From IMG/VR virus record IMGVR_UViG_3300005577_000027, positions 1 through 64,000 of that record: a stretch of 64,000 nt of DNA; one strand, given 5' to 3'. The notes beneath the pieces were generated by a model. It was not told where the DNA came from, searched no databases, and saw only the letters and a list, made by a program, of their open reading frames with translations. Positions 1 through 64,000 of this stretch are shown one piece after another (the stretch's first letter is position 1; every line of letters begins with the position of its first letter). Position numbers and translations under genes: made by a program. The DNA comes from a virus.

Positions 1-2211
1 TTCTATTTCATCCTCTGATAATTCTTCAGTAGGATTTTCAGATTTAATTTCATTGTTTATAATTGGTTCACTTTGTTTTAATTCTTCAGTTTTAGGAACT
101 TCAGGCAATTTAGAAGATAATTCAGGGCTAGAAACTGTTTTATTTGCCATTTCTGCTTTAATTCGATCTTTTTCATCATCTAATTCATTTAATTTATCAA
201 TAACAGCTTTTCTTGTAGCTTTATCCATATTTCTAAATTCAGGATATGTATTCATCTTACCATTATCATATGGAGATTTAACTACATCAATAATACGACC
301 TTTATCAAAATAACCATTACTTAATGTAGGTAATTCTGCCAAAAATTTCGGATCATTTAATAACTCTAAAGGATTACGTTTTGGAGCTTCAACTTCTTTA
401 ATCGCTTCATCATAAGTTACTGCATCAAGTTTCCAACCGTCTTCTTTATACATTTTAGCAATTCCAGCACCATTTTCTTTAGTAACAAAACGGATCGGAT
501 GTCCAAATTTCTTTTGTAATGATTCCTTAATTTCATCCAAATTATCAGGTTTAATTTTTGGAATCATAACTAATGTTAAAACTTTATCACTAGAATTTAA
601 AGCAGCATCTTCTTTAGAAATTGATGAACTTTCTTCTTTTGAAGATTCTTTTTCATCCACAGATTCCGGCGTTTTTGGTTCAGTCCCCTTAATATCAACA
701 TGAACTGGCTGAGTTTTTGGTGCAGTTGTTATAGTGGGTTGGCTCGGAGCTGATTTAGGAGCAGCTGTAGGAACTACTGCAGGAGCTGAATCAAATGGAT
801 TACTTGAAACTTGAGTTGGAACTTCATTAGAAATAGGCATAGAAGTTACAGCTGGCGCGGTCGGTAATGGATTTTTTCGCGGTCTGCCACGTCCACGCTT
901 AGGTGGAGCTTCAACGGTAGTTTGTGTTGGTGCCTGAGGAATTTGAGGAATTGGTGCCGCTTTAGGAATTTCTACAACTTTAGGAGCTTCAACAATTTTA
1001 GGAACTTCTACAGGTTTAGGAAGTTCTTGTTTAATTGGTTGATTGACAATTGGTTTGGGAGCTTCTACAACTTTAGAAGTTTCAACTTTAGATTCTTCTT
1101 TAATTTCGGGTTTTACTTCTGGAATATTAACCTTTTCTTGAAGTGGTTTGACCGATTCAATTTTAGGCTGTTCTATAGGCTTAACTGATTCAACTTTAGG
1201 TTCTTCAACTTTAGGTTCTTCAACTTTTTCTTCAGTATTTTTTTGATTTCCCTTTAAAAAATCCTGAACTTTTGACCATTCCTCTAATTCTTTTTCATTT
1301 TGTTTTTTAACTGACCTTGGATCAGTTAATGCAGGACGACCTTTATCAAACTTAGCTTCTTCTACAGGTTTGATAGGCTCCTTCTTATTTTTTAAATCGA
1401 AAATTAATTCTTCTTCATCTTCCGGTGATTCATTAACTAAATCATCCGCTTCCTCTGCTTTATTAGCTTTTGGAATTTGTTCATTTATAGGTTGAGAAAT
1501 ATTTTGAGCTGGCTTATTAGATTTAACAATATCAGCTAATTCCTTTAAATGCTTATCGTATACACTCTTAGCAAAAATTTGAAATTCACCCTGTGCTTTA
1601 GCAATTCTTTGTATATCTTCAATCCAAGCTCCAATATTGCCTTGAGCCCGAGCATTTCCCATTCTATCTAACGATGAATAAGTCATTGCAACTAATTTGC
1701 CAGTTCTATTAATTAAAGATTGTACCGCCATTTTACTTTCTTTAATTTTTTTCCAATATAATTTTTCTATAGAATTTCCAAATAATCGATCAAAAATTCC
1801 AGCAGTAGCAACTAAACCGTCATCAGCAGAAAAATAATTATGTTCTGGATTTGCATCTTCATGACGTGTATAATATTCAGCAACTTCTGAATCACGTAAA
1901 TCAGTGACAGGCTTAGAATCCTTAATCATTAATTTAACGCCATCATTTATCATAGCGCACCAATGAGCTACATCTAAATATCTATTATCTTTAAATGCAT
2001 TTTCAGCACTTTTTAAATAACCTTTAAATAAAGTTGCCGTTTCTCTCATGGAATCATCTGCTTCACGCAAAGTTTCCATACGCTCTTTATATTTATCAGA
2101 TCCTACTTCGGAAATAGCTCTTTGCCAACCAGAAGGCGTAACATACTGACGTAATTTATGCTTAAGTCCGTAATTTTGCGCCTCTACCTTTAAATCTTTT
2201 TTATAAGACAT
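1..2211 (-). CDS. Large Pro/Lys/Glu-rich protein, C-terminus beyond the window
   Basis: An open frame of 737 codons starts at an ATG preceded by GGGAG and runs off the left edge without a stop. The first 260 residues or so look globular and helical. Residues of about 260-600 are low complexity, with many PKVE, PKPV and EAPK repeats and long Pro/Ala/Gln/Thr stretches. Around residue 440 there is an AT-hook-like segment, KRGRGRPRKN. The stretch near residue 590 looks globular again (VLTLVMIPKIKPDNL). The gene follows the portal gene in the same direction, so a virion or head-associated role is likely, but I do not recognise the family. The AT-hook suggests possible contact with AT-rich DNA; that is inference. 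The Phe/Asn-rich plus-strand frame here is only the shadow of the repeats. Confidence 0.85.
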   Translation of the reverse strand, partial: MSYKKDLKVEAQNYGLKHKLRQYVTPSGWQRAISEVGSDKYKERMETLREADDSMRETATLFKGYLKSAENAFKDNRYLDVAHWCAMINDGVKLMIKDSKPVTDLRDSEVAEYYTRHEDANPEHNYFSADDGLVATAGIFDRLFGNSIEKLYWKKIKESKMAVQSLINRTGKLVAMTYSSLDRMGNARAQGNIGAWIEDIQRIAKAQGEFQIFAKSVYDKHLKELADIVKSNKPAQNISQPINEQIPKANKAEEADDLVNESPEDEEELIFDLKNKKEPIKPVEEAKFDKGRPALTDPRSVKKQNEKELEEWSKVQDFLKGNQKNTEEKVEEPKVEEPKVESVKPIEQPKIESVKPLQEKVNIPEVKPEIKEESKVETSKVVEAPKPIVNQPIKQELPKPVEVPKIVEAPKVVEIPKAAPIPQIPQAPTQTTVEAPPKRGRGRPRKNPLPTAPAVTSMPISNEVPTQVSSNPFDSAPAVVPTAAPKSAPSQPTITTAPKTQPVHVDIKGTEPKTPESVDEKESSKEESSSISKEDAALNSSDKVLTLVMIPKIKPDNLDEIKESLQKKFGHPIRFVTKENGAGIAKMYKEDGWKLDAVTYDEAIKEVEAPKRNPLELLNDPKFLAELPTLSNGYFDKGRIIDVVKSPYDNGKMNTYPEFRNMDKATRKAVIDKLNELDDEKDRIKAEMANKTVSSPELSSKLPEVPKTEELKQSEPIINNEIKSENPTEELSEDEIE

Positions 2212-2282
2212 TCACTACTCCCAAAATCTATTTTTAAATAAAGTTCAATTATATACCTAAAAAGTAGTTATATATCAAATAT

Positions 2283-4022
2283 TTATTTTGATAATGGAGC
2301 GGAAGGACTACTAAACGGAGAAGGATTTGGTGGAGGTGGCGGAATAGAATTTCCACCTTCAGACCCAGGTATAGGTTCTTCATACGGAGATTCACCCGGT
2401 AACCTATCTACTATTTCCTTAATTTCAGACTCTGTACCTAATGCTCTCAAATCATTTAATGACATAGCATTTAATGTATTTACTTCTCTAGTCTGAATAG
2501 CTAAATCAATTTGCTCTCGACGAATCTTTCTTAATTCATCTTCATACTCTAAACCGAGAGATTTATATAGTGTTTGATTACTAACTCTTGGAGGTTGAGC
2601 TGTAGCCAATGTAGTTAATTGTTGAATATAATCACTAGTATCAAATAATGACATATGATTCCAATCAACATCTGGAACAATTAATATTTTTTTTCCATTT
2701 GAATAATCATAAAATTCATTCATCTTAGATATTGGAGCAAATATTTTCCTACGAAGCCAATTTGTTAAATAATTTCTAAATTGTGTATAACGCTGTCTTA
2801 ATACGTCCAACGCCACCCCACCATTTTGATAAGAAATATCTCCACCGCCATCCATAATAACATTTGGAACCATCAACCCAATATACATTTCCTTCATTAA
2901 TTGCGTAATATCTGCAGAAGTATCGTATATTCCGGATCCTGCCCCTACAGTTTCAGCACTAAAACCATCATGAGTAATTAATTTGAAATTTTTATTATTA
3001 GAAGCTTCCTCAATAACTAATCTCCACTGTTCTAAATCTGCAGGAGTTGGTTGATAATTAGAAACACCCCCACCTACCTTAAATATACGCAAAGGATTTA
3101 TCATATCGCCAGTTTGAGCATATTTACATTCTTTAATTTGATCCCATAACTGAAGTGATCGAAAACAACTTACAATTAAACTAGTACCCCTAATTTCATA
3201 TGGACTAATTCTTCTAGCTAAATGAGATACATAAAAATTACTTAATGGAATATTTTCACCACGTTTAACTGCTTCAATTATATTTTTGCTTAATGATTTT
3301 TTTTGCTGAATATCTGAAGGTTTATTACTAGTACAAATTCTTCTTAAATTTTCATCAGGACGTAAACTAATAATAGGTTCACCAGCAACAACTGAACGTT
3401 GAACAACTATATAATCTGGATTTTGAATTAATAATCGGCTCCATTTTAAAGCTCTTTCATCTAATTCAGCGTAAACAAATGCCTCACCTACAGTCCAATA
3501 TTCTTGAGCTATCTGCGTGCAAACATTCATTAAATCTATTTCTTCACACATTTCCTGGAAAAATTTCTGTACTTTTTCATCTTTACATTTAATATTTAAT
3601 TTAGATATCGGATATGTAGAATGTAAAGAAATAGCATTCTGAACTATGGGATTTAATGCAAAAAATGCACGAGCCCAAGCATTAACCGTTGCTCTATCTC
3701 GAGGTAAATTTAAATTAGAATTTAACCATAATGGCGAATAAACCTCGGGAGTCATTTGAACTGTCCCGCCCGATCCTCGCCAATTTGCTCCACTCGTCCC
3801 AGAAACTGAATTAGCCTGTTGTGCAAATTTAGCAGCAACTACATTTCCAGCTCCACTTTTAGAAATACCGTAATTTGGACTTCCACCAGGCTCACGAAAT
3901 TTACCTTCAGAAGCCTCTTGTTCCAAAAGATCTCGCCTATATGCTGATACACTTTTCCACATATTTGGAGTAACTAATGGCGGTTGCTCTCTGGATTTTA
4001 AAAACTCTTCAGATTTATTCAT
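2283..4022 (-). CDS. Portal protein
   Basis: At 579 residues it has the length and organisation of a tailed-phage portal, the dodecameric ring at the capsid vertex through which DNA is packaged. Visible features are an N-terminal basic/polar arm, a helical segment with WARAFFALNPIVQNAI (about residues 115-130), a mixed clip/wing region (YWTVGEAFVYAELDE, then SPYEIRGTSLIVSCFRSLQLWDQ), and a Pro-rich C-terminus ending GNSIPPPPPNPSPF. It lies directly downstream of the large terminase gene, the usual partner order. The family assignment rests on these motifs and on context. The start has no clear Shine-Dalgarno sequence; a GATATATAA motif lies about 10 bases upstream. Confidence 0.85.
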   Translation of the reverse strand: MNKSEEFLKSREQPPLVTPNMWKSVSAYRRDLLEQEASEGKFREPGGSPNYGISKSGAGNVVAAKFAQQANSVSGTSGANWRGSGGTVQMTPEVYSPLWLNSNLNLPRDRATVNAWARAFFALNPIVQNAISLHSTYPISKLNIKCKDEKVQKFFQEMCEEIDLMNVCTQIAQEYWTVGEAFVYAELDERALKWSRLLIQNPDYIVVQRSVVAGEPIISLRPDENLRRICTSNKPSDIQQKKSLSKNIIEAVKRGENIPLSNFYVSHLARRISPYEIRGTSLIVSCFRSLQLWDQIKECKYAQTGDMINPLRIFKVGGGVSNYQPTPADLEQWRLVIEEASNNKNFKLITHDGFSAETVGAGSGIYDTSADITQLMKEMYIGLMVPNVIMDGGGDISYQNGGVALDVLRQRYTQFRNYLTNWLRRKIFAPISKMNEFYDYSNGKKILIVPDVDWNHMSLFDTSDYIQQLTTLATAQPPRVSNQTLYKSLGLEYEDELRKIRREQIDLAIQTREVNTLNAMSLNDLRALGTESEIKEIVDRLPGESPYEEPIPGSEGGNSIPPPPPNPSPFSSPSAPLSK

Positions 4023-4096
4023 ATTATTATCTTATATATCAATTAAAACTTCGCATGATTATATGGAAATTTATTGATATAATGTAATTTAATAAA

Positions 4097-5914
4097 CTAT
4101 CTGAATTTTGGAGCGAAACCCAAAACTGCCGGTATTTGTCTATTTCCACTTTGATTAAATGGACTTCCTCCAGGTCCATTCTTAAAACCCTTAGTTATAT
4201 CAAATTTATAAGCAATATAAGCATTTATTAACGCAGCAAAAGCATCGTTAGGCGTAGGTCCTTTCACATACTTTTGCTGAGGCTCTCCTAATCTATTCAT
4301 TGTAGTTTTTATTTCCATACTACAAATATGCTGAATTAAAGTAGCTATCTTTTCATAATCACCATATGGAAATCTAATCATTCCCTTTTTTAATAACCCA
4401 TAAACTTCAGCAATATAATAATCTTTTTCAAAAACTACACGCTTAGGAAAATATTCATCAACATATTTTTGATGACCATTTACATGTCCAGAAGCTTCGC
4501 TTGCAATAAATCGATCTCCATGCTCCTTTTGCAATATTTCAGTTAAATCATTAGCATATCCAATATCACCAACCCCTAATTTAACACTATATTGTCTAAA
4601 CATTTGATCTACAATTGATTTTTTCTCCTCAAAATCATTACGTTTTAATAACGTAAAAAATTCTACACTTAATAAACCTTTTCCATCATCACTCAATAAA
4701 ACCGTTGTGCTATAAGATTGACCTTGAGATCCTTCAACATCTTTTTTCTTACCCCAGTCAAATCCTGCATATACATTTTTATTTTCTGAAGAACTAATTG
4801 ATGCTCTAAATTTACGACCAGAATCAGCACATTTTTGTTGAATTTCCTCAGGTGTAATTGGACTAGCGTCTCCAGAATAAAATTCTCCAAGAACTTCATT
4901 TTGATACGCTCTTTCTGTATTAATTGGATGATTTTCTGGTTTTTGAGAAATAATATATTCTTTATCAAAATATGGTAAATATAATTGATTAATGTGAAAT
5001 CCAATATATTCAGCATCAGGATCTCCTAATGCTACCCATTTTCCTCTTTCTGTTGCTTCACGTTTATCTTGCTCACAACCACAATGAGGACACTTAACTA
5101 CAAATCCATAAAGCCAAATTTTTTCCCAAGCATCTGACCCTGGCGTATACAGAGGAAATAATTCATTACAAGATTCACAACCTAAATGAAAATATTGTTT
5201 TGTTGACGCATTCCAAATATTCCAATAAGCTGAACCTTTTTGTTTAGGCGTACCAAAATAAAGCTGAATACCTTCACCAACTCGCCCATAATGAGCAGTA
5301 GTTAATAATTTATTTGCATTCGATATAGCTTCAGCCGGAATATCCTGAACTTCATCATAAAAATTACAATCACCAGTAGAACCACGAAGTCTTGATGCAT
5401 CTAAACCTGTAGATTCAACTCGTAAAAAATTACCTCCAACAAATTGTTTATATTGTAAAGAATCATTCGCCGGAGTTGAAACATCCAGTTTTTCTTCAAT
5501 TACAGATTTAACTTTTCCACGAACTTTATTAGGAGATAGTACAGCCGAAGAAATAGTTGGATTTAATTTAGTTTTAGCATAAGTAAAAACGTGAACTAAT
5601 GTAGGAAAACAATGAATAACACGCATTGGAGGCCGATTGCCGGTTCCAAAAATACCAGATGCTCCAAAATATAAAGATAATGCACAAGCTAAACTCGAAC
5701 CACCAACCTGACGGCCTTTTACTAAACATATAGGCTTAGAATCACGTTGAGTTGCAGTTACACCAATATATCTATAAATATCGCTAAATGCTTTATATCC
5801 ATTTCCGTTAATTCGGAAAGGTTTACCGTCTAAAGTTAAATTTTTTTCTATCCAATGTACAGGATCTAAATTCGATATATTATCTTTAAATTTTTCAAAA
5901 ATACTATCTTGCAT
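4097..5914 (-). CDS. terL: Terminase large subunit (packaging ATPase/nuclease)
   Basis: The 605-residue protein has both expected domains. The N-terminal ATPase has a Walker-A-like GRQVGGSS at residues 67-74 and a Walker-B-like FYDEVQD at 185-191. Four cysteines at 246, 249, 275 and 278 form a zinc-ribbon insertion of the kind seen in some GpA-like terminases. The C-terminal RNase-H-fold nuclease is marked by AGFDWGKKKD (Asp386), GVGDIGYAND (Asp450) and TPNDAF (Asp557), the usual acidic triad. It would move DNA into the procapsid and cut concatemers. The portal gene is next. No small terminase subunit is recognisable; one of the unassigned genes upstream could be it. Confidence 0.95.
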   Translation of the reverse strand: MQDSIFEKFKDNISNLDPVHWIEKNLTLDGKPFRINGNGYKAFSDIYRYIGVTATQRDSKPICLVKGRQVGGSSLACALSLYFGASGIFGTGNRPPMRVIHCFPTLVHVFTYAKTKLNPTISSAVLSPNKVRGKVKSVIEEKLDVSTPANDSLQYKQFVGGNFLRVESTGLDASRLRGSTGDCNFYDEVQDIPAEAISNANKLLTTAHYGRVGEGIQLYFGTPKQKGSAYWNIWNASTKQYFHLGCESCNELFPLYTPGSDAWEKIWLYGFVVKCPHCGCEQDKREATERGKWVALGDPDAEYIGFHINQLYLPYFDKEYIISQKPENHPINTERAYQNEVLGEFYSGDASPITPEEIQQKCADSGRKFRASISSSENKNVYAGFDWGKKKDVEGSQGQSYSTTVLLSDDGKGLLSVEFFTLLKRNDFEEKKSIVDQMFRQYSVKLGVGDIGYANDLTEILQKEHGDRFIASEASGHVNGHQKYVDEYFPKRVVFEKDYYIAEVYGLLKKGMIRFPYGDYEKIATLIQHICSMEIKTTMNRLGEPQQKYVKGPTPNDAFAALINAYIAYKFDITKGFKNGPGGSPFNQSGNRQIPAVLGFAPKFR

Positions 5915-5922
5915 TTAATACT

Positions 5923-6552
5923 TTATTTACTGGGCATTAATCCACTCCAAGGATCTTCATTTTCAAATACTAGGTCTTTTCCAACACCAAAGCCTAGTTG
6001 CCCATTATCAGAATCACTTGGAAGCATTTTTTGCTGTTCTAAAATACAATCACTAAGATATTTAGATACTTCGTCATTTAAAATGTCTTGAGGAGCTAAA
6101 CCATCTTTTGAAAATAATGACAAAATATCATGCTGTAATTGAGGTACAGAATTTCCAACACCATTTGTATTTTTTATATTATTTTTAATATAATTTACAA
6201 TATTACCCACAAAATCATATTTTTTTAATGATTCTGGAATATCCACTAATTCATGAGCTTGCTTATTTACTTTTTTTTTTGCAGATTTAATATTTTCAAG
6301 ATGAAGATTTAAACCAGTACGCTCTTGCATATCTCTTACAGCATCATCTACAGTGGCATATCGTGGTTTATTTGCCATGATCGAAGTTAATTGTTGCATT
6401 ACTGATTGAGCATTTCTTGCACGAGCTTGTTCTACTGCATTTGGTGGAATTACAGCTTTTGCAAATTGCGATAACATAGGAGATAACTTCTGTTCACCTT
6501 CTTCAAACTCTTTATCTTCTGCATATGTTGAAATTTTAAGAACTCTAGACAT
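5923..6552 (-). CDS. Hypothetical protein next to terminase
   Basis: This 209-residue soluble protein is predicted mainly helical, with no motif I recognise. It sits 8 bases upstream of terL in the same transcription direction, and its C-terminus (DPWSGLMPSK) is compact. Position makes a packaging or head-assembly function plausible, possibly a small terminase or scaffold, but nothing in the sequence proves this. Confidence 0.85.
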   Translation of the reverse strand: MSRVLKISTYAEDKEFEEGEQKLSPMLSQFAKAVIPPNAVEQARARNAQSVMQQLTSIMANKPRYATVDDAVRDMQERTGLNLHLENIKSAKKKVNKQAHELVDIPESLKKYDFVGNIVNYIKNNIKNTNGVGNSVPQLQHDILSLFSKDGLAPQDILNDEVSKYLSDCILEQQKMLPSDSDNGQLGFGVGKDLVFENEDPWSGLMPSK

Positions 6553-6563
6553 TATTTTTCCTA

Positions 6564-7469
6564 TTAAGCGAAGTAATTAGCAATATAATCTGGATTATTT
6601 TCTGAAGAAGCGTCAAAATCTGAATCCAAATCAACTTCACGATGACGAAGCGGAAAGCCCATATCACATAATAACTGTATTAACTCCGCTTTTTCCCGTG
6701 TTGTTAACTCATATTTTTTTGCCATTTGATCAAATACTTGTTCTAAATTTTTGCCGGCACTAACAACACTATTAATACAAACTCTAGCAATATGTGAAAT
6801 TAATAAAGGTACGACCACAGAAATTCTACCGTAAACTCCTGCGGCTTTTTGAGCTTCTTTTACAAATACTTCAGAATCCTCATCAGCTTTCTTCTTTTTC
6901 TTAAATTTATTACTATTTATACGATCTAATCTTTCATTTAATCGATCAATTGCCTTATGAATTTCTTCACGTGCTTTTTCAATTAAATTAATGTTTAAAA
7001 CACCATCTACATCCAAACGAACTGCTTGTGATATAATCGTATTTAATTTCTGAAAATAAGCTACACAGCGCTCAATACCTACTGAATCTAATCCAGTATG
7101 CTTCGGAGGATTTGACATCATATTCTTCAACCAAATATGAAAATTCTTAGGAAAATGAGCCTTCCAATCCCAAACGCCAGGCTCAGCTACCTCTATTTTA
7201 TCTTCCTCTTCTTCCACAGATAAATCATTTTCGTCTTCAAGCTCATCCTGAGAATCACCACCAGGAACTAATGGTAATTCAAAAGAAATTTCCTCAACTT
7301 CTTCTTTTGGCTCTTCAGTAACCAATACAATAACTTCTCCGGAAGGTTTATCATCTTTATCCTCCGGCTCACATTCCTCTTCAGATACAGATAAATCTTC
7401 GTCAGTTATGTATAATAGATCTTTATCTAATTTTGAAGATGATAATTGTGCAGTTTTTGCTAAACTCAT
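6564..7469 (-). CDS. Hypothetical protein with acidic N-terminal half
   Basis: 301 residues. About the first 95 are strongly acidic and probably disordered (EEDKIEVAEPG and similar runs of Glu/Asp). The rest is helical with a Lys-rich patch NKFKKKKKADED near the middle. SD GGAAT precedes the ATG, and a GATATATTATAA motif lies about 40 bases upstream of the start. The charge layout fits an assembly or scaffolding protein, but no family is recognised. Confidence 0.85.
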   Translation of the reverse strand: MSLAKTAQLSSSKLDKDLLYITDEDLSVSEEECEPEDKDDKPSGEVIVLVTEEPKEEVEEISFELPLVPGGDSQDELEDENDLSVEEEEDKIEVAEPGVWDWKAHFPKNFHIWLKNMMSNPPKHTGLDSVGIERCVAYFQKLNTIISQAVRLDVDGVLNINLIEKAREEIHKAIDRLNERLDRINSNKFKKKKKADEDSEVFVKEAQKAAGVYGRISVVVPLLISHIARVCINSVVSAGKNLEQVFDQMAKKYELTTREKAELIQLLCDMGFPLRHREVDLDSDFDASSENNPDYIANYFA

Positions 7470-7531
7470 GTTTTTAATTCCTTAACCAGACGAAAATACT
7501 TGGTTTTACTTATAATATATCGAATTATTAC

Positions 7532-8161
7532 TTATTTAATCAAATCATAATATACTTCTGCCAATTTACTAGTATTATTTATTTCATTTCCCCAAACACT
7601 ATATAAACCAATATACCCATTTCTCATCGTATCATTATCAAATAAATACCCAACCGGCTGGGCAAAAGAACTATCATATGTTGGATAAGGATCGACTCTA
7701 TTAATAAATGAACTTCCTACCAAAGCTACCTCTTCATCCTCATCTTTTTTATCTTCATCCTCATTTAATACATCTTCAGGTATATCACTCAAATCTTCTG
7801 CCATTAAATGAACTAATTTCTTTTTCCGCTGCTTTCTTTTCATTTTTCTATCTGAATTAATAAAATCTTTAACCGATTTATATTTATCCATTTTACCATT
7901 ATACAATCCGCCACCAGGGCCAGATTCATTATTTTCTTTTTCAGATTTAGATTGATCTATATAATCATAATTTTTAAATAATATTTCTCCAGCTTCTTTT
8001 GGTTTTAATGCATTATTTCTAGTTAAATAATTCATAACCATACACTCTAAAGCTTCACAATATTCTCCAAGATTTTCGACTTTCCAATCATCTCTTTCAA
8101 ATTTATTCCAAAGATATTGAAATTCTTTATTCATCGCCTGAAATGATTTAGGATTTTTCAT
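7532..8161 (-). CDS. Hypothetical protein
   Basis: 209 residues with a helical N-terminus, a basic patch (KMKRKQRKKK) followed at once by an acidic one (DEDKKDEDEE), and a C-terminal segment rich in Tyr and Gly. Its start overlaps the stop of the nucleotidyltransferase gene by 4 bases, so the two are probably translationally coupled. No known domain is seen. Confidence 0.85.
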   Translation of the reverse strand: MKNPKSFQAMNKEFQYLWNKFERDDWKVENLGEYCEALECMVMNYLTRNNALKPKEAGEILFKNYDYIDQSKSEKENNESGPGGGLYNGKMDKYKSVKDFINSDRKMKRKQRKKKLVHLMAEDLSDIPEDVLNEDEDKKDEDEEVALVGSSFINRVDPYPTYDSSFAQPVGYLFDNDTMRNGYIGLYSVWGNEINNTSKLAEVYYDLIK

Positions 8162-8910
8162 ACTCTCTCCGGATTTTTAGCCATTATTGATTGTAAATCT
8201 TTAATTGGAGGAATAGATTTCCACAAATTCATTTTATCTAATAATTCTACAGTTTTATCTTTATTATACTCAATTGATTTAGCTAATTTTTTTATTAAAT
8301 AATTTTGAGAACAATTAGCAATACTACTTGGATTTTCTTTCACCCATTTAATTATCTCTTCATCTACATCAAAATTAAGTTTGGCGGCCATATAAAGAAT
8401 TCTTACAACTCTTTTATTATCATAACCTAAAGTTACAGCTGCAGGTAAACAAGTTCTTAAAATTTTTGATTTAATATCTTTTAAAGCTAAACCAGTTGGA
8501 TCTAAAATTTGCTTTAAATCCAAACTCATAAGCAAAGTATTACAAGTAAAATCTCTAGAATATAATTCAGCCTGCATATCACTAGGGCCTTTTAATCCAG
8601 CCTTTTGCAATATATTTTTAATATCAGGTATATTAAAATTAGAAGAAAAATCTAATTTAAATCCACCAATAGTTATCTGTGCATGCCCATCATCTAAAAC
8701 TTTATATACAGAATTAATATCTTTTAATTTAATTGAAGCTTCTTTTGCAATATAATGAATTTTATTATCGCCAGAAGTTAAATCTATATCTTCAATATTA
8801 TTAGATAAACCCATAACCTTATCACGTGGAGCTCCGCCAACGATAAAAATATTACTATTCATTTCGGCAGCTATTCCGGATAATATGCTAAGGATTTCAG
8901 ATAAATTCAT
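8158..8910 (-). CDS. cca: CCA-adding enzyme / poly(A) polymerase-like nucleotidyltransferase
   Basis: The 250-residue protein has the class II nucleotidyltransferase signature: FIVGGAPRD at residues 22-30 and the metal-binding DID at 41-43. Later motifs fit the same family: SRDFTCNTLLMSLD, ILDPTGLALKDIKSKILRT and an RVVRILYMA segment. In cells this family repairs the CCA end of tRNA or adds poly(A). The C-terminal tRNA-binding part is short compared with bacterial enzymes of about 400 residues, so the exact substrate is open. It is embedded among virion-type genes, not with the other translation genes of the window. Confidence 0.85.
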   Translation of the reverse strand: MNLSEILSILSGIAAEMNSNIFIVGGAPRDKVMGLSNNIEDIDLTSGDNKIHYIAKEASIKLKDINSVYKVLDDGHAQITIGGFKLDFSSNFNIPDIKNILQKAGLKGPSDMQAELYSRDFTCNTLLMSLDLKQILDPTGLALKDIKSKILRTCLPAAVTLGYDNKRVVRILYMAAKLNFDVDEEIIKWVKENPSSIANCSQNYLIKKLAKSIEYNKDKTVELLDKMNLWKSIPPIKDLQSIMAKNPERV

Positions 8911-8913
8911 TCA

Positions 8914-10398
8914 TTAAACCCTAACTCCTGGAGCCGTTGGAGCTTGAACTTCAGTCGGTTGATTTAATGCTTCTGTATTTACTGCCTGAGGAGCTTGTTT
9001 ATTGCTTATTGCCGCATCTTCCGCTGCTTCTGAAGCTTCTTCTCTACTCTTTTTACGAGCATCTTCTTTCTGTTTTTCAATATTTAATTGATTTTTAAGA
9101 TTTACAGCATTACCCTCAGCTGCACCAGGTTCATTTCCTTCTAAATCCAAAGCTTGATCAGCCGGTACATTAACACTACCCTTTAATCTACCTAAAATAT
9201 CTTCAACACGAGTAGAACAATATTGATTTGATTCTAAAGATTTCGAAGTTGCTTCAGCTAATTCCGGGAAAAATGATGAAATGCCAAGTTGATCCATCAT
9301 TATATCTACCATAGCTAACTGTCTTGAAATTTCACGATTTTTAAATATATTAGAAACAACTTCTAATTTACCAATAACTTCATCAATTGTTACATGTGCT
9401 AATGCCTGTTCTAACTCACTTCCTAAATCTACTGGAGCTTTTTCAACTGGACTTGCCGGAAGCACTGGTGCCGCTTGAGCTGTAATAGTTAAATCACCAT
9501 CCGAAACAGAAAGTTCATCATCTGCCTCACTAGAATCAACAATACCATTTAATCCATTTAAAAATTCTTCCACCCAATCTTCATCTTTTTTATCATTTGA
9601 TGGTTCTATATTAGGTAATTCTGTTGGCATTTCAGACGTAGCCGGATCTGTAGTAGTTTCCAAAGAAGGTTCTGCTGGCAATTCCGGAACATTTTCTAAT
9701 GGCGGTGGGGCTACTTGTGCTAATTTATACATAATTTGAGCAGATTTTTCATAACCATTAGCAAATAATTGATTACCCTTCCTAACAATTAAATCAATTA
9801 ATAAAGATGATTTTACAGTTCTAAAAGGAGCAACTTGGATTTCTCTTTTTAAATCATGAAGCGCTTTTAACCAATTTTCATATACAGGACCTAAAGCTTT
9901 ATCAATACCACGAGTTGTAGCTATTCTTTCAGCGGCATTTAATCTACCAATTAATGCTTTAATTTGTTGATCAATATATTCTTTCTCTTGCTTTTCCTGC
10001 TCTTCTCGTCTTTGTTTGTCAGTTTTTTGAGATATAATTTCTTGATTTGGAACTTCATCTTCTTCATATCTTGTAGGAACTCCAGGAATTACAGAACGTA
10101 ATTCATTCATATCCAAAAAAGCTCCAGGCATATATTGAGCATTTTTTTCTAATTCTGCTTTTTTATATGCCGTATGACCACCTTGTTGATAAAAAGCAAT
10201 CCAATTTTTAAAATCTCGCTTATCCATATTATCCCATTTTTCAGTAATTACATCTAATGCTTTATTAAAATCCATACCCTTATTAGTTAAAACATAAATG
10301 TGTTTTAATGTATTCATCCATGCTTCAATATTATGCGGAGGATTTACATATAAAAATTCTCCACCTACAGGATATGCAATTTTATCTATTGGATTCAC
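8914..10398 (-). CDS. Hypothetical protein, helical with Ala/Pro/Glu-rich linkers
   Basis: 494 residues. The N-terminal 110 look globular (FLYVNPPHNIEAWMNTLKHI). Next come a coiled-coil-like Glu/Lys/Gln region, a low-complexity segment rich in Pro, Glu and Thr near 230-320, a helical section (LAMVDIMMDQLGISSFFPEL), and a Lys/Glu/Ala-rich tail. The stop of the upstream gene overlaps its start by 4 bases. No signature is recognised; length and place suggest a structural or internal virion protein. Confidence 0.85.
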   Translation of the reverse strand: MNPIDKIAYPVGGEFLYVNPPHNIEAWMNTLKHIYVLTNKGMDFNKALDVITEKWDNMDKRDFKNWIAFYQQGGHTAYKKAELEKNAQYMPGAFLDMNELRSVIPGVPTRYEEDEVPNQEIISQKTDKQRREEQEKQEKEYIDQQIKALIGRLNAAERIATTRGIDKALGPVYENWLKALHDLKREIQVAPFRTVKSSLLIDLIVRKGNQLFANGYEKSAQIMYKLAQVAPPPLENVPELPAEPSLETTTDPATSEMPTELPNIEPSNDKKDEDWVEEFLNGLNGIVDSSEADDELSVSDGDLTITAQAAPVLPASPVEKAPVDLGSELEQALAHVTIDEVIGKLEVVSNIFKNREISRQLAMVDIMMDQLGISSFFPELAEATSKSLESNQYCSTRVEDILGRLKGSVNVPADQALDLEGNEPGAAEGNAVNLKNQLNIEKQKEDARKKSREEASEAAEDAAISNKQAPQAVNTEALNQPTEVQAPTAPGVRV

Positions 10399-11144
10399 GA
10401 TTTTCCTTCAATTTCTTCTAATTTTGTAGATAATACTTCTGCCTCCAAATATCTTTTCTCAGTTGTTAACGGCTTACTCACCTTCATTTGCTCAGGAAGT
10501 TGTAAATTTTGGAATTTTTCATTAAATTTTTCCATAAATGAAAAGGCAGAATCAGGATCGATCTCAGCTAACGTCTCCCTTATTGCATCTTGAAAAATTG
10601 CAACATATTGATCCATCACTTGAACCGTTACATTATGTTGTATAATCTGATCTGGACTTTGATTTACAATTTTATTATACTTTTCTGTATAATTCATAAG
10701 TGTTTCAAAATATTTCAATAAACCATAATCAGCTTTTAAATTAGCTGGATTTTCTTGCATTTTATCCCAGAATTGCTCTAAACGAACTTCAAGCAATACT
10801 GCAACTTTTTGTAACATTTTCTTAACATCAACTTCTTTATCAGCCATTTCGACCATAATTTGCTGATATGTTCTATTATTTCGCAAAAAAGCTGATACTT
10901 TTTTATCAAGATTGCCATTTTTTGCAGCTTGAATATCTTGATTTAAAGTTTCGTATAAATTTAAATTAGAATCTATAAAATCTTTTAATAAAGCCGCAGA
11001 AAGACGTAAATGCGCTTCATCTTTACCTTGGTATTTAATTTTTAAATACTCAGCTATATCTTTCGGAGTAATACCAGAAACTAATTTACTTATAATAGAT
11101 TCAGATTCTGGATGACTCAGTATTTTACTATAGTCAACTGCCAT
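10395..11144 (-). CDS. Hypothetical helical protein
   Basis: 249 residues, almost entirely helical by composition, with no cysteine and no recognised motif. The ATG is preceded by GAGG at good spacing and overlaps the TAA of a 15-codon ORF (TAATG), which suggests coupled translation. It belongs to the same run of unassigned genes upstream of the terminase. Confidence 0.85.
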   Translation of the reverse strand: MAVDYSKILSHPESESIISKLVSGITPKDIAEYLKIKYQGKDEAHLRLSAALLKDFIDSNLNLYETLNQDIQAAKNGNLDKKVSAFLRNNRTYQQIMVEMADKEVDVKKMLQKVAVLLEVRLEQFWDKMQENPANLKADYGLLKYFETLMNYTEKYNKIVNQSPDQIIQHNVTVQVMDQYVAIFQDAIRETLAEIDPDSAFSFMEKFNEKFQNLQLPEQMKVSKPLTTEKRYLEAEVLSTKLEEIEGKS

Positions 11145-11191
11145 TAATCTGCCTCTTTATTATTTTGTTTAAATTTATTGTTAATCGGCAT
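11144..11191 (-). CDS. 15-residue mini-cistron (possible leader peptide)
   Basis: A very short ORF, MPINNKFKQNNKEAD, has one of the best ribosome-binding sites in the window: GGAGG five bases before its ATG. Its TAA overlaps the next ATG as TAATG. That arrangement is typical of translational coupling or of a leader peptide. Whether the peptide itself has a function is unknown; the claim rests only on the RBS and the overlap. Confidence 0.45.
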   Translation of the reverse strand: MPINNKFKQNNKEAD

Positions 11192-11219
11192 TTATACCTC
11201 CATTTAAAGGTAATCTATA

Positions 11220-12059
11220 TCAGCCGTTAAGCTTCTGCTCACGATTAGAAAAATTAATATGTTCCGGTGCGTGATCTCTTAAATTTTGAGTTTGATTAGA
11301 AACACTAGTACCTGGAACTTTATCACCATCTAACGTTGTATAACCACTATTAAAATCGTATATTTTTTTATCTAATTCACACTGCCATACACCATCGCCA
11401 ATTCGCATTAAACTCACGCCAGCATGATCTGGACAATATCTAGTATTTAATGCATGCTCCATAGGCTTATATTCTTTAACTTTTTCATTTATTGCCTTAA
11501 CTGCAGCATCTTCCATCTCTTGTTTTTTTTCATTTCCTAACGAAAAAAAATCCGAAGAAGGCTTACGATGTTTATTTCTTATTTTCTCAATTTCACTATC
11601 TTCAGCTGATTTAATCTTTTGAACTGAATCTTTCGGTGCACCAATAGTTAATAAAATTTCATCTAACACAGAAGCTAATTTATTTAAGGATTCATTTTCT
11701 GATTTATCAAATATTTCAGCTAATTTACCAACATTTTCAATCGATTCACTATCTTTTTCAGAAGATTTACTAAAAAGATCTAAGGCAGTATCAATACCAT
11801 CCGCATATTTACTCAATTCTTCATCTAAATCTAAATCTGCCGCCACTAATGATAACTCTTGCAAACTATCTGCATCAATAGCTGGCTCAATTTTTAATAC
11901 ATCTTTTGCCGCTTTTCTTAAAATTCCAGCCGCATGTACCAAAGCATAACTTACAATATTAAGCATATGCTCATCATTTTCTGAAGCCATAATAATTTCA
12001 CTATCAGGATCATCCAATTGATTAGCTAATTTTTCAAGTAATATCGATACTTTGACCAT
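11220..12059 (-). CDS. Hypothetical protein with possible zinc site
   Basis: 279 residues. The first 150 are helical and acidic. A charged stretch follows, then a C-terminal segment with Cys/His pairs (RYCPDHAGVSLMRIGDG, then WQCELDKKIYDFNSG), which resembles a single-zinc or degenerate zinc-ribbon fold. It is transcribed 2 bases after the upstream 536-residue gene. Function is unknown; a virion or assembly role is suggested only by the block it sits in. Confidence 0.85.
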   Translation of the reverse strand: MVKVSILLEKLANQLDDPDSEIIMASENDEHMLNIVSYALVHAAGILRKAAKDVLKIEPAIDADSLQELSLVAADLDLDEELSKYADGIDTALDLFSKSSEKDSESIENVGKLAEIFDKSENESLNKLASVLDEILLTIGAPKDSVQKIKSAEDSEIEKIRNKHRKPSSDFFSLGNEKKQEMEDAAVKAINEKVKEYKPMEHALNTRYCPDHAGVSLMRIGDGVWQCELDKKIYDFNSGYTTLDGDKVPGTSVSNQTQNLRDHAPEHINFSNREQKLNG

Positions 12060-12061
12060 TT

Positions 12062-13672
12062 TTATCCTATATAAATTTTGGAATCAAGAAATGATCCACT
12101 TTCATTTGTATGTTCAGCATTTTTACGATAAAGTGGTAAACAGTTTCCTTGAGCATCTTGATATACTTTATTTAATGGCAAATTCATATGACCACACATT
12201 ATATGTATACTATTCGGACTCTTTATCTGCATTGCACACTTATGGACAGATGCCGTCTTCTCTACACCCTTTGAACCAAGCTCATTTAAATATACACTCA
12301 TTCCAAATTGATACGCTTTTTCATCTCCAGAATTAGCTAGTACATTTAACGCATCTTCAGCCTTAGTAAAATCTCGATTACTCATTGAAACTTTAATGGT
12401 TTCAATTAATTCACTAGGCTTTGATCCGTAAAATTCTGAAGCTAATGAAGCCTTTGCAAAATCTTGTTCACTAAATAATTTATCAACTCCATCTTTATCA
12501 AATGATTCAACCATACCACCAGCCAAAGCTACCGTTGGAGGTACTGGACGATTATTTGCAAATTTAACCGGAACTTTTAATCCAGTTACTCCATTAGATA
12601 CTGCATAAACTACCTGAGTATTATTAACATCCGCTACTACAACCTGAACTTTATGCCCAAATGATTCCATAGCTTGACGAATCATAGTTCTGCCAACATC
12701 AACTACTGATTTACCATACGTTACCTCAGCTATACCTTTCGCTGAACTTAATTTTTGAGCAAATGTTTCAACTTCTTCAGCTTTTGATTCTAATTTAACA
12801 TCACCTGAATTTTTATCATTTAATTCAAAATATAAACCATTTTCAACAACATTAGCTTTTTTATTTAATGAAGCCTTTATTACAATCTTCTCAACATCAT
12901 TTAATGCTTCATCAGGCTTAACTCCATGTTTTGCCGTTTTTATTACATTTAATATAGCATCAACATTAGCTTTAAAATTTTTCCCTACACTAGCAATTAA
13001 ATGCTTACCCAAATTATCATGATTTAACGTCTCAAAACCAGCTTCACTTACAAATACCGTTGGAAACAAAGCTTTATCACCAGCAATTTCTACAGGGATT
13101 AATACATGACTCTGACCTTTTGGCGTCTCATAACTAGCTTTGCATAAAAGAACATCCTCATTACCAGCTACTGTTTCAATTTTTGCAGGCTGAACAGGAA
13201 AATAACTCAATTCTTTATTACAAACATTTTCAGCAGATTTCGCAATTTCTTTTGAATATAATTTTAATGGAGCTTTAGGATCAAAAGCCGACTCTAATGC
13301 ATTAACTAAAAGAGGATCTGCTGACTTAAAATAATCGTAACTCCCTTCATTCGGGTCACGATTCATTTTATTACCTTGAAAATCAGCTTGTTTTGAAATT
13401 TCTTTATCAAAATATTCAGCACAATGAGTCCCGGTAGTATAAAATTTATTATATACAGAATTTAATTCAGCTTTAGAAATAAACATCTCTTTTTCAGCTT
13501 TTAAACGAAGAAAAGCAGACATCGAATGAATCGTTGTATCTCCAGGATTCTCCTCGGCAGCTCTACTTAATCTTATCGCTAATGGACCTACTAGAAACTT
13601 CTCTTTAGCTTCTATTACGTTGGTTACTACGTCCATCGCTTTCTTAAAATTGTTAATATCATTCGGATTCAT
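12062..13672 (-). CDS. Large hypothetical (probable virion-associated) protein
   Basis: 536 residues, mixed alpha/beta, without transmembrane segments. Cysteines are sparse except near the C-terminus (HKCAMQIKSP, IMCGHMNLP). SD GAGGAA lies 5 bases before the ATG. It is the second gene of the run that leads to terminase and portal. No domain is recognised. Confidence 0.85.
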   Translation of the reverse strand: MNPNDINNFKKAMDVVTNVIEAKEKFLVGPLAIRLSRAAEENPGDTTIHSMSAFLRLKAEKEMFISKAELNSVYNKFYTTGTHCAEYFDKEISKQADFQGNKMNRDPNEGSYDYFKSADPLLVNALESAFDPKAPLKLYSKEIAKSAENVCNKELSYFPVQPAKIETVAGNEDVLLCKASYETPKGQSHVLIPVEIAGDKALFPTVFVSEAGFETLNHDNLGKHLIASVGKNFKANVDAILNVIKTAKHGVKPDEALNDVEKIVIKASLNKKANVVENGLYFELNDKNSGDVKLESKAEEVETFAQKLSSAKGIAEVTYGKSVVDVGRTMIRQAMESFGHKVQVVVADVNNTQVVYAVSNGVTGLKVPVKFANNRPVPPTVALAGGMVESFDKDGVDKLFSEQDFAKASLASEFYGSKPSELIETIKVSMSNRDFTKAEDALNVLANSGDEKAYQFGMSVYLNELGSKGVEKTASVHKCAMQIKSPNSIHIMCGHMNLPLNKVYQDAQGNCLPLYRKNAEHTNESGSFLDSKIYIG

Positions 13673-13684
13673 TTAAATTCCTCA

Positions 13685-14158
13685 TTAGCCTAATTCTGGA
13701 TATTTTTTAATAAGATTTGACTTATCTTCGCTATTTAATTCTCTCAACATTTGCGTACGAATGCTTGAATTTTCAGCCAAAATCTTCGGTAAAGTCTCAA
13801 TAAATGAAACCGTATCCTTTTCCTGAATACCCAAAGAAGCCATAGCTAACTTAGTGATTGGTTCATTTTTATAGAATATATGAACATAAGATGCGGTTTT
13901 ATCTGGAACTGCTGACCATGAAGAACGCGTTTCTAATTTCGGCGTCTCTTCATATAATGCCACAATTACTTCACCATCATCTGCACTTTGAATTTGCCAC
14001 AATCCATCGATATTATCAGCATCTTTAAACTTAACGACATCAAAAGCTACTTTAATTAAATGATCTTTAACATCATTGTATTTATAAGCTTTTTTAGCCG
14101 TAAGCTTTTTATTTATTGACTCATAATCAACCGAATGTTTGTCCATTAAATTCTCCAA
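13685..14158 (-). CDS. Hypothetical protein, first gene of the virion-type block
   Basis: 157 residues with a globular alpha/beta composition. SD GGAGAA lies just before the ATG. A Rho-independent terminator lies about 90 bases upstream, so transcription of the packaging block probably begins between that terminator and this gene. Function unknown. Confidence 0.85.
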   Translation of the reverse strand: MENLMDKHSVDYESINKKLTAKKAYKYNDVKDHLIKVAFDVVKFKDADNIDGLWQIQSADDGEVIVALYEETPKLETRSSWSAVPDKTASYVHIFYKNEPITKLAMASLGIQEKDTVSFIETLPKILAENSSIRTQMLRELNSEDKSNLIKKYPELG

Positions 14159-14240
14159 AAATACATATAACTCAAATTTATGTCTTTAAAGTAGTAGAAT
14201 TATTATAAAATTAATACCCTGTTTTAATACTATAACGCAC

Positions 14241-14280
14241 AAAATAAAAAATCCGGATATTTTATTCAAATATCCGGATT
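14241..14280 (-). terminator. Rho-independent terminator after the GIY-YIG gene
   Basis: Read on the minus strand, a perfect 13-bp stem (AATCCGGATATTT and its complement) with a 5-base loop is followed by a T-rich run (TTTTTATTTT). It lies 30 bases after the GIY-YIG stop and separates that gene from the virion-type block. There is no T-run on the plus side, so it acts in the minus direction. Confidence 0.85.
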
Positions 14281-14309
14281 CCATAAATTTAATATATTGT
14301 TTAATTATA

Positions 14310-15224
14310 TCAAACCATTATTCTTTTACTTTCACGATTAATTGCCATCCTAGCCTTATGGCATTCTTTACAAATTCTAGCTAACCCATCAACTCTTGTT
14401 AAATCTATATAGAAATTAATAGAATCTATATCTTTTTGACACGTTCCGGCACAAAATTTAATAGGAGTTCGAGCAAATATTTGTTCTTTGGTTAGTTTTG
14501 AATTAGCATCTTTAACTTGCCGTCTATACTCTTTATCATTTTGAAGTAAAATTTCTTTATTATCGTCTTTATATTGTTTATTTTTTTCCTTAATTATTTC
14601 TTTATTTTTTTCAGCATATTCCTTTTTATAAAGACTTACTTTGTCTTTATTATTTTCATAATAATTTTTAGCTTGTTGAATATAAGGTTCAGGATTTTTA
14701 GCATAAGCATCTCTTCTAACTTGATTTCGACGTTCTTTTTCTTCTTCAGAAAGTCCAGATTTATATTCAGCAGTAATTTTAGCATGACATTCTTTACAGC
14801 AAAAACAAATGCCATCATGACTATATGCATTTTTAGTATAATCATCTTCTCGTGATTTTACTAATTTACATCTCGGACACTGTTTATGAGAATCCGTATT
14901 TAATGGATTTGAGTTTCCAAATCCACCACCACTTAGATTATATCCTACATCATTATTAGTGGCATCTAATTCCTTAATCCAGAAAATTTCTCTTTCATCA
15001 ATCCCAGCCTGATCTGTGACAATTTCTTCTAAAATTTCAAAACTAAAGCTTTCGTAGCCATATTTTCTTAAAGCCCTATAAAATAAAGGGCAAGCCTCAC
15101 TGTTCTTTTTCGCTGCTGATTTATGAGCTCGTTTTCGTTGTTCTATATTAAAACATTGCCCTACATAGATTTTATGATTAGCATCAACTAAATTAGTATA
15201 CTTATAGATATAATAAGTTCTCAT
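14310..15224 (-). CDS. GIY-YIG endonuclease with zinc modules
   Basis: 304 residues. The N-terminal nuclease has YYIYKYTN and KIYVGQC (residues 4-24), Arg30/Arg32 on the following helix and a distal Glu-rich segment (AGIDEREIFWIKEL). A CxxC...CxxC module follows (CPRCKLVKSRED, then CFCCKECHAK). A long Lys/Glu/Asn-rich helix leads to a second zinc module (KFCAGTCQKD, RICKECHKA). This is the layout of a free-standing homing-type endonuclease in which zinc fingers and a helical spacer give DNA specificity. Its target is not evident. The downstream terminator and the paralogous gene next to it suggest a mobile unit inserted into the phage backbone. Confidence 0.9.
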   Translation of the reverse strand: MRTYYIYKYTNLVDANHKIYVGQCFNIEQRKRAHKSAAKKNSEACPLFYRALRKYGYESFSFEILEEIVTDQAGIDEREIFWIKELDATNNDVGYNLSGGGFGNSNPLNTDSHKQCPRCKLVKSREDDYTKNAYSHDGICFCCKECHAKITAEYKSGLSEEEKERRNQVRRDAYAKNPEPYIQQAKNYYENNKDKVSLYKKEYAEKNKEIIKEKNKQYKDDNKEILLQNDKEYRRQVKDANSKLTKEQIFARTPIKFCAGTCQKDIDSINFYIDLTRVDGLARICKECHKARMAINRESKRIMV

Positions 15225-15628
15225 TTTAGTTTTTCCAATTTTTTAGCTGCTTTACAAATTCTTGATAAACCGTCTTTTTTAGTCTTATCAATAAAAAAAT
15301 CTTCACTATTGTGTGATATGTTACATTTAGGACAATATTTTATTGGAGTTTTACTATAAATTTCTTCTTTAGTTAGAAGGTCATTTTGTTCTTTAATAAT
15401 TTTTCTTTTCTCAGCTGTAGAATTTGCTGAAGCTTCTTTATTAGCTTCATAATATTGTTTATTTAGCTCTTTTCGTTTTTCAGCATTTAATTTACGATAT
15501 TCTTTTTGTTTATTTAAAACAGATTCTTTATTGTTATAATAATATTCAGTAGCATGCTCAATATGAGGTGTTGGATTTTCTGCATATTTTTCTCGGCGAA
15601 TTTTATTTGCTTCATCTTTATTATTCAT
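15221..15628 (-). CDS. GIY-YIG-associated paralogue lacking the nuclease domain
   Basis: 135 residues when started at the ATG preceded by AAGGAG. An open frame extends 28 codons further upstream but has no RBS there, and the promoter lies inside it. The protein aligns with the C-terminal half of the neighbouring GIY-YIG protein: NPxPxIxxAxxYYxNN, a Lys/Asn-rich helix, then LTKEEIYSKTPIKYCPKC. The last zinc ligands are lost, since RICKECHKA in the paralogue is RICKAAKKL here. It has no nuclease domain. It could be a relic of duplication or a DNA-binding antagonist of the endonuclease. Its end overlaps the endonuclease start by 4 bases. Confidence 0.8.
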   Translation of the reverse strand: MNNKDEANKIRREKYAENPTPHIEHATEYYYNNKESVLNKQKEYRKLNAEKRKELNKQYYEANKEASANSTAEKRKIIKEQNDLLTKEEIYSKTPIKYCPKCNISHNSEDFFIDKTKKDGLSRICKAAKKLEKLK

Positions 15629-15650
15629 ATGTATCTCCTTGAGTAGAAAC

Positions 15651-15679
15651 ACTATATGCATCGCACGATTCGAAGTCAA
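15651..15679 (-). promoter_or_regulatory. Sigma70-type promoter
   Basis: On the minus strand TTGACT, a 17-base spacer and TATAGT each match the sigma70 hexamers at 5 of 6 positions. Transcription would start about 20-25 bases before the ATG of the nuclease-less GIY-YIG paralogue. The RBS between them, AAGGAGATACAT, is strong. This is the clearest host-type promoter I found in the window. Confidence 0.6.
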
Positions 15680-15800
15680 CGCAGAAATGTAACCAAATCG
15701 ATCTTTTTCCAAATTACCCCTCAGAAGTCCGTGAGTAACAAATGTAGAAAAAAGTTTCCCACGGAGGAGCTTTTCATTAAATAAAAATCAATTCAATATA

Positions 15801-16298
15801 TTAAAAAATATCACCTTCTATTTCACTAATTCTATTTAAAATTTCTTTTATTTCGGAATCTTTATCAGCAATTTTTCTGAGTTTCTTTTGAGCTCCACCA
15901 TAAACCTTTTTACCATTACGATAGTCACAATTACCTCTAAGACTTTTCGTGATCGAACTTTGATTAATACCTAATTGCTTCGCGATTTCAGTTTGAGTCT
16001 TTCCTAATGCGTATAACTTTATAACTTCTGCTTGTCTATCTGTCAATTCTTCTTCAATCAATCTCCACATAGCTGCTTTTAATTGATCTCTTAATTCAAT
16101 TAGTTCTTCATTATAATTAAAAGGATTAAGTTGCGTGGAGATACCGTCCCCATCGGCTACTTCAGTGAGCATTTCGGGGCTACAGGGGGCTTCGCAGATA
16201 ATTGGCTGATAATGGTCGGACCTATTTTTGGTGCGATCGATGGATTCTCCGCCCCCTGATATACCGATACCTTTTTTATTTTTTTTAGCTTTTGGCAT
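15801..16298 (-). CDS. Sigma-70 region-4-like helix-turn-helix protein
   Basis: 165 residues. The C-terminal half carries a region-4-type HTH: LTDRQAEVIKLYALGKTQTE followed by IAKQLGINQSSITKSLRG. There is no region 2, so it is not a full sigma factor; it may be an accessory transcription factor or small DNA-binding regulator. The N-terminus is basic and Gly-rich (KAKKNKKGIGISGGG). The DNA coding for residues of about 10-55 is clearly richer in GC than its surroundings. A small-terminase role (many have an HTH) is an alternative, but the gene lies far from terL. Confidence 0.75.
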   Translation of the reverse strand: MPKAKKNKKGIGISGGGESIDRTKNRSDHYQPIICEAPCSPEMLTEVADGDGISTQLNPFNYNEELIELRDQLKAAMWRLIEEELTDRQAEVIKLYALGKTQTEIAKQLGINQSSITKSLRGNCDYRNGKKVYGGAQKKLRKIADKDSEIKEILNRISEIEGDIF

Positions 16299-16322
16299 TA
16301 AACTCCTCTGTGAAAATAAATA

Positions 16323-17114
16323 TTATAATTCTAATATATCATGATTTGGGCTATTATTTAAATATTCATCTATATCCTTAAATTCTTTAGGAATAATAAT
16401 TTTTTGAATATTAGCATTATTAGAATATTTTAATTTAGCTTTTTCGAATCCTTTTTTACCGGCATCATCATTATCAAACACAAAATACAAGTTATTAGTG
16501 TATCTTTTTAATATATAGAATTGATTTTTACTTAAATTGGCGTTACCTACAGCTACAGCATTATGGAAACCATGTCTATAGCAAGAAATGAAATCGAATT
16601 GACCTTCTACGATAAATACTGCATTTTTTTGAAGAATAGCTTTTTTAGATTTATATAGACCGAAAAGATGTTTATTTTTTTTAAATTCAGTATTTTTGTA
16701 TTTGGATATATTAATTTGTTGTTCTTTAGGTAATAAAGTTCTACCTACAAGTGCAATAATATCCCCATAAAGATTTTTATATGGTAGAATTAGGTTATGA
16801 TTTTCTAATGGTAACGAATTTTCTTTTAGAAAGATACCATCGGTTAGAAAATCTCTTTTATATAGAAGGCCTAATTTATTTAGTTTATTTTCACCATCAT
16901 CTAATAAATTAAGTAGATGAGTTAATTCAGAGAGTTTAGGGAAATAACCAAAATTAAATTCTTTTTGATAATGGGGTGAACATCTTTGATTTAGATAATT
17001 TCTGGCATTTTCGGCAATTGGGTGATATTTTAATAGAGTGGAACAAGCACTCATAACTTCGGCAAATAGTTCAGATTTAAATATTATTTGTTTAGATAAT
17101 TCAATACAATTCAT
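16323..17114 (-). CDS. DnaG-type primase catalytic (Toprim) protein, zinc finger missing
   Basis: 263 residues. An N-terminal primase-like segment (ARNYLNQRC, FNFGYFPK) is followed by a core with LILPYKNLYGDIIALVGRTL. The Toprim fold has VEGQFD at 169-174 and DNDDAGKKG at 214-222, the metal-binding glutamate and aspartates. The zinc-binding CHC2 domain that precedes this core in cellular DnaG is absent. A separate CHC2 gene lies about 24 kb away, so primase appears split into two polypeptides. The helicase-binding C-terminal domain is also absent. The start overlaps the stop of the upstream zinc-site gene as ATGA. Confidence 0.88.
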   Translation of the reverse strand: MNCIELSKQIIFKSELFAEVMSACSTLLKYHPIAENARNYLNQRCSPHYQKEFNFGYFPKLSELTHLLNLLDDGENKLNKLGLLYKRDFLTDGIFLKENSLPLENHNLILPYKNLYGDIIALVGRTLLPKEQQINISKYKNTEFKKNKHLFGLYKSKKAILQKNAVFIVEGQFDFISCYRHGFHNAVAVGNANLSKNQFYILKRYTNNLYFVFDNDDAGKKGFEKAKLKYSNNANIQKIIIPKEFKDIDEYLNNSPNHDILEL

Positions 17115-17311
17115 TCAATTATATCTTTTATTATTTTTTCTTCATTAGAAAGACAGAAAACATTAGAGCCTGCTCTTAAATTTCTTGTAGTTGATTCATA
17201 TAATATATAATTACAATATTTACAATGATACATATCAAATAATTTAATACTGATAACTTTATAAATTAAATGTTCGCCAGTTGTTTCATCTGTATATTTA
17301 ATATATTTCAT
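17111..17311 (-). CDS. Small zinc-site protein with EExIIxxII tail (subfamily A)
   Basis: 66 residues. The layout is His14 (GEHLIY), CKYC at about residues 31-34, a lone Cys (VFCLS) and the tail SNEEKIIKDIIE. One zinc ion bound by His-Cys-Cys-Cys is a reasonable prediction. Its stop overlaps the primase start. Closest relatives are the two genes immediately upstream. Confidence 0.8.
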   Translation of the reverse strand: MKYIKYTDETTGEHLIYKVISIKLFDMYHCKYCNYILYESTTRNLRAGSNVFCLSNEEKIIKDIIE

Positions 17312-17536
17312 TTAATTTATTATATCTATTATAATTCTTTCTTCATTAGTTAAACATATACTACTTGTAATATATGTATTACGTAATTTTTTAAGTTTAC
17401 GATCAAAAATAAAAACATATGTTAATTTAAAATTACAATATTTACAATTATATACCTGTGCCGCTCCATGAGAAGTTGCACAATAAATCAAATGTTTATC
17501 TTTAGTTTGATCGTCTATATATTCGATATATTCCAT
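17312..17536 (-). CDS. Small zinc-site protein with EExIIxxII tail (subfamily A)
   Basis: 74 residues. It begins MEYIEYIDDQT and has KHLIY, VYNCKYCNFKL, SSICLTNEE and the tail EERIIIDIIN. The ligand spacing is that of subfamily A. It abuts the next gene with no gap, so the two are probably coupled. Confidence 0.8.
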   Translation of the reverse strand: MEYIEYIDDQTKDKHLIYCATSHGAAQVYNCKYCNFKLTYVFIFDRKLKKLRNTYITSSICLTNEERIIIDIIN

Positions 17537-17538
17537 AT

Positions 17539-17751
17539 TTAATCAATTAAATCTTTAATAATTTTTTCTTCATCATTTAAACAATGATATTTATTATTAA
17601 CTTTAATATCTAAAGTCGCCAAATGTACTAATACGAATTCACAATATTTACAATTATAAATAATATTACCACTTATAATGGAACTTAATGGATCTTTGTA
17701 AATTACATGCTTACTTTTTGTTTCTTCGTCTATATATTCAATGTATTCCAT
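17539..17751 (-). CDS. Small zinc-site protein with EExIIxxII tail (subfamily A)
   Basis: 70 residues: MEYIEYIDEET, KHVIY, IYNCKYCEFVL, YHCLNDEE and the tail EEKIIKDLID. The first eight residues are identical to those of the gene downstream except one, so these are recent duplicates. The function of the family is unknown. Confidence 0.8.
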   Translation of the reverse strand: MEYIEYIDEETKSKHVIYKDPLSSIISGNIIYNCKYCEFVLVHLATLDIKVNNKYHCLNDEEKIIKDLID

Positions 17752-17754
17752 TAC

Positions 17755-17826
17755 TTAATCTCGGCTTTTTTTAAATATGAGAGAAAGAAATAGAATAATA
17801 CCCGCAAAAACAATAATTAAATCCAT
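17755..17826 (-). CDS. Tiny single-span membrane peptide
   Basis: A 23-codon ORF, MDLIIVFAGIILFLSLIFKK plus SRD, fills the gap between two genes. One hydrophobic span of about 16 residues followed by a KK-R charge cluster is the classic form of a small inner-membrane protein, with the C-terminus in the cytoplasm by the positive-inside rule. The RBS is weak. Composition and the tight fit into the gap are the only support. Confidence 0.45.
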   Translation of the reverse strand: MDLIIVFAGIILFLSLIFKKSRD

Positions 17827-17836
17827 TTATAAATCT

Positions 17837-18163
17837 TTATTTTTTAATTTTTTCTCGAATTAAGGTAGCAAAAGGAGCTGAAATATTATCTAAAACATTT
17901 TTGCAATTCGAGCATATTATTTTATTATTTTGGTCAACTGATGGGACGCAAACTTTGTTACATTTTTTACATTCTACAGCGAAGGCTTTCTCGCTTTTTT
18001 TCGTACGTTTAATTTGACCGAGACCTTTCATAGAGATTTTGGTAGAATGAGGGACTGTGATATTTTTGCCACACTCAATACATTCAACTTCGTTATTTTC
18101 GGTATTTAAGACGGCTTCATTTTCTTTGCCGCAGCCTTTATTAGTACAATATATTCTAAACAT
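17837..18163 (-). CDS. Double zinc-ribbon protein
   Basis: 108 residues with two ribbons: CTNKGCG with CIECGK (residues 5-34), then CKKCNKVC with CSNCKN (about 68-92), joined by a basic linker (GQIKRTKKSEK). The pattern suits nucleic-acid or protein binding. It sits between subfamilies A and B of the small zinc-site array but lacks their tail and is built differently, so it is probably not a member. Confidence 0.8.
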   Translation of the reverse strand: MFRIYCTNKGCGKENEAVLNTENNEVECIECGKNITVPHSTKISMKGLGQIKRTKKSEKAFAVECKKCNKVCVPSVDQNNKIICSNCKNVLDNISAPFATLIREKIKK

Positions 18164-18172
18164 TTAATTTCC

Positions 18173-18397
18173 TTAATCTATTATGGATTTGATAATATAT
18201 TCAGTGCAGGTTAATGTAAATAAAATCAATTTAAACTTTTCTTCTGAATAATATAATCGATTACAATCATTACCAGATATATCCACTTTGCAATTACATT
18301 TTTCACAAATATAAATATCATAAAAATTATCACATGTATCAAAGTAAATAAAATAATGATCTAGATATTTAAATGATTTTTGATTTGTAACTGACAT
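18173..18397 (-). CDS. Small zinc-site tail protein (subfamily B, 1)
   Basis: 74 residues: FKYLDHYF (His), YICEKCNCKV (CxxC), FTLTC (Cys) and the tail TEYIIKSIID. It is the most downstream intact subfamily-B member in transcription order. Ligand order and spacing match the other members; the segment between CxxC and the tail is unique. Confidence 0.8.
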   Translation of the reverse strand: MSVTNQKSFKYLDHYFIYFDTCDNFYDIYICEKCNCKVDISGNDCNRLYYSEEKFKLILFTLTCTEYIIKSIID

Positions 18398-18399
18398 AT

Positions 18400-18630
18400 T
18401 TATTCTATAATTGATTTAATTATATATTCATTGCAATATAATTTTAATTGACTAAAATCAAATGAGTTTAAATCAGATAAATAATCTAAATTATTATCAA
18501 ATATCAGAATTTTATAATTACATTTTTCACAAATATAAATATCTTCCCGAGTTTCTAAGAAAAATGTTACTTGAGACCATAAAAATTTATGTCCTAAACG
18601 AACAAATTTCTTATATTTTAAATCTTTCAT
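18400..18630 (-). CDS. Small zinc-site tail protein (subfamily B, 2)
   Basis: 76 residues: FVRLGHKF, YICEKCNYKI, LKLYC and the tail NEYIIKSIIE. The Thr of the LTC motif is Tyr here. The long plus-strand frame opposite is a shadow. Confidence 0.8.
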   Translation of the reverse strand: MKDLKYKKFVRLGHKFLWSQVTFFLETREDIYICEKCNYKILIFDNNLDYLSDLNSFDFSQLKLYCNEYIIKSIIE

Positions 18631-18631
18631 A

Positions 18632-18859
18632 TTATTCTATTATTGATTTGATCATATATTCATCGCAGGTAAGAGTAAATTTAATACCTGGATATAATGC
18701 TGAATAATCATATATTTCATTACTATTATACATAGAATATACTTTACAATTACATTTCTCACAAATATACATACAATATGCATTACCTTTGATTTCTAAA
18801 ACAAATTTATGAGTCAAATAATTAAATTTAGATTTAACTGGAATGTCTATATTATCCAT
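18632..18859 (-). CDS. Small zinc-site tail protein (subfamily B, 3)
   Basis: 75 residues: FNYLTHKF, YICEKCNCKV, FTLTC and the tail DEYMIKSIIE. Its SIIE ending groups it with the two neighbours on its downstream side, which fits local duplication. Confidence 0.8.
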   Translation of the reverse strand: MDNIDIPVKSKFNYLTHKFVLEIKGNAYCMYICEKCNCKVYSMYNSNEIYDYSALYPGIKFTLTCDEYMIKSIIE

Positions 18860-19066
18860 TTAATCAATTATTTTTCTAATAATCCATTCGTCACAGGTAA
18901 CAAATGATATAGTATTTTCAACTTTAGTTCCATTTTTCGTAATTAAATAATAATTCCCATTCATATCCTGATACAACATTATATCACAAATATCACATTT
19001 AAAATCATAATTTTTATTAAAGCCATAAATTTTACATTGGCTTAATTGATGAGTTAAATATTTCAT
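18860..19066 (-). CDS. Small zinc-site tail protein (subfamily B, 4; KYLTH group)
   Basis: 68 residues: MKYLTHQLSQCKIYG, FKCDICDIM, SFVTC and the tail DEWIIRKIID. It belongs to a very close subgroup (this gene, the decayed copy next to it and the three genes beyond) sharing MKYLTHxLSxCxIYG and LITxNG. The upstream pseudogene's TGA overlaps its ATG. Confidence 0.82.
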   Translation of the reverse strand: MKYLTHQLSQCKIYGFNKNYDFKCDICDIMLYQDMNGNYYLITKNGTKVENTISFVTCDEWIIRKIID

Positions 19067-19266
19067 TCTATAATCTTTTTGATAATAACTTCATCGCAAG
19101 TTAATACAAATTCAGTTAATTTTACATTGTTTCCATTATCAGTAATTAAATAAAATTCTGAATGATTCTTGAGCAAATATACTCCACAGATATCACATTT
19201 ATAATCATAGATATTATCTGTACCATAAATTTTACATTAGCTTAATTGATGAGTTAAGTATTTCAT
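19063..19266 (-). pseudogene. Subfamily B copy with a nonsense codon at position 10
   Basis: The frame is 68 codons long and has all family landmarks: MKYLTHQLS at the start, YKCDICGVY, VLTC and the tail DEVIIKKIIE. Codon 10 is TAA where the closest paralogue has CAA (Gln in LSQCKIYG). A single C-to-T change explains it. The flanking ATGA overlaps with both neighbours are kept, so decay is recent. Without readthrough or an internal start it cannot make the zinc site. Confidence 0.85.
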
Positions 19267-19469
19267 TCTATTATTTTTCTAATAATCCATTCGTCACAAG
19301 TTAGCAAAAATATATTAGATTTAACATTATTTCCATTATTTGTAATTAATTTATAATTACCCATTGAATTTAAATATAATATTACGCCACAAACATCACA
19401 TTTATAATCAGAAGTGTTATTAGTGCCATATATGTGACATTGACTTAATTTATGCGTTAGGTATTTCAT
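19263..19469 (-). CDS. Small zinc-site tail protein (subfamily B, 5; KYLTH group)
   Basis: 68 residues: MKYLTHKLSQCHIYG, YKCDVCGVI, LLTC and the tail DEWIIRKIIE. ATGA overlaps join it to genes on both sides. The central segment KLITNNGNNVKSN is shared with neighbours, unlike the more diverged members at the upstream end of the array. Confidence 0.82.
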   Translation of the reverse strand: MKYLTHKLSQCHIYGTNNTSDYKCDVCGVILYLNSMGNYKLITNNGNNVKSNIFLLTCDEWIIRKIIE

Positions 19470-19675
19470 TCTATTATATTTCTAATAATCCATTCATCGC
19501 AAGTAAGTGAAAATTTATCATCTTCAACATCATTTCCATTATTTGTAATTAATAAAAATTTACCAAAGTAATCTTCAAGTAAATACACTCCACAAATATT
19601 ACATTTATAATCATGGTCATTATATGGACCATAAATTTTAGTTGGGTTTAATGTATGAGTTAAATATTTTTTCAT
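19466..19675 (-). CDS. Small zinc-site tail protein (subfamily B, 6; KYLTH group)
   Basis: 69 residues: KYLTHTLNPTKIYG, YKCNICGVYL, FSLTC and the tail DEWIIRNIIE. The Cys of the LSxC motif is Thr here, so that Cys is not a conserved ligand in the family. Confidence 0.82.
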   Translation of the reverse strand: MKKYLTHTLNPTKIYGPYNDHDYKCNICGVYLLEDYFGKFLLITNNGNDVEDDKFSLTCDEWIIRNIIE

Positions 19676-19879
19676 TTAATCAATTATTTTTTTAATAATC
19701 CATTCATTACAAGTAAACAAAAATACATCACTTTCAATATAATTTATATCATTTCTAATTAAATAATAATTTCCTTGTATTGAAAAATATAATATTACAT
19801 TACAAATATTGCATTTATAACCAAATTGCTCAAGTCCATATATACTACATGGACTTAATTCGTGGGTTAAATACTTCAT
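19676..19879 (-). CDS. Small zinc-site tail protein (subfamily B, 7; KYLTH group)
   Basis: 67 residues: MKYLTHELSPCSIYG, YKCNICNVI, FLFTC and the tail NEWIIKKIID. It is the shortest intact subfamily-B member; the spacer before CxxC is reduced. Its start overlaps the stop of the upstream member. Confidence 0.82.
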   Translation of the reverse strand: MKYLTHELSPCSIYGLEQFGYKCNICNVILYFSIQGNYYLIRNDINYIESDVFLFTCNEWIIKKIID

Positions 19880-20106
19880 TCTATGATATTTTTAATAATC
19901 CATTCATCGCAAGTTAAATTTAAATTAATTAATTTTTTATTACTCGTATCAATAACTTTCAAAACTATTTTTTCATAAGGAATTTTATCATTTATATTAA
20001 GATAAGCAACGCAATTACATTTTTTACATAAATAAGTATAATTTATATTTGTTGATATACATTCAAATTTATGTTCTAAATATTTAATTTCAGCTAAATT
20101 TATCAT
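19876..20106 (-). CDS. Small zinc-site tail protein (subfamily B, 8)
   Basis: 76 residues: IKYLEHKF, YLCKKCNCVA, LNLTC and the tail DEWIIKNIIE. It shares LxEIKYLEHKF and CNCVxxLxIN with the next gene upstream, marking a second subgroup. Confidence 0.8.
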   Translation of the reverse strand: MINLAEIKYLEHKFECISTNINYTYLCKKCNCVAYLNINDKIPYEKIVLKVIDTSNKKLINLNLTCDEWIIKNIIE

Positions 20107-20330
20107 TCTATTATGTTTTTAATAATTATTTCATCACAAGTTAAATTTAACTTTTCATAATATTTATCATTATCATACATTAAAAGCAAATTATCATATT
20201 TAGCATGATTATTTATATAAAGATCTACTACACAATTACATTTTTCGCATAAATAAGAATAACAAATCCAATCTTCATAAATTAATTTAAATTTATGCCC
20301 CAAATGTTCGATATCTACTAATGGCATCAT
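20103..20330 (-). CDS. Small zinc-site tail protein (subfamily B, 9)
   Basis: 75 residues: IEHLGHKF, YLCEKCNCVV, LNLTC and the tail DEIIIKNIIE. ATGATG at its start overlaps the stop of a decayed copy. Confidence 0.8.
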   Translation of the reverse strand: MMPLVDIEHLGHKFKLIYEDWICYSYLCEKCNCVVDLYINNHAKYDNLLLMYDNDKYYEKLNLTCDEIIIKNIIE

Positions 20331-20550
20331 TCTACTATATTTTTAATTATTATTTCTTCGCAAGTAAAAATTAATTTAACATATAAATCATCAATAACTG
20401 AATATGGAATAGCAGGATGTGTATTATGACTATCTACTACAATATTACATTTTTCACAATGATAACTAGAATATTTTATATTTTATATTTTTAAAAAATT
20501 CAGGATTTTTTTTCAATTAATATAAAATTATGATTTAAGTAATTTTCATC
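20327..20550 (-). pseudogene. Decayed subfamily B copy (lost start, stop codons inside)
   Basis: The 3' part is intact in one frame: SSYHCEKCNIVVDS, then LIFTC and the tail EEIIIKNIVE. Upstream, YLNHNFILIEKKS is still readable in another frame but ends in TGA, more stops follow, and the start codon is out of frame. At least one indel and nonsense changes are needed to explain this. Zinc ligands and tail remain recognisable. Confidence 0.82.
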
Positions 20551-20558
20551 AAACGTAA

Positions 20559-20798
20559 CTATCCTGTAATATTACTAATAATCATTTCATCACATGTTAA
20601 TTTTAACAATTGATAAGATGTTTTACTATCATCCCAATAATACCAACTACTGTCATTTTCTCTGTTAAAACATCTAATATGACATTTATCACAATAATAA
20701 AATGAAATTATATAATTTTTATCTTTATTAGTAAATTTAAAAATTTTAACATATGATTGATAATATGAACTAAAATTATGATTTAAATAATTAAGCAT
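20559..20798 (-). CDS. Small zinc-site tail protein (subfamily B, 10)
   Basis: 79 residues: LNYLNHNF, YYCDKCHIRC, LKLTC and the tail DEMIISNITG. The tail is the most divergent of the intact members (SNITG instead of KNIIE). The decayed copy lies just downstream, so selection may be relaxed here. Confidence 0.78.
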   Translation of the reverse strand: MLNYLNHNFSSYYQSYVKIFKFTNKDKNYIISFYYCDKCHIRCFNRENDSSWYYWDDSKTSYQLLKLTCDEMIISNITG

Positions 20799-21025
20799 TA
20801 TTCTATTATATTTTTAATAAGAACTTCATCACACGTTAATTTATTTATTTTATCCAAATGAATATCATAAATTTTATACCTCGTGGCGGTTTTATGACAC
20901 ATTAAATATAATTCAGTATGTATAATATATATTGAATCACATATTTCACAGCTATATCTATCATATTCTGCTAAAGAATTTTTAAAAATAAATCTATGAC
21001 CTAAATATTCAATATTTGGTTTCAT
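20798..21025 (-). CDS. Small zinc-site tail protein (subfamily B, 11)
   Basis: 75 residues: IEYLGHRF, YSCEICDSIY, NKLTC and the tail DEVLIKNIIE. Its boundaries share one base with each neighbour (TAATG-type junctions). Confidence 0.8.
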   Translation of the reverse strand: MKPNIEYLGHRFIFKNSLAEYDRYSCEICDSIYIIHTELYLMCHKTATRYKIYDIHLDKINKLTCDEVLIKNIIE

Positions 21026-21258
21026 TATTCTAATATATTCTTAATTATCATTTCATCACAAGTTAACTTCAGTGGCCCATATGTTCCATCTAAATAAATT
21101 AAATATTCATCTTCCATTCTATAATTATATACAGTATTTTTTGGATAGAGCGTAAACTTATAACCACACCTCAAACATAAAAATACAGTATAATAAGTAC
21201 GTTTATTTATGATTTTACAAATGTGACCTAAATATTCGTGGTCTGTGTTTATATTCAT
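21025..21258 (-). CDS. Small zinc-site tail protein (subfamily B, 12)
   Basis: 77 residues: HEYLGHIC, FLCLRCGYKF, LKLTC and the tail DEMIIKNILE. The spacer before CxxC is basic (KIINKRTYY). No other domain is seen. Confidence 0.8.
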   Translation of the reverse strand: MNINTDHEYLGHICKIINKRTYYTVFLCLRCGYKFTLYPKNTVYNYRMEDEYLIYLDGTYGPLKLTCDEMIIKNILE

Positions 21259-21461
21259 TCTATTATATTTTTAATTATTACTTCATCACAAGTTAAATCT
21301 AAATCTCTAAAATAATTTATTCCATAAATATAATACTCGTGTTTACTATTACTACGCAAAAAAGATTGAATATGAGAATTACATTTAACACATATATAAG
21401 TATATAGACCATAAGTTTTATGTAATAATTGTAATTCATGGCCTAAAATAATTTTATTCAT
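21255..21461 (-). CDS. Small zinc-site tail protein (subfamily B, 13)
   Basis: 68 residues: KIILGHEL, YICVKCNSHI, LDLTC and the tail DEVIIKNIIE. ATGA overlap joins it to its downstream neighbour. Confidence 0.8.
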   Translation of the reverse strand: MNKIILGHELQLLHKTYGLYTYICVKCNSHIQSFLRSNSKHEYYIYGINYFRDLDLTCDEVIIKNIIE

Positions 21462-21697
21462 TATTCTATTATATTTTTAATTATTATTTCATCACAAGTT
21501 AAATTTAATGAGTTATGGAATACATACAATTGATTAAAACAAACCCAATATTTATCCTCTTTTACATTACTATACGGTATTCCAATTTCACATTTACTAA
21601 TTTTACAATTACACTTTAAACAAAAATAAGTAACGTAACAAGTGGTTTTAGTTAAAGGTGAAAAATTATGTCCTAAATATTCAAAATTTGATAACAT
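21461..21697 (-). CDS. Small zinc-site tail protein (subfamily B, 14)
   Basis: 78 residues: FEYLGHNF, YFCLKCNCKI, LNLTC and the tail DEIIIKNIIE. It resembles the next upstream gene in YW-containing central residues (KYWVCF versus QYWLHD). Confidence 0.8.
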   Translation of the reverse strand: MLSNFEYLGHNFSPLTKTTCYVTYFCLKCNCKISKCEIGIPYSNVKEDKYWVCFNQLYVFHNSLNLTCDEIIIKNIIE

Positions 21698-21699
21698 AT

Positions 21700-21942
21700 T
21701 TATTCCACTATATTTTTAATTATCATTTCATCGCAAGTTAAATTTAATATTTTATACGGTTTGCCATAAATATCATGAAGCCAATATTGATTTTTATTCG
21801 ATTTATAATATGGAGTATCTATAAACTTATCAACTTTACAATTACACCTATTACAGGTATAAGTTTTACCATAGTTACTTATTATAATTAATTCAAATCT
21901 ATGATTTAAGTATTCAATAATTTCATTTATTACAGAATCCAA
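21700..21942 (-). CDS. Small zinc-site tail protein (subfamily B, 15), TTG start
   Basis: About 80 residues: IEYLNHRF, YTCNRCNCKV, LNLTC and the tail DEMIIKNIVE. No ATG is available. I place the start at a TTG directly after the dnaJ stop, with GAGAGTGAG just upstream; this gives a protein of the usual family length. A more upstream TTG inside dnaJ would give 88 residues. It is the first gene of the array in transcription order, so the array probably continues the dnaJ transcript. Confidence 0.75.
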   Translation of the reverse strand: MDSVINEIIEYLNHRFELIIISNYGKTYTCNRCNCKVDKFIDTPYYKSNKNQYWLHDIYGKPYKILNLTCDEMIIKNIVE

Positions 21943-21943
21943 T

Positions 21944-22876
21944 TTACTCACTCTCAAGCAACTCAATTAATTTTTGAGTATCCTGTGGGTAATTTACACT
22001 TATATTAAAAATATGACTACCATGTCCCTCAACTCCATACCCATGTACCTGTACAGAATTTCCATTTTTAATATTTGCGGGTATTTTTAAATTCATTTCC
22101 CCTTTTACCGTTTTTACAGGTTTTAACGTTCCCTTTAAAGCTTCTAAAAGAGAAATATTTATATCGGAAACTACATTACCATCTTCCAATCTCATATCAG
22201 AATCAGCTTCTACATTTATTTTAATAAATCCACCAGGAATTTTTAATACATTATTATTTAATACACCACCAGGAATTTTAATTTTTTTGTTCATTTTAAT
22301 CGATGTAAATCCTTTTTCCTCACAAGGTTTACACGGATTTTGAATTTTGCCAGTTCCCTTACATTTTTGGCACTGTTCAATAAAACTCATAGCTCCACGC
22401 GAAAATGAAGCTTGTTTTGCCCCTTTACCCTGACAAAAATTACAATTATTTACATCAGAAGTAGAACCATTTCCATGACAAACACCACAAGTTTGATTTT
22501 GTGTAATTTCTAATTCTTTTTCTACACCTAAAACAGATTCAGCAAAAGAAATTGTAGTATTATTAGGTGCAATGGGGGCAGGATTAGAACCAAAACCACC
22601 GAATCCGCCGCCAAAAGGATTACCACCAAATGCTTGATTAAAAAGATCCTGAAAATTTATATTAACAGAATTATTAAAATCCTGTTGTCTAGGAGAAGGA
22701 TTTGTTAATAATTGATAAGCTGAATTAATTTCTTTAAATTTACTTTCTGCATCAGGATTATCTTTATTTAAATCTGGATGATATTTTTTAGCTAATTTTC
22801 TAAATGCAGCTTGGATTTCTTCCGGAGTAGCTGAAGGTTGCAATTCTAATATTTTATAAGCTTCTTGTGAATTCAT
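21944..22876 (-). CDS. dnaJ: DnaJ-type Hsp40 co-chaperone
   Basis: 310 residues with type I (DnaJA) architecture. The J domain has HPD at residues 33-35. A short Gly/Phe region follows (NPFGGGFGGFG). The zinc-binding domain has four CxxCxGxG-type repeats: CGVCHGNG, CNFCQGKG, CQKCKGTG and CKPCEEKG, the last imperfect. The C-terminal substrate-binding domain is shortened compared with cellular DnaJ of about 375 residues. The HPD would allow it to stimulate host DnaK; no DnaK gene is seen here. It is followed directly by the zinc-site array, possibly on one transcript. Confidence 0.95.
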   Translation of the reverse strand: MNSQEAYKILELQPSATPEEIQAAFRKLAKKYHPDLNKDNPDAESKFKEINSAYQLLTNPSPRQQDFNNSVNINFQDLFNQAFGGNPFGGGFGGFGSNPAPIAPNNTTISFAESVLGVEKELEITQNQTCGVCHGNGSTSDVNNCNFCQGKGAKQASFSRGAMSFIEQCQKCKGTGKIQNPCKPCEEKGFTSIKMNKKIKIPGGVLNNNVLKIPGGFIKINVEADSDMRLEDGNVVSDINISLLEALKGTLKPVKTVKGEMNLKIPANIKNGNSVQVHGYGVEGHGSHIFNISVNYPQDTQKLIELLESE

Positions 22877-22914
22877 TTAAATATCTCTTAATTTTAGATT
22901 TTCACATATTGAAG

Positions 22915-23553
22915 CTATACCATCTTCTTCGCTCGATTTTGTGGTTTATCTTTTTTAATTGCTTTTTTCTTAGATTTTTTAATTTTCATACCATTCGTTG
23001 ATTTAATTTTACCAGAGCGTAAACCATATGATAAAGCTATAGATACTGCAATAGAATCACTGCGGTCAAAATTGAAATCTTCAATTTTGCCTTTTTTGTT
23101 CTTTAACCATTTCCATTCTATATTTAATATTTTACAAACTAAAGGAAGAATTTGTTCTTTTGAAACTCTTGGAAATTCATAATTTTTTGGTTTTATTAAT
23201 GCTCTAATAGTATTTACATTTAAAATCCAAGGCTTTTTATCAAAATATTCATAAATAGTCATACACACTAATCTATTTATAATAGCCAAAGAAATTGTAG
23301 AATCTGCCGAAGAATTACCTTTCATAAATTTAATGAATTCTTCTATACCCACTTCATCAGGCGAAAATTCTTCAAGTTTAGATAAAATATACTCTTTCAC
23401 CCATTTTAAAGTATCTAAAGGATGAGTATTCTTTTTTATAGGATTATAATGCTCTACGTGTTTAAATAATAAATAACCATCATCAGTCTCCTCAATAACC
23501 GATACACCTATAGTAGTCGTAGAACAATCTATACCCATTATAATTTTTGACAT
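22915..23553 (-). CDS. ruvC: RuvC-like Holliday-junction nuclease (RNase H fold)
   Basis: 212 residues. The first beta strand ends in Asp9 within MGIDCSTTTIGVSVI. A central acidic site is VGIEEF (Glu71/72). The last acidic motif is NFDRSDSIAVSIALSYG (Asp163, Asp166). This is the RuvC/phage-resolvase pattern. The C-terminus is a Lys-rich tail absent from cellular RuvC (KIKKSKKKAIKKDK), which may aid DNA binding. It would resolve branched DNA before packaging. A GATATATAAT motif lies within 15 bases upstream of the start, too close for an ordinary leader. Confidence 0.85.
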   Translation of the reverse strand: MSKIIMGIDCSTTTIGVSVIEETDDGYLLFKHVEHYNPIKKNTHPLDTLKWVKEYILSKLEEFSPDEVGIEEFIKFMKGNSSADSTISLAIINRLVCMTIYEYFDKKPWILNVNTIRALIKPKNYEFPRVSKEQILPLVCKILNIEWKWLKNKKGKIEDFNFDRSDSIAVSIALSYGLRSGKIKSTNGMKIKKSKKKAIKKDKPQNRAKKMV

Positions 23554-23557
23554 ATAA

Positions 23558-23608
23558 ATTATATATCCGTATGCATAACATTTATACTTTTAAAATGATG
23601 ATATATAA
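23558..23608. promoter_or_regulatory. Divergent pair of GATATATAAT motifs (candidate promoters)
   Basis: GATATATAAT occurs once on the minus strand just before the RuvC-like gene and once on the plus strand about 50 bases ahead of a plus-strand ORF. The same or a similar 9-10-mer lies upstream of several other genes in the window. The hexamer TATAAT is included, but no TTGACA-like box is seen at the right distance, so a phage-specific factor or extended -10 recognition would be needed. Confidence 0.3.
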
Positions 23609-23658
23609 TTAAATAAGTACCGAAATTAAAAAACAAATGAATTAGATTTATTTAATCA

Positions 23659-23925
23659 ATGAAAATGAAAATTTTGAATATTATTAATAAAATACAATAC
23701 AATTTTTGGCTAACGAATTTAAAAATTAAAATAAAGTTACTTACAATAAAATATAAAATAAAACAATTTAAATTAAAAATTACGGATTATATAGTAAATT
23801 TTATTTATAAACTTTTTTATAAAAATGAAATAAATAAATTTCAAAAAAATGCTATTATTTATAATGATAAAAACAAAAATTTACATAAAACATATTATCA
23901 AAATCAACAAATATCCAAAAAATAG
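23659..23925 (+). CDS. Possible plus-strand basic small protein
   Basis: 88 residues, very rich in Lys, Ile, Asn and Tyr, with a hydrophobic segment around residues 42-54 (DYIVNFIYKLFYK). It is the only sizeable frame in a gap of about 450 bases with no minus-strand gene, and a GATATATAAT motif lies upstream on its strand. Against it: no Shine-Dalgarno sequence, and the composition is what random AT-rich DNA gives. Treat it as tentative. Confidence 0.35.
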   Translation: MKMKILNIINKIQYNFWLTNLKIKIKLLTIKYKIKQFKLKITDYIVNFIYKLFYKNEINKFQKNAIIYNDKNKNLHKTYYQNQQISKK

Positions 23926-23930
23926 ACAGC

Positions 23931-23970
23931 TATCATAACAAAAAGGCAGTTAAAATTAATTAACTGCCTT
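23931..23970 (-). terminator. Rho-independent terminator after the SSB gene
   Basis: On the minus strand an 11-bp stem (AAGGCAGTTAA and its complement) with a 6-base loop is followed by TTTTTGTT. It lies about 30 bases past the stop of the single-stranded DNA-binding protein gene and ends that unit. Confidence 0.85.
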
Positions 23971-24001
23971 AAGAACTATTTTAAATTATATTTTATTAAG
24001 A

Positions 24002-24718
24002 TTAGTTAACCGGTGGAAAGTCAAAATCATCATCTCCACTATTATCTGAATCATGATTTTCAGAAACTGACGAAGAAGCCGAATTTGACATTGTTACTGC
24101 TGCTCCATTCGCGGGAGTTTTAATTCCAGCTTCAGCAATAATAGCTTTAACACGCTCTTCCATACTTGCAATAGTGGGTGGCGAGCACCTCCGTTTAAGA
24201 TCTTCCAAATCTACATTCTGCTTAATCTCTAAATCAGCAGGAGAGAGCGGCTTAGCAGGCTTCGGCACTACTTTGTAATATCCAGTAGCTCCGCCTTGCT
24301 TATCGACCTTAATATCGATATCATAACCCTCAGTCGGACCATAATCAGAGTCTCGAACTAATTCACGAATACCATCAAATACTGACTTCGAAATGTCTAG
24401 AAGCTTATATGATTGAGTCTTACGATCAATAACACCAACAAGCCAACGACGCTTAGCCTTTAAATTCCACGGCGGCTTCTCTAAACAATCTTCACCATAA
24501 AACTTTGATGACATTACTTTTTTGCCATAACCTGGAGCTTGAGGATCAGGCTTAAAACCCTGATGGACCAAATACTCATGCGGCTTGGTAATAATTCTAA
24601 TAACGTTACTACCCTGTTCTAGACGTAAATAAAGGTCTTTTGCTGACGGACCTTTCTTGAACGAAGAACCTGTGTCTATATCCCAACTAGTTGCACCGAA
24701 TTGATTTTTTTCACTCAT
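24002..24718 (-). CDS. Single-stranded DNA-binding protein (gp32-like)
   Basis: 238 residues. The body is a basic beta-rich domain (SNVIRIITKPHEYLVHQGF, then RRWLVGVIDRKTQSYKLLDI), followed by a linker and a flexible Ser/Asn-rich region ending in the acidic tail DNSGDDDFDFPPV. The acidic tip is the usual protein-docking end of SSBs. The next genes upstream are a small unknown protein and RecA, which fits a replication/recombination unit. Codon use here is richer in GC than in nearby genes, as expected for a highly expressed gene. The OB fold is inferred, not directly visible. Confidence 0.75.
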   Translation of the reverse strand: MSEKNQFGATSWDIDTGSSFKKGPSAKDLYLRLEQGSNVIRIITKPHEYLVHQGFKPDPQAPGYGKKVMSSKFYGEDCLEKPPWNLKAKRRWLVGVIDRKTQSYKLLDISKSVFDGIRELVRDSDYGPTEGYDIDIKVDKQGGATGYYKVVPKPAKPLSPADLEIKQNVDLEDLKRRCSPPTIASMEERVKAIIAEAGIKTPANGAAVTMSNSASSSVSENHDSDNSGDDDFDFPPVN

Positions 24719-24727
24719 TTATTTTCC

Positions 24728-25129
24728 TTATTTTGCGTTTTTATTCTGATAGCTTACATTCTGTATTTCAATTATTCTGTGCCAGGGAATTTTTATATCT
24801 ACGACATTTCCCTTATTGGCTTCAGGTAAAGGTTTTAAATCTTTACTTGTTTTTTTTAATACTTGTGAATTTCTATCTGTTTTTTGCGTTTTCTTGGTTT
24901 CTACTAAGATTTCAATTCCTGTAAATTGAACATAATTTGGTGTTTCAACTAAATTTTTAGAAGAATGAAACTCCCTTTCATTTCCATACAGGCCTTGAAC
25001 TCTTATAATATATACCGGTTTATTGATAGAATTCTCGCGAATTCTTGCAATTGCGTCCGAATCTGCAGAAGCTAAAATTGGATCTCCGGTAACAAAATCT
25101 GATGTACCGCTTTTTAATTCCTTAACCAT
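24728..25129 (-). CDS. Hypothetical protein between SSB and RecA
   Basis: 133 residues. The central part is beta-rich (KPVYIIRVQGLYGNEREF), with a Lys/Thr-rich linker and a C-terminal strand segment (VVDIKIPWHRIIEIQNV). It has no known motif. Close spacing to both neighbours suggests a recombination or replication accessory, perhaps a mediator, but that is context only. Confidence 0.85.
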   Translation of the reverse strand: MVKELKSGTSDFVTGDPILASADSDAIARIRENSINKPVYIIRVQGLYGNEREFHSSKNLVETPNYVQFTGIEILVETKKTQKTDRNSQVLKKTSKDLKPLPEANKGNVVDIKIPWHRIIEIQNVSYQNKNAK

Positions 25130-25189
25130 TTTGTCTTTCTTTTATATTTAAAAAATTTGAAATTCTCGACAAGAACTTCAGGTTTATTT

Positions 25190-26188
25190 TTAATCAGCTA
25201 GTTCCACTTCGCCATTATCGCTGTCATCCCAACCATCTTCAGATTTATCTTTTTTGGTCTTTTGCTTTGAAAGGAGATCGATGCCACCAGCTGTAATAAC
25301 TAAATCAAGCTCAGCAATTGAATCATCACCGTCAAATAAATGATTTTTCTTAACTTTAGCCCGTGTAACAATTCCGATTTTACGTTTAATTCCGTCTTTA
25401 ACTTTAGTTAAATCAGACTTTCTAGATAATTGAAGAATTAATGAAGAAAAATATTCTACTTTTTGGCCGCCAGCATTTGTAGATCCTACAGAACCTATAT
25501 TAGAATATAATTGATTTATTAAAAGGATCGTAATAGTCTCTTCGTTAGTTTCACGATTTTTATATTTTTCCATTAATCGAACAAACGCACGCATTACAGC
25601 TCCATTTTCTTTAGCAGCGGCGGCCATTTGTTTTCCATCAAGTAAATCGTGATCGTCACCCTCATTCTTAGCAAGACTGCCTCCGATCGAATCCCAGACA
25701 ATTAAAATTCTACAATCTGAATCTTGTTCTTTAGCCGCAGTAATAACTTTTTCAATCTCTGAGGCACCTTCAAGAATCATTTTAGACGAAATAGTAATTA
25801 ATTGTGACGAATCTCCACCGAAATTCTTATCAAATCTACGGGCAGAGAATTTACCTTCTGTATCCCATAAAATAACTAATACATTTTGTTCTTGTGCAGC
25901 TTTCATAAACTGCATAGCGTGGGTGGATTTCCCTGAATCTGGACGGCCTGCAATTTGAATAATTCTTCCAAATGGTAAACCTGGAATACCTGTTAACTCG
26001 GCCCAAGGGGAATTTTTCCAACATACAAAGGCATCTTCACCGGTAGGACGAGAAATTGATGAACCTGTTGAAATTTGTTTAGCTAAATTTTGTTCATTTT
26101 TTCCGTATGTTGCGCGAACTGATTCAACCAATTTATTTAAATCTAATTTTATTACTTTTTTTTCTGTTTTTTCGGTATTTTTTACCAT
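25190..26188 (-). CDS. recA: RecA/UvsX-type recombinase
   Basis: 332 residues. Walker A GRPDSGKST is at 81-89 and the Walker-B-type strand ILIVWDSIGG at 161-170. A LLINQLYSNIG motif follows, then the GGQKVEYFSS region that in RecA precedes the DNA-binding loop L2. The C-terminal end is acidic (EDGWDDSDNGEVELAD), as in cellular RecA, where it moderates DNA binding. It would form filaments on single-stranded DNA for strand exchange and recombination-dependent replication. SD AAGGAAA precedes the ATG. The body lacks the larger C-terminal domain of E. coli RecA. Confidence 0.93.
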   Translation of the reverse strand: MVKNTEKTEKKVIKLDLNKLVESVRATYGKNEQNLAKQISTGSSISRPTGEDAFVCWKNSPWAELTGIPGLPFGRIIQIAGRPDSGKSTHAMQFMKAAQEQNVLVILWDTEGKFSARRFDKNFGGDSSQLITISSKMILEGASEIEKVITAAKEQDSDCRILIVWDSIGGSLAKNEGDDHDLLDGKQMAAAAKENGAVMRAFVRLMEKYKNRETNEETITILLINQLYSNIGSVGSTNAGGQKVEYFSSLILQLSRKSDLTKVKDGIKRKIGIVTRAKVKKNHLFDGDDSIAELDLVITAGGIDLLSKQKTKKDKSEDGWDDSDNGEVELAD

Positions 26189-26238
26189 TTATTTCCTTAA
26201 TTTATTTAATATTTTTTAATTATTCTTTTTTATCAAAA

Positions 26239-26787
26239 TTACGTCCAATCGTTCTTCCCCTTCGCTAATCCTCTAAAAAATACATGAGCATCTTTTAACA
26301 TCCCAAATAAATTCTTATACTTGGAAAAATCAGATTCAGCACTATATTGCTCTTTCTTTGCAGTTAATACTAATTCATCCTTAGATACTAATCTCGTTAA
26401 AGCTACATCTGAAGTTTTAGATTCAGAATTTTCTTTATAAAAATAATATCGTTCAGCTTCTACTCGTTCAACTTCAGCTTTTTTTTCTTTGCTAATTAAT
26501 TCAGCATCGGATAAAAACTCTGATAATTCTTTTTGAGCATCTAGAACTAGAGCTGCAGTTAATTCAGCTTGTGTGGCATCATATTTCTGACTATGAGCTA
26601 TTTTTAATTCTTTTGATATTTTATTGATTAAATATTCAACGCGTTCTGCATTTGATAGAAAACCCTCATCTGTCTTTTCAATCTGAGAATTTCTCTTAGG
26701 AGGAAGAATAACATCTGTGGGTTTACTTGATTCTGATAAATTTTGTTTTGTGGGGAAAGGTTTTACTTCCCAATCTTCTTTTGACAT
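26239..26787 (-). CDS. Hypothetical helical protein
   Basis: 182 residues with an N-terminal disordered stretch and long charged helices (EKKAEVERVEAERYYFYK) likely to form a coiled coil. No catalytic motif is seen. It lies in the recA unit, about 50 bases upstream of recA. Confidence 0.85.
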   Translation of the reverse strand: MSKEDWEVKPFPTKQNLSESSKPTDVILPPKRNSQIEKTDEGFLSNAERVEYLINKISKELKIAHSQKYDATQAELTAALVLDAQKELSEFLSDAELISKEKKAEVERVEAERYYFYKENSESKTSDVALTRLVSKDELVLTAKKEQYSAESDFSKYKNLFGMLKDAHVFFRGLAKGKNDWT

Positions 26788-26811
26788 ATATATTTTATTT
26801 TAAGTATTCTT

Positions 26812-27144
26812 TCAGCTCGAATTTTTCTTTAATTCAGTTAATAATTCGGTTATTTCAGATTTTAATTGTTTAAATTCCTTCATTGCCAAATTATGTTCTG
26901 AGGCGATCTTTCTTAAATGCTGATGAGTCATAATATTATTTAAATATATGATAATTTCCATACTAAATGTGGTTTTAGGCGGTCTTAAAAAAATAATTAT
27001 TCCTTCATCGTCTGTTTCAAATAAGTCGTTAAAAAGATCTTTACCATTGAAATTGTCACGATTATATGACGCACAAAGTTCTTCATATATTTTATACTCC
27101 TCATCAGTTAAATCTATTCTTTTATTATTTATTATTCTTTGCAT
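26812..27144 (-). CDS. Hypothetical protein
   Basis: 110 residues. It begins with a basic strand and an acidic helix (DLTDEEYKIYEELCASY), has a hydrophobic GIIIFLRPPKTT segment and ends in an amphipathic Lys/Glu helix. I recognise no family. It nearly abuts the zinc-ribbon gene upstream. Confidence 0.85.
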   Translation of the reverse strand: MQRIINNKRIDLTDEEYKIYEELCASYNRDNFNGKDLFNDLFETDDEGIIIFLRPPKTTFSMEIIIYLNNIMTHQHLRKIASEHNLAMKEFKQLKSEITELLTELKKNSS

Positions 27145-27145
27145 A

Positions 27146-27781
27146 TTATGATCGTTTAATTATTCCAGTTCCGCCAAAAGATGATAATTCTTTTTGTTTT
27201 TCTAATCGTTTCAATCTATCCGCATGTAAAGCGGGATGTAAACCATCTAAAGATTCATCAATTTCTGGTTCATTAAATTTCGGCATTTGGCTTTTATTAA
27301 TATTTGGCGAAATCATAGTTCTCATTGCTTGTTTTGTGAATTCTGGATCCTCATCTTCTACAGAATCATCAATTTCTTCAGGTTCAGATTCATTTCCCTC
27401 TTCCATTGCATTTATTTGAGCGGCTAAAAGAGCATAATCCTTTTGTTTATTAGGATCTATTCCGGCATTTTTTAGAAATTTATGAACTGGATTTTTAGCT
27501 TGTTTTAAATTATTTTGATCTTTTGCAGCTGGCGTCTTTGAAATACCATAAAATCCAGTAGGTTCGCCGGTTCCTACTTTTTCCATGCGATAATTAGATA
27601 AAAGCCATCCAGCAATACCTTGGGCATCATTTGGCATTTGCTCTAAAGCTGATTTTAATCCGGCCATAAGTTCAATTGTTTGATCGGACATAATAGGCCC
27701 ATCACATGCAGGACAAATATTAACTTTGATTGCTTTTACAAATGCTGGCGGGATTTCTGCATTACAACTATTACATAACAT
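27146..27781 (-). CDS. Zinc-ribbon-headed hypothetical protein
   Basis: 211 residues. A zinc ribbon at the very N-terminus (CNSCNAEIPP with CPACDG, residues 3-29) is followed by a helical domain (IAGWLLSNYRMEK), an acidic linker and a basic C-terminus. A DNA or RNA transaction is plausible. A GATATATTATTAT motif lies about 40 bases upstream of its start, and the next unit upstream is the second tail-protein array. Confidence 0.85.
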   Translation of the reverse strand: MLCNSCNAEIPPAFVKAIKVNICPACDGPIMSDQTIELMAGLKSALEQMPNDAQGIAGWLLSNYRMEKVGTGEPTGFYGISKTPAAKDQNNLKQAKNPVHKFLKNAGIDPNKQKDYALLAAQINAMEEGNESEPEEIDDSVEDEDPEFTKQAMRTMISPNINKSQMPKFNEPEIDESLDGLHPALHADRLKRLEKQKELSSFGGTGIIKRS

Positions 27782-27869
27782 CTTATTTTCCCTTATTTAT
27801 CGGCTCATTTTTATTCATTTATAATAATATATCACCGGACTAAATTTTGCTTTTATTATAAATAAATAT

Positions 27870-28103
27870 CTACTCTATAATATTTTTAATAATAAACTCT
27901 TCTTCAGTTAAATTAATATAATCTACTATTTCATCAAATGTTATATTAAATTTATTTAATACATGTTTTTGATACATAAAATAAAAAATACTAATCTGCC
28001 AAAATATTTCAGGTGTAGAATTTGATTTAAAACCTAATTCTAATTTAGTCGAATTGTCACTTTTTTCAATTTTTTGGCCTGATTGCTTAATATCTTTTAT
28101 CAT
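27870..28103 (-). CDS. Zinc-less tail protein (subfamily C, 1)
   Basis: 77 residues, without CxxC. MIKDIKQSGQKIEK is followed by a beta-type middle (LELGFKSNSTPEIFWQI), a helix (NKFNITFDEIVDYIN) and the tail LTEEEFIIKNIIE. It is shorter at the N-terminus than its neighbours. A GATATATAAT motif lies about 20 bases upstream. Confidence 0.8.
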   Translation of the reverse strand: MIKDIKQSGQKIEKSDNSTKLELGFKSNSTPEIFWQISIFYFMYQKHVLNKFNITFDEIVDYINLTEEEFIIKNIIE

Positions 28104-28135
28104 TAAGCTAAATCGGTATATTTATTATATATCAT

Positions 28136-28432
28136 TTATTCTATTATATTTTTAATAATAAATTCTTTTTCAGTTAAATTAACATAATCTACTATTTGAT
28201 CTAAAGTTATATTTAATTCATTTTTTAATTCTTTTAGTGAATTCGTTGTAATTAAACTTGAACTCATAACAAAATGTATTTTATAATTTGCTTGTGAAAA
28301 TGTTTTAAATATTAAATCAATGGAATTATTAATTTTTATAATTTTATGATTTAGCGCTTTCATATCACTTACCATAAAAGATAAATTAGTATATCTATTA
28401 AAATAATGCTCATTTTTAAAAAATTTAGTCAT
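28136..28432 (-). CDS. Zinc-less tail protein (subfamily C, 2)
   Basis: 98 residues: YTNLSFMVSDMKALNHKIIK, a beta-type middle, LNITLDQIVDYVN and the tail LTEKEFIIKNIIE. The ITxDQIVDYVNLT segment is almost identical to the next gene upstream. Confidence 0.8.
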   Translation of the reverse strand: MTKFFKNEHYFNRYTNLSFMVSDMKALNHKIIKINNSIDLIFKTFSQANYKIHFVMSSSLITTNSLKELKNELNITLDQIVDYVNLTEKEFIIKNIIE

Positions 28433-28444
28433 ATTAAATTATAT

Positions 28445-28726
28445 TTATTCTATTATATTTTTAATAATAAATTCTTCATCGGTTAAGTTAACATAATCAA
28501 CTATTTGATCTATTGTTATGTTTAATTTATTTAATGAATTATTTTTTTTAACTAAATCTAACCTAATCATCCAACAAAATTTAGCAGTTGATTCTGAATG
28601 TGATTTAAATTCTAATTCAAAATAATTATCACATTTTACAATTTTATGGCCAGAATTTTTCATATCTTCTACCATATAAAGTAAATTATCATATCTATTG
28701 AAATTATAATATTTACCAGTAATCAT
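28445..28726 (-). CDS. Zinc-less tail protein (subfamily C, 3)
   Basis: 93 residues: YDNLLYMVEDMKNSGHKIVK, FCWMIRLDL, LNITIDQIVDYVN and the tail LTDEEFIIKNIIE. It is the closest paralogue of the previous member. No zinc ligands are conserved in this subfamily. Confidence 0.8.
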   Translation of the reverse strand: MITGKYYNFNRYDNLLYMVEDMKNSGHKIVKCDNYFELEFKSHSESTAKFCWMIRLDLVKKNNSLNKLNITIDQIVDYVNLTDEEFIIKNIIE

Positions 28727-28748
28727 AATTAAATCTTTAATTATACAA

Positions 28749-29048
28749 TTAATCTATTATATTTTTAATAATAAATTCTTCTTTGGTTAAATTCATATAA
28801 TCATATAATTGACTATATTTTATATTTAATCTAGATTCAATTATTTTTTTACATTCTTTAAAAGGCAAAATAACAAACCATACTTCATCATTATCACGTA
28901 AACGAAATCCGAATTCCTCACAATCAAATTTGGCATGATAATAAATATCAATTTTATGTGTATCTTTCTTAATATCCTGAATCATTGATATTAAATCATT
29001 ATTATCATATTCAATATATTTAATATTATATTTAATATATTTTATCAT
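28749..29048 (-). CDS. Zinc-less tail protein (subfamily C, 4)
   Basis: 99 residues: an Ile/Tyr-rich start (MIKYIKYNIKYIEYDNND), MIQDIKKDTHKIDI, LNIKYSQLYDYMN and the tail LTKEEFIIKNIID. Its N-terminal YIKY/YIEY pattern recalls zinc-site subfamily A, an extra link between the families. It starts within the stop of dnaE (ATGA). Confidence 0.8.
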   Translation of the reverse strand: MIKYIKYNIKYIEYDNNDLISMIQDIKKDTHKIDIYYHAKFDCEEFGFRLRDNDEVWFVILPFKECKKIIESRLNIKYSQLYDYMNLTKEEFIIKNIID

Positions 29049-32000
29049 TCAAAATTATGTTCCTCTAAATCATTTTCATCATCTAAATCAGCAAATCCAG
29101 ATTCTGCCAATTCATCTTCAATTTCTTCTAATAATTCATTTCTATCCATATTTTCATCAACTACCTCTTCTTTTGCCTTTTTTACCGTTTCAGTTTTCTT
29201 GGCCTTTAAATCAGCAGGAAGTTGTGGTGGAGGACATGCATTAGCTAACTCATCAAATATTAATGATAAATTTCCTTCCCACCATTGTAAATTACCTGTC
29301 ATAGATAAACCCATACCTATTTCAAATTTAAGTTTAGCATTAATATCTTTAATTCTTTCCTTTAAGTATTCCCACTTTTCTGGAAAGCAAGTTATACTTA
29401 ATTCATTTCCATAAGGATCTTCAATAGATATTTTAGCCATCGTCTGACCAAATAACTTACTCTTTTCCTTTTTAATCTTAAATTCAAATATAGATTTAAC
29501 TATACCCTCTACAAAATTGACTTTTTTAACATAATTTTTAAGATCTTTTTCATCCATACCTTCAGGTGGTGGCGGATGAAAACCTACAAAATCAGCAAAA
29601 TTACGATGATGTTTACTAAAAAATCCTTTATAAACATCAAATTTAGATCCGGTTAATCCTTCACCAATATAAAAATGCTCTAATGCATTTATTTCAGAAA
29701 TTGACCATTCCCCAGTTTCAGGCCAAGGATAAACGAATTCTCCACGTTTTTCTGGTTTCTTTTTAAGCCATACTTGCAATTTTTTCTTATAATCTGCAGC
29801 ATAAAGAAACATTTGCTTTCGTGGCATATTAAATTCAGATAAAGCTCCTGAGGCCGCTAATGCTTGAATTGCTGGAGCTTTTACTTTTGAAGAATCTGTT
29901 CTAGTCAAAAAATCTTCAAATGATTTAAATGGCCGTTTTGCTAATATTTCTGGAATTGCATCTTGACCCATATACTTTAAAGCATTTAAACCTGTAGCAA
30001 GTGTATTTTCTCCTATAATTGTATAAACGGCCCCTGAAGTATTTATATTGGGAGTAACAATTTTTGCGTTAAATTTTCTAATTTCTTCTTTATATTTAAC
30101 AACATCATTTTTTGCTTTTTGAGCTTTTGAACTTACTTGTTCCATTAAATTTGCTACAAGAAATTCAAATCTATAATGTGCTTTCAAATATGCAGTATGA
30201 TAACTAATCATTGAATACAATACTGCATGTGATTTATTAAAGGAATATTTTCCAAAAGGCTCTATAATATCAACCCAAATTTTTTCAGCTATTTCAGGTT
30301 TAATATTTTTTCTTTCATTAGCATTAGAGATAAATTCTTCTTTCCATTTCTTAGCTTTAGCCGGATTCTTACCTTTTTCTTTAGTTAATTTACGAAGTTT
30401 ATCGGCTTCATTAAGATCCCAACCTGCAACATCTTCGGCAAGAATTAATAAACTTTCATCATAAAGAGGAAATCCGAGCGTTTTGCTAAATGCTCTTTCT
30501 AATAAAGGATGAAAATACGATATTTCTTGTTCTCCATTTTTAACTTTGAAAAAATCATCTCGAATTTCTTTTGCTGCTGGTCGTGCAAGAGTAGTAATAA
30601 TCGCTAAATCTTCAATACTTTTAGGCTGATATCTTTTACAAAGCTCTATAGTTCCACCAGATGTGCCGAATTGAAAAACACCCATAGTATCACCATTTGA
30701 AATTAAATCGTAAGCATCTTTATCATAAGATTCATAATCAAATTTATCATATGGAATAATTTTATTAACTTTTTTTATTAATTTATATGTATTATCAATG
30801 ACATCAAGAGTTGCCAATCCAAGCAAATCCATTTTAACCATACCATTTTCTTCTGCGCCTTCTTTCTCATATTCTAAAGAAACTGAACCTTCTTTATCTC
30901 TACGAAGAGGAACTAGTCCTGTTAGTTCTCTTTTACTAATAATTAGTCCTGCAGCATGCGTTCCAATAGCAATAGGATTTTTACCAAATGCATCAGAATA
31001 TTCTTTCAATTCTTTATATTTTTTACAATACTCATTTAATAATGGAGAATATTCAAACATACGAGAAACTGTTTTAGCTTCAGCTGGAATTGTGTCAGCT
31101 AACATAGTACCAATTTTAACTGCCTCAGATCTATCACCGCCATATAAAAAAGTTCTTGCTATAGCTTTAACATAAGGTTTCGGAGTCAATGTATTAAATG
31201 TTGAAATACTTGCAACATGTGAAGAACCATATTTTTCAATTAAATATTTTTCAACTAAATGCCTATTAATTTTAGAGATATCTGAATCGCAGTCGGGTGC
31301 CGAAATTTTCATTTTTGAATGAAAACGAGCAAAAATTAAACCATATTTAATTGGATCAGCCTCATGTATCCCTAAAAGATATCCAATTAATGAACCTCCA
31401 ACTGACCCTCTACCAGGACCAACAGACACTTTATTTTTTCGTGCCCATTCAAGAAAATCCGCAACTATGAGCATATATCCAGAAAATCCTTGACTTTCTA
31501 ATACATCTAATTCTTCATAAATTCGTTTTTTATAAATATCTGCTACATTTTTATATTTAGGATTATTAGCGATAATTGTTTTATAATTAGTTATACACTT
31601 ATATCTTAAATATTGAACATCTTCTTCTAATGTTTGATTTTTTTGTTTAATAAGCCATTGTTTAAATTCAATATAGTCTTCTTGATCCTTTACTGGAAAG
31701 GTTGGAAGCTCTTTTCCGGATGGATTAGAATATCTAGGATCAATCCATTCCGGATTTTCACATTTTTTAGCAAAATCAATTGTATCTTTTAATAATTTAG
31801 TAGCAAAAATTTCCCCGTCACCATTTAATTCATATCCCTGAGTCCTTTTAAAGAACTCAAATACTTCTTTCCCAGATTTAATGTAAAAATCATTAACATT
31901 AAAACTTAAACGGTTACCTGATGATTTTGGTTGAGAGCTTTGCATAGCAAGCCACGTATCATGAGCATCATATTGTTCAGGATTTATATAATATGAATTC

Positions 32001-32683
32001 GTTGCAGCAATTAATCTAATATTAAGTTTTTCACCTAATTTTTTTAATTGCCTATTAGCCTGAGCTTGATCAGCTATTTCATTATAATTACCCAATGCTC
32101 GCTTTAAAGCATTAGGCTGTAATTCAAACGCTAAATCATCACCAAATATACCTTTTAATCTTAAAGCTTGTTTTTCAGCTTCTTCAAATTTCTTATCATT
32201 TAATAATCGTGGAATAATACCAGAAGTATCTCCAGTAATACAAAGCAATCCTTCTTTATATTCTTCTAAAATTTTCCAATCAATTCTAGGTAAAGGATTT
32301 TTTCTTGCTATAATAAAATTATCATATCCAATTTTAGATATTTTTAATAAATTTTGATAACCTTGAGCATTTTTTGCAATTAAAACAACATTACGCAGTT
32401 TAGAGTCTAGAATAGATACATCATCTACAAATGAAATTTCTAGACCGGCAATTAATTTTACTCCAGTTTCTTTTGAGGCTTTTAAAGATTCCCAAAATCC
32501 AGCACATGTATTTTTATCAGTTACTGCTATTGCTTTTTGACCTAATTCTTTGGCACGTTTAAATAAATCAGCCGGCTTTATTAGCGATTGAAATATTGAA
32601 TAGGTAGTATGATTATGTAATGATACGTACGGGTATTCTTTAATTTCTACAGTTTCTGAATCTTTTACAATTTCTTCAGTCAT
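29045..32683 (-). CDS. dnaE: DNA polymerase III alpha subunit (DnaE-type replicase)
   Basis: 1212 residues, full family length. The N-terminal PHP domain has SLHNHTTYS (His23, His25), AVTDKN and GLEIS, but the later site that is usually ATNDVH reads ATNSYYI, so PHP metal binding is probably incomplete. The polymerase core has GPGRGSVGGSLIGYLLG and the catalytic PDCDSD at 463-468, followed by MVKMDLLGLATLDVID. Further on are the helix-hairpin-helix/finger region (FNKSHAVLYSMISYHTAYLK) and a C-terminal OB-type domain. An acidic tail (DDENDLEEHNFE) ends it. This makes the phage independent of the host replicase. SD GAGGAAA precedes the ATG. Confidence 0.96.
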   Translation of the reverse strand: MTEEIVKDSETVEIKEYPYVSLHNHTTYSIFQSLIKPADLFKRAKELGQKAIAVTDKNTCAGFWESLKASKETGVKLIAGLEISFVDDVSILDSKLRNVVLIAKNAQGYQNLLKISKIGYDNFIIARKNPLPRIDWKILEEYKEGLLCITGDTSGIIPRLLNDKKFEEAEKQALRLKGIFGDDLAFELQPNALKRALGNYNEIADQAQANRQLKKLGEKLNIRLIAATNSYYINPEQYDAHDTWLAMQSSQPKSSGNRLSFNVNDFYIKSGKEVFEFFKRTQGYELNGDGEIFATKLLKDTIDFAKKCENPEWIDPRYSNPSGKELPTFPVKDQEDYIEFKQWLIKQKNQTLEEDVQYLRYKCITNYKTIIANNPKYKNVADIYKKRIYEELDVLESQGFSGYMLIVADFLEWARKNKVSVGPGRGSVGGSLIGYLLGIHEADPIKYGLIFARFHSKMKISAPDCDSDISKINRHLVEKYLIEKYGSSHVASISTFNTLTPKPYVKAIARTFLYGGDRSEAVKIGTMLADTIPAEAKTVSRMFEYSPLLNEYCKKYKELKEYSDAFGKNPIAIGTHAAGLIISKRELTGLVPLRRDKEGSVSLEYEKEGAEENGMVKMDLLGLATLDVIDNTYKLIKKVNKIIPYDKFDYESYDKDAYDLISNGDTMGVFQFGTSGGTIELCKRYQPKSIEDLAIITTLARPAAKEIRDDFFKVKNGEQEISYFHPLLERAFSKTLGFPLYDESLLILAEDVAGWDLNEADKLRKLTKEKGKNPAKAKKWKEEFISNANERKNIKPEIAEKIWVDIIEPFGKYSFNKSHAVLYSMISYHTAYLKAHYRFEFLVANLMEQVSSKAQKAKNDVVKYKEEIRKFNAKIVTPNINTSGAVYTIIGENTLATGLNALKYMGQDAIPEILAKRPFKSFEDFLTRTDSSKVKAPAIQALAASGALSEFNMPRKQMFLYAADYKKKLQVWLKKKPEKRGEFVYPWPETGEWSISEINALEHFYIGEGLTGSKFDVYKGFFSKHHRNFADFVGFHPPPPEGMDEKDLKNYVKKVNFVEGIVKSIFEFKIKKEKSKLFGQTMAKISIEDPYGNELSITCFPEKWEYLKERIKDINAKLKFEIGMGLSMTGNLQWWEGNLSLIFDELANACPPPQLPADLKAKKTETVKKAKEEVVDENMDRNELLEEIEDELAESGFADLDDENDLEEHNFE

Positions 32684-32746
32684 GTTTTCCTCTAATAAGC
32701 CAATAAATAAGAGATTGGGATCCTGTTAAACTCGACGGCATTTTGA

Positions 32747-32779
32747 AAATAAAAAAGGCGACCTATATGGATCGCCTTT
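32747..32779 (-). terminator. Rho-independent terminator before dnaE
   Basis: On the minus strand AAAGGCGA pairs with TCGCCTTT, with a CC/GG extension past one bulged base and a 5-base loop, followed by TTTTTTATTTT. It follows the small Cys-containing gene and isolates the dnaE unit, so dnaE needs its own promoter in the roughly 60 bases before its start. Confidence 0.82.
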
Positions 32780-32802
32780 AATATTAGTATTGTTATTTAT
32801 AT

Positions 32803-33093
32803 TTAACTATTTAAAGCTTGATTAAGAATATTTTCAAATTCAGCTAATTTTTGGTCTCTTTCAAAAGCACCACATTTTACTGTTATTTTTGTAGTACCCA
32901 TTGAAGTATTTGCTACCAAACCATCTTTTCGAGCATAAAAAATACCAGAATTAGTATAATGGGCAGGGCAGGTATATCCGGCCGCTTCAAATATAGGAAC
33001 CATAAGCTTAGTAATTGGTTTATCTATATAAAAAATAATAGTTGAACCAGTATTACCACAACAAGCCTGCTGAATTGTTTTCTTAATAGCCAA
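32803..33093 (-). CDS. Hypothetical Cys-containing protein
   Basis: 96 residues, with CCGN near the N-terminus and two further Cys (YTCPAHY, VKCGAF), mixed alpha/beta, and a C-terminal helix. The pattern could hold a metal but matches no family I know. It is the last gene before the terminator. Confidence 0.82.
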   Translation of the reverse strand: MAIKKTIQQACCGNTGSTIIFYIDKPITKLMVPIFEAAGYTCPAHYTNSGIFYARKDGLVANTSMGTTKITVKCGAFERDQKLAEFENILNQALNS

Positions 33094-33102
33094 AATTATT
33101 CC

Positions 33103-33408
33103 TTATTCTTCACCACGAGTTCTTAATAAATGAACGCAATACATGGTCTTGGCCTGTTCAACTTTGGCTACATCTTTAAAAGATCCTACTATATCCTTAA
33201 TTTCATCCTTTAAAGCCTTCAAATGTTCATCAGCTTCCATATCCTTTTCAATATCAGAAATAGATTTTTGAGCCTTTACAATCGTTTCCTTTAAATCTTC
33301 CGTTGACATTGAGTCTAAGGATTCTGTTAAATGCTGAATTAACTTAGCATATTTAGGATTAAAATCAGTATCTAAATTCTCGTCACTTGTCTTACTCTTT
33401 TTAGCCAT
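33103..33408 (-). CDS. Hypothetical helical protein
   Basis: 101 residues, mostly charged helix (DLKETIVKAQKSISDIEKDM), probably coiled coil, ending in a Cys/His segment (YCVHLLRTRG). SD AAGGAAAA precedes the ATG. It lies between the trigger factor and the preceding Cys-containing gene. Confidence 0.82.
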   Translation of the reverse strand: MAKKSKTSDENLDTDFNPKYAKLIQHLTESLDSMSTEDLKETIVKAQKSISDIEKDMEADEHLKALKDEIKDIVGSFKDVAKVEQAKTMYCVHLLRTRGEE

Positions 33409-33422
33409 TTTATTTTCCTTTT

Positions 33423-34622
33423 TTATTCTACAATCTTAGCATTATCAATTAAATATTGTAATGTAACTTCATTTCTAACTTGAGCAACAAAACCTAGTAA
33501 TTTCCCGTTTTTCTGAGATTCTTGCAAAAATCCATCAACATCCTGAACCTGATTTGCAACTTTCGCTTTAATTATATTTAAAATCTCTTCATCAGATAAA
33601 TCAGCTTCTGGAGTATTTTTTCGAATAGAATCTAAAATCAACGCAAATTTTACGCTATTTTTTGCTTGAGTAATTAAATCAGATTTAGTTTGATCTGAAG
33701 CTGTAGCAAGATCAATACTCATTCTTTGAGCTACCTGCTGTAATTCCATATTTGTTAACCATTCCGGAAGTTCAAAATCATGCATATCAACTAATCGCTT
33801 TTTAATTTGATCGGCAATTTGTGCATCTGTATGTTGCTTCAAACGATTACTTGAAATACCCTCAACTACCTTGCGAAGTTCGGCTAAATCTTTTAATCCA
33901 ACTTTAACAGCTAACTCATCATCTAGACCACATAAAGTTTTTTTCATACCCATGTGTAGAAGAACTTTAACGTGAGATTTTGCATTTGTGGTGGGATTAA
34001 GTACATCAAATTCTCTACTTTCACCAGGAGCCATACCAATAATATTATCATCAAATTCAGGCAAAAGATTATTTCCAACTTTATATAATTCACCTTCAGC
34101 AACTTGATCATCTACGGTATAATCCATAGTAATAGTATCGCCGGCCTGAACAAAATCTCCATCAGCATAAGGGACGGCATTACTATTTTGAGTACGTATT
34201 TCTTGGAGCATTTCTTCTACGTAATCATTTTGTGTAATATTTTGATGTGGTTTAGGTATTTCTAAACCTTTAACTTCTTTTAATTCAAAATCAGGCTTCT
34301 TTAAAAAGAGAAATTCACAATTAAAATCATTGCCATCAAGCTTCAAATCTAAAGTTTGAGGAAATCCAATAGGTTGTATTTTAGTTTCAAATAAAATATC
34401 TTCATAAGATTCAGAGATCATTTCCTGTTTAACCCAGGCGTCAATTTTAGCCTTAAAATGATTTCTAATAGCCTGATCAGTAGCTTTATTGGGTCGAAAG
34501 CCTGGAACTGGCAATTTCTTTAATTCAGAAATAGCCTTTTTATATTTTTCCTTAACTTTATCTGAATCAGCGGTATATTTTACTTTTACTTTACAATATT
34601 CAACTTCATTTAATTCTAACAT
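33423..34622 (-). CDS. tig: Trigger-factor-like ribosome-associated chaperone
   Basis: 399 residues. The N-terminal ribosome-binding domain carries VPGFRPNKA (residues 39-47), close to the canonical GFRxGKxP loop that docks on protein uL23, though the Gly is Asn here. A FKBP-like peptidyl-prolyl isomerase segment follows (GDTITMDYTVDD and LLPEFDDNIIGMAPGESREF). The rest is the helical C-terminal chaperone region (LPEWLTNMELQQVAQRM). Cellular trigger factor is about 430 residues. The product could bind host ribosomes and help fold phage proteins made in bulk. SD AAGGAAG precedes the ATG. Confidence 0.88.
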   Translation of the reverse strand: MLELNEVEYCKVKVKYTADSDKVKEKYKKAISELKKLPVPGFRPNKATDQAIRNHFKAKIDAWVKQEMISESYEDILFETKIQPIGFPQTLDLKLDGNDFNCEFLFLKKPDFELKEVKGLEIPKPHQNITQNDYVEEMLQEIRTQNSNAVPYADGDFVQAGDTITMDYTVDDQVAEGELYKVGNNLLPEFDDNIIGMAPGESREFDVLNPTTNAKSHVKVLLHMGMKKTLCGLDDELAVKVGLKDLAELRKVVEGISSNRLKQHTDAQIADQIKKRLVDMHDFELPEWLTNMELQQVAQRMSIDLATASDQTKSDLITQAKNSVKFALILDSIRKNTPEADLSDEEILNIIKAKVANQVQDVDGFLQESQKNGKLLGFVAQVRNEVTLQYLIDNAKIVE

Positions 34623-34641
34623 TTAAACTTCCTTAATTAAA

Positions 34642-35541
34642 TTACCAATCAGTTTCACCAAATGACTTACCTGCATTTTTTTCTTCATTTCTAGATTTTA
34701 CATAATCAAATCCAGGAGTACAGATATCTTTTTCTGCAAAATCACAATATTCACATAAAGGCGTAAGATTTGGTCTATATAATTTTTCTTCCTCGATTTT
34801 TTGTGCGTAATCAAGAAATATATCACCCATTTCCATTATTTCATTTCTTGAAAAGACTTTTTCTATTAAATGAAAATCATGACGTAACATTATATATGAA
34901 CATCGGACTTTTTGCAGAGTCGGATCTTCTAAGCACATTACATATGCATAAGTTCTTAATTGAAATAAATCTTTCTTATATCTTTTATATTTTTCAGATT
35001 CAGAAAAAACGCCATCTGGATTTTTTTTATCAATAAGCAGAGTTGTTTTATAATCACCTACATGTAATATTCCATCCGCATCTAGTTGCACTCTATCAAT
35101 AAAACCATTTAATAATATTTTATTATTAATATTTATATAAAATTGTTTTTCTACATCTAAAACTTGAGCAATTCTTCCTATTTTTTTATCTGTATCTAAT
35201 TTAATAAGATATTTTTTAATAATATTTTTACATTCTTTAATTTGATCTTCATTTAATTTATTTTTAAAGTTTTGATAAGCAGATTTAAAAGAACGAGAAA
35301 TAATAATATTATAAGGATCGGTACATCCTGCTATTAATTCTTTATGAAATTTTTCTAAAACTTCATGAAGAAATTTACCAAATATATGGTAATCTCGTTC
35401 TTTTTGTGGTAATCTTTCAATATAAGAGAATCTAAATTTGGCTTGACAATCTTTAAATGATTTAGCTTTAGAAACTGATAGATTTAATAAAGATATATTT
35501 TTAGGTCGATCTTCTAATACTTCTGTAAATTCGACAGGCAT
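34642..35541 (-). CDS. PD-(D/E)XK nuclease of RecB/Cas4 type with iron-sulphur motif
   Basis: 299 residues. It opens with LSVSKAKSFKDCQAKFRFSY (Cys32). The core has LLNGFIDRVQL (Asp149), HVGDYKTT (Asp163, Lys165) and the QLRTYAYV motif. The C-terminus has PLCEYCDFAEKDIC (Cys263, 266, 274). Four cysteines in this arrangement usually bind a 4Fe-4S cluster in Cas4, AddB and related exonucleases. A role in recombination or DNA-end processing is likely. No CRISPR genes or repeats are near, so a Cas4 function is not suggested. Confidence 0.88.
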   Translation of the reverse strand: MPVEFTEVLEDRPKNISLLNLSVSKAKSFKDCQAKFRFSYIERLPQKERDYHIFGKFLHEVLEKFHKELIAGCTDPYNIIISRSFKSAYQNFKNKLNEDQIKECKNIIKKYLIKLDTDKKIGRIAQVLDVEKQFYININNKILLNGFIDRVQLDADGILHVGDYKTTLLIDKKNPDGVFSESEKYKRYKKDLFQLRTYAYVMCLEDPTLQKVRCSYIMLRHDFHLIEKVFSRNEIMEMGDIFLDYAQKIEEEKLYRPNLTPLCEYCDFAEKDICTPGFDYVKSRNEEKNAGKSFGETDW

Positions 35542-35553
35542 TTAAACTTTCTT

Positions 35554-36537
35554 TTAAGGTAAGACTCTCCTTCTAAAAATACCCCAATCATAAACAAATT
35601 TTGAACCCCTATCTCTATTAGGGAATACCATTGTTGCATAATTAAATAAGTCAGGAGTTTTAGCTACATAAGGCTCTTTTGAAATAATCCAACGTAAAGC
35701 CTTGCTATCAAAATAATAATAAGTAATCGTTTGGTCTCTCGGATTATAAAACTGTCTTAAAAATGAACCTGATAAAGTCGATCCTTCAAATGCAGTTTTT
35801 GTATATTCTGTACCATCCGTAATATTTGGATTATTTAATGAGAAAAATGGACGATTTATTAATGCTATATCAGGATTTTCTGGAGGTTTCGTACCATCTT
35901 GAATAATTAATAAAGATTTAGGATTGAATAATTTATTACTAGTATTTGAACTTTCTGGAGGTGGCGGTGGTACATATATTTTAATTGTAGCTGGTAACGT
36001 TCCGATACCTTTACCAGTTTCACCTAATCTATTTGTTGTAGAATATAAAAATTGATAAGAGCTCAGTGGTTCATCGGTAAATGTTGCTGGAGTACCTGTA
36101 GCTGTTCCGTCATATCCGTCTGGAATCCCTACAGAATCAGCAGCATTTACAATGATTCCACCAATATTTCCAAAAGTAACATTTGGATTTGGAGAATTAG
36201 AACCGAAAATACCTAAATTTGAATTAGATTTATTATCTAATCCTATAACTTTATCTCTAGCTTGTCTTAAATTAGAAATTGTTGTATTTTTATATATTTG
36301 GGTAATTATCGCAGAAGTAGTGGTTCCATCAGTTGCAAAAGCTTTAAAAGTTATAGAATTATTATTTGTGGGTAAATCTATGCCTCCTACAATGATTTCA
36401 GAATCAACGGTAGGATTTGTGCCATCTAAAGTAAAAAATACTGTAGCTGGAATATTGGTAGAAACATAAATGCTTTTAGGTATTCCAGAAACAATTTCTA
36501 TAGGACTAGATGCAATAGTTAAAGTAATAACGGCCAT
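35554..36537 (-). CDS. Probable structural protein with chitobiase-C-terminal-like domain
   Basis: 327 residues. The N-terminal 90 are beta-rich with ATVFFTLDGTNPTVDSE, a motif seen in CHB_HEX_C-type carbohydrate-associated Ig-like domains. The middle is Gly/Asn/Pro-rich (YVPPPPPESSN), and the C-terminus is aromatic and basic (YYFDSKALRWIISK). This looks like a virion decoration or tail-fibre-associated protein, which is odd inside a replication block. No signal peptide is seen. Confidence 0.8.
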   Translation of the reverse strand: MAVITLTIASSPIEIVSGIPKSIYVSTNIPATVFFTLDGTNPTVDSEIIVGGIDLPTNNNSITFKAFATDGTTTSAIITQIYKNTTISNLRQARDKVIGLDNKSNSNLGIFGSNSPNPNVTFGNIGGIIVNAADSVGIPDGYDGTATGTPATFTDEPLSSYQFLYSTTNRLGETGKGIGTLPATIKIYVPPPPPESSNTSNKLFNPKSLLIIQDGTKPPENPDIALINRPFFSLNNPNITDGTEYTKTAFEGSTLSGSFLRQFYNPRDQTITYYYFDSKALRWIISKEPYVAKTPDLFNYATMVFPNRDRGSKFVYDWGIFRRRVLP

Positions 36538-36540
36538 GAA

Positions 36541-36846
36541 TTATACCGCCCGAAGAAACTTTTTATTTATTGGTTTATTAGCATCTTCTTTATTAAATTG
36601 TCTATATAAAGTATGAGCAGCTCTTCTGAATAATTTTCCAAATGTAGAGTATAAATTTTCTCCAGTTCTACGATTTAAAAGAAAAAAAGCATCGGATAAT
36701 TCTAACATATCTATTTGGGGAGTAGGATTTCTTGTTGATTGTTTAATTCCAACAGCTACCGCATGACGATAAAATCCGTCCTCTCCTTTTTTATCGAGTA
36801 TTTTAGTATATTCCTCTATATGCTTTTCTGTTATATTTTTAGCCAT
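36541..36846 (-). CDS. Hypothetical protein
   Basis: 101 residues, helical and basic at the C-terminus (FRRAAHTLYRQFNKED). The GATATATTAA motif lies 8 bases ahead of the start, and no clear Shine-Dalgarno sequence is visible. Function unknown; it precedes the structural protein by 3 bases. Confidence 0.82.
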   Translation of the reverse strand: MAKNITEKHIEEYTKILDKKGEDGFYRHAVAVGIKQSTRNPTPQIDMLELSDAFFLLNRRTGENLYSTFGKLFRRAAHTLYRQFNKEDANKPINKKFLRAV

Positions 36847-36878
36847 TTGTATATTAATATATCAAAATATTATACAAA

Positions 36879-37484
36879 TTACCTTTTAGACAATATATTA
36901 TCTATTTTTAAATACAAATCCTCTAAAGACCCATTATTAATAATAATTTCATCAAAATATGAATTAGGAATTTCATTTTGGTCTGTTTCTGAACTATGCC
37001 CTCCCAATTTTCCTAATAAATTATTTTCTGGTCTAATTATTCTAATTAATTTAGCATTAATTTTTTTTAATGCCTCTAATTCATTTAGATAACGTCCATC
37101 AGATATAATTATAGATTTAGAATCAAAATCATAATCATAATTTTCTTGTAATCCTAAATGATCTATATAGGTCCATCCGGTTGTATTATGAACTTTTTCT
37201 ATAATGTTTACAGTTTTGTTAATCCAAGTACTCAAACATAATTCTCGGCCTTTATCCCCAAATCCTTGAATAAATTCTCTGACAGCTTTTCCATACCTTG
37301 GGTCTATTTTACCTCGCTCTTCTGAAGGACCCCAAAGTTGAGTATATGTAAAACCATAAACTTCCATTAATATTCGTTTTATTGAATCAGCGAAAGCTAT
37401 TTTAATAAAATTATGATTTTTTACTATATAATCTGAAATTGTATCTTTTCCAGACCCCGCTTTTCCACTAATTCCTATTATCAT
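36879..37484 (-). CDS. Deoxynucleoside monophosphate kinase (T4 gp1-like)
   Basis: 201 residues. A P-loop at the N-terminus, GISGKAGSGKDT (residues 4-15), is followed by KIAFADSIKRIL and the substrate-side segment GFTYTQLWGPSEER, then YGKAVREFIQGFGDKGREL. This is the signature of phage dNMP kinases that turn dNMPs into dNDPs for DNA synthesis. A second acidic motif, IIISDGRYLNELEAL, supports the fold. The start overlaps the stop of a small membrane-protein ORF. Confidence 0.88.
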   Translation of the reverse strand: MIIGISGKAGSGKDTISDYIVKNHNFIKIAFADSIKRILMEVYGFTYTQLWGPSEERGKIDPRYGKAVREFIQGFGDKGRELCLSTWINKTVNIIEKVHNTTGWTYIDHLGLQENYDYDFDSKSIIISDGRYLNELEALKKINAKLIRIIRPENNLLGKLGGHSSETDQNEIPNSYFDEIIINNGSLEDLYLKIDNILSKR

Positions 37485-37627
37485 ATTTTATTCCAATTTT
37501 TTAAATTTATTACTAAATATAAAAATGTAATTATAAACAGTAAACAAACGCTAAATAGGGCAATTGAATTTACACTAACAGCAATAATAATAAAATAAAG
37601 AAAAATAAAATAAATATTCTTAATCAT
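37481..37627 (-). CDS. Small two-span membrane protein
   Basis: 48 codons: MIKNIYFIFLYFIIIAVSVN, then a second hydrophobic span and a basic end (NLKNWNKI). Two helices with a short Asn/Ser turn give a hairpin with both ends on the cytoplasmic side. The stop overlaps the dNMP kinase start as ATGA, the junction used throughout this genome. No clear Shine-Dalgarno sequence is visible. A holin-like or host-membrane effector role is possible but unproven. Confidence 0.6.
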   Translation of the reverse strand: MIKNIYFIFLYFIIIAVSVNSIALFSVCLLFIITFLYLVINLKNWNKI

Positions 37628-37681
37628 ATTTTTATGCAATTAAAAGCCAAATTATAAATAATATTAAAAAATTATATCCCA

Positions 37682-39847
37682 TTATACTTCATCCCAACTT
37701 GTAGAATAATGAGCCTTACTTCCTTGCCTATCTTCTCCTTCAACAATAATAAAATCAGAGAATTTTTCTTTTAATTCTCTATTATGTGTAATTAGGAAAA
37801 TTTTAAAGTTATTTTGCCATTTTTTAATTACTTCGGCTAAATCATCTACACCAGATTTATCTAAAGATTGATCTACCTCATCTAATAAAATAAACTTAAT
37901 ATCAACACCTAATCTTCTTTGAATAATTTTAGATAAAGCTAATTTCATACAAATATTAATCATCATCTTTTGCCCACCTGAAAGCAAACGATAACTTCTT
38001 TCTTTATCATGAACTTTATAAATAATATCTAAAACGTCTTCATCATTTTTGTCTAACTTAAATTGAAATTGAAGGCTGGGACGTAATTGAGCCAATAACA
38101 TATTAGCTTCAATTTGCAGATCATCTAAAATTGTATTTATAATTAACGAAGGAATTCCATGAGAAGAATAAGCTTTTACAACTTTAATTTGTAAAGATAT
38201 TTTATTTTCTATATCTATTTTTTCATTTAATAATATTTTTAGTTTTAAAATATTTTCTTCAGTATTTACTTTCTTCTCTTTTAAAATACCTAATAAAGTG
38301 TCAGCTGAAGAAATTTGTTGAAGTAATTGTTTATTTTCATTTTCAAGTTTAGATATTAAAATATTAATATTATCAATTTTAATATTTAATTCATTTATAT
38401 TAGTCTTTTTTAAATTATTTACAAGAATAACTTGTTTGGCTTTTAAAGATTCTAATGATGAATTTAATCTTAATAAATCTGTATTTTTTAAATCTATTGT
38501 GCCATTATATTGATTAACTAATTCTTGAGTTTTATTTATATTATTTTTCCAATTAGCTATTTCAAGCTCCATAGAATCAATTTGAGCTAATTTTTTAGCA
38601 GTTTCACGTTGCTCTAATTCTAATTTTTTACGTCTAGAAATACATTTTTCCATACCGTCATTGTATTTTTTTAATTCATTTAATACGGTTTCAAGATTTT
38701 TATTAGCTTCTTCCAGACATTTTTCGCGATGATTATTGGTAATTTCTTGAAAACACATTACACATTCGCCAATTTCTGGAATAGATTGGCTGAACTTAAT
38801 TTTATCTGCTTCTAATTTTGCGATTAAAACTCTACCACGCTGCTCTTTTTCAATAAATGAATCTAACTCATTTTGTATAGTTAATGGTGTTCTTAATTCT
38901 TCAGATTTAAGTTTTTTTAAATTATCTACTTTATCTTGCAATCCTGATAATTTTAACGCTAAATCTTTTTTAAATTCTTCCATTTTTTTGGAAGATGAAG
39001 AATGTTCTGAATTAGTTCTAGATAATTCAGTTTCAACTTCTCTAATTCTTTGCTTAACTTCAAGTAATTGAGCGTTAATATCAGTAGATTCCGATTTAAT
39101 TAATTTTTGTAATTCTGATAATTCTACTTTTTTCTTAATTAATTCATTTTGAGAATCATCATATTGTTTACGTTTTAATAAGATTTCATTTTCAGCTATC
39201 TTAATTTTATTAAATATTTCTTCTAATTCTTTTTCTGGCGAACCTAAGGCTTGAATTCCATAATTATTTCTATCTAATTCTTTATTCTGATCATCTAATC
39301 GTTTTTTAGCTATTTTGTGAAATTTGTTATAAATACTAATATTTAACGGCTCTTTTAATAATTCTTTTCTTTTATCCGGCGTAGCTGAACAAATTCCTTC
39401 TAAATCCGATTGAGCAAAAGAAATTGAATTTTTAAATGCTTTATATGATATTTTAATTAATTTATGTAATTCAGCTTCTGTTTGCGTATTAGTTTTTGCA
39501 GTTAAAGATTCCCATTTATCACCAATAAATTGATTTAAATATATATGAGTTCCGCTTTTAGATCTTTGTCTAATAATCTGATAAATTGCATTTTCTAATT
39601 CAAATTCAAAAATCACCTTACAAAGTTCTGCTTCATCTCGAATAATTTCTTCAATTTTATCACATGCATATTCACCATATAAAACGAAATCTATAGCTTT
39701 ATAAATCGTACTTTTGCCTACTCCATTGGAAATATTAGGATTTTTCTTATTTTTTCCAACAATTAAACATGAATTAAATTTGGTACAATCAATATCAGTT
39801 TCGATATGACCCATAAAATTTAACATATAAATTCGTCTAGGAAGCAT
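37682..39847 (-). CDS. sbcC: SbcC/Rad50-like (T4 gp46-like) ATPase
   Basis: 721 residues. The N-terminal half-ATPase has a P-loop ending in SNGVGKSTIYKAI. Two long coiled coils flank a zinc-hook CVMC near residue 360. The C-terminal half has the ABC signature RLLSGGQKMMINICMKLAL and Walker B FILLDEVDQSLD, then the H-loop LITHNREL. It pairs with the next gene as an SbcCD/Mre11-Rad50 complex that processes DNA ends and hairpins and supplies 3' ends for recombination. The coiled coils are shorter than in E. coli SbcC (1048 residues), as in T4 gp46. Confidence 0.94.
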   Translation of the reverse strand: MLPRRIYMLNFMGHIETDIDCTKFNSCLIVGKNKKNPNISNGVGKSTIYKAIDFVLYGEYACDKIEEIIRDEAELCKVIFEFELENAIYQIIRQRSKSGTHIYLNQFIGDKWESLTAKTNTQTEAELHKLIKISYKAFKNSISFAQSDLEGICSATPDKRKELLKEPLNISIYNKFHKIAKKRLDDQNKELDRNNYGIQALGSPEKELEEIFNKIKIAENEILLKRKQYDDSQNELIKKKVELSELQKLIKSESTDINAQLLEVKQRIREVETELSRTNSEHSSSSKKMEEFKKDLALKLSGLQDKVDNLKKLKSEELRTPLTIQNELDSFIEKEQRGRVLIAKLEADKIKFSQSIPEIGECVMCFQEITNNHREKCLEEANKNLETVLNELKKYNDGMEKCISRRKKLELEQRETAKKLAQIDSMELEIANWKNNINKTQELVNQYNGTIDLKNTDLLRLNSSLESLKAKQVILVNNLKKTNINELNIKIDNINILISKLENENKQLLQQISSADTLLGILKEKKVNTEENILKLKILLNEKIDIENKISLQIKVVKAYSSHGIPSLIINTILDDLQIEANMLLAQLRPSLQFQFKLDKNDEDVLDIIYKVHDKERSYRLLSGGQKMMINICMKLALSKIIQRRLGVDIKFILLDEVDQSLDKSGVDDLAEVIKKWQNNFKIFLITHNRELKEKFSDFIIVEGEDRQGSKAHYSTSWDEV

Positions 39848-41046
39848 TATTTACCACTTTCTTTGTACTCATCTATAACTAGAAAGCATTCTTTTATAAA
39901 AGCATTTTTTTCATCATCATTTTTAAATGTCATAGACGAAGCATATAATTTAATTGCAGATTTAGGATCTACAGTATTATCAACAAGTTCTCTTTTTTCT
40001 TGAGTTACTACAGAAATATTTCTCGACTCGGAAATATTGGAAATATAAAAAGCACCTAAAGAATAAATAAATTCTTCGATTTTTTTCTTATCAACTCCAA
40101 CTTGTTCCCCATTTATCGTTATTTCTAATTTAACTAACGCATTTTTATAATTTAATGTTTCATTATGAGTCTTAACTGCTTCAATAACATATTCTGTAGA
40201 ATCATTATTTTCTGGTATAGAAATTTTTAATCTACGTAAAGGCCTAGATGGAACAGGAATTTCTTTAAAATGGTCTTCAAGATTAGGATCAAATAATATC
40301 AAAATTTTTGTATGATTTGTTTCACCATAATCCGATAAATCAAGACTTCCAATATGGGCTATATGAGGTTTATAACTGGCTATTTGAGGACGATGAACAT
40401 GTCCCATCCAAGTGTATTGATAATTTAAAAATAAAGATAATGGACAAATTAATTCATTTTGAAAATCATCAATTTCATCACCAACATATATGGAATTTTC
40501 TAAAGCTAAATGTCCTACTAAAACCTTAATATCATCATGAGGAATACCTGAAACTTCATAACTAATACAATCTTCTATAGATTTTAATGCTTGAGTATTC
40601 GTTTCAGCATTCATCCCTCTACGATCTTTATATGGCAAAAGAGTAAAAGAAACGCCAGGAGTATGTACTGTTGTTAAAGATTTATGATAAAAAATATGCT
40701 CAAAATCTAAACTAGAAATAATATCTAAAACAGAAGAATATACATTTCCAGAACGTTTTATATCATGATTTCCAGAAATAATATGACAATCTACACTTTG
40801 TAATTCTAATCGTTTTAACCAATCAATAAATATTTTAAATAAATAAAACTCAGGCCTTGTATCTTCAAAAATATCACCAGTTAAAATAACTCTATCAACT
40901 TGATTTTCTTCAATAACATCAATAATCCAGTCTAATAGCCGAATTTGATCATTTATACGGCTATTAAAGGCATTTCCGATACCAGGCTTACCTAAAGATA
41001 AGCCTTTTCCTATATGGACGTCGCCAATAATTAATGTTTTACTCAA
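39847..41046 (-). CDS. sbcD: SbcD/Mre11-like (T4 gp47-like) nuclease
   Basis: 399 residues with the calcineurin-type phosphoesterase motifs in order: IGDVHIGKG, LTGDIFEDTRP, ISGNHDIKRSG, VGHLALE and WMGHVHRPQ. These supply the two-metal site. The C-terminal region would bind SbcC. The two genes share one base (TAATG), so the complex subunits are translationally coupled. Confidence 0.94.
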   Translation of the reverse strand: MSKTLIIGDVHIGKGLSLGKPGIGNAFNSRINDQIRLLDWIIDVIEENQVDRVILTGDIFEDTRPEFYLFKIFIDWLKRLELQSVDCHIISGNHDIKRSGNVYSSVLDIISSLDFEHIFYHKSLTTVHTPGVSFTLLPYKDRRGMNAETNTQALKSIEDCISYEVSGIPHDDIKVLVGHLALENSIYVGDEIDDFQNELICPLSLFLNYQYTWMGHVHRPQIASYKPHIAHIGSLDLSDYGETNHTKILILFDPNLEDHFKEIPVPSRPLRRLKISIPENNDSTEYVIEAVKTHNETLNYKNALVKLEITINGEQVGVDKKKIEEFIYSLGAFYISNISESRNISVVTQEKRELVDNTVDPKSAIKLYASSMTFKNDDEKNAFIKECFLVIDEYKESGK

Positions 41047-41548
41047 ATTTAGCCAACTTTCTTTTCATAATATTTATTCTGGCTTCTAAATTTTCTATCT
41101 CGATATTATTTTTGGCTAAATTTAACCGTTCCAAATAAATATCTAAACTCCATAATAAATTTTCAGCAAAATTTAATAATTTAGGCTCATCTGAATGAGT
41201 TTTCATAAAATTTTTAAAATATTCAGAAGATGTTAATATTAAATTATCAACTTTTTTTCTTAATTCGTCATCAATTTCTTCAACTACATCTTCTAAATCG
41301 CCATACTTAGCTAGTAAATCTTTAGCTATTTCAATTTGCGGTTTATTATTAAAAAATGATAAAAATTGAACAGCTCCACCGCCTTTTTGACATCCGTGAC
41401 ACTTAAAAAAGTTATCTACGGAATTATACCAAAATGATGGACTTTGATCATTATGGTCTTTAAAAGGGCAATTTGTATTATGAGTCCAACCACTAGGACT
41501 ATAAATAATATTACTAAATGATATATTCAATGATTTGAATATATTCAT
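41039..41548 (-). CDS. Primase zinc-finger (CHC2) protein
   Basis: From the ATG preceded by AAGG the product has 169 residues. NCPFKDHNDQSPSF and FFKCHGCQKGG form the CHC2 zinc-binding domain of DnaG-type primases (Cys-His-Cys-Cys), which recognises the priming site. The rest is helical. The frame stays open upstream to a TTG that would add 60 acidic residues, but that part overlaps another convincing ORF by 118 bases in a different frame. The matching Toprim half lies about 24 kb away. The stop overlaps sbcD by 8 bases. Confidence 0.8.
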   Translation of the reverse strand: MNIFKSLNISFSNIIYSPSGWTHNTNCPFKDHNDQSPSFWYNSVDNFFKCHGCQKGGGAVQFLSFFNNKPQIEIAKDLLAKYGDLEDVVEEIDDELRKKVDNLILTSSEYFKNFMKTHSDEPKLLNFAENLLWSLDIYLERLNLAKNNIEIENLEARINIMKRKLAKFE

Positions 41549-41610
41549 TAAATCAACCTTTTGATTAGCTAATTTAATTAATTTCCATTCAAATTCTTTA
41601 GATTTTTCCT

Positions 41611-41811
41611 CTATGGATGAAATTGAATCTGATTCGATTTCCCATCCAGAATCTTCAATAAGATCTCCTGCCTCGCTATTGAGACAGCTGTCACTATCGG
41701 ATCCAATTGTATTTTGTATTTCTCGCAAATGCTTACATATTGTGAATAACTCTCTTTTTCATCCGAAAGGAGAGTTAAAATATAATCTATATCTAAAATT
41801 TTATTCGCCAT
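41611..41811 (-). CDS. Small hypothetical protein overlapping the CHC2 frame
   Basis: 66 residues from an ATG (MANKILDIDYILTLLSDEKE...), alpha-helical, with protein-like composition. Its 3' part overlaps, in another frame, the upstream extension of the CHC2 ORF. I prefer this frame as the coding one there because its composition looks natural, whereas the extension is almost only Ser, Asp, Glu and Ile. A frameshift joining the two cannot be excluded, though I see no classical slippery heptamer. Confidence 0.6.
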   Translation of the reverse strand: MANKILDIDYILTLLSDEKESYSQYVSICEKYKIQLDPIVTAVSIARQEILLKILDGKSNQIQFHP

Positions 41812-42226
41812 TACCAGACGCACTCGAATTTTTCTTTAATTTAGAAATATCATAACGCAATTCATTTATAAAATCCCTCTGTACTAATACAGTTTTTAAT
41901 AATAATAAAATCATGCCAGCCGAACCAATTCCCTCCGGTTGACTTTGATCTTGATTTAATTCTAATGATAAATCCGTAAGTTCTTTACAGATTTGTTTTT
42001 CCATTTCGATTAAAACTGGACCTTTATTTTCCGGTAAATTAAGCCTTTGGTCCTTTATATAAGACATAAATTGTGAAGATAATTCACTAGCTTTTTTAAC
42101 AAGAGCCGCTTGATTTTTTTGATAATCATCTACAGATTGATCAAATTGAGCTTCTTGCTTTTTTTGCTCTTCTGCTTTTTTTGCAAATCTTGATTTAGTA
42201 TTATCTAACTTTACTTTTTCATTCAT
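41801..42226 (-). CDS. Hypothetical coiled-coil protein
   Basis: 141 residues starting at MNEKVKLDNTK; an upstream TTG is less likely. It is Lys/Glu/Gln-rich and helical (FAKKAEEQKKQEAQFDQ), with a hydrophobic helix GSAGMILLLLKTVLV near the end. Function unknown. Overlaps on both ends tie it to its neighbours. Confidence 0.8.
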   Translation of the reverse strand: MNEKVKLDNTKSRFAKKAEEQKKQEAQFDQSVDDYQKNQAALVKKASELSSQFMSYIKDQRLNLPENKGPVLIEMEKQICKELTDLSLELNQDQSQPEGIGSAGMILLLLKTVLVQRDFINELRYDISKLKKNSSASGNGE

Positions 42227-42611
42227 CTTCTTCAACCGATAAAATTAAGGTTTGTCTTGATTCTCCAGCTACTGTAGGCTCAAAAGCTCCAATACCATGA
42301 CTCATTCCAGTTTTTGCTCTTAATTCTGATACTAAATCTTTTGCTACTTTTTCAACAATATCTTGAGCTTGAATTGCATCTATAGACGCATTATGGAAAT
42401 CAGCAAATCGAATGACAGCTTTCCAAATTGAATCTTCCACATCATTCTGAAAATCTTCATTAGAATATGTGTAAGATTGTAAATTAGCTCTAACTTCAAC
42501 ATTTTCAGCTTGATTTATTAAATGAGCGGCTGTTTTAGTTAAACCTTGAAGTTTAGCCTCTTCAGCTTGGGCAACTAATCGTTCTTTTAAATTTTCTGTT
42601 ACTGTACGCAT
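42219..42611 (-). CDS. Hypothetical helical protein
   Basis: 130 residues; the composition recalls the virion-type proteins of the left block (KTAAHLINQAENVEVRANLQ). No motif is recognised. The ATG is preceded by AAGGAT. Confidence 0.8.
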   Translation of the reverse strand: MRTVTENLKERLVAQAEEAKLQGLTKTAAHLINQAENVEVRANLQSYTYSNEDFQNDVEDSIWKAVIRFADFHNASIDAIQAQDIVEKVAKDLVSELRAKTGMSHGIGAFEPTVAGESRQTLILSVEEDE

Positions 42612-42623
42612 TTAAATATCCTT

Positions 42624-42845
42624 TTATGAAACAATTGAAGATCCAGAGCCCATTTCGCTCATAGTCATATATCCATAATTATTTGAACTTCTATCTATTG
42701 GAGAGATATATTCTTTTGTAATTCTTCCTGGATGTTGTAAATTACTTATTTCACCATTTTCATTTTGCTTTAATAATCTAGCTAACAAAGCTTTTCTAAT
42801 GGCTCTATTTCTATTTGAAATGTTTTTTTCAGCAATTTTTCTCAT
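42624..42845 (-). CDS. Hypothetical basic protein
   Basis: 73 residues with a basic N-terminus (MRKIAEKNISNRNRAIRKAL) and a Ser/Gly-rich end. It may bind nucleic acid through the basic part. No family is recognised. Confidence 0.75.
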   Translation of the reverse strand: MRKIAEKNISNRNRAIRKALLARLLKQNENGEISNLQHPGRITKEYISPIDRSSNNYGYMTMSEMGSGSSIVS

Positions 42846-42868
42846 AATATTATAAGAAAATATTGATA

Positions 42869-43123
42869 TCAGGAAGGTACTCGTCTAAAAAGACCACTAA
42901 CAATTTTAACTCCACCATCTGGTCCTGGAAGTAATTTATCTTTAATTTTCTCGTTTGATTTATTTAATATTTCTACAACAGAAGCTAAAATAACTCTCGA
43001 AGCTTCATCTGGAGTAGAATTTTCAATTACATTTTTAACTTTAAAATAAAAATTATTAGTTTCTTCAAAAGATAACTTTAAAGATTCATCTAATGCTGTT
43101 ATTAAATCTAATTCATTTACCAT
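42869..43123 (-). CDS. Hypothetical protein
   Basis: 84 residues when started at MVNELDLITALDE, the ATG that overlaps the upstream stop (TAATG) and lies 7 bases after AGGAG; an ATG two codons upstream would lie too close to the SD. The product is helical, ending in a Gly/Pro-rich basic stretch (LLPGPDGGVKIVSGLFRR). Confidence 0.78.
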   Translation of the reverse strand: MVNELDLITALDESLKLSFEETNNFYFKVKNVIENSTPDEASRVILASVVEILNKSNEKIKDKLLPGPDGGVKIVSGLFRRVPS

Positions 43124-43362
43124 TAACATTCTCCTGCATTTTTATATAACATCCATAATATTTTATCAATTGAATCTTCTGAAGAAATTTTAACTAATTT
43201 GTCACGAATTCGATAAAATCTATCTGTGGCTAATAAAATTTCTCCATAATAACCTTCCGGCCATTCATCAGAATCATTTGTGTCTAAAATGGATTCTAAA
43301 TAATTTAATTGACATTTTACAATTAAAAGATGTATTATTAATGGATTCTTAAAAAGTGTCAC
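43123..43362 (-). CDS. Hypothetical protein
   Basis: 79 residues, mixed, with a Trp/Tyr-rich middle (EWPEGYYGEILLATDRFYR). No recognised motif. One-base junction with the next gene. Confidence 0.75.
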   Translation of the reverse strand: MTLFKNPLIIHLLIVKCQLNYLESILDTNDSDEWPEGYYGEILLATDRFYRIRDKLVKISSEDSIDKILWMLYKNAGEC

Positions 43363-43376
43363 ATATGTATACGAAA

Positions 43377-43568
43377 TTAATCATCAATTGCTAATTCTTC
43401 AAATGTTTCACATTCGCCAGATAAACATTCGGCACAAACTAACAAAGATCCAGATTTAATTAAATTACCGCATCCATAACAATGAATAGATTTAGAAGAA
43501 CTTTTCCTGGACTCGAGAATTTCAAGTCCGGCCAAAATAAAATATTCTTCATCTGAATTAGAATTCAT
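43377..43568 (-). CDS. Small zinc-finger protein
   Basis: 63 residues. CYGCGNLIKSG and VCAECLSGEC (residues 30-52) form a four-Cys zinc ribbon behind an acidic helix. It does not carry the EExIIxxII tail and is not part of the arrays. SD GCAGGAG precedes the start. Confidence 0.78.
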   Translation of the reverse strand: MNSNSDEEYFILAGLEILESRKSSSKSIHCYGCGNLIKSGSLLVCAECLSGECETFEELAIDD

Positions 43569-43604
43569 TATTGCTCCTGCGGGTTGTATTATTATGCTAA
43601 ATTA

Positions 43605-44054
43605 TTATCTACGAAATTTGATTAATTTTAAATTAACTTTGGGGTTAATTTTTAATTCTTCATTTTTTTGAGCTTTAATAATTACTCCTTTTTCTTCAGG
43701 AGTGAGTTTTTCGACCGTATTTTGGTCTAATAACGCTAATTTAACGTAACATCCGCATAATTTATGTTCGGCAATAAATTTTAAATAAAGATTATACTGT
43801 TTTTCTGACCATAATCTACGACCAACGGCTATTTGATCGTATCTATCCTGCATATTTTTAATAAAATGAGCTATAGTACTATATTCAAAAATCGGTCTGT
43901 CAAAAAGACGGCAAGCTTCCAAATAGTCCATAATTTCGTTATATTTATCAAGACGAGCGTTTACATTTAGGATTTTGTTTTCACAGCTAGAACAGCTTAC
44001 AAATCCATCATCATTCCTTCCAAAACATCCAAGTATAAGATACAACTCACCCAC
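43605..44054 (-). CDS. Hypothetical protein with N-terminal Cys motif, GTG start
   Basis: 149 residues beginning at GTG: LILGCFGRNDDGFVSCSSCE, a helical middle (YNEIMDYLEACRLFDRPIF) and a second Cys pair (KLCGCYVKL), so a zinc site is likely. No ATG start exists. A 15-codon ORF (MNINTIIGIIERLRG) ends inside the proposed start, so the true N-terminus is uncertain. A GATATATTAA motif lies about 60 bases upstream. Confidence 0.7.
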   Translation of the reverse strand: MGELYLILGCFGRNDDGFVSCSSCENKILNVNARLDKYNEIMDYLEACRLFDRPIFEYSTIAHFIKNMQDRYDQIAVGRRLWSEKQYNLYLKFIAEHKLCGCYVKLALLDQNTVEKLTPEEKGVIIKAQKNEELKINPKVNLKLIKFRR

Positions 44055-44135
44055 GTAAACGCTCGATAATTCCTATTATGGTATTAATATTCATATTTTA
44101 GCCTTGATTATTTAATATATCGATAATTTAAAATA

Positions 44136-44330
44136 TTAATTAATTATTTGAAATATTAACCATTCTTCATCAGTTTTAATGTCTGGATAACAAATATCAT
44201 TTAACCAATATTCTTTTTCTCCATCATTATATTCTATAGCTGGTCCATCTTCACTATGAGAAATTTTCGTACCTTCTTTAAACTAATAAATATTTCCATA
44301 TTCATTTTTTCCACAATATGATTTAGTCAT
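44136..44330 (-). pseudogene. MORN-variant tail gene with nonsense codon
   Basis: A 65-codon frame, MTKSYCGKNEYGNIY-stop-FKEGTK, is followed by HSEDGPAIEYNDGEKEYWL and the tail TDEEWLIFQIIN. Codon 16 is TAG where the paralogues have TGG (Trp in IxWYK). A single base change explains it. Compared with its relatives it also keeps only one repeat unit. Confidence 0.85.
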
Positions 44331-44594
44331 TTAATTTATAATTTGAAATATAATCCATTCTTTATCGGTTTTAATATCTGGATAATATTTCCCATTTAAA
44401 TAGTAATATTTAAATCCATTAATATATTCTATTGCAGGGCCATCTGTTCTGTGGCGTCTATCATTTTGATACCACCATTTTGTTCCATCATTCCATTCTA
44501 AAGCTGGACCATCTTCCCTATGAAGAAGATTTGTACCTGTTTTGTACCAACGAATATTTCCATATTCGTCTTTTTTTGAATATACTTTAGTCAT
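44331..44594 (-). CDS. MORN-variant repeat protein with EEWIIFQIIN-type tail (1)
   Basis: 87 residues: MTKVYSKKDEYGNIRWYKTG, then the repeat unit HREDGPALEWNDGTKWWYQN and a second, HRTDGPAIEYINGFKYYYLN, ending YYPDIKTDKEWIIFQIIN. The units belong to the variant MORN-type repeats (HREDGPAxExxNGxxxWYxNG) known from giant viruses and phages. The tail replaces the last repeat. Confidence 0.82.
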   Translation of the reverse strand: MTKVYSKKDEYGNIRWYKTGTNLLHREDGPALEWNDGTKWWYQNDRRHRTDGPAIEYINGFKYYYLNGKYYPDIKTDKEWIIFQIIN

Positions 44595-44595
44595 A

Positions 44596-44925
44596 TTAAT
44601 TAATTATTTGAAATATCAACCATTCTTCATCTGTAGTGATATTTGGATAATATTTATCATTCAGATAATAATATCCACTTCCATTCAATATTATTGCTGG
44701 GCCATCCTTTCTATGACATAATCCATTTAACCAATATTCTTTATATCCATCAATATAATCTATAGCTGGACCATCTGCTCTATGGAGTTCTCCATCATAG
44801 TACCATTCTTTAGATCTATTTGAATATTCTTTAGCTGGACCATCTTCTCTATGAGGAATTTTAGTTCCTTCTTTATACCAACAAATAGTTCCATATTTAT
44901 TTTTTTCAAAATATACTTTAATCAT
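44596..44925 (-). CDS. MORN-variant repeat protein with EEWLIFQIIN tail (2)
   Basis: 109 residues with three units: HREDGPAKEYSNRSKEWYYD, HRADGPAIDYIDGYKEYWLN and HRKDGPAIILNGSGYYYLN, then YYPNITTDEEWLIFQIIN. One unit more than its neighbour, so array members differ by whole repeats. Confidence 0.82.
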   Translation of the reverse strand: MIKVYFEKNKYGTICWYKEGTKIPHREDGPAKEYSNRSKEWYYDGELHRADGPAIDYIDGYKEYWLNGLCHRKDGPAIILNGSGYYYLNDKYYPNITTDEEWLIFQIIN

Positions 44926-44926
44926 A

Positions 44927-45283
44927 TTAATTTATTATTTGAAATATAATCCATTCTTCGTCAGTTTTAATATTTGGATAATATTTTCCATATAACCAAT
45001 ATTCTTGATCAGCATAATCCCAATCTTTGTTCCCGTCATAGATATTATTATCTATCGCCGGGCCATCCGTTCTATGACGTTCTCCATTTTGATACCAATG
45101 TTTAGCACCATCATAAAATTCTACAGCTGGACCACTTATCCTATGACATAATCCATTTTGATACCATAATTTAGTTCCATTGGTCTGCTCTATAGCTGGT
45201 CCATCTTCTCTATGTAGAATTTCTGTACCCTTTTTATACCAATAAATAGCATGAGGATATTTTCTACTACAAATTCCAGCCAT
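44927..45283 (-). CDS. MORN-variant repeat protein with EEWIIFQIIN tail (3)
   Basis: 118 residues from MAGICSRKYPHAIYWYKKG; an in-frame extension of 17 codons into the upstream gene is unlikely. Units: HREDGPAIEQTNGTKLWYQN, HRISGPAVEFYDGAKHWYQN and HRTDGPAIDNNIYDGNKDWD, then YYPNIKTDEEWIIFQIIN. It is the first and longest member of the array in transcription order. Confidence 0.8.
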   Translation of the reverse strand: MAGICSRKYPHAIYWYKKGTEILHREDGPAIEQTNGTKLWYQNGLCHRISGPAVEFYDGAKHWYQNGERHRTDGPAIDNNIYDGNKDWDYADQEYWLYGKYYPNIKTDEEWIIFQIIN

Positions 45284-45299
45284 TTTATTTAAAATAAAA

Positions 45300-45611
45300 T
45301 TACTTAGTCTTTTTTGAACGATTCGGCAAAACATCAGAAATTTCTACTGGCTGTGCTGCTTTTCGCTCAATTGTAATATACGTATCACCCTGATTTACAT
45401 CAAATTTATGAGAAATTGCATTCTCTAATGACGTAATTACGGACGATACTGATATCTTTACATACAATTTACTCCCAGGAATTTTATTAATTGGAGTTAC
45501 ATATTGCGATATTTTTTGATTAGGTAAACCAAACATATCAATACTAAGATCTTTAATTTCATCCCAAATTAATTCAGATTCAAATTTCTTTACTTCTTTT
45601 TCATCAGCCAT
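45300..45611 (-). CDS. Hypothetical protein
   Basis: 103 residues, alpha/beta, with a strand-rich centre (SKLYVKISVSSVITSLENAI) and a C-terminus that ends basic (PNRSKKTK). No family is recognised. A GATATATTTT motif lies 35 bases upstream of its ATG, and the RBS includes GAGGAT. Confidence 0.82.
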   Translation of the reverse strand: MADEKEVKKFESELIWDEIKDLSIDMFGLPNQKISQYVTPINKIPGSKLYVKISVSSVITSLENAISHKFDVNQGDTYITIERKAAQPVEISDVLPNRSKKTK

Positions 45612-45666
45612 ATTATCCTCTTTCTTTTAACAAAACTTATCAACTAAAATATATCAGTAAAATTAT

Positions 45667-45972
45667 TTATTTAGTGAAATTTATAAAGGCAGTTCTCAAC
45701 GGTGCTACTAATGTCATCCCTACAATTCTATTTATTTCAACTCCATCTTTAACTAAGACTAATAAAGGCAACGATTTTACATTATAAGTTGTATTAAAAT
45801 CCTTAATTAAATCAACATCAATAGAAATAAATTGAACATTTGGAAATTCTTCTTCCATCTTATCAATATTTGGCTGCTGTTTTTTACACGGACCACACCA
45901 TTCAGCAGTAAATTTAATAGCAAAAAGACCATTACTTACATTTAAATCTTCAGCTTTTTCTAATTTAATCAA
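45667..45972 (-). CDS. trxA: Thioredoxin
   Basis: 101 residues with the thioredoxin active site AEWCGPCKK (Cys26, Cys29) and the cis-proline segment VKSLPLLVLVKDG. It is a full-length single-domain thioredoxin that can exchange disulphides in the cytoplasm. In other phages thioredoxins serve ribonucleotide reductase or act as polymerase processivity factors. No reductase gene is in this window. Confidence 0.92.
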   Translation of the reverse strand: MIKLEKAEDLNVSNGLFAIKFTAEWCGPCKKQQPNIDKMEEEFPNVQFISIDVDLIKDFNTTYNVKSLPLLVLVKDGVEINRIVGMTLVAPLRTAFINFTK

Positions 45973-46214
45973 TTTACTTGACCTTCTGGAATTTTTTTAG
46001 TTTGGTTTAAAATATCAGTCATTTTATTAACAGAATTAGTAAACACTTTATTATATTCTTCAATAGAAATAATTTTATTATCAATTAATATTTTTTCTAC
46101 TGTATTAACTTTTAATAATAGTTCTGCTAAAAGTGCATCAAAAAGATCTCTATCTTCTGATAGTTTTTTAACTTCAGCTGAAATTTTTTCTAATTCATCA
46201 TTATCTTTATTCAT
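45969..46214 (-). CDS. Hypothetical coiled-coil protein
   Basis: 81 residues, helical and charged (NKDNDELEKISAEVKKLSED), starting with a clean ATG and overlapping the thioredoxin start by 4 bases. Function unknown. It lies between deformylase and thioredoxin. Confidence 0.8.
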   Translation of the reverse strand: MNKDNDELEKISAEVKKLSEDRDLFDALLAELLLKVNTVEKILIDNKIISIEEYNKVFTNSVNKMTDILNQTKKIPEGQVN

Positions 46215-46222
46215 ATTACTTC

Positions 46223-46726
46223 CTATTTAAAACAACATCGTTTTGCTTTTTTACCTGAATTGCAAGAACAAGGATCATTTGGCCGAACTTTTGATTTAAC
46301 TGCTTGTTTTATTTCTAAATCTGGCAACAAAATTCCATTCAAATGATTTAATTCATGCTGTATTACAACTGCTGGTAATCCTTGAGCAATAAACGAATTT
46401 ACCTCTCCTAAGTTATCAACAACATAAATCTCTGAATATCGTAATGTTTTTACATATTTACCAGGAAAAGATAAACATCCTTCATCTTCAAAAATTTCTT
46501 CATCATAACCTTTTTCTATTCTACAATTTATTAAATTCATAGAATAATTTTGATTAATTCGAATTATTGCAGCATTTTTAGCTATACCAATTTGCGGAGC
46601 AGCTAAACCAATCCCGTTACCAGCTCTTTTTAGTTCTCTTTCCAGTTGATCTATTAAAGACCCGATTTCTTCTGGTAAAACATTTTCACATTTTACGCGA
46701 AGTAATTTTTCGTCAGTAATTATCAT
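46223..46726 (-). CDS. def: Peptide deformylase with C-terminal SEC-C motif
   Basis: 167 residues. All three deformylase motifs are present: GIGLAAPQIG (38-47), EGCLSFPG (82-89, metal Cys84) and QHELNHL (metal His124 and His128, catalytic Glu125). It removes the formyl group from nascent bacterial proteins at the ribosome exit. The C-terminus adds NDPCSCNSGKKAKRCCFK, a SEC-C zinc motif as found at the end of SecA, here fused to a deformylase without the ribosome-binding C-terminal helix of the E. coli enzyme. The ATG overlaps the IF-3 stop by 4 bases, so the two are co-expressed. Confidence 0.95.
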   Translation of the reverse strand: MIITDEKLLRVKCENVLPEEIGSLIDQLERELKRAGNGIGLAAPQIGIAKNAAIIRINQNYSMNLINCRIEKGYDEEIFEDEGCLSFPGKYVKTLRYSEIYVVDNLGEVNSFIAQGLPAVVIQHELNHLNGILLPDLEIKQAVKSKVRPNDPCSCNSGKKAKRCCFK

Positions 46727-47271
46727 GCAGCTTTTTTACCAATTAAAGCAGTAAGAATTTTACCATTTAATGACGGTTTTTCTATTACATCAGCATTTTC
46801 AACTAACTGAATGAATGTATTAAATTGTTCAAAAGCTATTTCTTTATAATTAACTTCTCGACCTTTAAATACAATATTTACCCTAACTTTATCACCATCG
46901 TCCAATATTTCTTGAGTTTTTGCAGCTTTTACTTTTAGATCATTAATTTCTGTAGATGGCCGCAACTTTATTTCTTTAATTTTAATTTCAGATTCTCGTT
47001 GCTTTTTTGCAGCCATTTTTTGATTTTTAGAAATTTGGTACTTATATTTACCATAATCTAAAATTTTGCAAGTTGGTACATTTTCTTTAGCGTTAAAAGA
47101 AATTTGTACTAAATCTAACTCATTATCCCTAGCAATTTGAAGAGCTTTGTAAGTTTCAATTAATCCTAAATTATTCTGCAAATGATCAATACACTGTACT
47201 TTTGCTGATCTAATTTGATTATTAATTAAAGTTACGTCTCGTTTTTTGCTATTATTTTGAAAATTGTTCAA
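46723..47271 (-). CDS. infC: Translation initiation factor IF-3, TTG start
   Basis: 182 residues. The N-domain has LINNQIRSAKVQCID and NELDLVQISFNAKENVPTCK, and the linker has the family signature ILDYGKYKYQISK. The C-domain has EIKLRPSTEINDLKVKAAK and VRVNIVFKGREV, which bind the 30S subunit and check the initiator tRNA. No ATG precedes the conserved N-domain; the start is TTG, with AAGGA about 11 bases upstream. Cellular infC also uses a rare start codon (AUU) for self-control, so autoregulation is possible here. It is followed by deformylase with a 4-base overlap. Confidence 0.93.
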   Translation of the reverse strand: MNNFQNNSKKRDVTLINNQIRSAKVQCIDHLQNNLGLIETYKALQIARDNELDLVQISFNAKENVPTCKILDYGKYKYQISKNQKMAAKKQRESEIKIKEIKLRPSTEINDLKVKAAKTQEILDDGDKVRVNIVFKGREVNYKEIAFEQFNTFIQLVENADVIEKPSLNGKILTALIGKKAA

Positions 47272-47286
47272 GTTGTTTTATTGTCC

Positions 47287-48270
47287 TTACGGTTTATAGT
47301 TAGTAACTGTATCCATTAATTCTTTTAATGCTAAACGCATTAAGCCATTTTCTTCTTGTGTAATTTGGCTATTTTGAACGTCATTTATCTCAGATATTAA
47401 TATCTCACCAAGTTCATTGTTCTCGATTTTGAAAAGCTGTGTGCCAGTATAATCGATTATTCCTCGTTTATAATATTGCTCCACAGTTCCACATTTTTTA
47501 GCCCATTCTTTACAGGCTATTTTTAAATCTATGTGTATTGTAGTGGTACTAGTATTTCTAATAGAAGTATGAAAAGAAATTAATCCAGGACGGGCATAGT
47601 GACCCTGCTCATATGCTATTACAGGATATGAAATAATTGTTTTAGATAGTGGATATGTGCTCTTTTGTTCACAATATTTACAATTATCTTTAATACATTT
47701 AATATAATTTAAATCTAAATCAAGTACTGATTGGTGCCAACTATTTAACCAATATTCGCCCAAAATTTTAAAAGTTGTGCCAGAATGATTAATTTTTTGT
47801 TTTCGATCAAAAATATCTATATGCAAAATAGACCTAGAAGATCTAAGTACATAAGGAGCTAATTCGTCAATATTAGATAAATTTAAAGATATTAAATCCG
47901 GAGGAGATTCAATATAAGGTTCAAATTCTAAAGCAGTCTCATTTGAATATTTAAAAGCTTTAATTCCTATTTTACAGCATAATAAAATCTTTAATACAGA
48001 AGAAGGTAATACTAATCTTTTTCTAGCGGCTTTGTATACAGCTTTAGAAATTACTTTATTTTTATGGATATCTAACGGCTCTCTAACGATAATTATAGAA
48101 CTATTGTCATCTATAATTGAAAATTCTTCGTTATCTTTCGGGTTTAATATCGATAAACAAGCTTTATCTAATTCTAACCTACCATCAGATTGGAGGCGGC
48201 AAATTGAAATATATCTACGAGAAATATCTTTTGATAATGCTTTTAAAATTTGATTTCGTGACTCTATCAT
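47287..48270 (-). CDS. Hypothetical protein upstream of infC
   Basis: 327 residues, mixed alpha/beta. A hydrophobic segment LPSSVLKILLCCKIGIKAF near residue 100, a Cys cluster CIKDNCKYCEQKS around residue 200 that may bind a metal, and a C-terminal helix. No family is recognised. It runs straight into infC with a 15-base gap, so it may be part of the same transcript. Confidence 0.82.
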   Translation of the reverse strand: MIESRNQILKALSKDISRRYISICRLQSDGRLELDKACLSILNPKDNEEFSIIDDNSSIIIVREPLDIHKNKVISKAVYKAARKRLVLPSSVLKILLCCKIGIKAFKYSNETALEFEPYIESPPDLISLNLSNIDELAPYVLRSSRSILHIDIFDRKQKINHSGTTFKILGEYWLNSWHQSVLDLDLNYIKCIKDNCKYCEQKSTYPLSKTIISYPVIAYEQGHYARPGLISFHTSIRNTSTTTIHIDLKIACKEWAKKCGTVEQYYKRGIIDYTGTQLFKIENNELGEILISEINDVQNSQITQEENGLMRLALKELMDTVTNYKP

Positions 48271-48290
48271 TCTTCCTTTTATAGAGTTAA

Positions 48291-48437
48291 TTAAAATAAA
48301 TCTATTATTATAACTTTAAATTCTTCTTTTATTTCTTCTTTTTTATATGGAAGAGGATATTCTTCAATCCTTAATTCTTCTTGAATAAATTTTTCTTTCG
48401 GTTTGTCTATTTTTTTAATTAGCCAATCAGGTAACAT
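48291..48437 (-). CDS. Small charged protein with strong RBS
   Basis: 48 codons: MLPDWLIKKIDKPKEKFIQE followed by ELRIEEYPLPYKKEEIKEEF and a hydrophobic end. AGGAG lies 6 bases ahead of the ATG, among the best RBS in the window, and the ORF fits exactly in a gap of about 200 bases. The LPDWLxxKI start and a later YPLP are seen in tiny uncharacterised phage proteins, but I cannot name the family. Confidence 0.65.
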   Translation of the reverse strand: MLPDWLIKKIDKPKEKFIQEELRIEEYPLPYKKEEIKEEFKVIIIDLF

Positions 48438-48478
48438 TTTTCACTCCTAAAATTAGCTTACATTAATATACGAAAATA

Positions 48479-49450
48479 TTACAAACCTACTTTAACTCCA
48501 CCCAAAACTGCAAAATCACCATGTACATCAATCCCTATATCAGTAGACAAATATAAATTTTTCATAAATGGTATAAATTGTCCAACATTATAAGAAACCG
48601 GTGAAACCATAAATAAAACATTTTTGCCAGCTGTATTATACCCTAATCCCAATCCTAAAAATAACCAACTTGGATACGTAGATGTAACTCCACGAGAAAA
48701 TAACATTAATTCTAAATTAGGTACAAATTCAAATTGTGGTTTTAATAATGATACTCCAAAATCACCACCCATAAATAATCTTGGAGAAAATCTAAATTTA
48801 TTTTCAGGTAATAGTTCAGTTAATTTGGCATCATTAATATCCAAATTATAAACTTTACCATTCGTCTCTACGGCAAATTTAGAATATGTATAAGTTTTTC
48901 CATCTTCATCCGTACCTAGAACATTAATTACACTATATTTTCTAGGATATTGTAAAACACTCCATGGTTCTTTTTGCCATGCTTTAAAAGTAACATTACC
49001 AACAGGAATAGTATTTTTTCCAAAAGTTTCAGATAACGTTAAATTTTGAGCATTTCTTTGATATCCAAATTCATCTACAGGTTCATTTTTAGGAATATCC
49101 GTTCTAGGCGTTACAGAAGTAGAATTTAAATTAGTTTTATTAACTCCATCAGAATTCACAGAAATAGTTTGAATTCCGGTAATGTGAGCTTTCAATGAAT
49201 TTAAATCATCTTTAATCGGACCTAATTTTAGATCTAAACTATTGGCAATTTTATTAATATCTTCAGGAGTAGCATACTGAGTCTGATTTCTAGTTACATC
49301 CCCTTGTATTTTTTTCATTTCTACAAGAGAATTTTGAATTATAGCTTGTTTATTAATTATATCTCTTTGATATTTAATAACTAATAATAAACCAGAAATT
49401 AAAATAATTAATCCTACTACAGAAAATATTTTTTTTTGCCAATCGTTCAA
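48479..49450 (-). CDS. Membrane-anchored protein with beta-rich C-terminal domain
   Basis: 323 residues when started at a TTG 7 bases after AAGGA; a further TTG upstream lacks an RBS and overlaps the preceding gene. One N-terminal transmembrane helix (IFSVVGLIILISGLLLVIKY) is followed by a coiled-coil or linker region, Thr/Asn-rich linkers, and a C-terminal half of alternating Gly/aromatic strands (FSPRLFMGGDFGVSLL, WLFLGLGLGYNTAGK, FAVLGGVKVGL). It could be a membrane-spanning beta domain or a spanin-like or injection protein. No lipobox is seen. Confidence 0.75.
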   Translation of the reverse strand: MNDWQKKIFSVVGLIILISGLLLVIKYQRDIINKQAIIQNSLVEMKKIQGDVTRNQTQYATPEDINKIANSLDLKLGPIKDDLNSLKAHITGIQTISVNSDGVNKTNLNSTSVTPRTDIPKNEPVDEFGYQRNAQNLTLSETFGKNTIPVGNVTFKAWQKEPWSVLQYPRKYSVINVLGTDEDGKTYTYSKFAVETNGKVYNLDINDAKLTELLPENKFRFSPRLFMGGDFGVSLLKPQFEFVPNLELMLFSRGVTSTYPSWLFLGLGLGYNTAGKNVLFMVSPVSYNVGQFIPFMKNLYLSTDIGIDVHGDFAVLGGVKVGL

Positions 49451-49460
49451 AATTAAATCC

Positions 49461-49862
49461 TTAATTATAAAGAGGAGCTGCGGCACCAAGTGTTTTAAAA
49501 TATAAATATTCTAATTGCTCTGGTTCTATATCAAAAAATAAGTATAAATCTTCATCAATTAATTTTATTTTTTCCATAGCTTTTCGAATAATATCTTTAT
49601 CTTCATCAGTTTTAGGAAAATTATCTAATTTATATAGAATTAATAATTGTCCAAATTCTTGTTCTACATAATCTGGTTTAACATTTATTTCAGCTAATTC
49701 TGTTAACATTGAATCAATTACTATAATCCAAGCTTCAGGAATATTTTTAAAATAAATATTATTCCAATTTTTAAAGAATACATTTAATTCATCACTATAG
49801 AAATCATGCCTGCGAACAAATTCTGTATTAAAATTTTCGAAAAAATTCATACTTATTTTCAT
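49461..49862 (-). CDS. Hypothetical protein
   Basis: 133 residues when started at the ATG that overlaps the upstream stop (ATGA). Acidic and helical (NFPKTDEDKDIIRKAMEKIK), ending LGAAAPLYN. No motif is recognised. Context: between a membrane-anchored protein and a conserved-looking small protein. Confidence 0.8.
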   Translation of the reverse strand: MKISMNFFENFNTEFVRRHDFYSDELNVFFKNWNNIYFKNIPEAWIIVIDSMLTELAEINVKPDYVEQEFGQLLILYKLDNFPKTDEDKDIIRKAMEKIKLIDEDLYLFFDIEPEQLEYLYFKTLGAAAPLYN

Positions 49863-50188
49863 TTCCACTCAAATGATTTAATATTTTTTCTATTTATAAA
49901 TCCGACTAACTTTTCTTTGTGGGCAGTTTGATCGAATTCATAACTTGCGGTAACTAGCCCGTAACCATCTTCATCAATTCCACATAATCCGTTTATTATT
50001 CCTAATAAACCAACTTTATATGTAGGAACTTCTTCCGTTCCATCATTCACAACCTGCACTGTTTCATGCCAGGCTAATTTTTCATTAACTGGAACCCGAA
50101 AATCAATAAGTTTTTCTAGTACTTCGGGGTCTAACTTGTGAATTTCATTTAGAAATTGAATTACAATATCAGGATTAATTTTAATCAT
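49859..50188 (-). CDS. Hypothetical protein of a widespread small-protein type
   Basis: 109 residues. LDPEVLEKLIDFRVPVNEKL, VGLLGIINGLCGIDEDGYG and VTASYEF resemble a recurrent family of short phage and bacterial proteins of unknown function (RVPxNExL...GLLGIxNGLxGI). I cannot attach a function. Confidence 0.82.
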   Translation of the reverse strand: MIKINPDIVIQFLNEIHKLDPEVLEKLIDFRVPVNEKLAWHETVQVVNDGTEEVPTYKVGLLGIINGLCGIDEDGYGLVTASYEFDQTAHKEKLVGFINRKNIKSFEWK

Positions 50189-50193
50189 TTTTT

Positions 50194-51219
50194 TTAAAAA
50201 AGTACGTGTGGGTTATTTAATTCATGAATTTCCATAGAACGTAATGTAACTGTTTCATTATATGACCAAGGCTTTGTTTTTGCCATAAATTCTTCTTTAG
50301 TTATCCAACCACAAATTGTACCAACATATGAGGTATCTGTTTCTTCTACTAAGACAGATAAAATAATATCAGCATCAACATTCTTTAACGTATAATCACT
50401 TAACTGTAAACGATCATTTTTATGAAAGTGAGCCTTAACATCTAAAGTTTTCCCTGTAGACAATCCAGATAATTCAGGTTTAATATCAGTAAAATCATGC
50501 TTACATCCATGAAAATATTGAGAATTCCATTGATACCGAGCATTTCTCATAGAATCAATAAAAAATACCAATGTTTCCGCAACCCTAGCTAATCTTAATC
50601 GATCTTCTTTAAAGAGATAAAGATCATCAAACATTGGGTCATTTTTAGCAACTGAACAAGTTATAAACTTATTATCTTCAACTTTTTCAAGAATATCTTT
50701 GACAAAAGCAGTTGATGTTTGCTGTGGAATTGAAACTGATTGAGGTACAGAAACAAAATCAGCAGCTTTTTTAGCTTTTATAATTAAAATTCTCTTTTTC
50801 GACTCTACTGCACCTAATTCAGATAGATATTTTTCAGGAAGAGCGATTTTATCAATTTTATTTGTACCTGGCCGAAATTTAATATATAATGATTTAATCG
50901 AACACTGATCGTCATAAAAAGCGTCATTAAACCATTCTACTGGAAATGACACAGGCCGATCTCTATTTCTAAAATAGAAAGATGCTAATAAATATGTGGT
51001 CTCTATATAATCAATATCTATTTTTAGATATTCGGGCAGATTAGGATTTATAGAATATAAAATATTACTATTCAATTTATTAGAAGTTAACTCTTCTACT
51101 GAATTTAGAGAAGATTTGTATTTATTAAATTCTTTGTATTTAATAAATTCAATAAAATCTTTAACTTTATCTTGATCATGTTCAGATAATTTATCTATCT
51201 CTTCTATTAAATCAAACAT
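50194..51219 (-). CDS. Hypothetical protein, possible PD-(D/E)XK-like nuclease
   Basis: 341 residues. The C-terminal 120 have GKTLDVKAHFHKND (Asp-x-Lys), DADIILSVLVEE and YVGTICGWITKEEF, an arrangement seen in restriction-like nucleases where a D-x-K core strand is followed by a strand and a conserved GW motif. A preceding HGCKHDF could supply the first acid. The N-terminal 200 show no motif. The assignment is weak; it could equally be a binding protein. Confidence 0.8.
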   Translation of the reverse strand: MFDLIEEIDKLSEHDQDKVKDFIEFIKYKEFNKYKSSLNSVEELTSNKLNSNILYSINPNLPEYLKIDIDYIETTYLLASFYFRNRDRPVSFPVEWFNDAFYDDQCSIKSLYIKFRPGTNKIDKIALPEKYLSELGAVESKKRILIIKAKKAADFVSVPQSVSIPQQTSTAFVKDILEKVEDNKFITCSVAKNDPMFDDLYLFKEDRLRLARVAETLVFFIDSMRNARYQWNSQYFHGCKHDFTDIKPELSGLSTGKTLDVKAHFHKNDRLQLSDYTLKNVDADIILSVLVEETDTSYVGTICGWITKEEFMAKTKPWSYNETVTLRSMEIHELNNPHVLF

Positions 51220-51553
51220 TTATTATTTCTTTCTTATTTATAAAATCTAATTTAGATTTTCGTCTAGTTTTTTCGAAAAATTCTTTAAATTCATGCCAAT
51301 CATTATTTAATAAATCAAATGGAATCTTTTTTAAATCCCTGGCAATATTTTTCATACGCCATTCTAATTGATTTGAATTAGTAAATTTTAAATAATCTTC
51401 ATCAAACAAATTTTTAAAAAAAGGAATTTCCATTATTTGTTTATTCGTAAAATTGCTATCTTTTGCCGTAACCAAAATAGTTAAAGCTTTTTTGGCCGAT
51501 TCACGATTTTTAAAAATTTTTACAAACGAAGGATCATTTATTTTATTGGACAT
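51212..51553 (-). CDS. Hypothetical protein
   Basis: 113 residues from MSNKINDPSFVKIFKNRESA; the longer in-frame version would overlap the HNH gene. Basic and helical (WHEFKEFFEKTRRKSKLDF). No motif. Its stop overlaps the start of the next gene by 8 bases. Confidence 0.78.
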   Translation of the reverse strand: MSNKINDPSFVKIFKNRESAKKALTILVTAKDSNFTNKQIMEIPFFKNLFDEDYLKFTNSNQLEWRMKNIARDLKKIPFDLLNNDWHEFKEFFEKTRRKSKLDFINKKEIINV

Positions 51554-51584
51554 AAAATGAAATCTCTTTTTAATATAGACACAT

Positions 51585-51908
51585 TTATAGAGTGCTTTTT
51601 TCTTTTGCACTCGAGATCAAATTCTGAAAAATTTTATATATTTCTTTAAATTGCTCAAATTGATATTTATAATTATTACCGTATCCGAAAATCTGATGGA
51701 ATTTTTTATGACAAAATTCACATAAACACGCAGAATTATCTAAATTGTAACGATTTTGAATATCCCAGTCCCAGGAATTTAAATGATGTGATTCTAAATA
51801 AACTCTATTTCCATCTGCAAAACAAATTACACACTTATAATCAAATTTTACTTTAACAGCTTTTGCCCAAGAAATATATTTAGGATCATTTGATCGATCG
51901 AAACTCAT
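51585..51908 (-). CDS. HNH endonuclease
   Basis: 107 residues. The HNH fold is seen in KCVICFADG, ESHHLNSWDWD, NRYNLDNSACLCEFCHKKFH, with four zinc cysteines. It is short, so probably a stand-alone mobile or packaging-associated HNH nuclease. It overlaps the metallopeptidase-like gene by 4 bases, so it is part of that transcript. Confidence 0.85.
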   Translation of the reverse strand: MSFDRSNDPKYISWAKAVKVKFDYKCVICFADGNRVYLESHHLNSWDWDIQNRYNLDNSACLCEFCHKKFHQIFGYGNNYKYQFEQFKEIYKIFQNLISSAKEKSTL

Positions 51909-52489
51909 GCAAATAAATCTTGCAATTTACTTTCATTAGCTTTTATCCAATTAGAGACTTTATTTTCTTCTGCTTGAGCCGGAGATTCGCCACCAACGAA
52001 TTTTTCTCCATCAAAAGATTTTACGTGTCCGGCTTCATGGGCAATAGAAATAGCAATATTAATAACTAAATTACGTTTAGAATCATCTTTTTTAGTTTCA
52101 TTTAATATTCTGTTTAAATTTATATGAATAATATCAGGTTCTTTTGAAGATACGTGTCCATAATTAGCTTCTGGTCCAGCTACTATCTTTTTAATTCCAA
52201 CGAAGTAATTAGAATCCATACGTTTTAATAAATTTACGGCTGCATTAATATTTGGTTCTATAGGCTCAACAATTACCTGAGGATCATTATTTAATTGACC
52301 AACTCTATGTAATTCATTCAATATTTTTGCCGCTTGCACAAATTGTTTATAAGCGTCAGTTGAAGCATGACAAATTGTACATAAATTTAAAACTCTAGAA
52401 CCAACTTTTGCAGGTCTAATTTGATAATTATGTACTTCACGATTACAGGTTTCACAATTAACCGAGTAAGCTTTTATAACATTCTTCAT
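51905..52489 (-). CDS. Zinc-ribbon protein with HExxH metallopeptidase-like motif
   Basis: 194 residues. An N-terminal zinc ribbon (NCETCNREV with LCTICHAS) precedes a segment with ISIAHEAGHVKSFDGEKFVGGE, where HEAGH is the zinc-metallopeptidase HExxH and the downstream Glu-rich ESPAQAEE could give the third ligand (gluzincin-like). The role could be a small phage protease; sequence similarity elsewhere is not evident. Confidence 0.72.
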   Translation of the reverse strand: MKNVIKAYSVNCETCNREVHNYQIRPAKVGSRVLNLCTICHASTDAYKQFVQAAKILNELHRVGQLNNDPQVIVEPIEPNINAAVNLLKRMDSNYFVGIKKIVAGPEANYGHVSSKEPDIIHINLNRILNETKKDDSKRNLVINIAISIAHEAGHVKSFDGEKFVGGESPAQAEENKVSNWIKANESKLQDLFA

Positions 52490-52510
52490 AGATATAATGC
52501 TAAAATATTG

Positions 52511-53383
52511 CTATTTAACATATTGATCTAGTAAAAATTGACCACAACTCGAGCCAATATCTGAACCCGGAGGACTATAAACTTCCACTTTAAATCCATT
52601 TTTTTCTAATTCGGATTTAAACCAATTTACTCGTTTTGAACCACGCATTAATGGTTCATTTTTCTTTTCGGCAAACTTTAAAAATTTAATTGTAGGTTTT
52701 TTACTTACATATTTAATAAAATTATTTAAATCTTCTTCTCTATCATTAATTTCATCCATCAACGTATAATGAATTTCTACTGGATTTCCTGTTTCTTCTA
52801 TATAATTATCAATCATTTTTAATGCATCGGGAATATTTAAAGCTGCTGGCATTAAATTTTTTCTACTTACAGAATCCAAAGAATGTAAAGACCAATGTAG
52901 CTTAAAGTCTAATTTATGTTGCTTAATTGATTTCTTGAATTGATTAAATTTAATTTCATTAGGTATAATGGTGGAAATAGCAAATCGTATTGTATTATAT
53001 TGATTTCTAATATCTTCAAAAGAACTATGGTCTCGCATATGAAGGGCTGAGCCTAAGACACCATCTAAATTCATTAAACCATCACCAGCACCCATATAGC
53101 TAATTAATAAAGTTTTATTTGCTGGCAGTTGATATTTCAATGAAGCTTCAATTAAATTGATAATTCTTTCAGAATTTAAATTTTTTGCTTTGATGCCTAG
53201 TCCTGTGAGATGGCAAAAAACACATTTGAGATTGCATGAAGTCTGACTTGGAACGCATAAAATATCTTTTCCATCTCCTTTTCTAATATAGGAAACTTCA
53301 AGAACATCATCATCTTCAAAAATTAATTTATATACATCTTCAATTTGAGATTTTTTTGAATCAATTAATTTTAAATTTTTCAT
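52511..53383 (-). CDS. Radical SAM enzyme, RlmN/Cfr-like
   Basis: 290 residues from the ATG that overlaps the HNH stop (ATGA). The radical-SAM cluster motif is CNLKCVFC (Cys50, 54, 57). SYMGAGDGLMN resembles the RlmN/Cfr SxMGxGEP loop, and the C-terminal SDIGSSCGQF matches the RlmN/Cfr motif whose cysteine resolves the protein-RNA intermediate. The family methylates adenosine in 23S rRNA (A2503) and, in RlmN, tRNA. It is shorter than E. coli RlmN (384 residues), lacking most of the N-terminal accessory domain. Whether it adds methyl at C2 (RlmN) or C8 (Cfr) cannot be told here. Confidence 0.82.
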   Translation of the reverse strand: MKNLKLIDSKKSQIEDVYKLIFEDDDVLEVSYIRKGDGKDILCVPSQTSCNLKCVFCHLTGLGIKAKNLNSERIINLIEASLKYQLPANKTLLISYMGAGDGLMNLDGVLGSALHMRDHSSFEDIRNQYNTIRFAISTIIPNEIKFNQFKKSIKQHKLDFKLHWSLHSLDSVSRKNLMPAALNIPDALKMIDNYIEETGNPVEIHYTLMDEINDREEDLNNFIKYVSKKPTIKFLKFAEKKNEPLMRGSKRVNWFKSELEKNGFKVEVYSPPGSDIGSSCGQFLLDQYVK

Positions 53384-53877
53384 TTTAACCAAAATTCCCA
53401 ATCTTTATGAACCGTTTGCATTTCCGGAAGAAGATTTTTCAATCGTAAATCTGGAACATGTGGCTTATTTATCAATCTCATTCCAGCTTCTTCTGGAGTT
53501 CGATTATCTTTATAAAAATTACATTTTTCGCAACAAGCTACAGTATTTAACCAATCATGCAATCCTCCCTTTGATTTAGGGATTATATGATCAATAGTTA
53601 AAGTGTTCGATGTACCAACCTTATTACAATATTGACAAGCGTATAGATCTCGGCGAAAAACGGCCATCCTATTAAATGGCACTCGTTTAGGAATGAATTT
53701 AATATAATATTTTAATTTAATTACAGCTGGAATTTTCATAGACCCCGAAGTCCATGAAATTTCTTCGTCCCAATTAGATAATACTTCTACTTTATCATTG
53801 AAGTAGAGTTTGAGACCTTTAATTTCAGGTATAAAAGCTAACCCTTCATAAGCTGAATTTAATAAAAGACATTTCAT
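53380..53877 (-). CDS. HNH endonuclease (zinc-type)
   Basis: 165 residues. CQYCNKVG, LTIDHIIPKSKGGLHDWLN and CCEKCNFYKDNRTPEEAGM form a complete HNH with structural zinc. The N-terminal part is a beta domain (FIPEIKGLKLYFNDKVEVL) typical of bacterial HNH proteins of this size. Coupled to the RlmN-like gene. Confidence 0.88.
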   Translation of the reverse strand: MKCLLLNSAYEGLAFIPEIKGLKLYFNDKVEVLSNWDEEISWTSGSMKIPAVIKLKYYIKFIPKRVPFNRMAVFRRDLYACQYCNKVGTSNTLTIDHIIPKSKGGLHDWLNTVACCEKCNFYKDNRTPEEAGMRLINKPHVPDLRLKNLLPEMQTVHKDWEFWLK

Positions 53878-53881
53878 TTAT

Positions 53882-54181
53882 TTATTGAATTATACTATAT
53901 ACTAGTGCGTCAACTACAGTTAAAATTTCTTCATGTTTCCAAATTTTTCTAATCATTTTAATGTTAAGTTTTTCATCATATCCATAATAAAGATTATTGG
54001 AAATTTTTATTACACAATAACTAATTTCTTTAGCCCCAAAATAATATTTATTTAAATAATATTCATCTACTTCTATTAAGTTATCAATTACTTTATAATT
54101 TAAAAATATTCTACTTTTATATGATTTATAAATAAATTCATATAAATCTAATCTAATTGGTATTAAATAATTTATATACAT
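53882..54181 (-). CDS. Hypothetical protein
   Basis: 99 residues, very rich in Tyr, Ile, Lys and Asn (YLIPIRLDLYEFIYKSYKSR). It has no motif and ends HEEILTVVDALVYSIIQ, only loosely like the array tails, so I do not count it with them. Confidence 0.72.
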   Translation of the reverse strand: MYINYLIPIRLDLYEFIYKSYKSRIFLNYKVIDNLIEVDEYYLNKYYFGAKEISYCVIKISNNLYYGYDEKLNIKMIRKIWKHEEILTVVDALVYSIIQ

Positions 54182-54199
54182 TTAATGTATGTATTAATT

Positions 54200-54649
54200 T
54201 TATTTTTTAAATGATATAAATTTTAATTCTTCCGGCGATAATTTATTTTTAATATTCTTCGTTATTTCTTCAATTTCAGCTTTACTTTTTAATGGACTAG
54301 TTTTATACTGCTTTTTCATTTTAGTATTATATTTTTCAATACCATCAATCGTATCATCTTCAAAAGAAGATGAAAATAACCAATCAATAGGAAACATTTG
54401 ATTTAAATTAATTTCTTCATTATTATGAATAATCATCATTCTATAACAATCAAAATCATCAATTTCTAATTGAATATATTTATAACCGAATATACATTCT
54501 TTAAAATACATATTCCGCTGCTCTCTATTAAATAGAGGAAATATATCATTATATATTTCATTTATTCTTGTATTTAATTTAGCTACTAAAAATTTTAAAC
54601 TTGTTTTATGATGTTCGATATCATCAAATATTTTTCTATCTAATTTCAT
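54200..54649 (-). CDS. Hypothetical protein
   Basis: 149 residues, charged helices with Tyr/Phe-rich middle (YKYIQLEIDDFDCYRMMIIH) and a Lys-rich C-terminus. No motif is recognised. Overlaps the methyltransferase gene by 4 bases. Confidence 0.78.
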   Translation of the reverse strand: MKLDRKIFDDIEHHKTSLKFLVAKLNTRINEIYNDIFPLFNREQRNMYFKECIFGYKYIQLEIDDFDCYRMMIIHNNEEINLNQMFPIDWLFSSSFEDDTIDGIEKYNTKMKKQYKTSPLKSKAEIEEITKNIKNKLSPEELKFISFKK

Positions 54650-55329
54650 AGTTTTATCAACTTTTCAATAGCATCTCTTACATCACCATTATATTCGTTT
54701 GGCGCAGGGATTTCATTTCCAACACAGATAAAATCTTTATAATCTTTTCTGGCAAATATTTCTAATTTTTTATTATAATTTGGATACATTTTTTCTAAAC
54801 GTTCATGTAAAACATAAGGTTTTTCAGAATGTTTAGGATTAGGACCGAAAAATACTGAGATTTGAGATTTATTTTTTCGATCATTTGAAGTTTTTCCCCT
54901 ACTACCAATTAAAGCGACTTCATGAGTTTGACGAAAAAATCTTCCTAAATAACATTTCATCGTATCATTTAAATCAAAATTATCAATCAAATCCAATACT
55001 TGTTGATCGTTTTTTTCTTTTAATGCTTTTTTGACTTGTTTTTTTAACTTAATTAAAGGTTCATTTTTAGATTTTACCCAAATAAATGTTTGTTTAAAAT
55101 CAAATCCATAATTTTCCATGGCTGATAATCCAACATCAATTAATGTTGACGGTACCCATAAAGCCAAAATAGCATTATCTTCAGCTAAATCTTTTATATT
55201 TAAATTAATTATATCGTCACAGGTTAAAATAGATTTATATTGAGATTCTGCCCCGCGCTTTGTTTTACTCATAGTCAATCTATCAGAAAAAGCATACGGT
55301 GGGTCCATTATTATTAAATTAAATTTCAT
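54646..55329 (-). CDS. MT-A70-type N6-adenine DNA methyltransferase
   Basis: 227 residues. The catalytic motif DPPYAF is at residues 9-14 (DPPW in most MT-A70 enzymes, DPPY in others). AILALWVPSTLIDVGLSAM and FIWVKSKNEP resemble the LxLWxT...vGFxxxxxxxWxK core, and HEVALIGSRGK and KPYVLHERLEKMYPN follow the family order. It would methylate adenines in phage DNA, possibly to protect it from restriction; the recognition site is unknown. A relic of the tail-protein family ends on its start codon. Confidence 0.87.
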   Translation of the reverse strand: MKFNLIIMDPPYAFSDRLTMSKTKRGAESQYKSILTCDDIINLNIKDLAEDNAILALWVPSTLIDVGLSAMENYGFDFKQTFIWVKSKNEPLIKLKKQVKKALKEKNDQQVLDLIDNFDLNDTMKCYLGRFFRQTHEVALIGSRGKTSNDRKNKSQISVFFGPNPKHSEKPYVLHERLEKMYPNYNKKLEIFARKDYKDFICVGNEIPAPNEYNGDVRDAIEKLIKL

Positions 55330-55418
55330 TCTATTATATTTTTTATTATCATTTCATCACATGAAACTGGAAAACTATTAAACTAAAATCACAATAATGA
55401 AAAATTATTTCTATTCAT
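55326..55418 (-). pseudogene. Relic of a tail-protein gene (start and tail only)
   Basis: An ATG that overlaps the upstream stop opens MNRNNFSLL followed by TGA. Further on, in another frame and directly after a TAG, FNSFPVSCDEMIIKNIIE runs to a TGA that overlaps the methyltransferase ATG as ATGA. The first part recalls the LGHNFS start of subfamily B and the second is its exact tail. The middle, including CxxC, is missing. This is a deleted member about 33 kb from the array. Confidence 0.75.
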
Positions 55419-55824
55419 TTAATAATAATTTAATTTTTGTCTGTAAAAGTTCAATATTTAAAATTTTTTCTTTTCTAATTAAGGAATCTCTATTTTCAAT
55501 TAAGTTATCATATTCTTTACGCATTTTACAAAGAGAATGAACATCTTTAAATGTAAGTTTTTTAGAAAAATCACCTTCTAATTCTCTCAGATTTTCTGCT
55601 GGCAAGGAGTTTAATAATTCTTCCATCGGAGCGTCTGAAGAATCATTTCTACCTTTTCGATGTATAAAATTTACAGCATTTTTTATCACTTCTACATTGG
55701 AAAGATTTGTATCCAAATGTTTCTTTACATCAAAAATAGAAGAATTAATATCAATAATTTCTTTATTTTTACTAAGATTTCGTTTAATTTTATTATAAAC
55801 TAATTTAACTTCTTTTTTTACCAA
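55411..55824 (-). CDS. Hypothetical coiled-coil protein
   Basis: 137 residues, Lys/Glu/Asn-rich and helical (KLTFKDVHSLCKMRKEYDNL), with a basic N-terminus. No motif is recognised. Confidence 0.78.
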   Translation of the reverse strand: MVKKEVKLVYNKIKRNLSKNKEIIDINSSIFDVKKHLDTNLSNVEVIKNAVNFIHRKGRNDSSDAPMEELLNSLPAENLRELEGDFSKKLTFKDVHSLCKMRKEYDNLIENRDSLIRKEKILNIELLQTKIKLLLNE

Positions 55825-55835
55825 AATACAAATTC

Positions 55836-56267
55836 CTATTTTAGGATCACTTCGTAACCAATTTTTTTCAAAACACCAGCGACAATAGATCTATAATTAG
55901 ACATTCCAAATCTTTCATTTGAAACTAAACTATCACCATCTTTAAATGGCAATAGTTCCATCATAGATATATTTTCCTCTATTGAAGCTTTATGTAAAGA
56001 TTTATAAAAATTTTTACATTGTTCATAAAAAGCTGTAGTAAAATACTTACTAGCTCTTTCTTGAGCATCCTTATTTTCTTCAGATAATTCTAATTGAATT
56101 TTACGATATTCTTTAATAATATCATCTGATGGTGTTAATTGAGGATATGCTCCGTCTATTTTTATATCATATTGTTTATTTTGAGCTTCAATTTGAGAAA
56201 TAATTGCATATATTTTACCAGTTCCAAGATTTTGTGGCTCAAAAGCAGATACTAAATAAATTTTCAT
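55836..56267 (-). CDS. Hypothetical protein
   Basis: 143 residues from MKIYLVSAFEPQNLGTGK, the ATG that overlaps the upstream stop (TGATG). An alpha/beta N-terminal part and a helical C-terminal part (SKYFTTAFYEQCKNFYKSL). No recognised domain. Confidence 0.8.
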   Translation of the reverse strand: MKIYLVSAFEPQNLGTGKIYAIISQIEAQNKQYDIKIDGAYPQLTPSDDIIKEYRKIQLELSEENKDAQERASKYFTTAFYEQCKNFYKSLHKASIEENISMMELLPFKDGDSLVSNERFGMSNYRSIVAGVLKKIGYEVILK

Positions 56268-56536
56268 CAATTAGTCTCAATATGATCTGAATACCCCGGA
56301 TCACACTCTGAGCAGCCTTCACATTCAGGCTCATAACCACCTAATTTCATTAAAAATACTTCTACATCTTCTCTTACATGTATAGTTGAATTAAGTTGTG
56401 CAGCTAATCCAATTTTTAATGATGGGTCTTTACATGCTTTAAATTCTTTAACCAACGAATCTCTAACATCATTAAGAATTTTTAAATCTTTCTCAAATTC
56501 ACTAAATTCACTATTACTCTTTGCTTCTTTTGTCAT
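56267..56536 (-). CDS. Hypothetical protein with Cys-rich end
   Basis: 89 residues, helical, ending YEPECEGCSECDPGYSDH, where three Cys within 7 residues plus His may bind a metal. Function unknown. Confidence 0.78.
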   Translation of the reverse strand: MTKEAKSNSEFSEFEKDLKILNDVRDSLVKEFKACKDPSLKIGLAAQLNSTIHVREDVEVFLMKLGGYEPECEGCSECDPGYSDHIETN

Positions 56537-56546
56537 TTAAACCCTA

Positions 56547-57176
56547 TTATGATGATATTGAAGGTAATTCTACAGGCTTATCAGATTCTGGTACAACAAA
56601 ATTACTAGAAATTGATACATTTTGTTTCGTCTTATTTCCATTTTTAATAACAGAAACGGTATAATTTCCAGGCTCTAATACTGTCATCCACTTACCCATA
56701 GCATTTGTTTTTAATTTTTTAGGGGAACTTAAATTTCCACCAGTTATTTCAACAGATGCGAGGCAAATATTTTTACCATCTGCATATGTAATTTTTTGTT
56801 GAACAGCTACTTTTCGTCCAACTAATGATTCATATTCAACATTTACAAAATCATCATCAGAATCATTATTTGATTCTACTAAATTTGATTGATTATTCTG
56901 CTGAATACCAGGAAATGTTACACCGGGTTTTAATCCAGGTAATTGAGTTACCGAATTAGTAGGTTGAACCTCTGTTTTTAACCTGATTGAAGAGTCAGGT
57001 TGCTCCACTAATATTTGATTAGATGGAGCAACCGGTGAAGATATTTTAGAAATTTTATTATTTAAAATTTTTATTAAATTATCTTGATTCTTCACTATTC
57101 CTAATATAGTGTCCAATTTCTGATCCATCTCGACCAGAAGATCTGACGCCTTTTTAGGATTTTTGTCTTCACTCAC
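56547..57176 (-). CDS. Probable structural protein with carboxypeptidase-regulatory-like domain
   Basis: 209 residues. An N-terminal coiled coil (DLLVEMDQKLDTILGIVKN) leads through a Pro/Gln-rich linker to a beta domain (residues of about 115-200) with YADGKNICLASVEITGG, LKTNAMGKWMTVLEPGNYTV, the pattern of the CarboxypepD_reg fold (xGxxxxxLxPGxYxV). Such domains decorate phage virion or tail proteins. Its stop overlaps the next gene by 8 bases. Confidence 0.75.
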   Translation of the reverse strand: MSEDKNPKKASDLLVEMDQKLDTILGIVKNQDNLIKILNNKISKISSPVAPSNQILVEQPDSSIRLKTEVQPTNSVTQLPGLKPGVTFPGIQQNNQSNLVESNNDSDDDFVNVEYESLVGRKVAVQQKITYADGKNICLASVEITGGNLSSPKKLKTNAMGKWMTVLEPGNYTVSVIKNGNKTKQNVSISSNFVVPESDKPVELPSISS

Positions 57177-57771
57177 TAATAATTACCCCAGTATAAAAAT
57201 TCATTTTCTTTAAAATTACAATTTTTTCAACCGAAATATTATAATCCCCGGAACCTAAAATTTCCTCTATCACAGATTGAATCTCTTCCATTGTTCCTGA
57301 TGCTATTACTTCATTATCATACATGAAAATAAATTCACCAGTTTTAATTGAACACAAATCTGCTTTTTGTAATTCATTATTTTCATAATGAATTTTTGAA
57401 CCGGGCAACTCAACTTCTTCTTCATTAATTTCTTCAACTTTTTCTAACGAAAAATCAGAAACAGCCTGAGAAGCTAAAGGCTCATCATAAAATGAATTTT
57501 TTACCGAATATTCTACAGTTTCCGTTTGTTTTGGTTGAATTATAGCTGCTGGAATTCGTGATTGCATCCAAGCCGGAGATACATCTTGACCAGAATTTAT
57601 TTTAACTTGGGGTGGTACTTGTGGAGTTACCTTAGTTGGTGGCTTTCTAAATTCTTCACGAGAAACAGGTAAAGCTATAGGGGTTTTTTCCAATCGTTGA
57701 TATTCAGGAACATAAGCTTCCTGTTTAATATTTTCTTGTTTATTACGATTTTTATTTCTATAAATCATCAT
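57169..57771 (-). CDS. Hypothetical Pro/Glu-rich protein
   Basis: 200 residues. The N-terminal half is disordered and Pro-rich (REEFRKPPTKVTPQVPPQ); the C-terminal half is a small beta-alpha domain (DYNISVEKIVILKKMNFYTG). No family is recognised. It starts inside the bS21-like gene stop region. Confidence 0.78.
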   Translation of the reverse strand: MMIYRNKNRNKQENIKQEAYVPEYQRLEKTPIALPVSREEFRKPPTKVTPQVPPQVKINSGQDVSPAWMQSRIPAAIIQPKQTETVEYSVKNSFYDEPLASQAVSDFSLEKVEEINEEEVELPGSKIHYENNELQKADLCSIKTGEFIFMYDNEVIASGTMEEIQSVIEEILGSGDYNISVEKIVILKKMNFYTGVIISE

Positions 57772-58111
57772 TTGACTTCTTTTCTGACTTATTAGAAGAA
57801 CGCTTTAATTCCTTCTTTTGCTTTCGTTTTTCATATTCACCAGAATCAATTAATTTTTGCTTAATTTCAGCCGCTTTTAATCTTTGTTGAGCTGCTGCTG
57901 ATTTCATTCGCTTTTTAACTGAAGGTTTAACATAACGAGATTTATCATTATATAACGTTAAAACTTGTTCTTTTTGAACAATAGATTTAAAAATTTTCGT
58001 AGCTTCATCAATTCTGCCATTTCGCACATGAACTTCTAATGGCGAAAAATAAGATAAATCTATTGGACGAAACCCTGATGCATTTTTTTCAACTTTAATA
58101 TTCTTTTTCAA
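57758..58111 (-). CDS. rpsU: Ribosomal protein bS21 homologue, extended
   Basis: 117 residues. Residues of about 25-80 follow the bS21 plan: LEVHVRNGRIDEATKIFKSI, then KEQVLTLYNDKSRYVKPSVK and KRMKSAAAQQRLK, i.e. the pair of basic helices that sit near the anti-Shine-Dalgarno site of the 30S subunit. Cellular bS21 has about 70 residues, so there is an N-terminal extension of about 20 and a Lys/Glu/Ser tail of about 30. bS21 homologues are known from several large phages and are thought to bias ribosomes towards phage mRNA. The assignment rests on pattern, not on a computed alignment. Confidence 0.78.
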   Translation of the reverse strand: MKKNIKVEKNASGFRPIDLSYFSPLEVHVRNGRIDEATKIFKSIVQKEQVLTLYNDKSRYVKPSVKKRMKSAAAQQRLKAAEIKQKLIDSGEYEKRKQKKELKRSSNKSEKKSNDDL

Positions 58112-58130
58112 TTTTTATTTCCTTATAATA

Positions 58131-59489
58131 TCAACCAAAACCGATTTCACCACTATTTAAAGTGGTTTCAAATCCATTTTTAACGTTTTCTTTATCCTTC
58201 AACATACGCTTTTTAACGATATTTACATCATTAAGATTAGGAACTTCACGTTTTTCAGAAAGTGCATTATATACTGAATCAATATATAATTGCTTTAAAT
58301 AAGCAAAAGAAAAATTATTTTCATACGTTTCTTTTACTAATTTCTTCAATTCGGCATCCTTTAATATATTCCCGAACCATTTCTTTAAATATTTAAAAGA
58401 AATGTCTTTATCCGGCAATGGAATTTCCCATTTACGATCAAATCGAGACGGTCTATCTGTAACCGATTCTTTTAATTTACTTAAATCATTTGATGTAGCA
58501 ATTACCATCAACCCCCTTTTAGTCGAAACACCATCCATCATATTTAAAAAATGCGATAAACTAATCGTCTGTCCAAGCAAAGTATCTAAATCTTCAATAT
58601 AAAGAAGAGCTGGTTCTTGACTTGCTGCATATTCAAATGCCTCAGTGATCGTATCATCATTGGTTTGGGTACCAGATTGAACAGTAACAGGCTTAAAATT
58701 GTAATTAGAAATTATAGTCTTAATTAAAGACGTCTTACCACAACCGGGAGAACCATAAAATAAAGCTCCAGTTCTCCAACTAACCTTCATTTTTTCATAA
58801 ATGTGACGGGAAGACAAAAAACCTTCAATATAATTTCGAATATCAGCCTTTAAATCTTCTTCCAAGAATACATCATCCCAAGACATATCTCGAGTATACG
58901 GATACCCTTCAGCTCCAATTACATGAACTTCAAGATGATCCCTGTCTCTTGCAACAAGCCATTTATCATATTGATTACGTAAATCAACATAATCTTGAAA
59001 TACATCATTTGATACAATCGTAAAAAATGATACTTCATCTTCATTTTGATTACCTTTATGAAATAAAGCACAATGAAGAAAATCAAAATTATCATTGTAA
59101 ATTCTAAAAATACCTTGAGCCATAAAATGCTCATGATCATGCTTATCAGTTTTCCAAGAAGCAATAGAATCTCTCATTAAACATTCAATTTTAATATTGT
59201 TTTCTTCGGCAAATTGCATAAAGGAGCCATCGATTACAATTTTATTATGTATATAAACTTCCATTTGTGAGGAATTTGATTTACAATATTTCGAATAATT
59301 ATTTTTGACCCAATGCATCAAATCAATTAAATTTGCCTCAGGTCTATTTTTTAGATAATCTATCCCAGATTGATTCCATGCAAATCTAGGAATCAGAGAT
59401 TGAAATCGTTTTTTATTTAAAGATTCTTGACTTTCAATTGTATCTTCATTTAGATCAGATTTTGTATCGATATTTATTTTAGTTGACAT
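58131..59489 (-). CDS. AAA+ ATPase, BCS1/ClpX-like core
   Basis: 452 residues from MSTKINIDTKSD (AGAGG upstream); an in-frame extension of 19 codons has no RBS. The AAA core has Walker A GSPGCGKTS at about 246-254, Walker B ALLYIEDLDTLL, sensor-1 MVIATSND and the arginine-finger region RPSRFDRKWEIPLPD. That last segment and the overall fold resemble BCS1-type AAA proteins. The N-terminal 240 residues are unassigned. It could remodel protein or DNA complexes during replication or assembly. It lies between topA and the bS21 homologue. Confidence 0.85.
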   Translation of the reverse strand: MSTKINIDTKSDLNEDTIESQESLNKKRFQSLIPRFAWNQSGIDYLKNRPEANLIDLMHWVKNNYSKYCKSNSSQMEVYIHNKIVIDGSFMQFAEENNIKIECLMRDSIASWKTDKHDHEHFMAQGIFRIYNDNFDFLHCALFHKGNQNEDEVSFFTIVSNDVFQDYVDLRNQYDKWLVARDRDHLEVHVIGAEGYPYTRDMSWDDVFLEEDLKADIRNYIEGFLSSRHIYEKMKVSWRTGALFYGSPGCGKTSLIKTIISNYNFKPVTVQSGTQTNDDTITEAFEYAASQEPALLYIEDLDTLLGQTISLSHFLNMMDGVSTKRGLMVIATSNDLSKLKESVTDRPSRFDRKWEIPLPDKDISFKYLKKWFGNILKDAELKKLVKETYENNFSFAYLKQLYIDSVYNALSEKREVPNLNDVNIVKKRMLKDKENVKNGFETTLNSGEIGFG

Positions 59490-59555
59490 ATTTAAAATTG
59501 AACCTCTTACTTTAAGTAGTGCAAAGTAAATCAGAACTCGACGCAAACAAATTTA

Positions 59556-61781
59556 TTATTTAATAGTTTTTGCAGCTTTGAATATTTTTTTAATCTTCTT
59601 GGGAACATCATCAATTTTTGAATATTTATTTGGATTCAGAGCTTCATTTTTTAAATCTTCTCTATGGTAGCAATTAGGATATCCCATACAAAATAAAACA
59701 TTTTGTTCTTGATAAATTGTTTGATATAAATGATTTCCACATTTTGGACACCGTTTTCCATATGGAACTTTACTATTACCTTTACAAGAAATATCTAAAC
59801 AGGCTAAATAAGGACCAAATTTTCCATCACGTTTAGTCATTGGTCCCGAACATTTAGGACAAGTGATTCCATCGTAAACTTCTCTATTATCTTTTATAAC
59901 TGGTTTCCCATCAATAATTGTGCAAGAAACCGTATTTTTACAATCAATTATATGTTTTCCACCACATGATAGATAGAATCCGTATTGGCCATGCATTATT
60001 ATAAAATTATACTGTTTGCATTTATTACATAATATATCAGTTTTACCTTCATCACTTCTATGTTGATAAGCTATTTTTAATTCTTTTTCAAATAATTTAT
60101 AAAAATCATCAACCGCATCTTCATATGATAATTTCCCATCAGCAACTAAATCTAATTTTTCTTCCATTAAAAGCGTATAATCATAATCTATAAATTTAAA
60201 ATGTTTCTTAAGTTTTTCGATTACTTTTTTACCAATATCAGTTCCATGATAAGTTTTATTTTTCAATTCTACATAATCACGATCTTTAATTTTTGTAACA
60301 ATTGTAGCGAAAGTACTCGGCCTTCCAATTCCCTTTTTCTCTAATTCTTTAATTAATGCACCCTCTGAATATCTTGGTAAAGGCTGTGTGAATTTTTGTT
60401 CACACTTTACTTTTGGAGTAATAAGATTTAATTTATCTCCAATTTTTAAATCAGGAAGAGTAATATCATCGTCTTCATCCTGATCTTGAGTTATCGCTAA
60501 CCATCCTGAAGATTTTAATGTTTTTCCATTAGCTTTTAATTCATGTCCAGAAGAAGATTTAATTAAAACTGTAACCGTATCAAAAATTGCCGGCTCCATT
60601 TGAGAGGCTACAAATCTTTCCCAAATTAATTTATATATTTTTTTATGATTTTGGTCTTCAAAAAATATATCTTCAGGATCTTTTCCAATATCGGTAACTC
60701 TAATAGCTTCATGACCATCTTGAGCATTAGATTTAGCGGTAAATAAATTTGGTTTAATAGGAATACTATAATTATTATTTTTTAAATAATTACGTAATTC
60801 TTCTATAGATTCTGGAGATGATCGTACAGAATCAGTACGCATATAAGAAATGTACCCTCTTTCATACAAATTTTGAGCAATTTTCATGGTTAAGTCGGCA
60901 CTTAGTCCAAATTTAGCTCCAGCCGCTTGTTGTAATGAAGATGTAATTAATGGAGGAAATGGATTTTTCTTCTTTTCTTTTGCCTCAATATTAATAATAG
61001 TAAAATCATCACCTTCTAAATCTAATTTTACTTTGTTTGCATCATTTTTATTTAATATTTTCTTATTATATTTGGCTTGGAATTTATTCTCAGCATCATT
61101 TTTAGTTAAAGTTGCAAAAATATTCCAATATTCTTCAGGTATGAATTTTTCTATCTCTTCTTCTCTATCAATAATCAATCGTACAGCTGGACTTTGAACT
61201 CTGCCAGCGCTATAAACTTGCTTTTTTTCAGCATTTTGGACTGATTGAAATGCGGTTCTTAACCATGGACTTGCTAAATATCCTGTTATTTTATCAATAG
61301 CCATTCTGCATTTTTGAGCAGAAACAAGATTATGATTTATTTCATGTTTATTTTTTAATGCATTTAATATAGCATTTTTAGTAATTTCTCCAAAAGAAAT
61401 TCTATAAATTGGGACTCCTACAGATTCTAAACATTCATATAAATCTTGGGCTATAGCTTCTCCTTCTCTATCAGGGTCAGTAGCAATTAATATTTCTTTA
61501 CAATCTGTGGCAGCATCTAAAATAACTTGAAGTTTATCTTTTTGCTTAGGAATTAATGTTTTACACATTCTATAATTAGATCCAGGTGTAATATCTACAC
61601 CTAAACCATTATAACGTTTATCAGAAAGTTCCATTACATGACCAAATGAAGCTCTTACTAAGTATTCTTCATCAGAATCTTTAAGATACTTTTCAATTGT
61701 TCTTTGTTTTCCAGGACTTTCAATAACAATTAATATTTTATTTTTAGTTTTTTTACGTACCATAATTAATATATCTACCAT
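59556..61781 (-). CDS. topA: DNA topoisomerase I (type IA)
   Basis: 741 residues. Toprim domain: ILIVIESPGK near residue 17 and ATDPDREGEA at 101-109. The catalytic tyrosine is Tyr313 in RGYISYMRTDS. RPSTFATIVTKIKDRDYV is the conserved RPSTxA segment. The C-terminus has three zinc-finger units: CNKCKQYN...CGG, CPKCSGPM...CLDISC and CPKCGNH...CMGYPNC. This is the full bacterial TopA organisation, so it can relax negative supercoils alone. The start is set at the ATG with GAGG 9 bases upstream. The upstream region is divergent with the interrupted plus-strand gene. Confidence 0.95.
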   Translation of the reverse strand: MVDILIMVRKKTKNKILIVIESPGKQRTIEKYLKDSDEEYLVRASFGHVMELSDKRYNGLGVDITPGSNYRMCKTLIPKQKDKLQVILDAATDCKEILIATDPDREGEAIAQDLYECLESVGVPIYRISFGEITKNAILNALKNKHEINHNLVSAQKCRMAIDKITGYLASPWLRTAFQSVQNAEKKQVYSAGRVQSPAVRLIIDREEEIEKFIPEEYWNIFATLTKNDAENKFQAKYNKKILNKNDANKVKLDLEGDDFTIINIEAKEKKKNPFPPLITSSLQQAAGAKFGLSADLTMKIAQNLYERGYISYMRTDSVRSSPESIEELRNYLKNNNYSIPIKPNLFTAKSNAQDGHEAIRVTDIGKDPEDIFFEDQNHKKIYKLIWERFVASQMEPAIFDTVTVLIKSSSGHELKANGKTLKSSGWLAITQDQDEDDDITLPDLKIGDKLNLITPKVKCEQKFTQPLPRYSEGALIKELEKKGIGRPSTFATIVTKIKDRDYVELKNKTYHGTDIGKKVIEKLKKHFKFIDYDYTLLMEEKLDLVADGKLSYEDAVDDFYKLFEKELKIAYQHRSDEGKTDILCNKCKQYNFIIMHGQYGFYLSCGGKHIIDCKNTVSCTIIDGKPVIKDNREVYDGITCPKCSGPMTKRDGKFGPYLACLDISCKGNSKVPYGKRCPKCGNHLYQTIYQEQNVLFCMGYPNCYHREDLKNEALNPNKYSKIDDVPKKIKKIFKAAKTIK

Positions 61782-61843
61782 TATATATAACCTCGAAGTT
61801 CAATATTTTGTAATAAAATGATAATATTATAACATATATTTAA

Positions 61844-61942
61844 ATGATTATTAAATATGTTTCTTTAGAAGAATATTTTAATGATAAATTAAAAATGCTG
61901 GAATGCAGAAAAAACACATCTGCATACATTTACAGCAGTTAG
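61844..61942 (+). pseudogene. 5' part of a plus-strand gene cut by the IS607 element
   Basis: Starting at an ATG, MIIKYVSLEEYFNDKLKMLE is followed by CRKNTSAYIYSS and a TAG. It opens divergently from topA and stops within 10 bases of the end of tnpB, so the last codons may already be element sequence. A plus-strand coding frame resumes on the other side of the element. Interruption is inferred from position and composition. Confidence 0.55.
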
Positions 61943-61950
61943 ATATATTC

Positions 61951-63237
61951 TTATCGTTTATATCTTTTATTTGTATCCGGGACTACAATCTCCGAACCAT
62001 TTAAGTTAAAAAATCCCTCTTCTTTCCAGAAGAATTCTTTAATTTCTCTTAAAGAAGCAAAAAGAATAAACGAAAAAGAAAGTTTGATTTCATGATTTAA
62101 ACTTGCATTTAAATCCGCATCTGTTTGAAAAGAACAGTGTTTACAACTGAAATCCTTACCTTTTCTATTCTTCTTACTTACATAACCACATGAACTACAT
62201 CTCTGAGAACGAAATGGTGAACTCTGCTCAACAATCCGGACGCCAGATTGTTGAGCTATATCTATCAATTTCTCTCTTATCAAAGTTTCATTAAAGTAGT
62301 TTAAAAATTTCCCCACATTTTTCTTATACCTAAAATTTGAAATTTTTTCTAAATTAATTTGAGATATTTTAGAAAAATCTAATTGTTTTATTGACCAATT
62401 AATATAATTATCTCTCTGGGCTTTTACTTTATTAAAAGCTTTAGAACCTTTAGTTTTTCTTTTAAGTTTATTCAAAATATAATTTAAATCATGACCATGT
62501 TTATTTTTAGGAGTAATTTGAGAATCCGACAAAGTTACACAGCTATTTATACCTTGATCGGCTCCAACTACTCTTCCTTCTTTTTTCGGTTCAGGTATAG
62601 GAACTTCAAAAACTAATTTAATATTATTTTTTGAAATCATTAAACCAGAAAGCAATTTTCCTTCAGATTCTAATTTTCTTGTATGTTTATGATAATTAAA
62701 AGGAATTTTAATTTTACCGAAAGTTTTGCCGATAGAACTCAAAGTTAAAACATGATCAAAATGTTTAATATTTGATTTTTCTACTCGGGAACAGATTGAA
62801 TTGAGATTCGGTTCTATATAGTCAACCGAAGGTTTTTTTAATGTAAGATTATTAATTTTACGAGTCAACGAACGAGTTCGTTGACCATCATTTTGAAGCT
62901 TATTTCGTACATATATTAATCTTTTTCTTTTATCAATATGGCTAGCAATTATTCCACAAGCTTGATTTGCGGCACATTTTAATGCTCTTGCGGATAAAAT
63001 TGTTTTATAATTTATATTAACAGTAGGGATAAATTTCGGACAATCTAATTGATCATTTTTAACATCAAATATTTTTTCAGAATCATTTGATTTATAAGTA
63101 ATTTTATTATTCCAGAGGTAATCAATGAAAAATAGGGTAGCCTTGTAATATTCATCAATAAACAAAGACAAATTTGAATCTTTAATAAGATTAAGATTTG
63201 AAATTTTAATAATCGATGTTTTATACGTTTTGTTCAT
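61951..63237 (-). CDS. tnpB: TnpB RNA-guided nuclease of the IS607-type element
   Basis: 428 residues. The RuvC-like catalytic residues are all present: Asp227 in GRVVGADQGINS, Glu297 in SQINLEKIS and Asp375 in TDADLNAS. A four-Cys zinc ribbon lies between the last two (CSSCGYV 347-353, CKHCSF 365-370). TnpB proteins, the ancestors of Cas12, cut DNA guided by an omega RNA encoded at the 3' end of the element and help it persist. It looks intact. The start overlaps the tnpA stop by 17 bases. Confidence 0.93.
   Translation of the reverse strand: MNKTYKTSIIKISNLNLIKDSNLSLFIDEYYKATLFFIDYLWNNKITYKSNDSEKIFDVKNDQLDCPKFIPTVNINYKTILSARALKCAANQACGIIASHIDKRKRLIYVRNKLQNDGQRTRSLTRKINNLTLKKPSVDYIEPNLNSICSRVEKSNIKHFDHVLTLSSIGKTFGKIKIPFNYHKHTRKLESEGKLLSGLMISKNNIKLVFEVPIPEPKKEGRVVGADQGINSCVTLSDSQITPKNKHGHDLNYILNKLKRKTKGSKAFNKVKAQRDNYINWSIKQLDFSKISQINLEKISNFRYKKNVGKFLNYFNETLIREKLIDIAQQSGVRIVEQSSPFRSQRCSSCGYVSKKNRKGKDFSCKHCSFQTDADLNASLNHEIKLSFSFILFASLREIKEFFWKEEGFFNLNGSEIVVPDTNKRYKR
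62018..62056 (-). ncRNA. Candidate omega-RNA hairpins in the tnpB 3' region
   Basis: Two small hairpins, TCTTC-loop-GAAGA and TTCTTT-loop-AAAGAA, sit side by side within the last 110 bases of tnpB. Guide RNAs of TnpB are usually transcribed from this part of the element to its end. Extent and fold are guesses. Confidence 0.25.
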
Positions 63238-63796
63238 TTAAAATTTTTTTAATTTTATTTATTTTATTTTTACTTCTTCTTAATCCGTATAATCTACAAC
63301 AAAATGATGTAATAATAGATACAAGATCTTTAATTAAATCAACCTCATCTTCTTTATCATAATTAATGACAATGATTTTACAATCAAGTTTAGATAAAAG
63401 TTTTTCTAAAAAATTGAATCCAAATCTAGTTAATCGGTCTTTATTTTCAACGATAATAATTTTAGGATTCGAATCTATCATTTTTAATAATTCTCTGCGC
63501 TTATCATTCATACCAGATGCTACTTCTTTATATATTTTATTAACTGATAAGCCTTTAGACCTTGCAAAATCTTCACATCTTTGAACTTGGTATTCTAACT
63601 CTTTTTTTCGAGATTGATTAGAAACTCTACAATAAATAACACAAGAATTATTATCTGATATGTTTTCTTTTTCTAGAGATATTAGAATGGTACCTGTATC
63701 ATATTGTTTTGCGTTTGGTATTTTACCAGATTTAAACCATTTATAAGCAGTTAAGTAAGAAATACCTTGTAATTTAGCCCAATCGGATAATTTCAT
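63221..63796 (-). CDS. tnpA: IS607-type serine resolvase (TnpA)
   Basis: 191 residues from MKLSDWAKLQGISYLTAYKW. The N-terminus is a MerR-like HTH (GISYLTAYKWFKSGKIP). The catalytic domain has VIYCRVSNQSRKKELEYQVQ, whose serine is the nucleophile, then VENKDRLTRFGFNFLEKLL. The HTH-before-catalytic order is specific to IS607 transposases. No disrupting change is seen, so the element may be active. A GTG four codons upstream is an alternative start. Confidence 0.93.
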   Translation of the reverse strand: MKLSDWAKLQGISYLTAYKWFKSGKIPNAKQYDTGTILISLEKENISDNNSCVIYCRVSNQSRKKELEYQVQRCEDFARSKGLSVNKIYKEVASGMNDKRRELLKMIDSNPKIIIVENKDRLTRFGFNFLEKLLSKLDCKIIVINYDKEDEVDLIKDLVSIITSFCCRLYGLRRSKNKINKIKKILNEQNV

Positions 63797-63851
63797 AAAC
63801 TTATACACAATTATTGATATAATCTATAATAAAAAATAATAAAAAGATATA

Positions 63852-64000
63852 TTACCATCTAAATTTCGCTACACTTTAGATAAATATAAAAATTCAAACT
63901 CTGACTTATCTAAATCAAGTTTGACAATAGAATATTCTGAAGCTAAATTCAATTATAGCTTCGAGAAATATCAAAATTTAGCAGATTGGTTATTTTTTAT
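63852..64000 (+). pseudogene. 3' part of the interrupted plus-strand gene, running off the window
   Basis: A plus-strand frame without stops begins just outside the element and reads LPSKFRYTLDKYKNSNSDLS, KSSLTIEYSEAKFNYSFEKY, QNLADWLFF to the right edge. It has protein-like composition and no start codon of its own. It fits as the continuation of the gene that begins on the other side of the element. The family is not recognised. Confidence 0.5.

Follow-up and report, generated by a model that had tools for sequence, protein, structure and literature searches.

In the 64,000-nucleotide window analyzed here (positions 1 to 64,000 of virus record IMGVR_UViG_3300005577_000027), small zinc-site proteins are encoded in a dense tandem array, which raises the question of what these proteins do and which of their constant parts, the metal site or the C-terminal tail, has to be explained. 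All genomes compared were uncultivated metagenomic contigs.

The zinc-site array between the DnaJ-like and primase genes

The array occupied positions 17111-21942 on the minus strand and consisted of 15 intact and 2 broken members of subfamily B and 3 members of subfamily A, lying nearly back to back. A re-check of the open reading frames confirmed the coordinates, and the counts of 15 intact B and 3 A members, that the first-pass annotation had given. The features of the locus, all on the minus strand, are as follows.

16323-17114, minus strand: core primase/Toprim gene without the tail, directly downstream of the array, forming the right border of the variable slot
17111-17751, minus strand: all three subfamily A ORFs
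17111-17311, minus strand: subfamily A member 3, tail NEEKIIKDIIE, overlapping the start of the primase ORF
17312-17536, minus strand: subfamily A member 2, tail NEERIIIDIIN
17539-17751, minus strand: subfamily A member 1, with KH, CKYC, C and the tail DEEKIIKDLID
17837-18163, minus strand: core zinc-ribbon ORF of 108 aa without the tail, between the B and A sets, kept in the relatives G001, G003, G005 and G006
18173-21942, minus strand: subfamily B array, 15 intact ORFs with His, CxxC, Cys and tail
21700-21942, 21461-21697, 21255-21461, 21025-21258 and 20798-21025, minus strand: intact B ORFs 1-5
20559-20798, 20103-20330, 19876-20106, 19676-19879 and 19466-19675, minus strand: intact B ORFs 6-10
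19263-19469, 18860-19066, 18632-18859, 18400-18630 and 18173-18397, minus strand: intact B ORFs 11-15
about 19063-19269, minus strand: broken B copy with an early in-frame stop, the rest readable including CxxC, Cys and tail
about 20327-20558, minus strand: broken B copy with a degraded 5' half, CxxC and tail still present
21944-22876, minus strand: core DnaJ-like gene without the tail, directly upstream of the array, forming the left border of the variable slot
55326-55442, minus strand: relic of a B-type gene with internal stops, ending in CDEMIIKNIIE

Neighboring genes were joined by ATGA (4-base overlap) or TAATG (1-base overlap), the two junctions described previously, but some lay 0-2 bases apart, so that the earlier description was nearly right. 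From the sequence we infer that the array is expressed from one message.

The order His, CxxC, Cys, tail had been described as constant, and this was borne out by an alignment of 14 B members, in which L8, H10, C26, C29, C68, E70, I73 and I76 were invariant. Among 75 relatives from five virus records, with a mean column identity of 17%, the His was kept in 73 of the 73 sequences where it aligned and the three Cys in 75 of 75; because the rule that chose this set demanded CxxC and a Cys ahead of the tail, the His and the members within the window are the only independent tests here. The ligand columns of the 75 relatives had an entropy of 0, compared with a median of 3.06 bits, and the four Ile of the tail ranked next. 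The alignments thus showed the ligands to be conserved above all other positions, as the first-pass annotation had claimed. AlphaFold2 returned a confident small beta fold for the zinc protein (pLDDT 93), with a C-terminal helix beginning at the fourth ligand. With both conservation and a confident model in its favor, the proposed one-zinc His-CxxC-Cys scaffold is well supported as a predicted site.

The zinc proteins belonged to no known family or fold in searches of Pfam, PHROGs, Foldseek PDB and BFVD, which gave nothing significant, and curated zinc family profiles had no match above cut-off among the window members or the 75 zinc proteins. No relative was found among the named phages of INPHARED, the sole match being weak (E 0.1). 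Sequence and model suggest a likeness to treble-clef and zinc-ribbon proteins in the CxxC knuckle, the short strands and the C-terminal helix that starts from a zinc ligand. Unlike in those proteins, an N-terminal His would be the first ligand here, and the Pfam, PDB-sequence and Foldseek searches yielded weak CxxC similarity only, in the PDB-sequence matches.

A C-terminal tail on unrelated proteins

The tail is not private to the array, a point that the first-pass annotation missed: the same tail was found on unrelated proteins elsewhere in the genome. It is a module of 12-13 residues, [ST]-x-[DE]-E-x-(I/M)-I-(K/R)-(N/D/E)-I-I-(E/K/N/D)-stop, exemplified by the tag peptide LTCDEWIIKNIIE, and it ends small proteins in a single lineage of large phages. 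A first census of this genome (G000) found the tail on 46 ORFs against 0.08 expected, and the full census gave 57 carriers against 0.3. The 459-kb relative G003 had 104 carriers (0.95 expected) and the 435-kb relative G005 had 71 (1.1 expected), with smaller counts in G002 (20 against 0.25), G001 (7 against 0.0), G006 (6 against 0.0) and G007 (6 against 0.1). In the control, 6681 ORFs from 78 loci of other phages, there were 3 carriers against 1.6 expected. About one carrier in each large genome is expected by chance.

The strict motif [ED].[IM]I[KRQ][DNESK]I[IV] occurred 154 times; 150 occurrences lay one residue before the stop, four had no residue before it, and none was internal. It was found 0 times in four relatives without the tag, and a strict tail pattern was absent from the bacterial GTDB contigs. 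When C-termini were clustered without any motif, one giant cluster appeared in each of five tagged genomes (54, 20, 149, 124 and 8 members, compared with at most 3 after shuffling), and the G007 carriers formed no cluster. None of the core replication and virion genes was tagged (0/57, 0/65 and 0/60), and the tag was wholly absent from related phages with the same core. Since the tail is borne by many proteins that have no zinc site, it has to be explained separately, and it, more than the zinc fold, is the main point. Two further sets of carriers lie in the window.

27870-29048, minus strand: four tandem zinc-less ORFs ending in NLTxEEFIIKNII(E/D), with an unrelated body
44136-45343, minus strand: four HRxDGPAxE-repeat ORFs, one a fragment, ending in T(D/N)(E/K)EW(I/L)IFQIIN

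The tailed bodies of this phage are therefore the zinc proteins, the HRxDGPA-repeat proteins, with about 20 further ORFs in the genome's other half, and a zinc-less family, whose slot adjoins a polymerase gene and is empty in the relative G005. In relatives the tail closed further tandem families, predicted membrane proteins (four in G003 with strong predicted helices) and a RuvC. When families were compared by hhalign with their tails kept, many pairs were linked at 60-98%, whereas with the tails removed nearly all pairs fell to 1.5% or less, the exception being two G005 families at 57%. Another 87 carriers fell into 68 body clusters. At the level of sequence, then, the bodies closed by the tail are unrelated. 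HRxDGPA proteins of other phages were untagged and differed in their endings; a general HRxDGPA trait was rejected as the source of the tail, because other records have endings of their own that are not shared by unrelated nearby proteins. RuvC orthologs likewise had different endings, so this body type also occurs untagged, the tagged RuvC being a single instance. Apart from RuvC, one DUF6794 and weak single matches, one 4TM-effector among them, the tagged bodies had no significant match in Pfam, PHROGs, PADLOC, PDB sequences, Foldseek PDB or BFVD.

Tails varied in step between the zinc and other families within a genome (permutation p = 0.0005, in a test that treats paralogs as independent). 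Zinc proteins of the record G015 had a different shared ending, M-x-x-A/S-L-x, which was also present on an adjacent zinc-less ORF (5 carriers against 0.125 expected). In AlphaFold2 models the tail formed a terminal helix on two unrelated bodies; the tail helix of the zinc protein was confidently placed (block pLDDT 91-97), and the tail was the least confident part of the second model.

A probable docking tag and its alternatives

The tail is probably a docking (addressing) helix at the C-terminus that can be transferred between proteins and is carried by an accessory arsenal that evolves fast. The tail would form a capped amphipathic helix and bind one shared putative partner, encoded by phage or host, while the variable body of each accessory protein would meet a different host or phage target; with a shared partner, every accessory protein would be brought to, or act through, the same hub. 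In the zinc class, a rigid one-zinc body would present the tag helix, which the fourth ligand would cap. The best explanation of the array, and taken as a whole a probable one, is that it represents one expanded class of tagged proteins, multiplied and diversified in the DnaJ-primase slot. We see about an even chance that this extends to a genome-wide 'plug-in' system, in which dozens to more than 100 unrelated small proteins per genome dock on one hub through a genome-specific C-terminal helix and new bodies join by fusion to the tag. Against docking, the confident helix of the zinc model may pack on its own body, and gene conversion or copied gene ends could account for part of the similarity of tails within a genome.

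As a first guess, the outcome would be adaptor-like recruitment in host takeover or counter-defence; least certain is whether host targets are recruited to the hub, proteins are delivered to a structure, or something else takes place. The first-pass annotation had likened the variable surfaces to anti-defence or host-takeover sets. Their variability, tandem birth-and-death and patchy distribution fit this suggestion, but the searches turned up no direct evidence: the zinc proteins matched nothing in Pfam, PHROGs or the fold databases, and PADLOC gave no convincing match for the other tagged bodies.

Several phage genes were considered as the hub and rejected. DnaJ and trigger factor do not track the tag, since both belong to the core of phages with and without it. 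RNA ligase and histidine phosphatase did track it in six large records (G000, G003 and G005 versus G008-G010), but nothing links either to the tail. Neither a 494-aa ORF nor a VWA/metallopeptidase ORF was confined to tagged phages, each occurring in one untagged relative as well.

Among the alternatives to a docking tag, the one that survives best, though still unlikely, is that the tail loads small proteins into the capsid for injection with the DNA. The capsid targeting sequence of T4 internal proteins is N-terminal, is cleaved off and is carried by a handful of proteins. The logic is the same in both cases, a short terminal tag being conserved over diverse, fast-evolving small phage proteins (PMC3012670), some of the T4 ones known as anti-restriction proteins (PMC3012670), and the present carriers are indeed unrelated, variable and small, with no core genes among them. 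However, 154 of 154 strict matches here lie at the extreme C-terminus, the four G003 proteins with membrane helices would be odd injected cargo, one carrier is a RuvC, and with 57 to more than 100 tagged proteins per genome, a virion would have to take up over 100 cargo species, which would be without precedent.

We regard it as improbable that all carriers form one superfamily, with a common small ancestor, bodies diverged past recognition, and the tail as a structural core helix. Such an origin would suit the small size and tandem arrangement of most carriers, and a zinc-protein helix confidently predicted to start at a zinc ligand. Against it stand the independent untagged relatives of the HRxDGPA-repeat proteins and RuvC, the tail on predicted membrane proteins, the lack of profile similarity between tail-less bodies, the low confidence of the tail in the second model, and the different ending of a relative's zinc proteins.

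Equally doubtful is a role of the tail as a C-terminal degron for a host or phage AAA+ protease, by which potent takeover proteins would be kept short-lived. The strict C-terminal position would agree with this, as would a conserved phage AAA+ gene at 58131-59546, which in other phages has matches that frequently bear the annotation FtsH. Yet this gene had no match to a peptidase domain, a close homolog was also present in an untagged relative, and the tail, as a capped and charged amphipathic helix with Glu at its end, bears no likeness to the classical degrons found at C-termini, the ssrA ending among them.

It is very improbable that gene ends are conserved because they serve the next gene of an array in ribosome binding or recombination: despite the ATGA/TAATG overlaps and an AGG-like stretch in 44 of 104 G003 tails, such stretches occurred in just 4 of 57 G000 and 1 of 20 G002 tails, isolated carriers with none other within 1 kb kept the tail (2 in G000, 8 in G003, 11 in G005), and the signal that links the families lies in the protein. 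A nucleotide-level explanation was rejected on the freely mixed Ile codons (ATA/ATT/ATC), the tail being conserved, as its codons show, as peptide and not as DNA.

Significance and comparison with known systems

In large phages, the majority of genes are small, cannot be aligned and carry no annotation. The tag singles out more than 260 such genes in eight records, grouping unrelated orphans into one functional set, and it predicts a common partner for the set, so that members become testable together. Its limitation to some relatives and the other shared ending elsewhere offer a natural comparison for finding this partner. The open-access literature examined held no description of such a C-terminal tag. 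According to a review, import into the chimallivirus phage nucleus uses no conventional terminal signals (PMC13282480).

The poxvirus ankyrin/F-box (PRANC) proteins form a multigene family in which variable N-terminal bodies precede a C-terminal module common to the members, through which they dock on one host machine (PMC9414399). The likeness lies in this architecture; in contrast, the module here is a helix of about 12 residues and the bodies are of many unrelated kinds. A Pfam search found no F-box/PRANC match in the window members, the 75 zinc proteins or 78 other tagged proteins. Should a host machine turn out to be the hub, the tag would be a counterpart, in a bacterial virus, of the pox F-box adaptors; with a phage structure as hub, it would amount to a cargo or localisation code of a new kind. 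Encapsulin cargo-loading peptides and the encapsulation peptides of bacterial microcompartments are short, often amphipathic-helical terminal peptides of unrelated proteins that are recognised by one shell. The present tail resembles them as a short terminal helix, modelled on two unrelated bodies, with kinship among the carriers lying in the tail only, but it marks a phage accessory arsenal and not the enzymes of one pathway.

Predicted zinc-site proteins of the array

The source genome (G000; 131 kb in IMG/VR, of which the window covers 1-64000) was identified as a tailed bacteriophage by matches to terminase, portal, DnaE-type polymerase and UvsX. No close named relative was found, terminase identity being at most about 26%, and all genomes compared were uncultivated contigs. 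The ORF counts and coordinates of the first-pass annotation were right, and the whole locus reads as follows.

16323-17114: primase gene, one border of the array
Between the borders, minus strand: B-type ORFs, 15 of them intact and 2 broken
Between the borders, minus strand: 3 A-type ORFs
Between the borders, minus strand: 1 zinc-ribbon ORF
21944-22876: DnaJ-like gene, the other border

Neighbouring array genes share 4 bases or 1 base at their junctions, or are separated by 0-2 bases. Elsewhere in the window, an adjacent ORF pair (14310-15712, minus) has similar Cys-rich C-terminal segments; one of the two has a GIY-YIG-like start, judged by eye, and both match a single longer ORF in the relative G001. 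A transposase-like ORF (61951-63237, minus; phrog_12300, E 2.8e-21) had no homolog in the relatives compared.

Leu8, His10, Cys26, Cys29, Cys68, Glu70, Ile73 and Ile76 were invariant among the window's B members. In an extended alignment of 75 proteins from five virus records (mean column identity 17%), the zero-entropy columns were the His and the three Cys; the selection rule required the Cys, not the His. The excess conservation of ligands over other positions, expected from the first reading, was borne out, the His and the window's own members being the independent tests of it, and the tail isoleucines ranked next. The AlphaFold2 model built with this alignment (pLDDT 93.3, pTM 0.80) had six strands, all of them short, and ended in a helix (59-68) beginning at the fourth ligand. 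Conservation and model together suggest that these proteins are likely one-zinc scaffolds. Foldseek searches of PDB and BFVD gave no significant match to the model, and no family profile fitting the zinc proteins was found; novelty, for the tail described below as well, was judged from database searches and an open-access literature search.

A strictly C-terminal tail on unrelated bodies

The ending [ST]x[DE]E-x-(I/M)I-K-(N/D)-I-I-E had been described as a constant of the array, which it is, but it is not confined to the array: an ORF-end scan found it on 46 ORFs across G000, against 0.08 expected, and a wider rule gave 57 carriers against 0.3. Four of these carriers are zinc-less ORFs grouped at 27870-29048, and another 22 are HRxDGPAxE-repeat proteins. 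Relatives came from IMG/VR, which was scanned both for a DNA pattern encoding the tail and for the zinc family; carriers were counted from ORFs rather than annotated genes.

G000 and the relatives retrieved, with zinc-family members and tail carriers of any kind (expected carriers 0.0-1.1 wherever a carrier count is given)
G000: 26 zinc-family members
G001: 7.4 kb; 6 zinc-family; 7 carriers
G002: 84.6 kb; 14 zinc-family; 20 carriers
G003: 458.7 kb; 115 zinc-family; 104 carriers
G004: 23.8 kb; 5 zinc-family
G005: 435 kb; 19 zinc-family; 71 carriers
G006: 33.9 kb; 6 carriers
G007: 42.7 kb; 6 carriers

A comparison set drawn from other phages, 78 loci with 6681 ORFs, yielded 3 matches to the rule where 1.6 were expected. 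Most carriers in G005 were not zinc proteins, belonging to several tandem families ending LTEDE(L/M)MIKDIIE. In G003 (IMGVR_UViG_3300028920_000022), about 50 tandem zinc-tail genes form a single run at ~27-49 kb, and several of the 115 zinc-family matches in this 459-kb record contain stops.

Across six tagged genomes the strict motif occurred 154 times, one residue before the stop in 150, directly before it in four, and nowhere else. Its Ile codons (ATA, ATT, ATC) were freely mixed, indicating that the peptide is what is conserved. Clustering of C-termini without a preset motif gave one giant cluster in five of the six genomes, the exception being the fragment G007, and after shuffling no cluster had more than 3 members. 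When eleven families were compared profile against profile, pairs were strongly linked as long as the tail was included (e.g. 96% for two G005 families, 91% for the zinc family paired with the zinc-less G000 family). Almost no links survived its removal, except one of 57% between two G005 families.

The bodies were diverse: 87 additional carriers fell into 68 clusters, and tagged proteins included HRxDGPA-repeat proteins, four others from G003 for which membrane helices are strongly predicted, and a G006 RuvC whose orthologs in four relatives are without the tail. In an unrelated tagged G005 protein, AlphaFold2 also placed a terminal helix over the tail, where the confidence of that model was lowest. 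HRxDGPA-repeat proteins are themselves widespread in IMG/VR (at least 545 stretches; loci L047-L124), copies in one record usually having a common record-specific C-terminus and varying in repeat number.

Accessory distribution and genome-specific variants

G000, G001, G003, G005 and G006 have a syntenic core in common (portal ~60% identity, terminase 52-59%; polymerase ~56% in G003 and G005). Tagged core genes numbered 0 of 57/65/60 in the core common to G000, G003 and G005, and carriers almost never had body homologs in another genome. The array slot varies: G000 has 15 intact plus 2 broken B genes and 3 A genes there, G001 has zinc genes numbering 3 and 2, and G003 has none. The other slot, at ~28 kb in G000, is empty in G005. 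A strict pattern for the tail, counted 15, 27 and 48 times in G000, G003 and G005, was absent from eleven other same-core records, including ones of 266, 321 and 140 kb. A same-core fragment, L209, carries three A-type genes, whose LLE endings fall outside this pattern.

Zinc and other tails covaried within genomes, for example at position -3, which is N in G000 and G002 and D in G005 (permutation p = 0.0005, an optimistic value as paralogs are not fully independent). In a further relative, G015 (IMGVR_UViG_3300033149_001601), zinc-family proteins (7321-8032, 11667-12211) and an adjacent zinc-less ORF had another common ending, M-x-x-A/S-L-x (5 against 0.125 expected), which may be another form of the tag specific to this genome.

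A proposed tag for docking or addressing, and its putative partner

A tag used for docking or addressing would be expected to give the pattern seen: a helix confined to the very end of accessory proteins whose bodies are variable and unrelated, missing from the core, coordinated within genomes and different in some relatives. All tagged proteins would then share one partner. Other genes noted in G000 were as follows.

33423-34622, minus: trigger factor (PF05697 E 1.2e-22, PF05698 E 6.4e-8)
58131-59546, minus: conserved AAA+ gene; its neighbour at 59556-61781, minus, is a topoisomerase I
G000 ~66.8-67.6 kb (locus L009:2866-3717): histidine phosphatase
G000 ~78.1-79.4 kb (L009:14226-15455): T4-type RNA ligase

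Trigger factor, a folding chaperone encoded in the core besides the DnaJ-like gene, is kept at ~33-49% in tagged and untagged relatives; as both genes are core with or without the tag, they do not track it and were rejected as tag-linked. The RNA ligase and histidine phosphatase do track it among the six large records compared, being present in G000, G003 and G005 and absent from the untagged G008, G009 and G010. Matches of the AAA+ gene in other phages are often annotated FtsH, and no peptidase domain was matched in it.

Our first guess for the partner is a host machine, to which the tail would recruit proteins as an adaptor does. It may instead be a phage structure or the capsid; T4-like packaging follows a similar logic (PMC3012670), but the C-terminal position of the tail and its presence on predicted membrane proteins speak against it.
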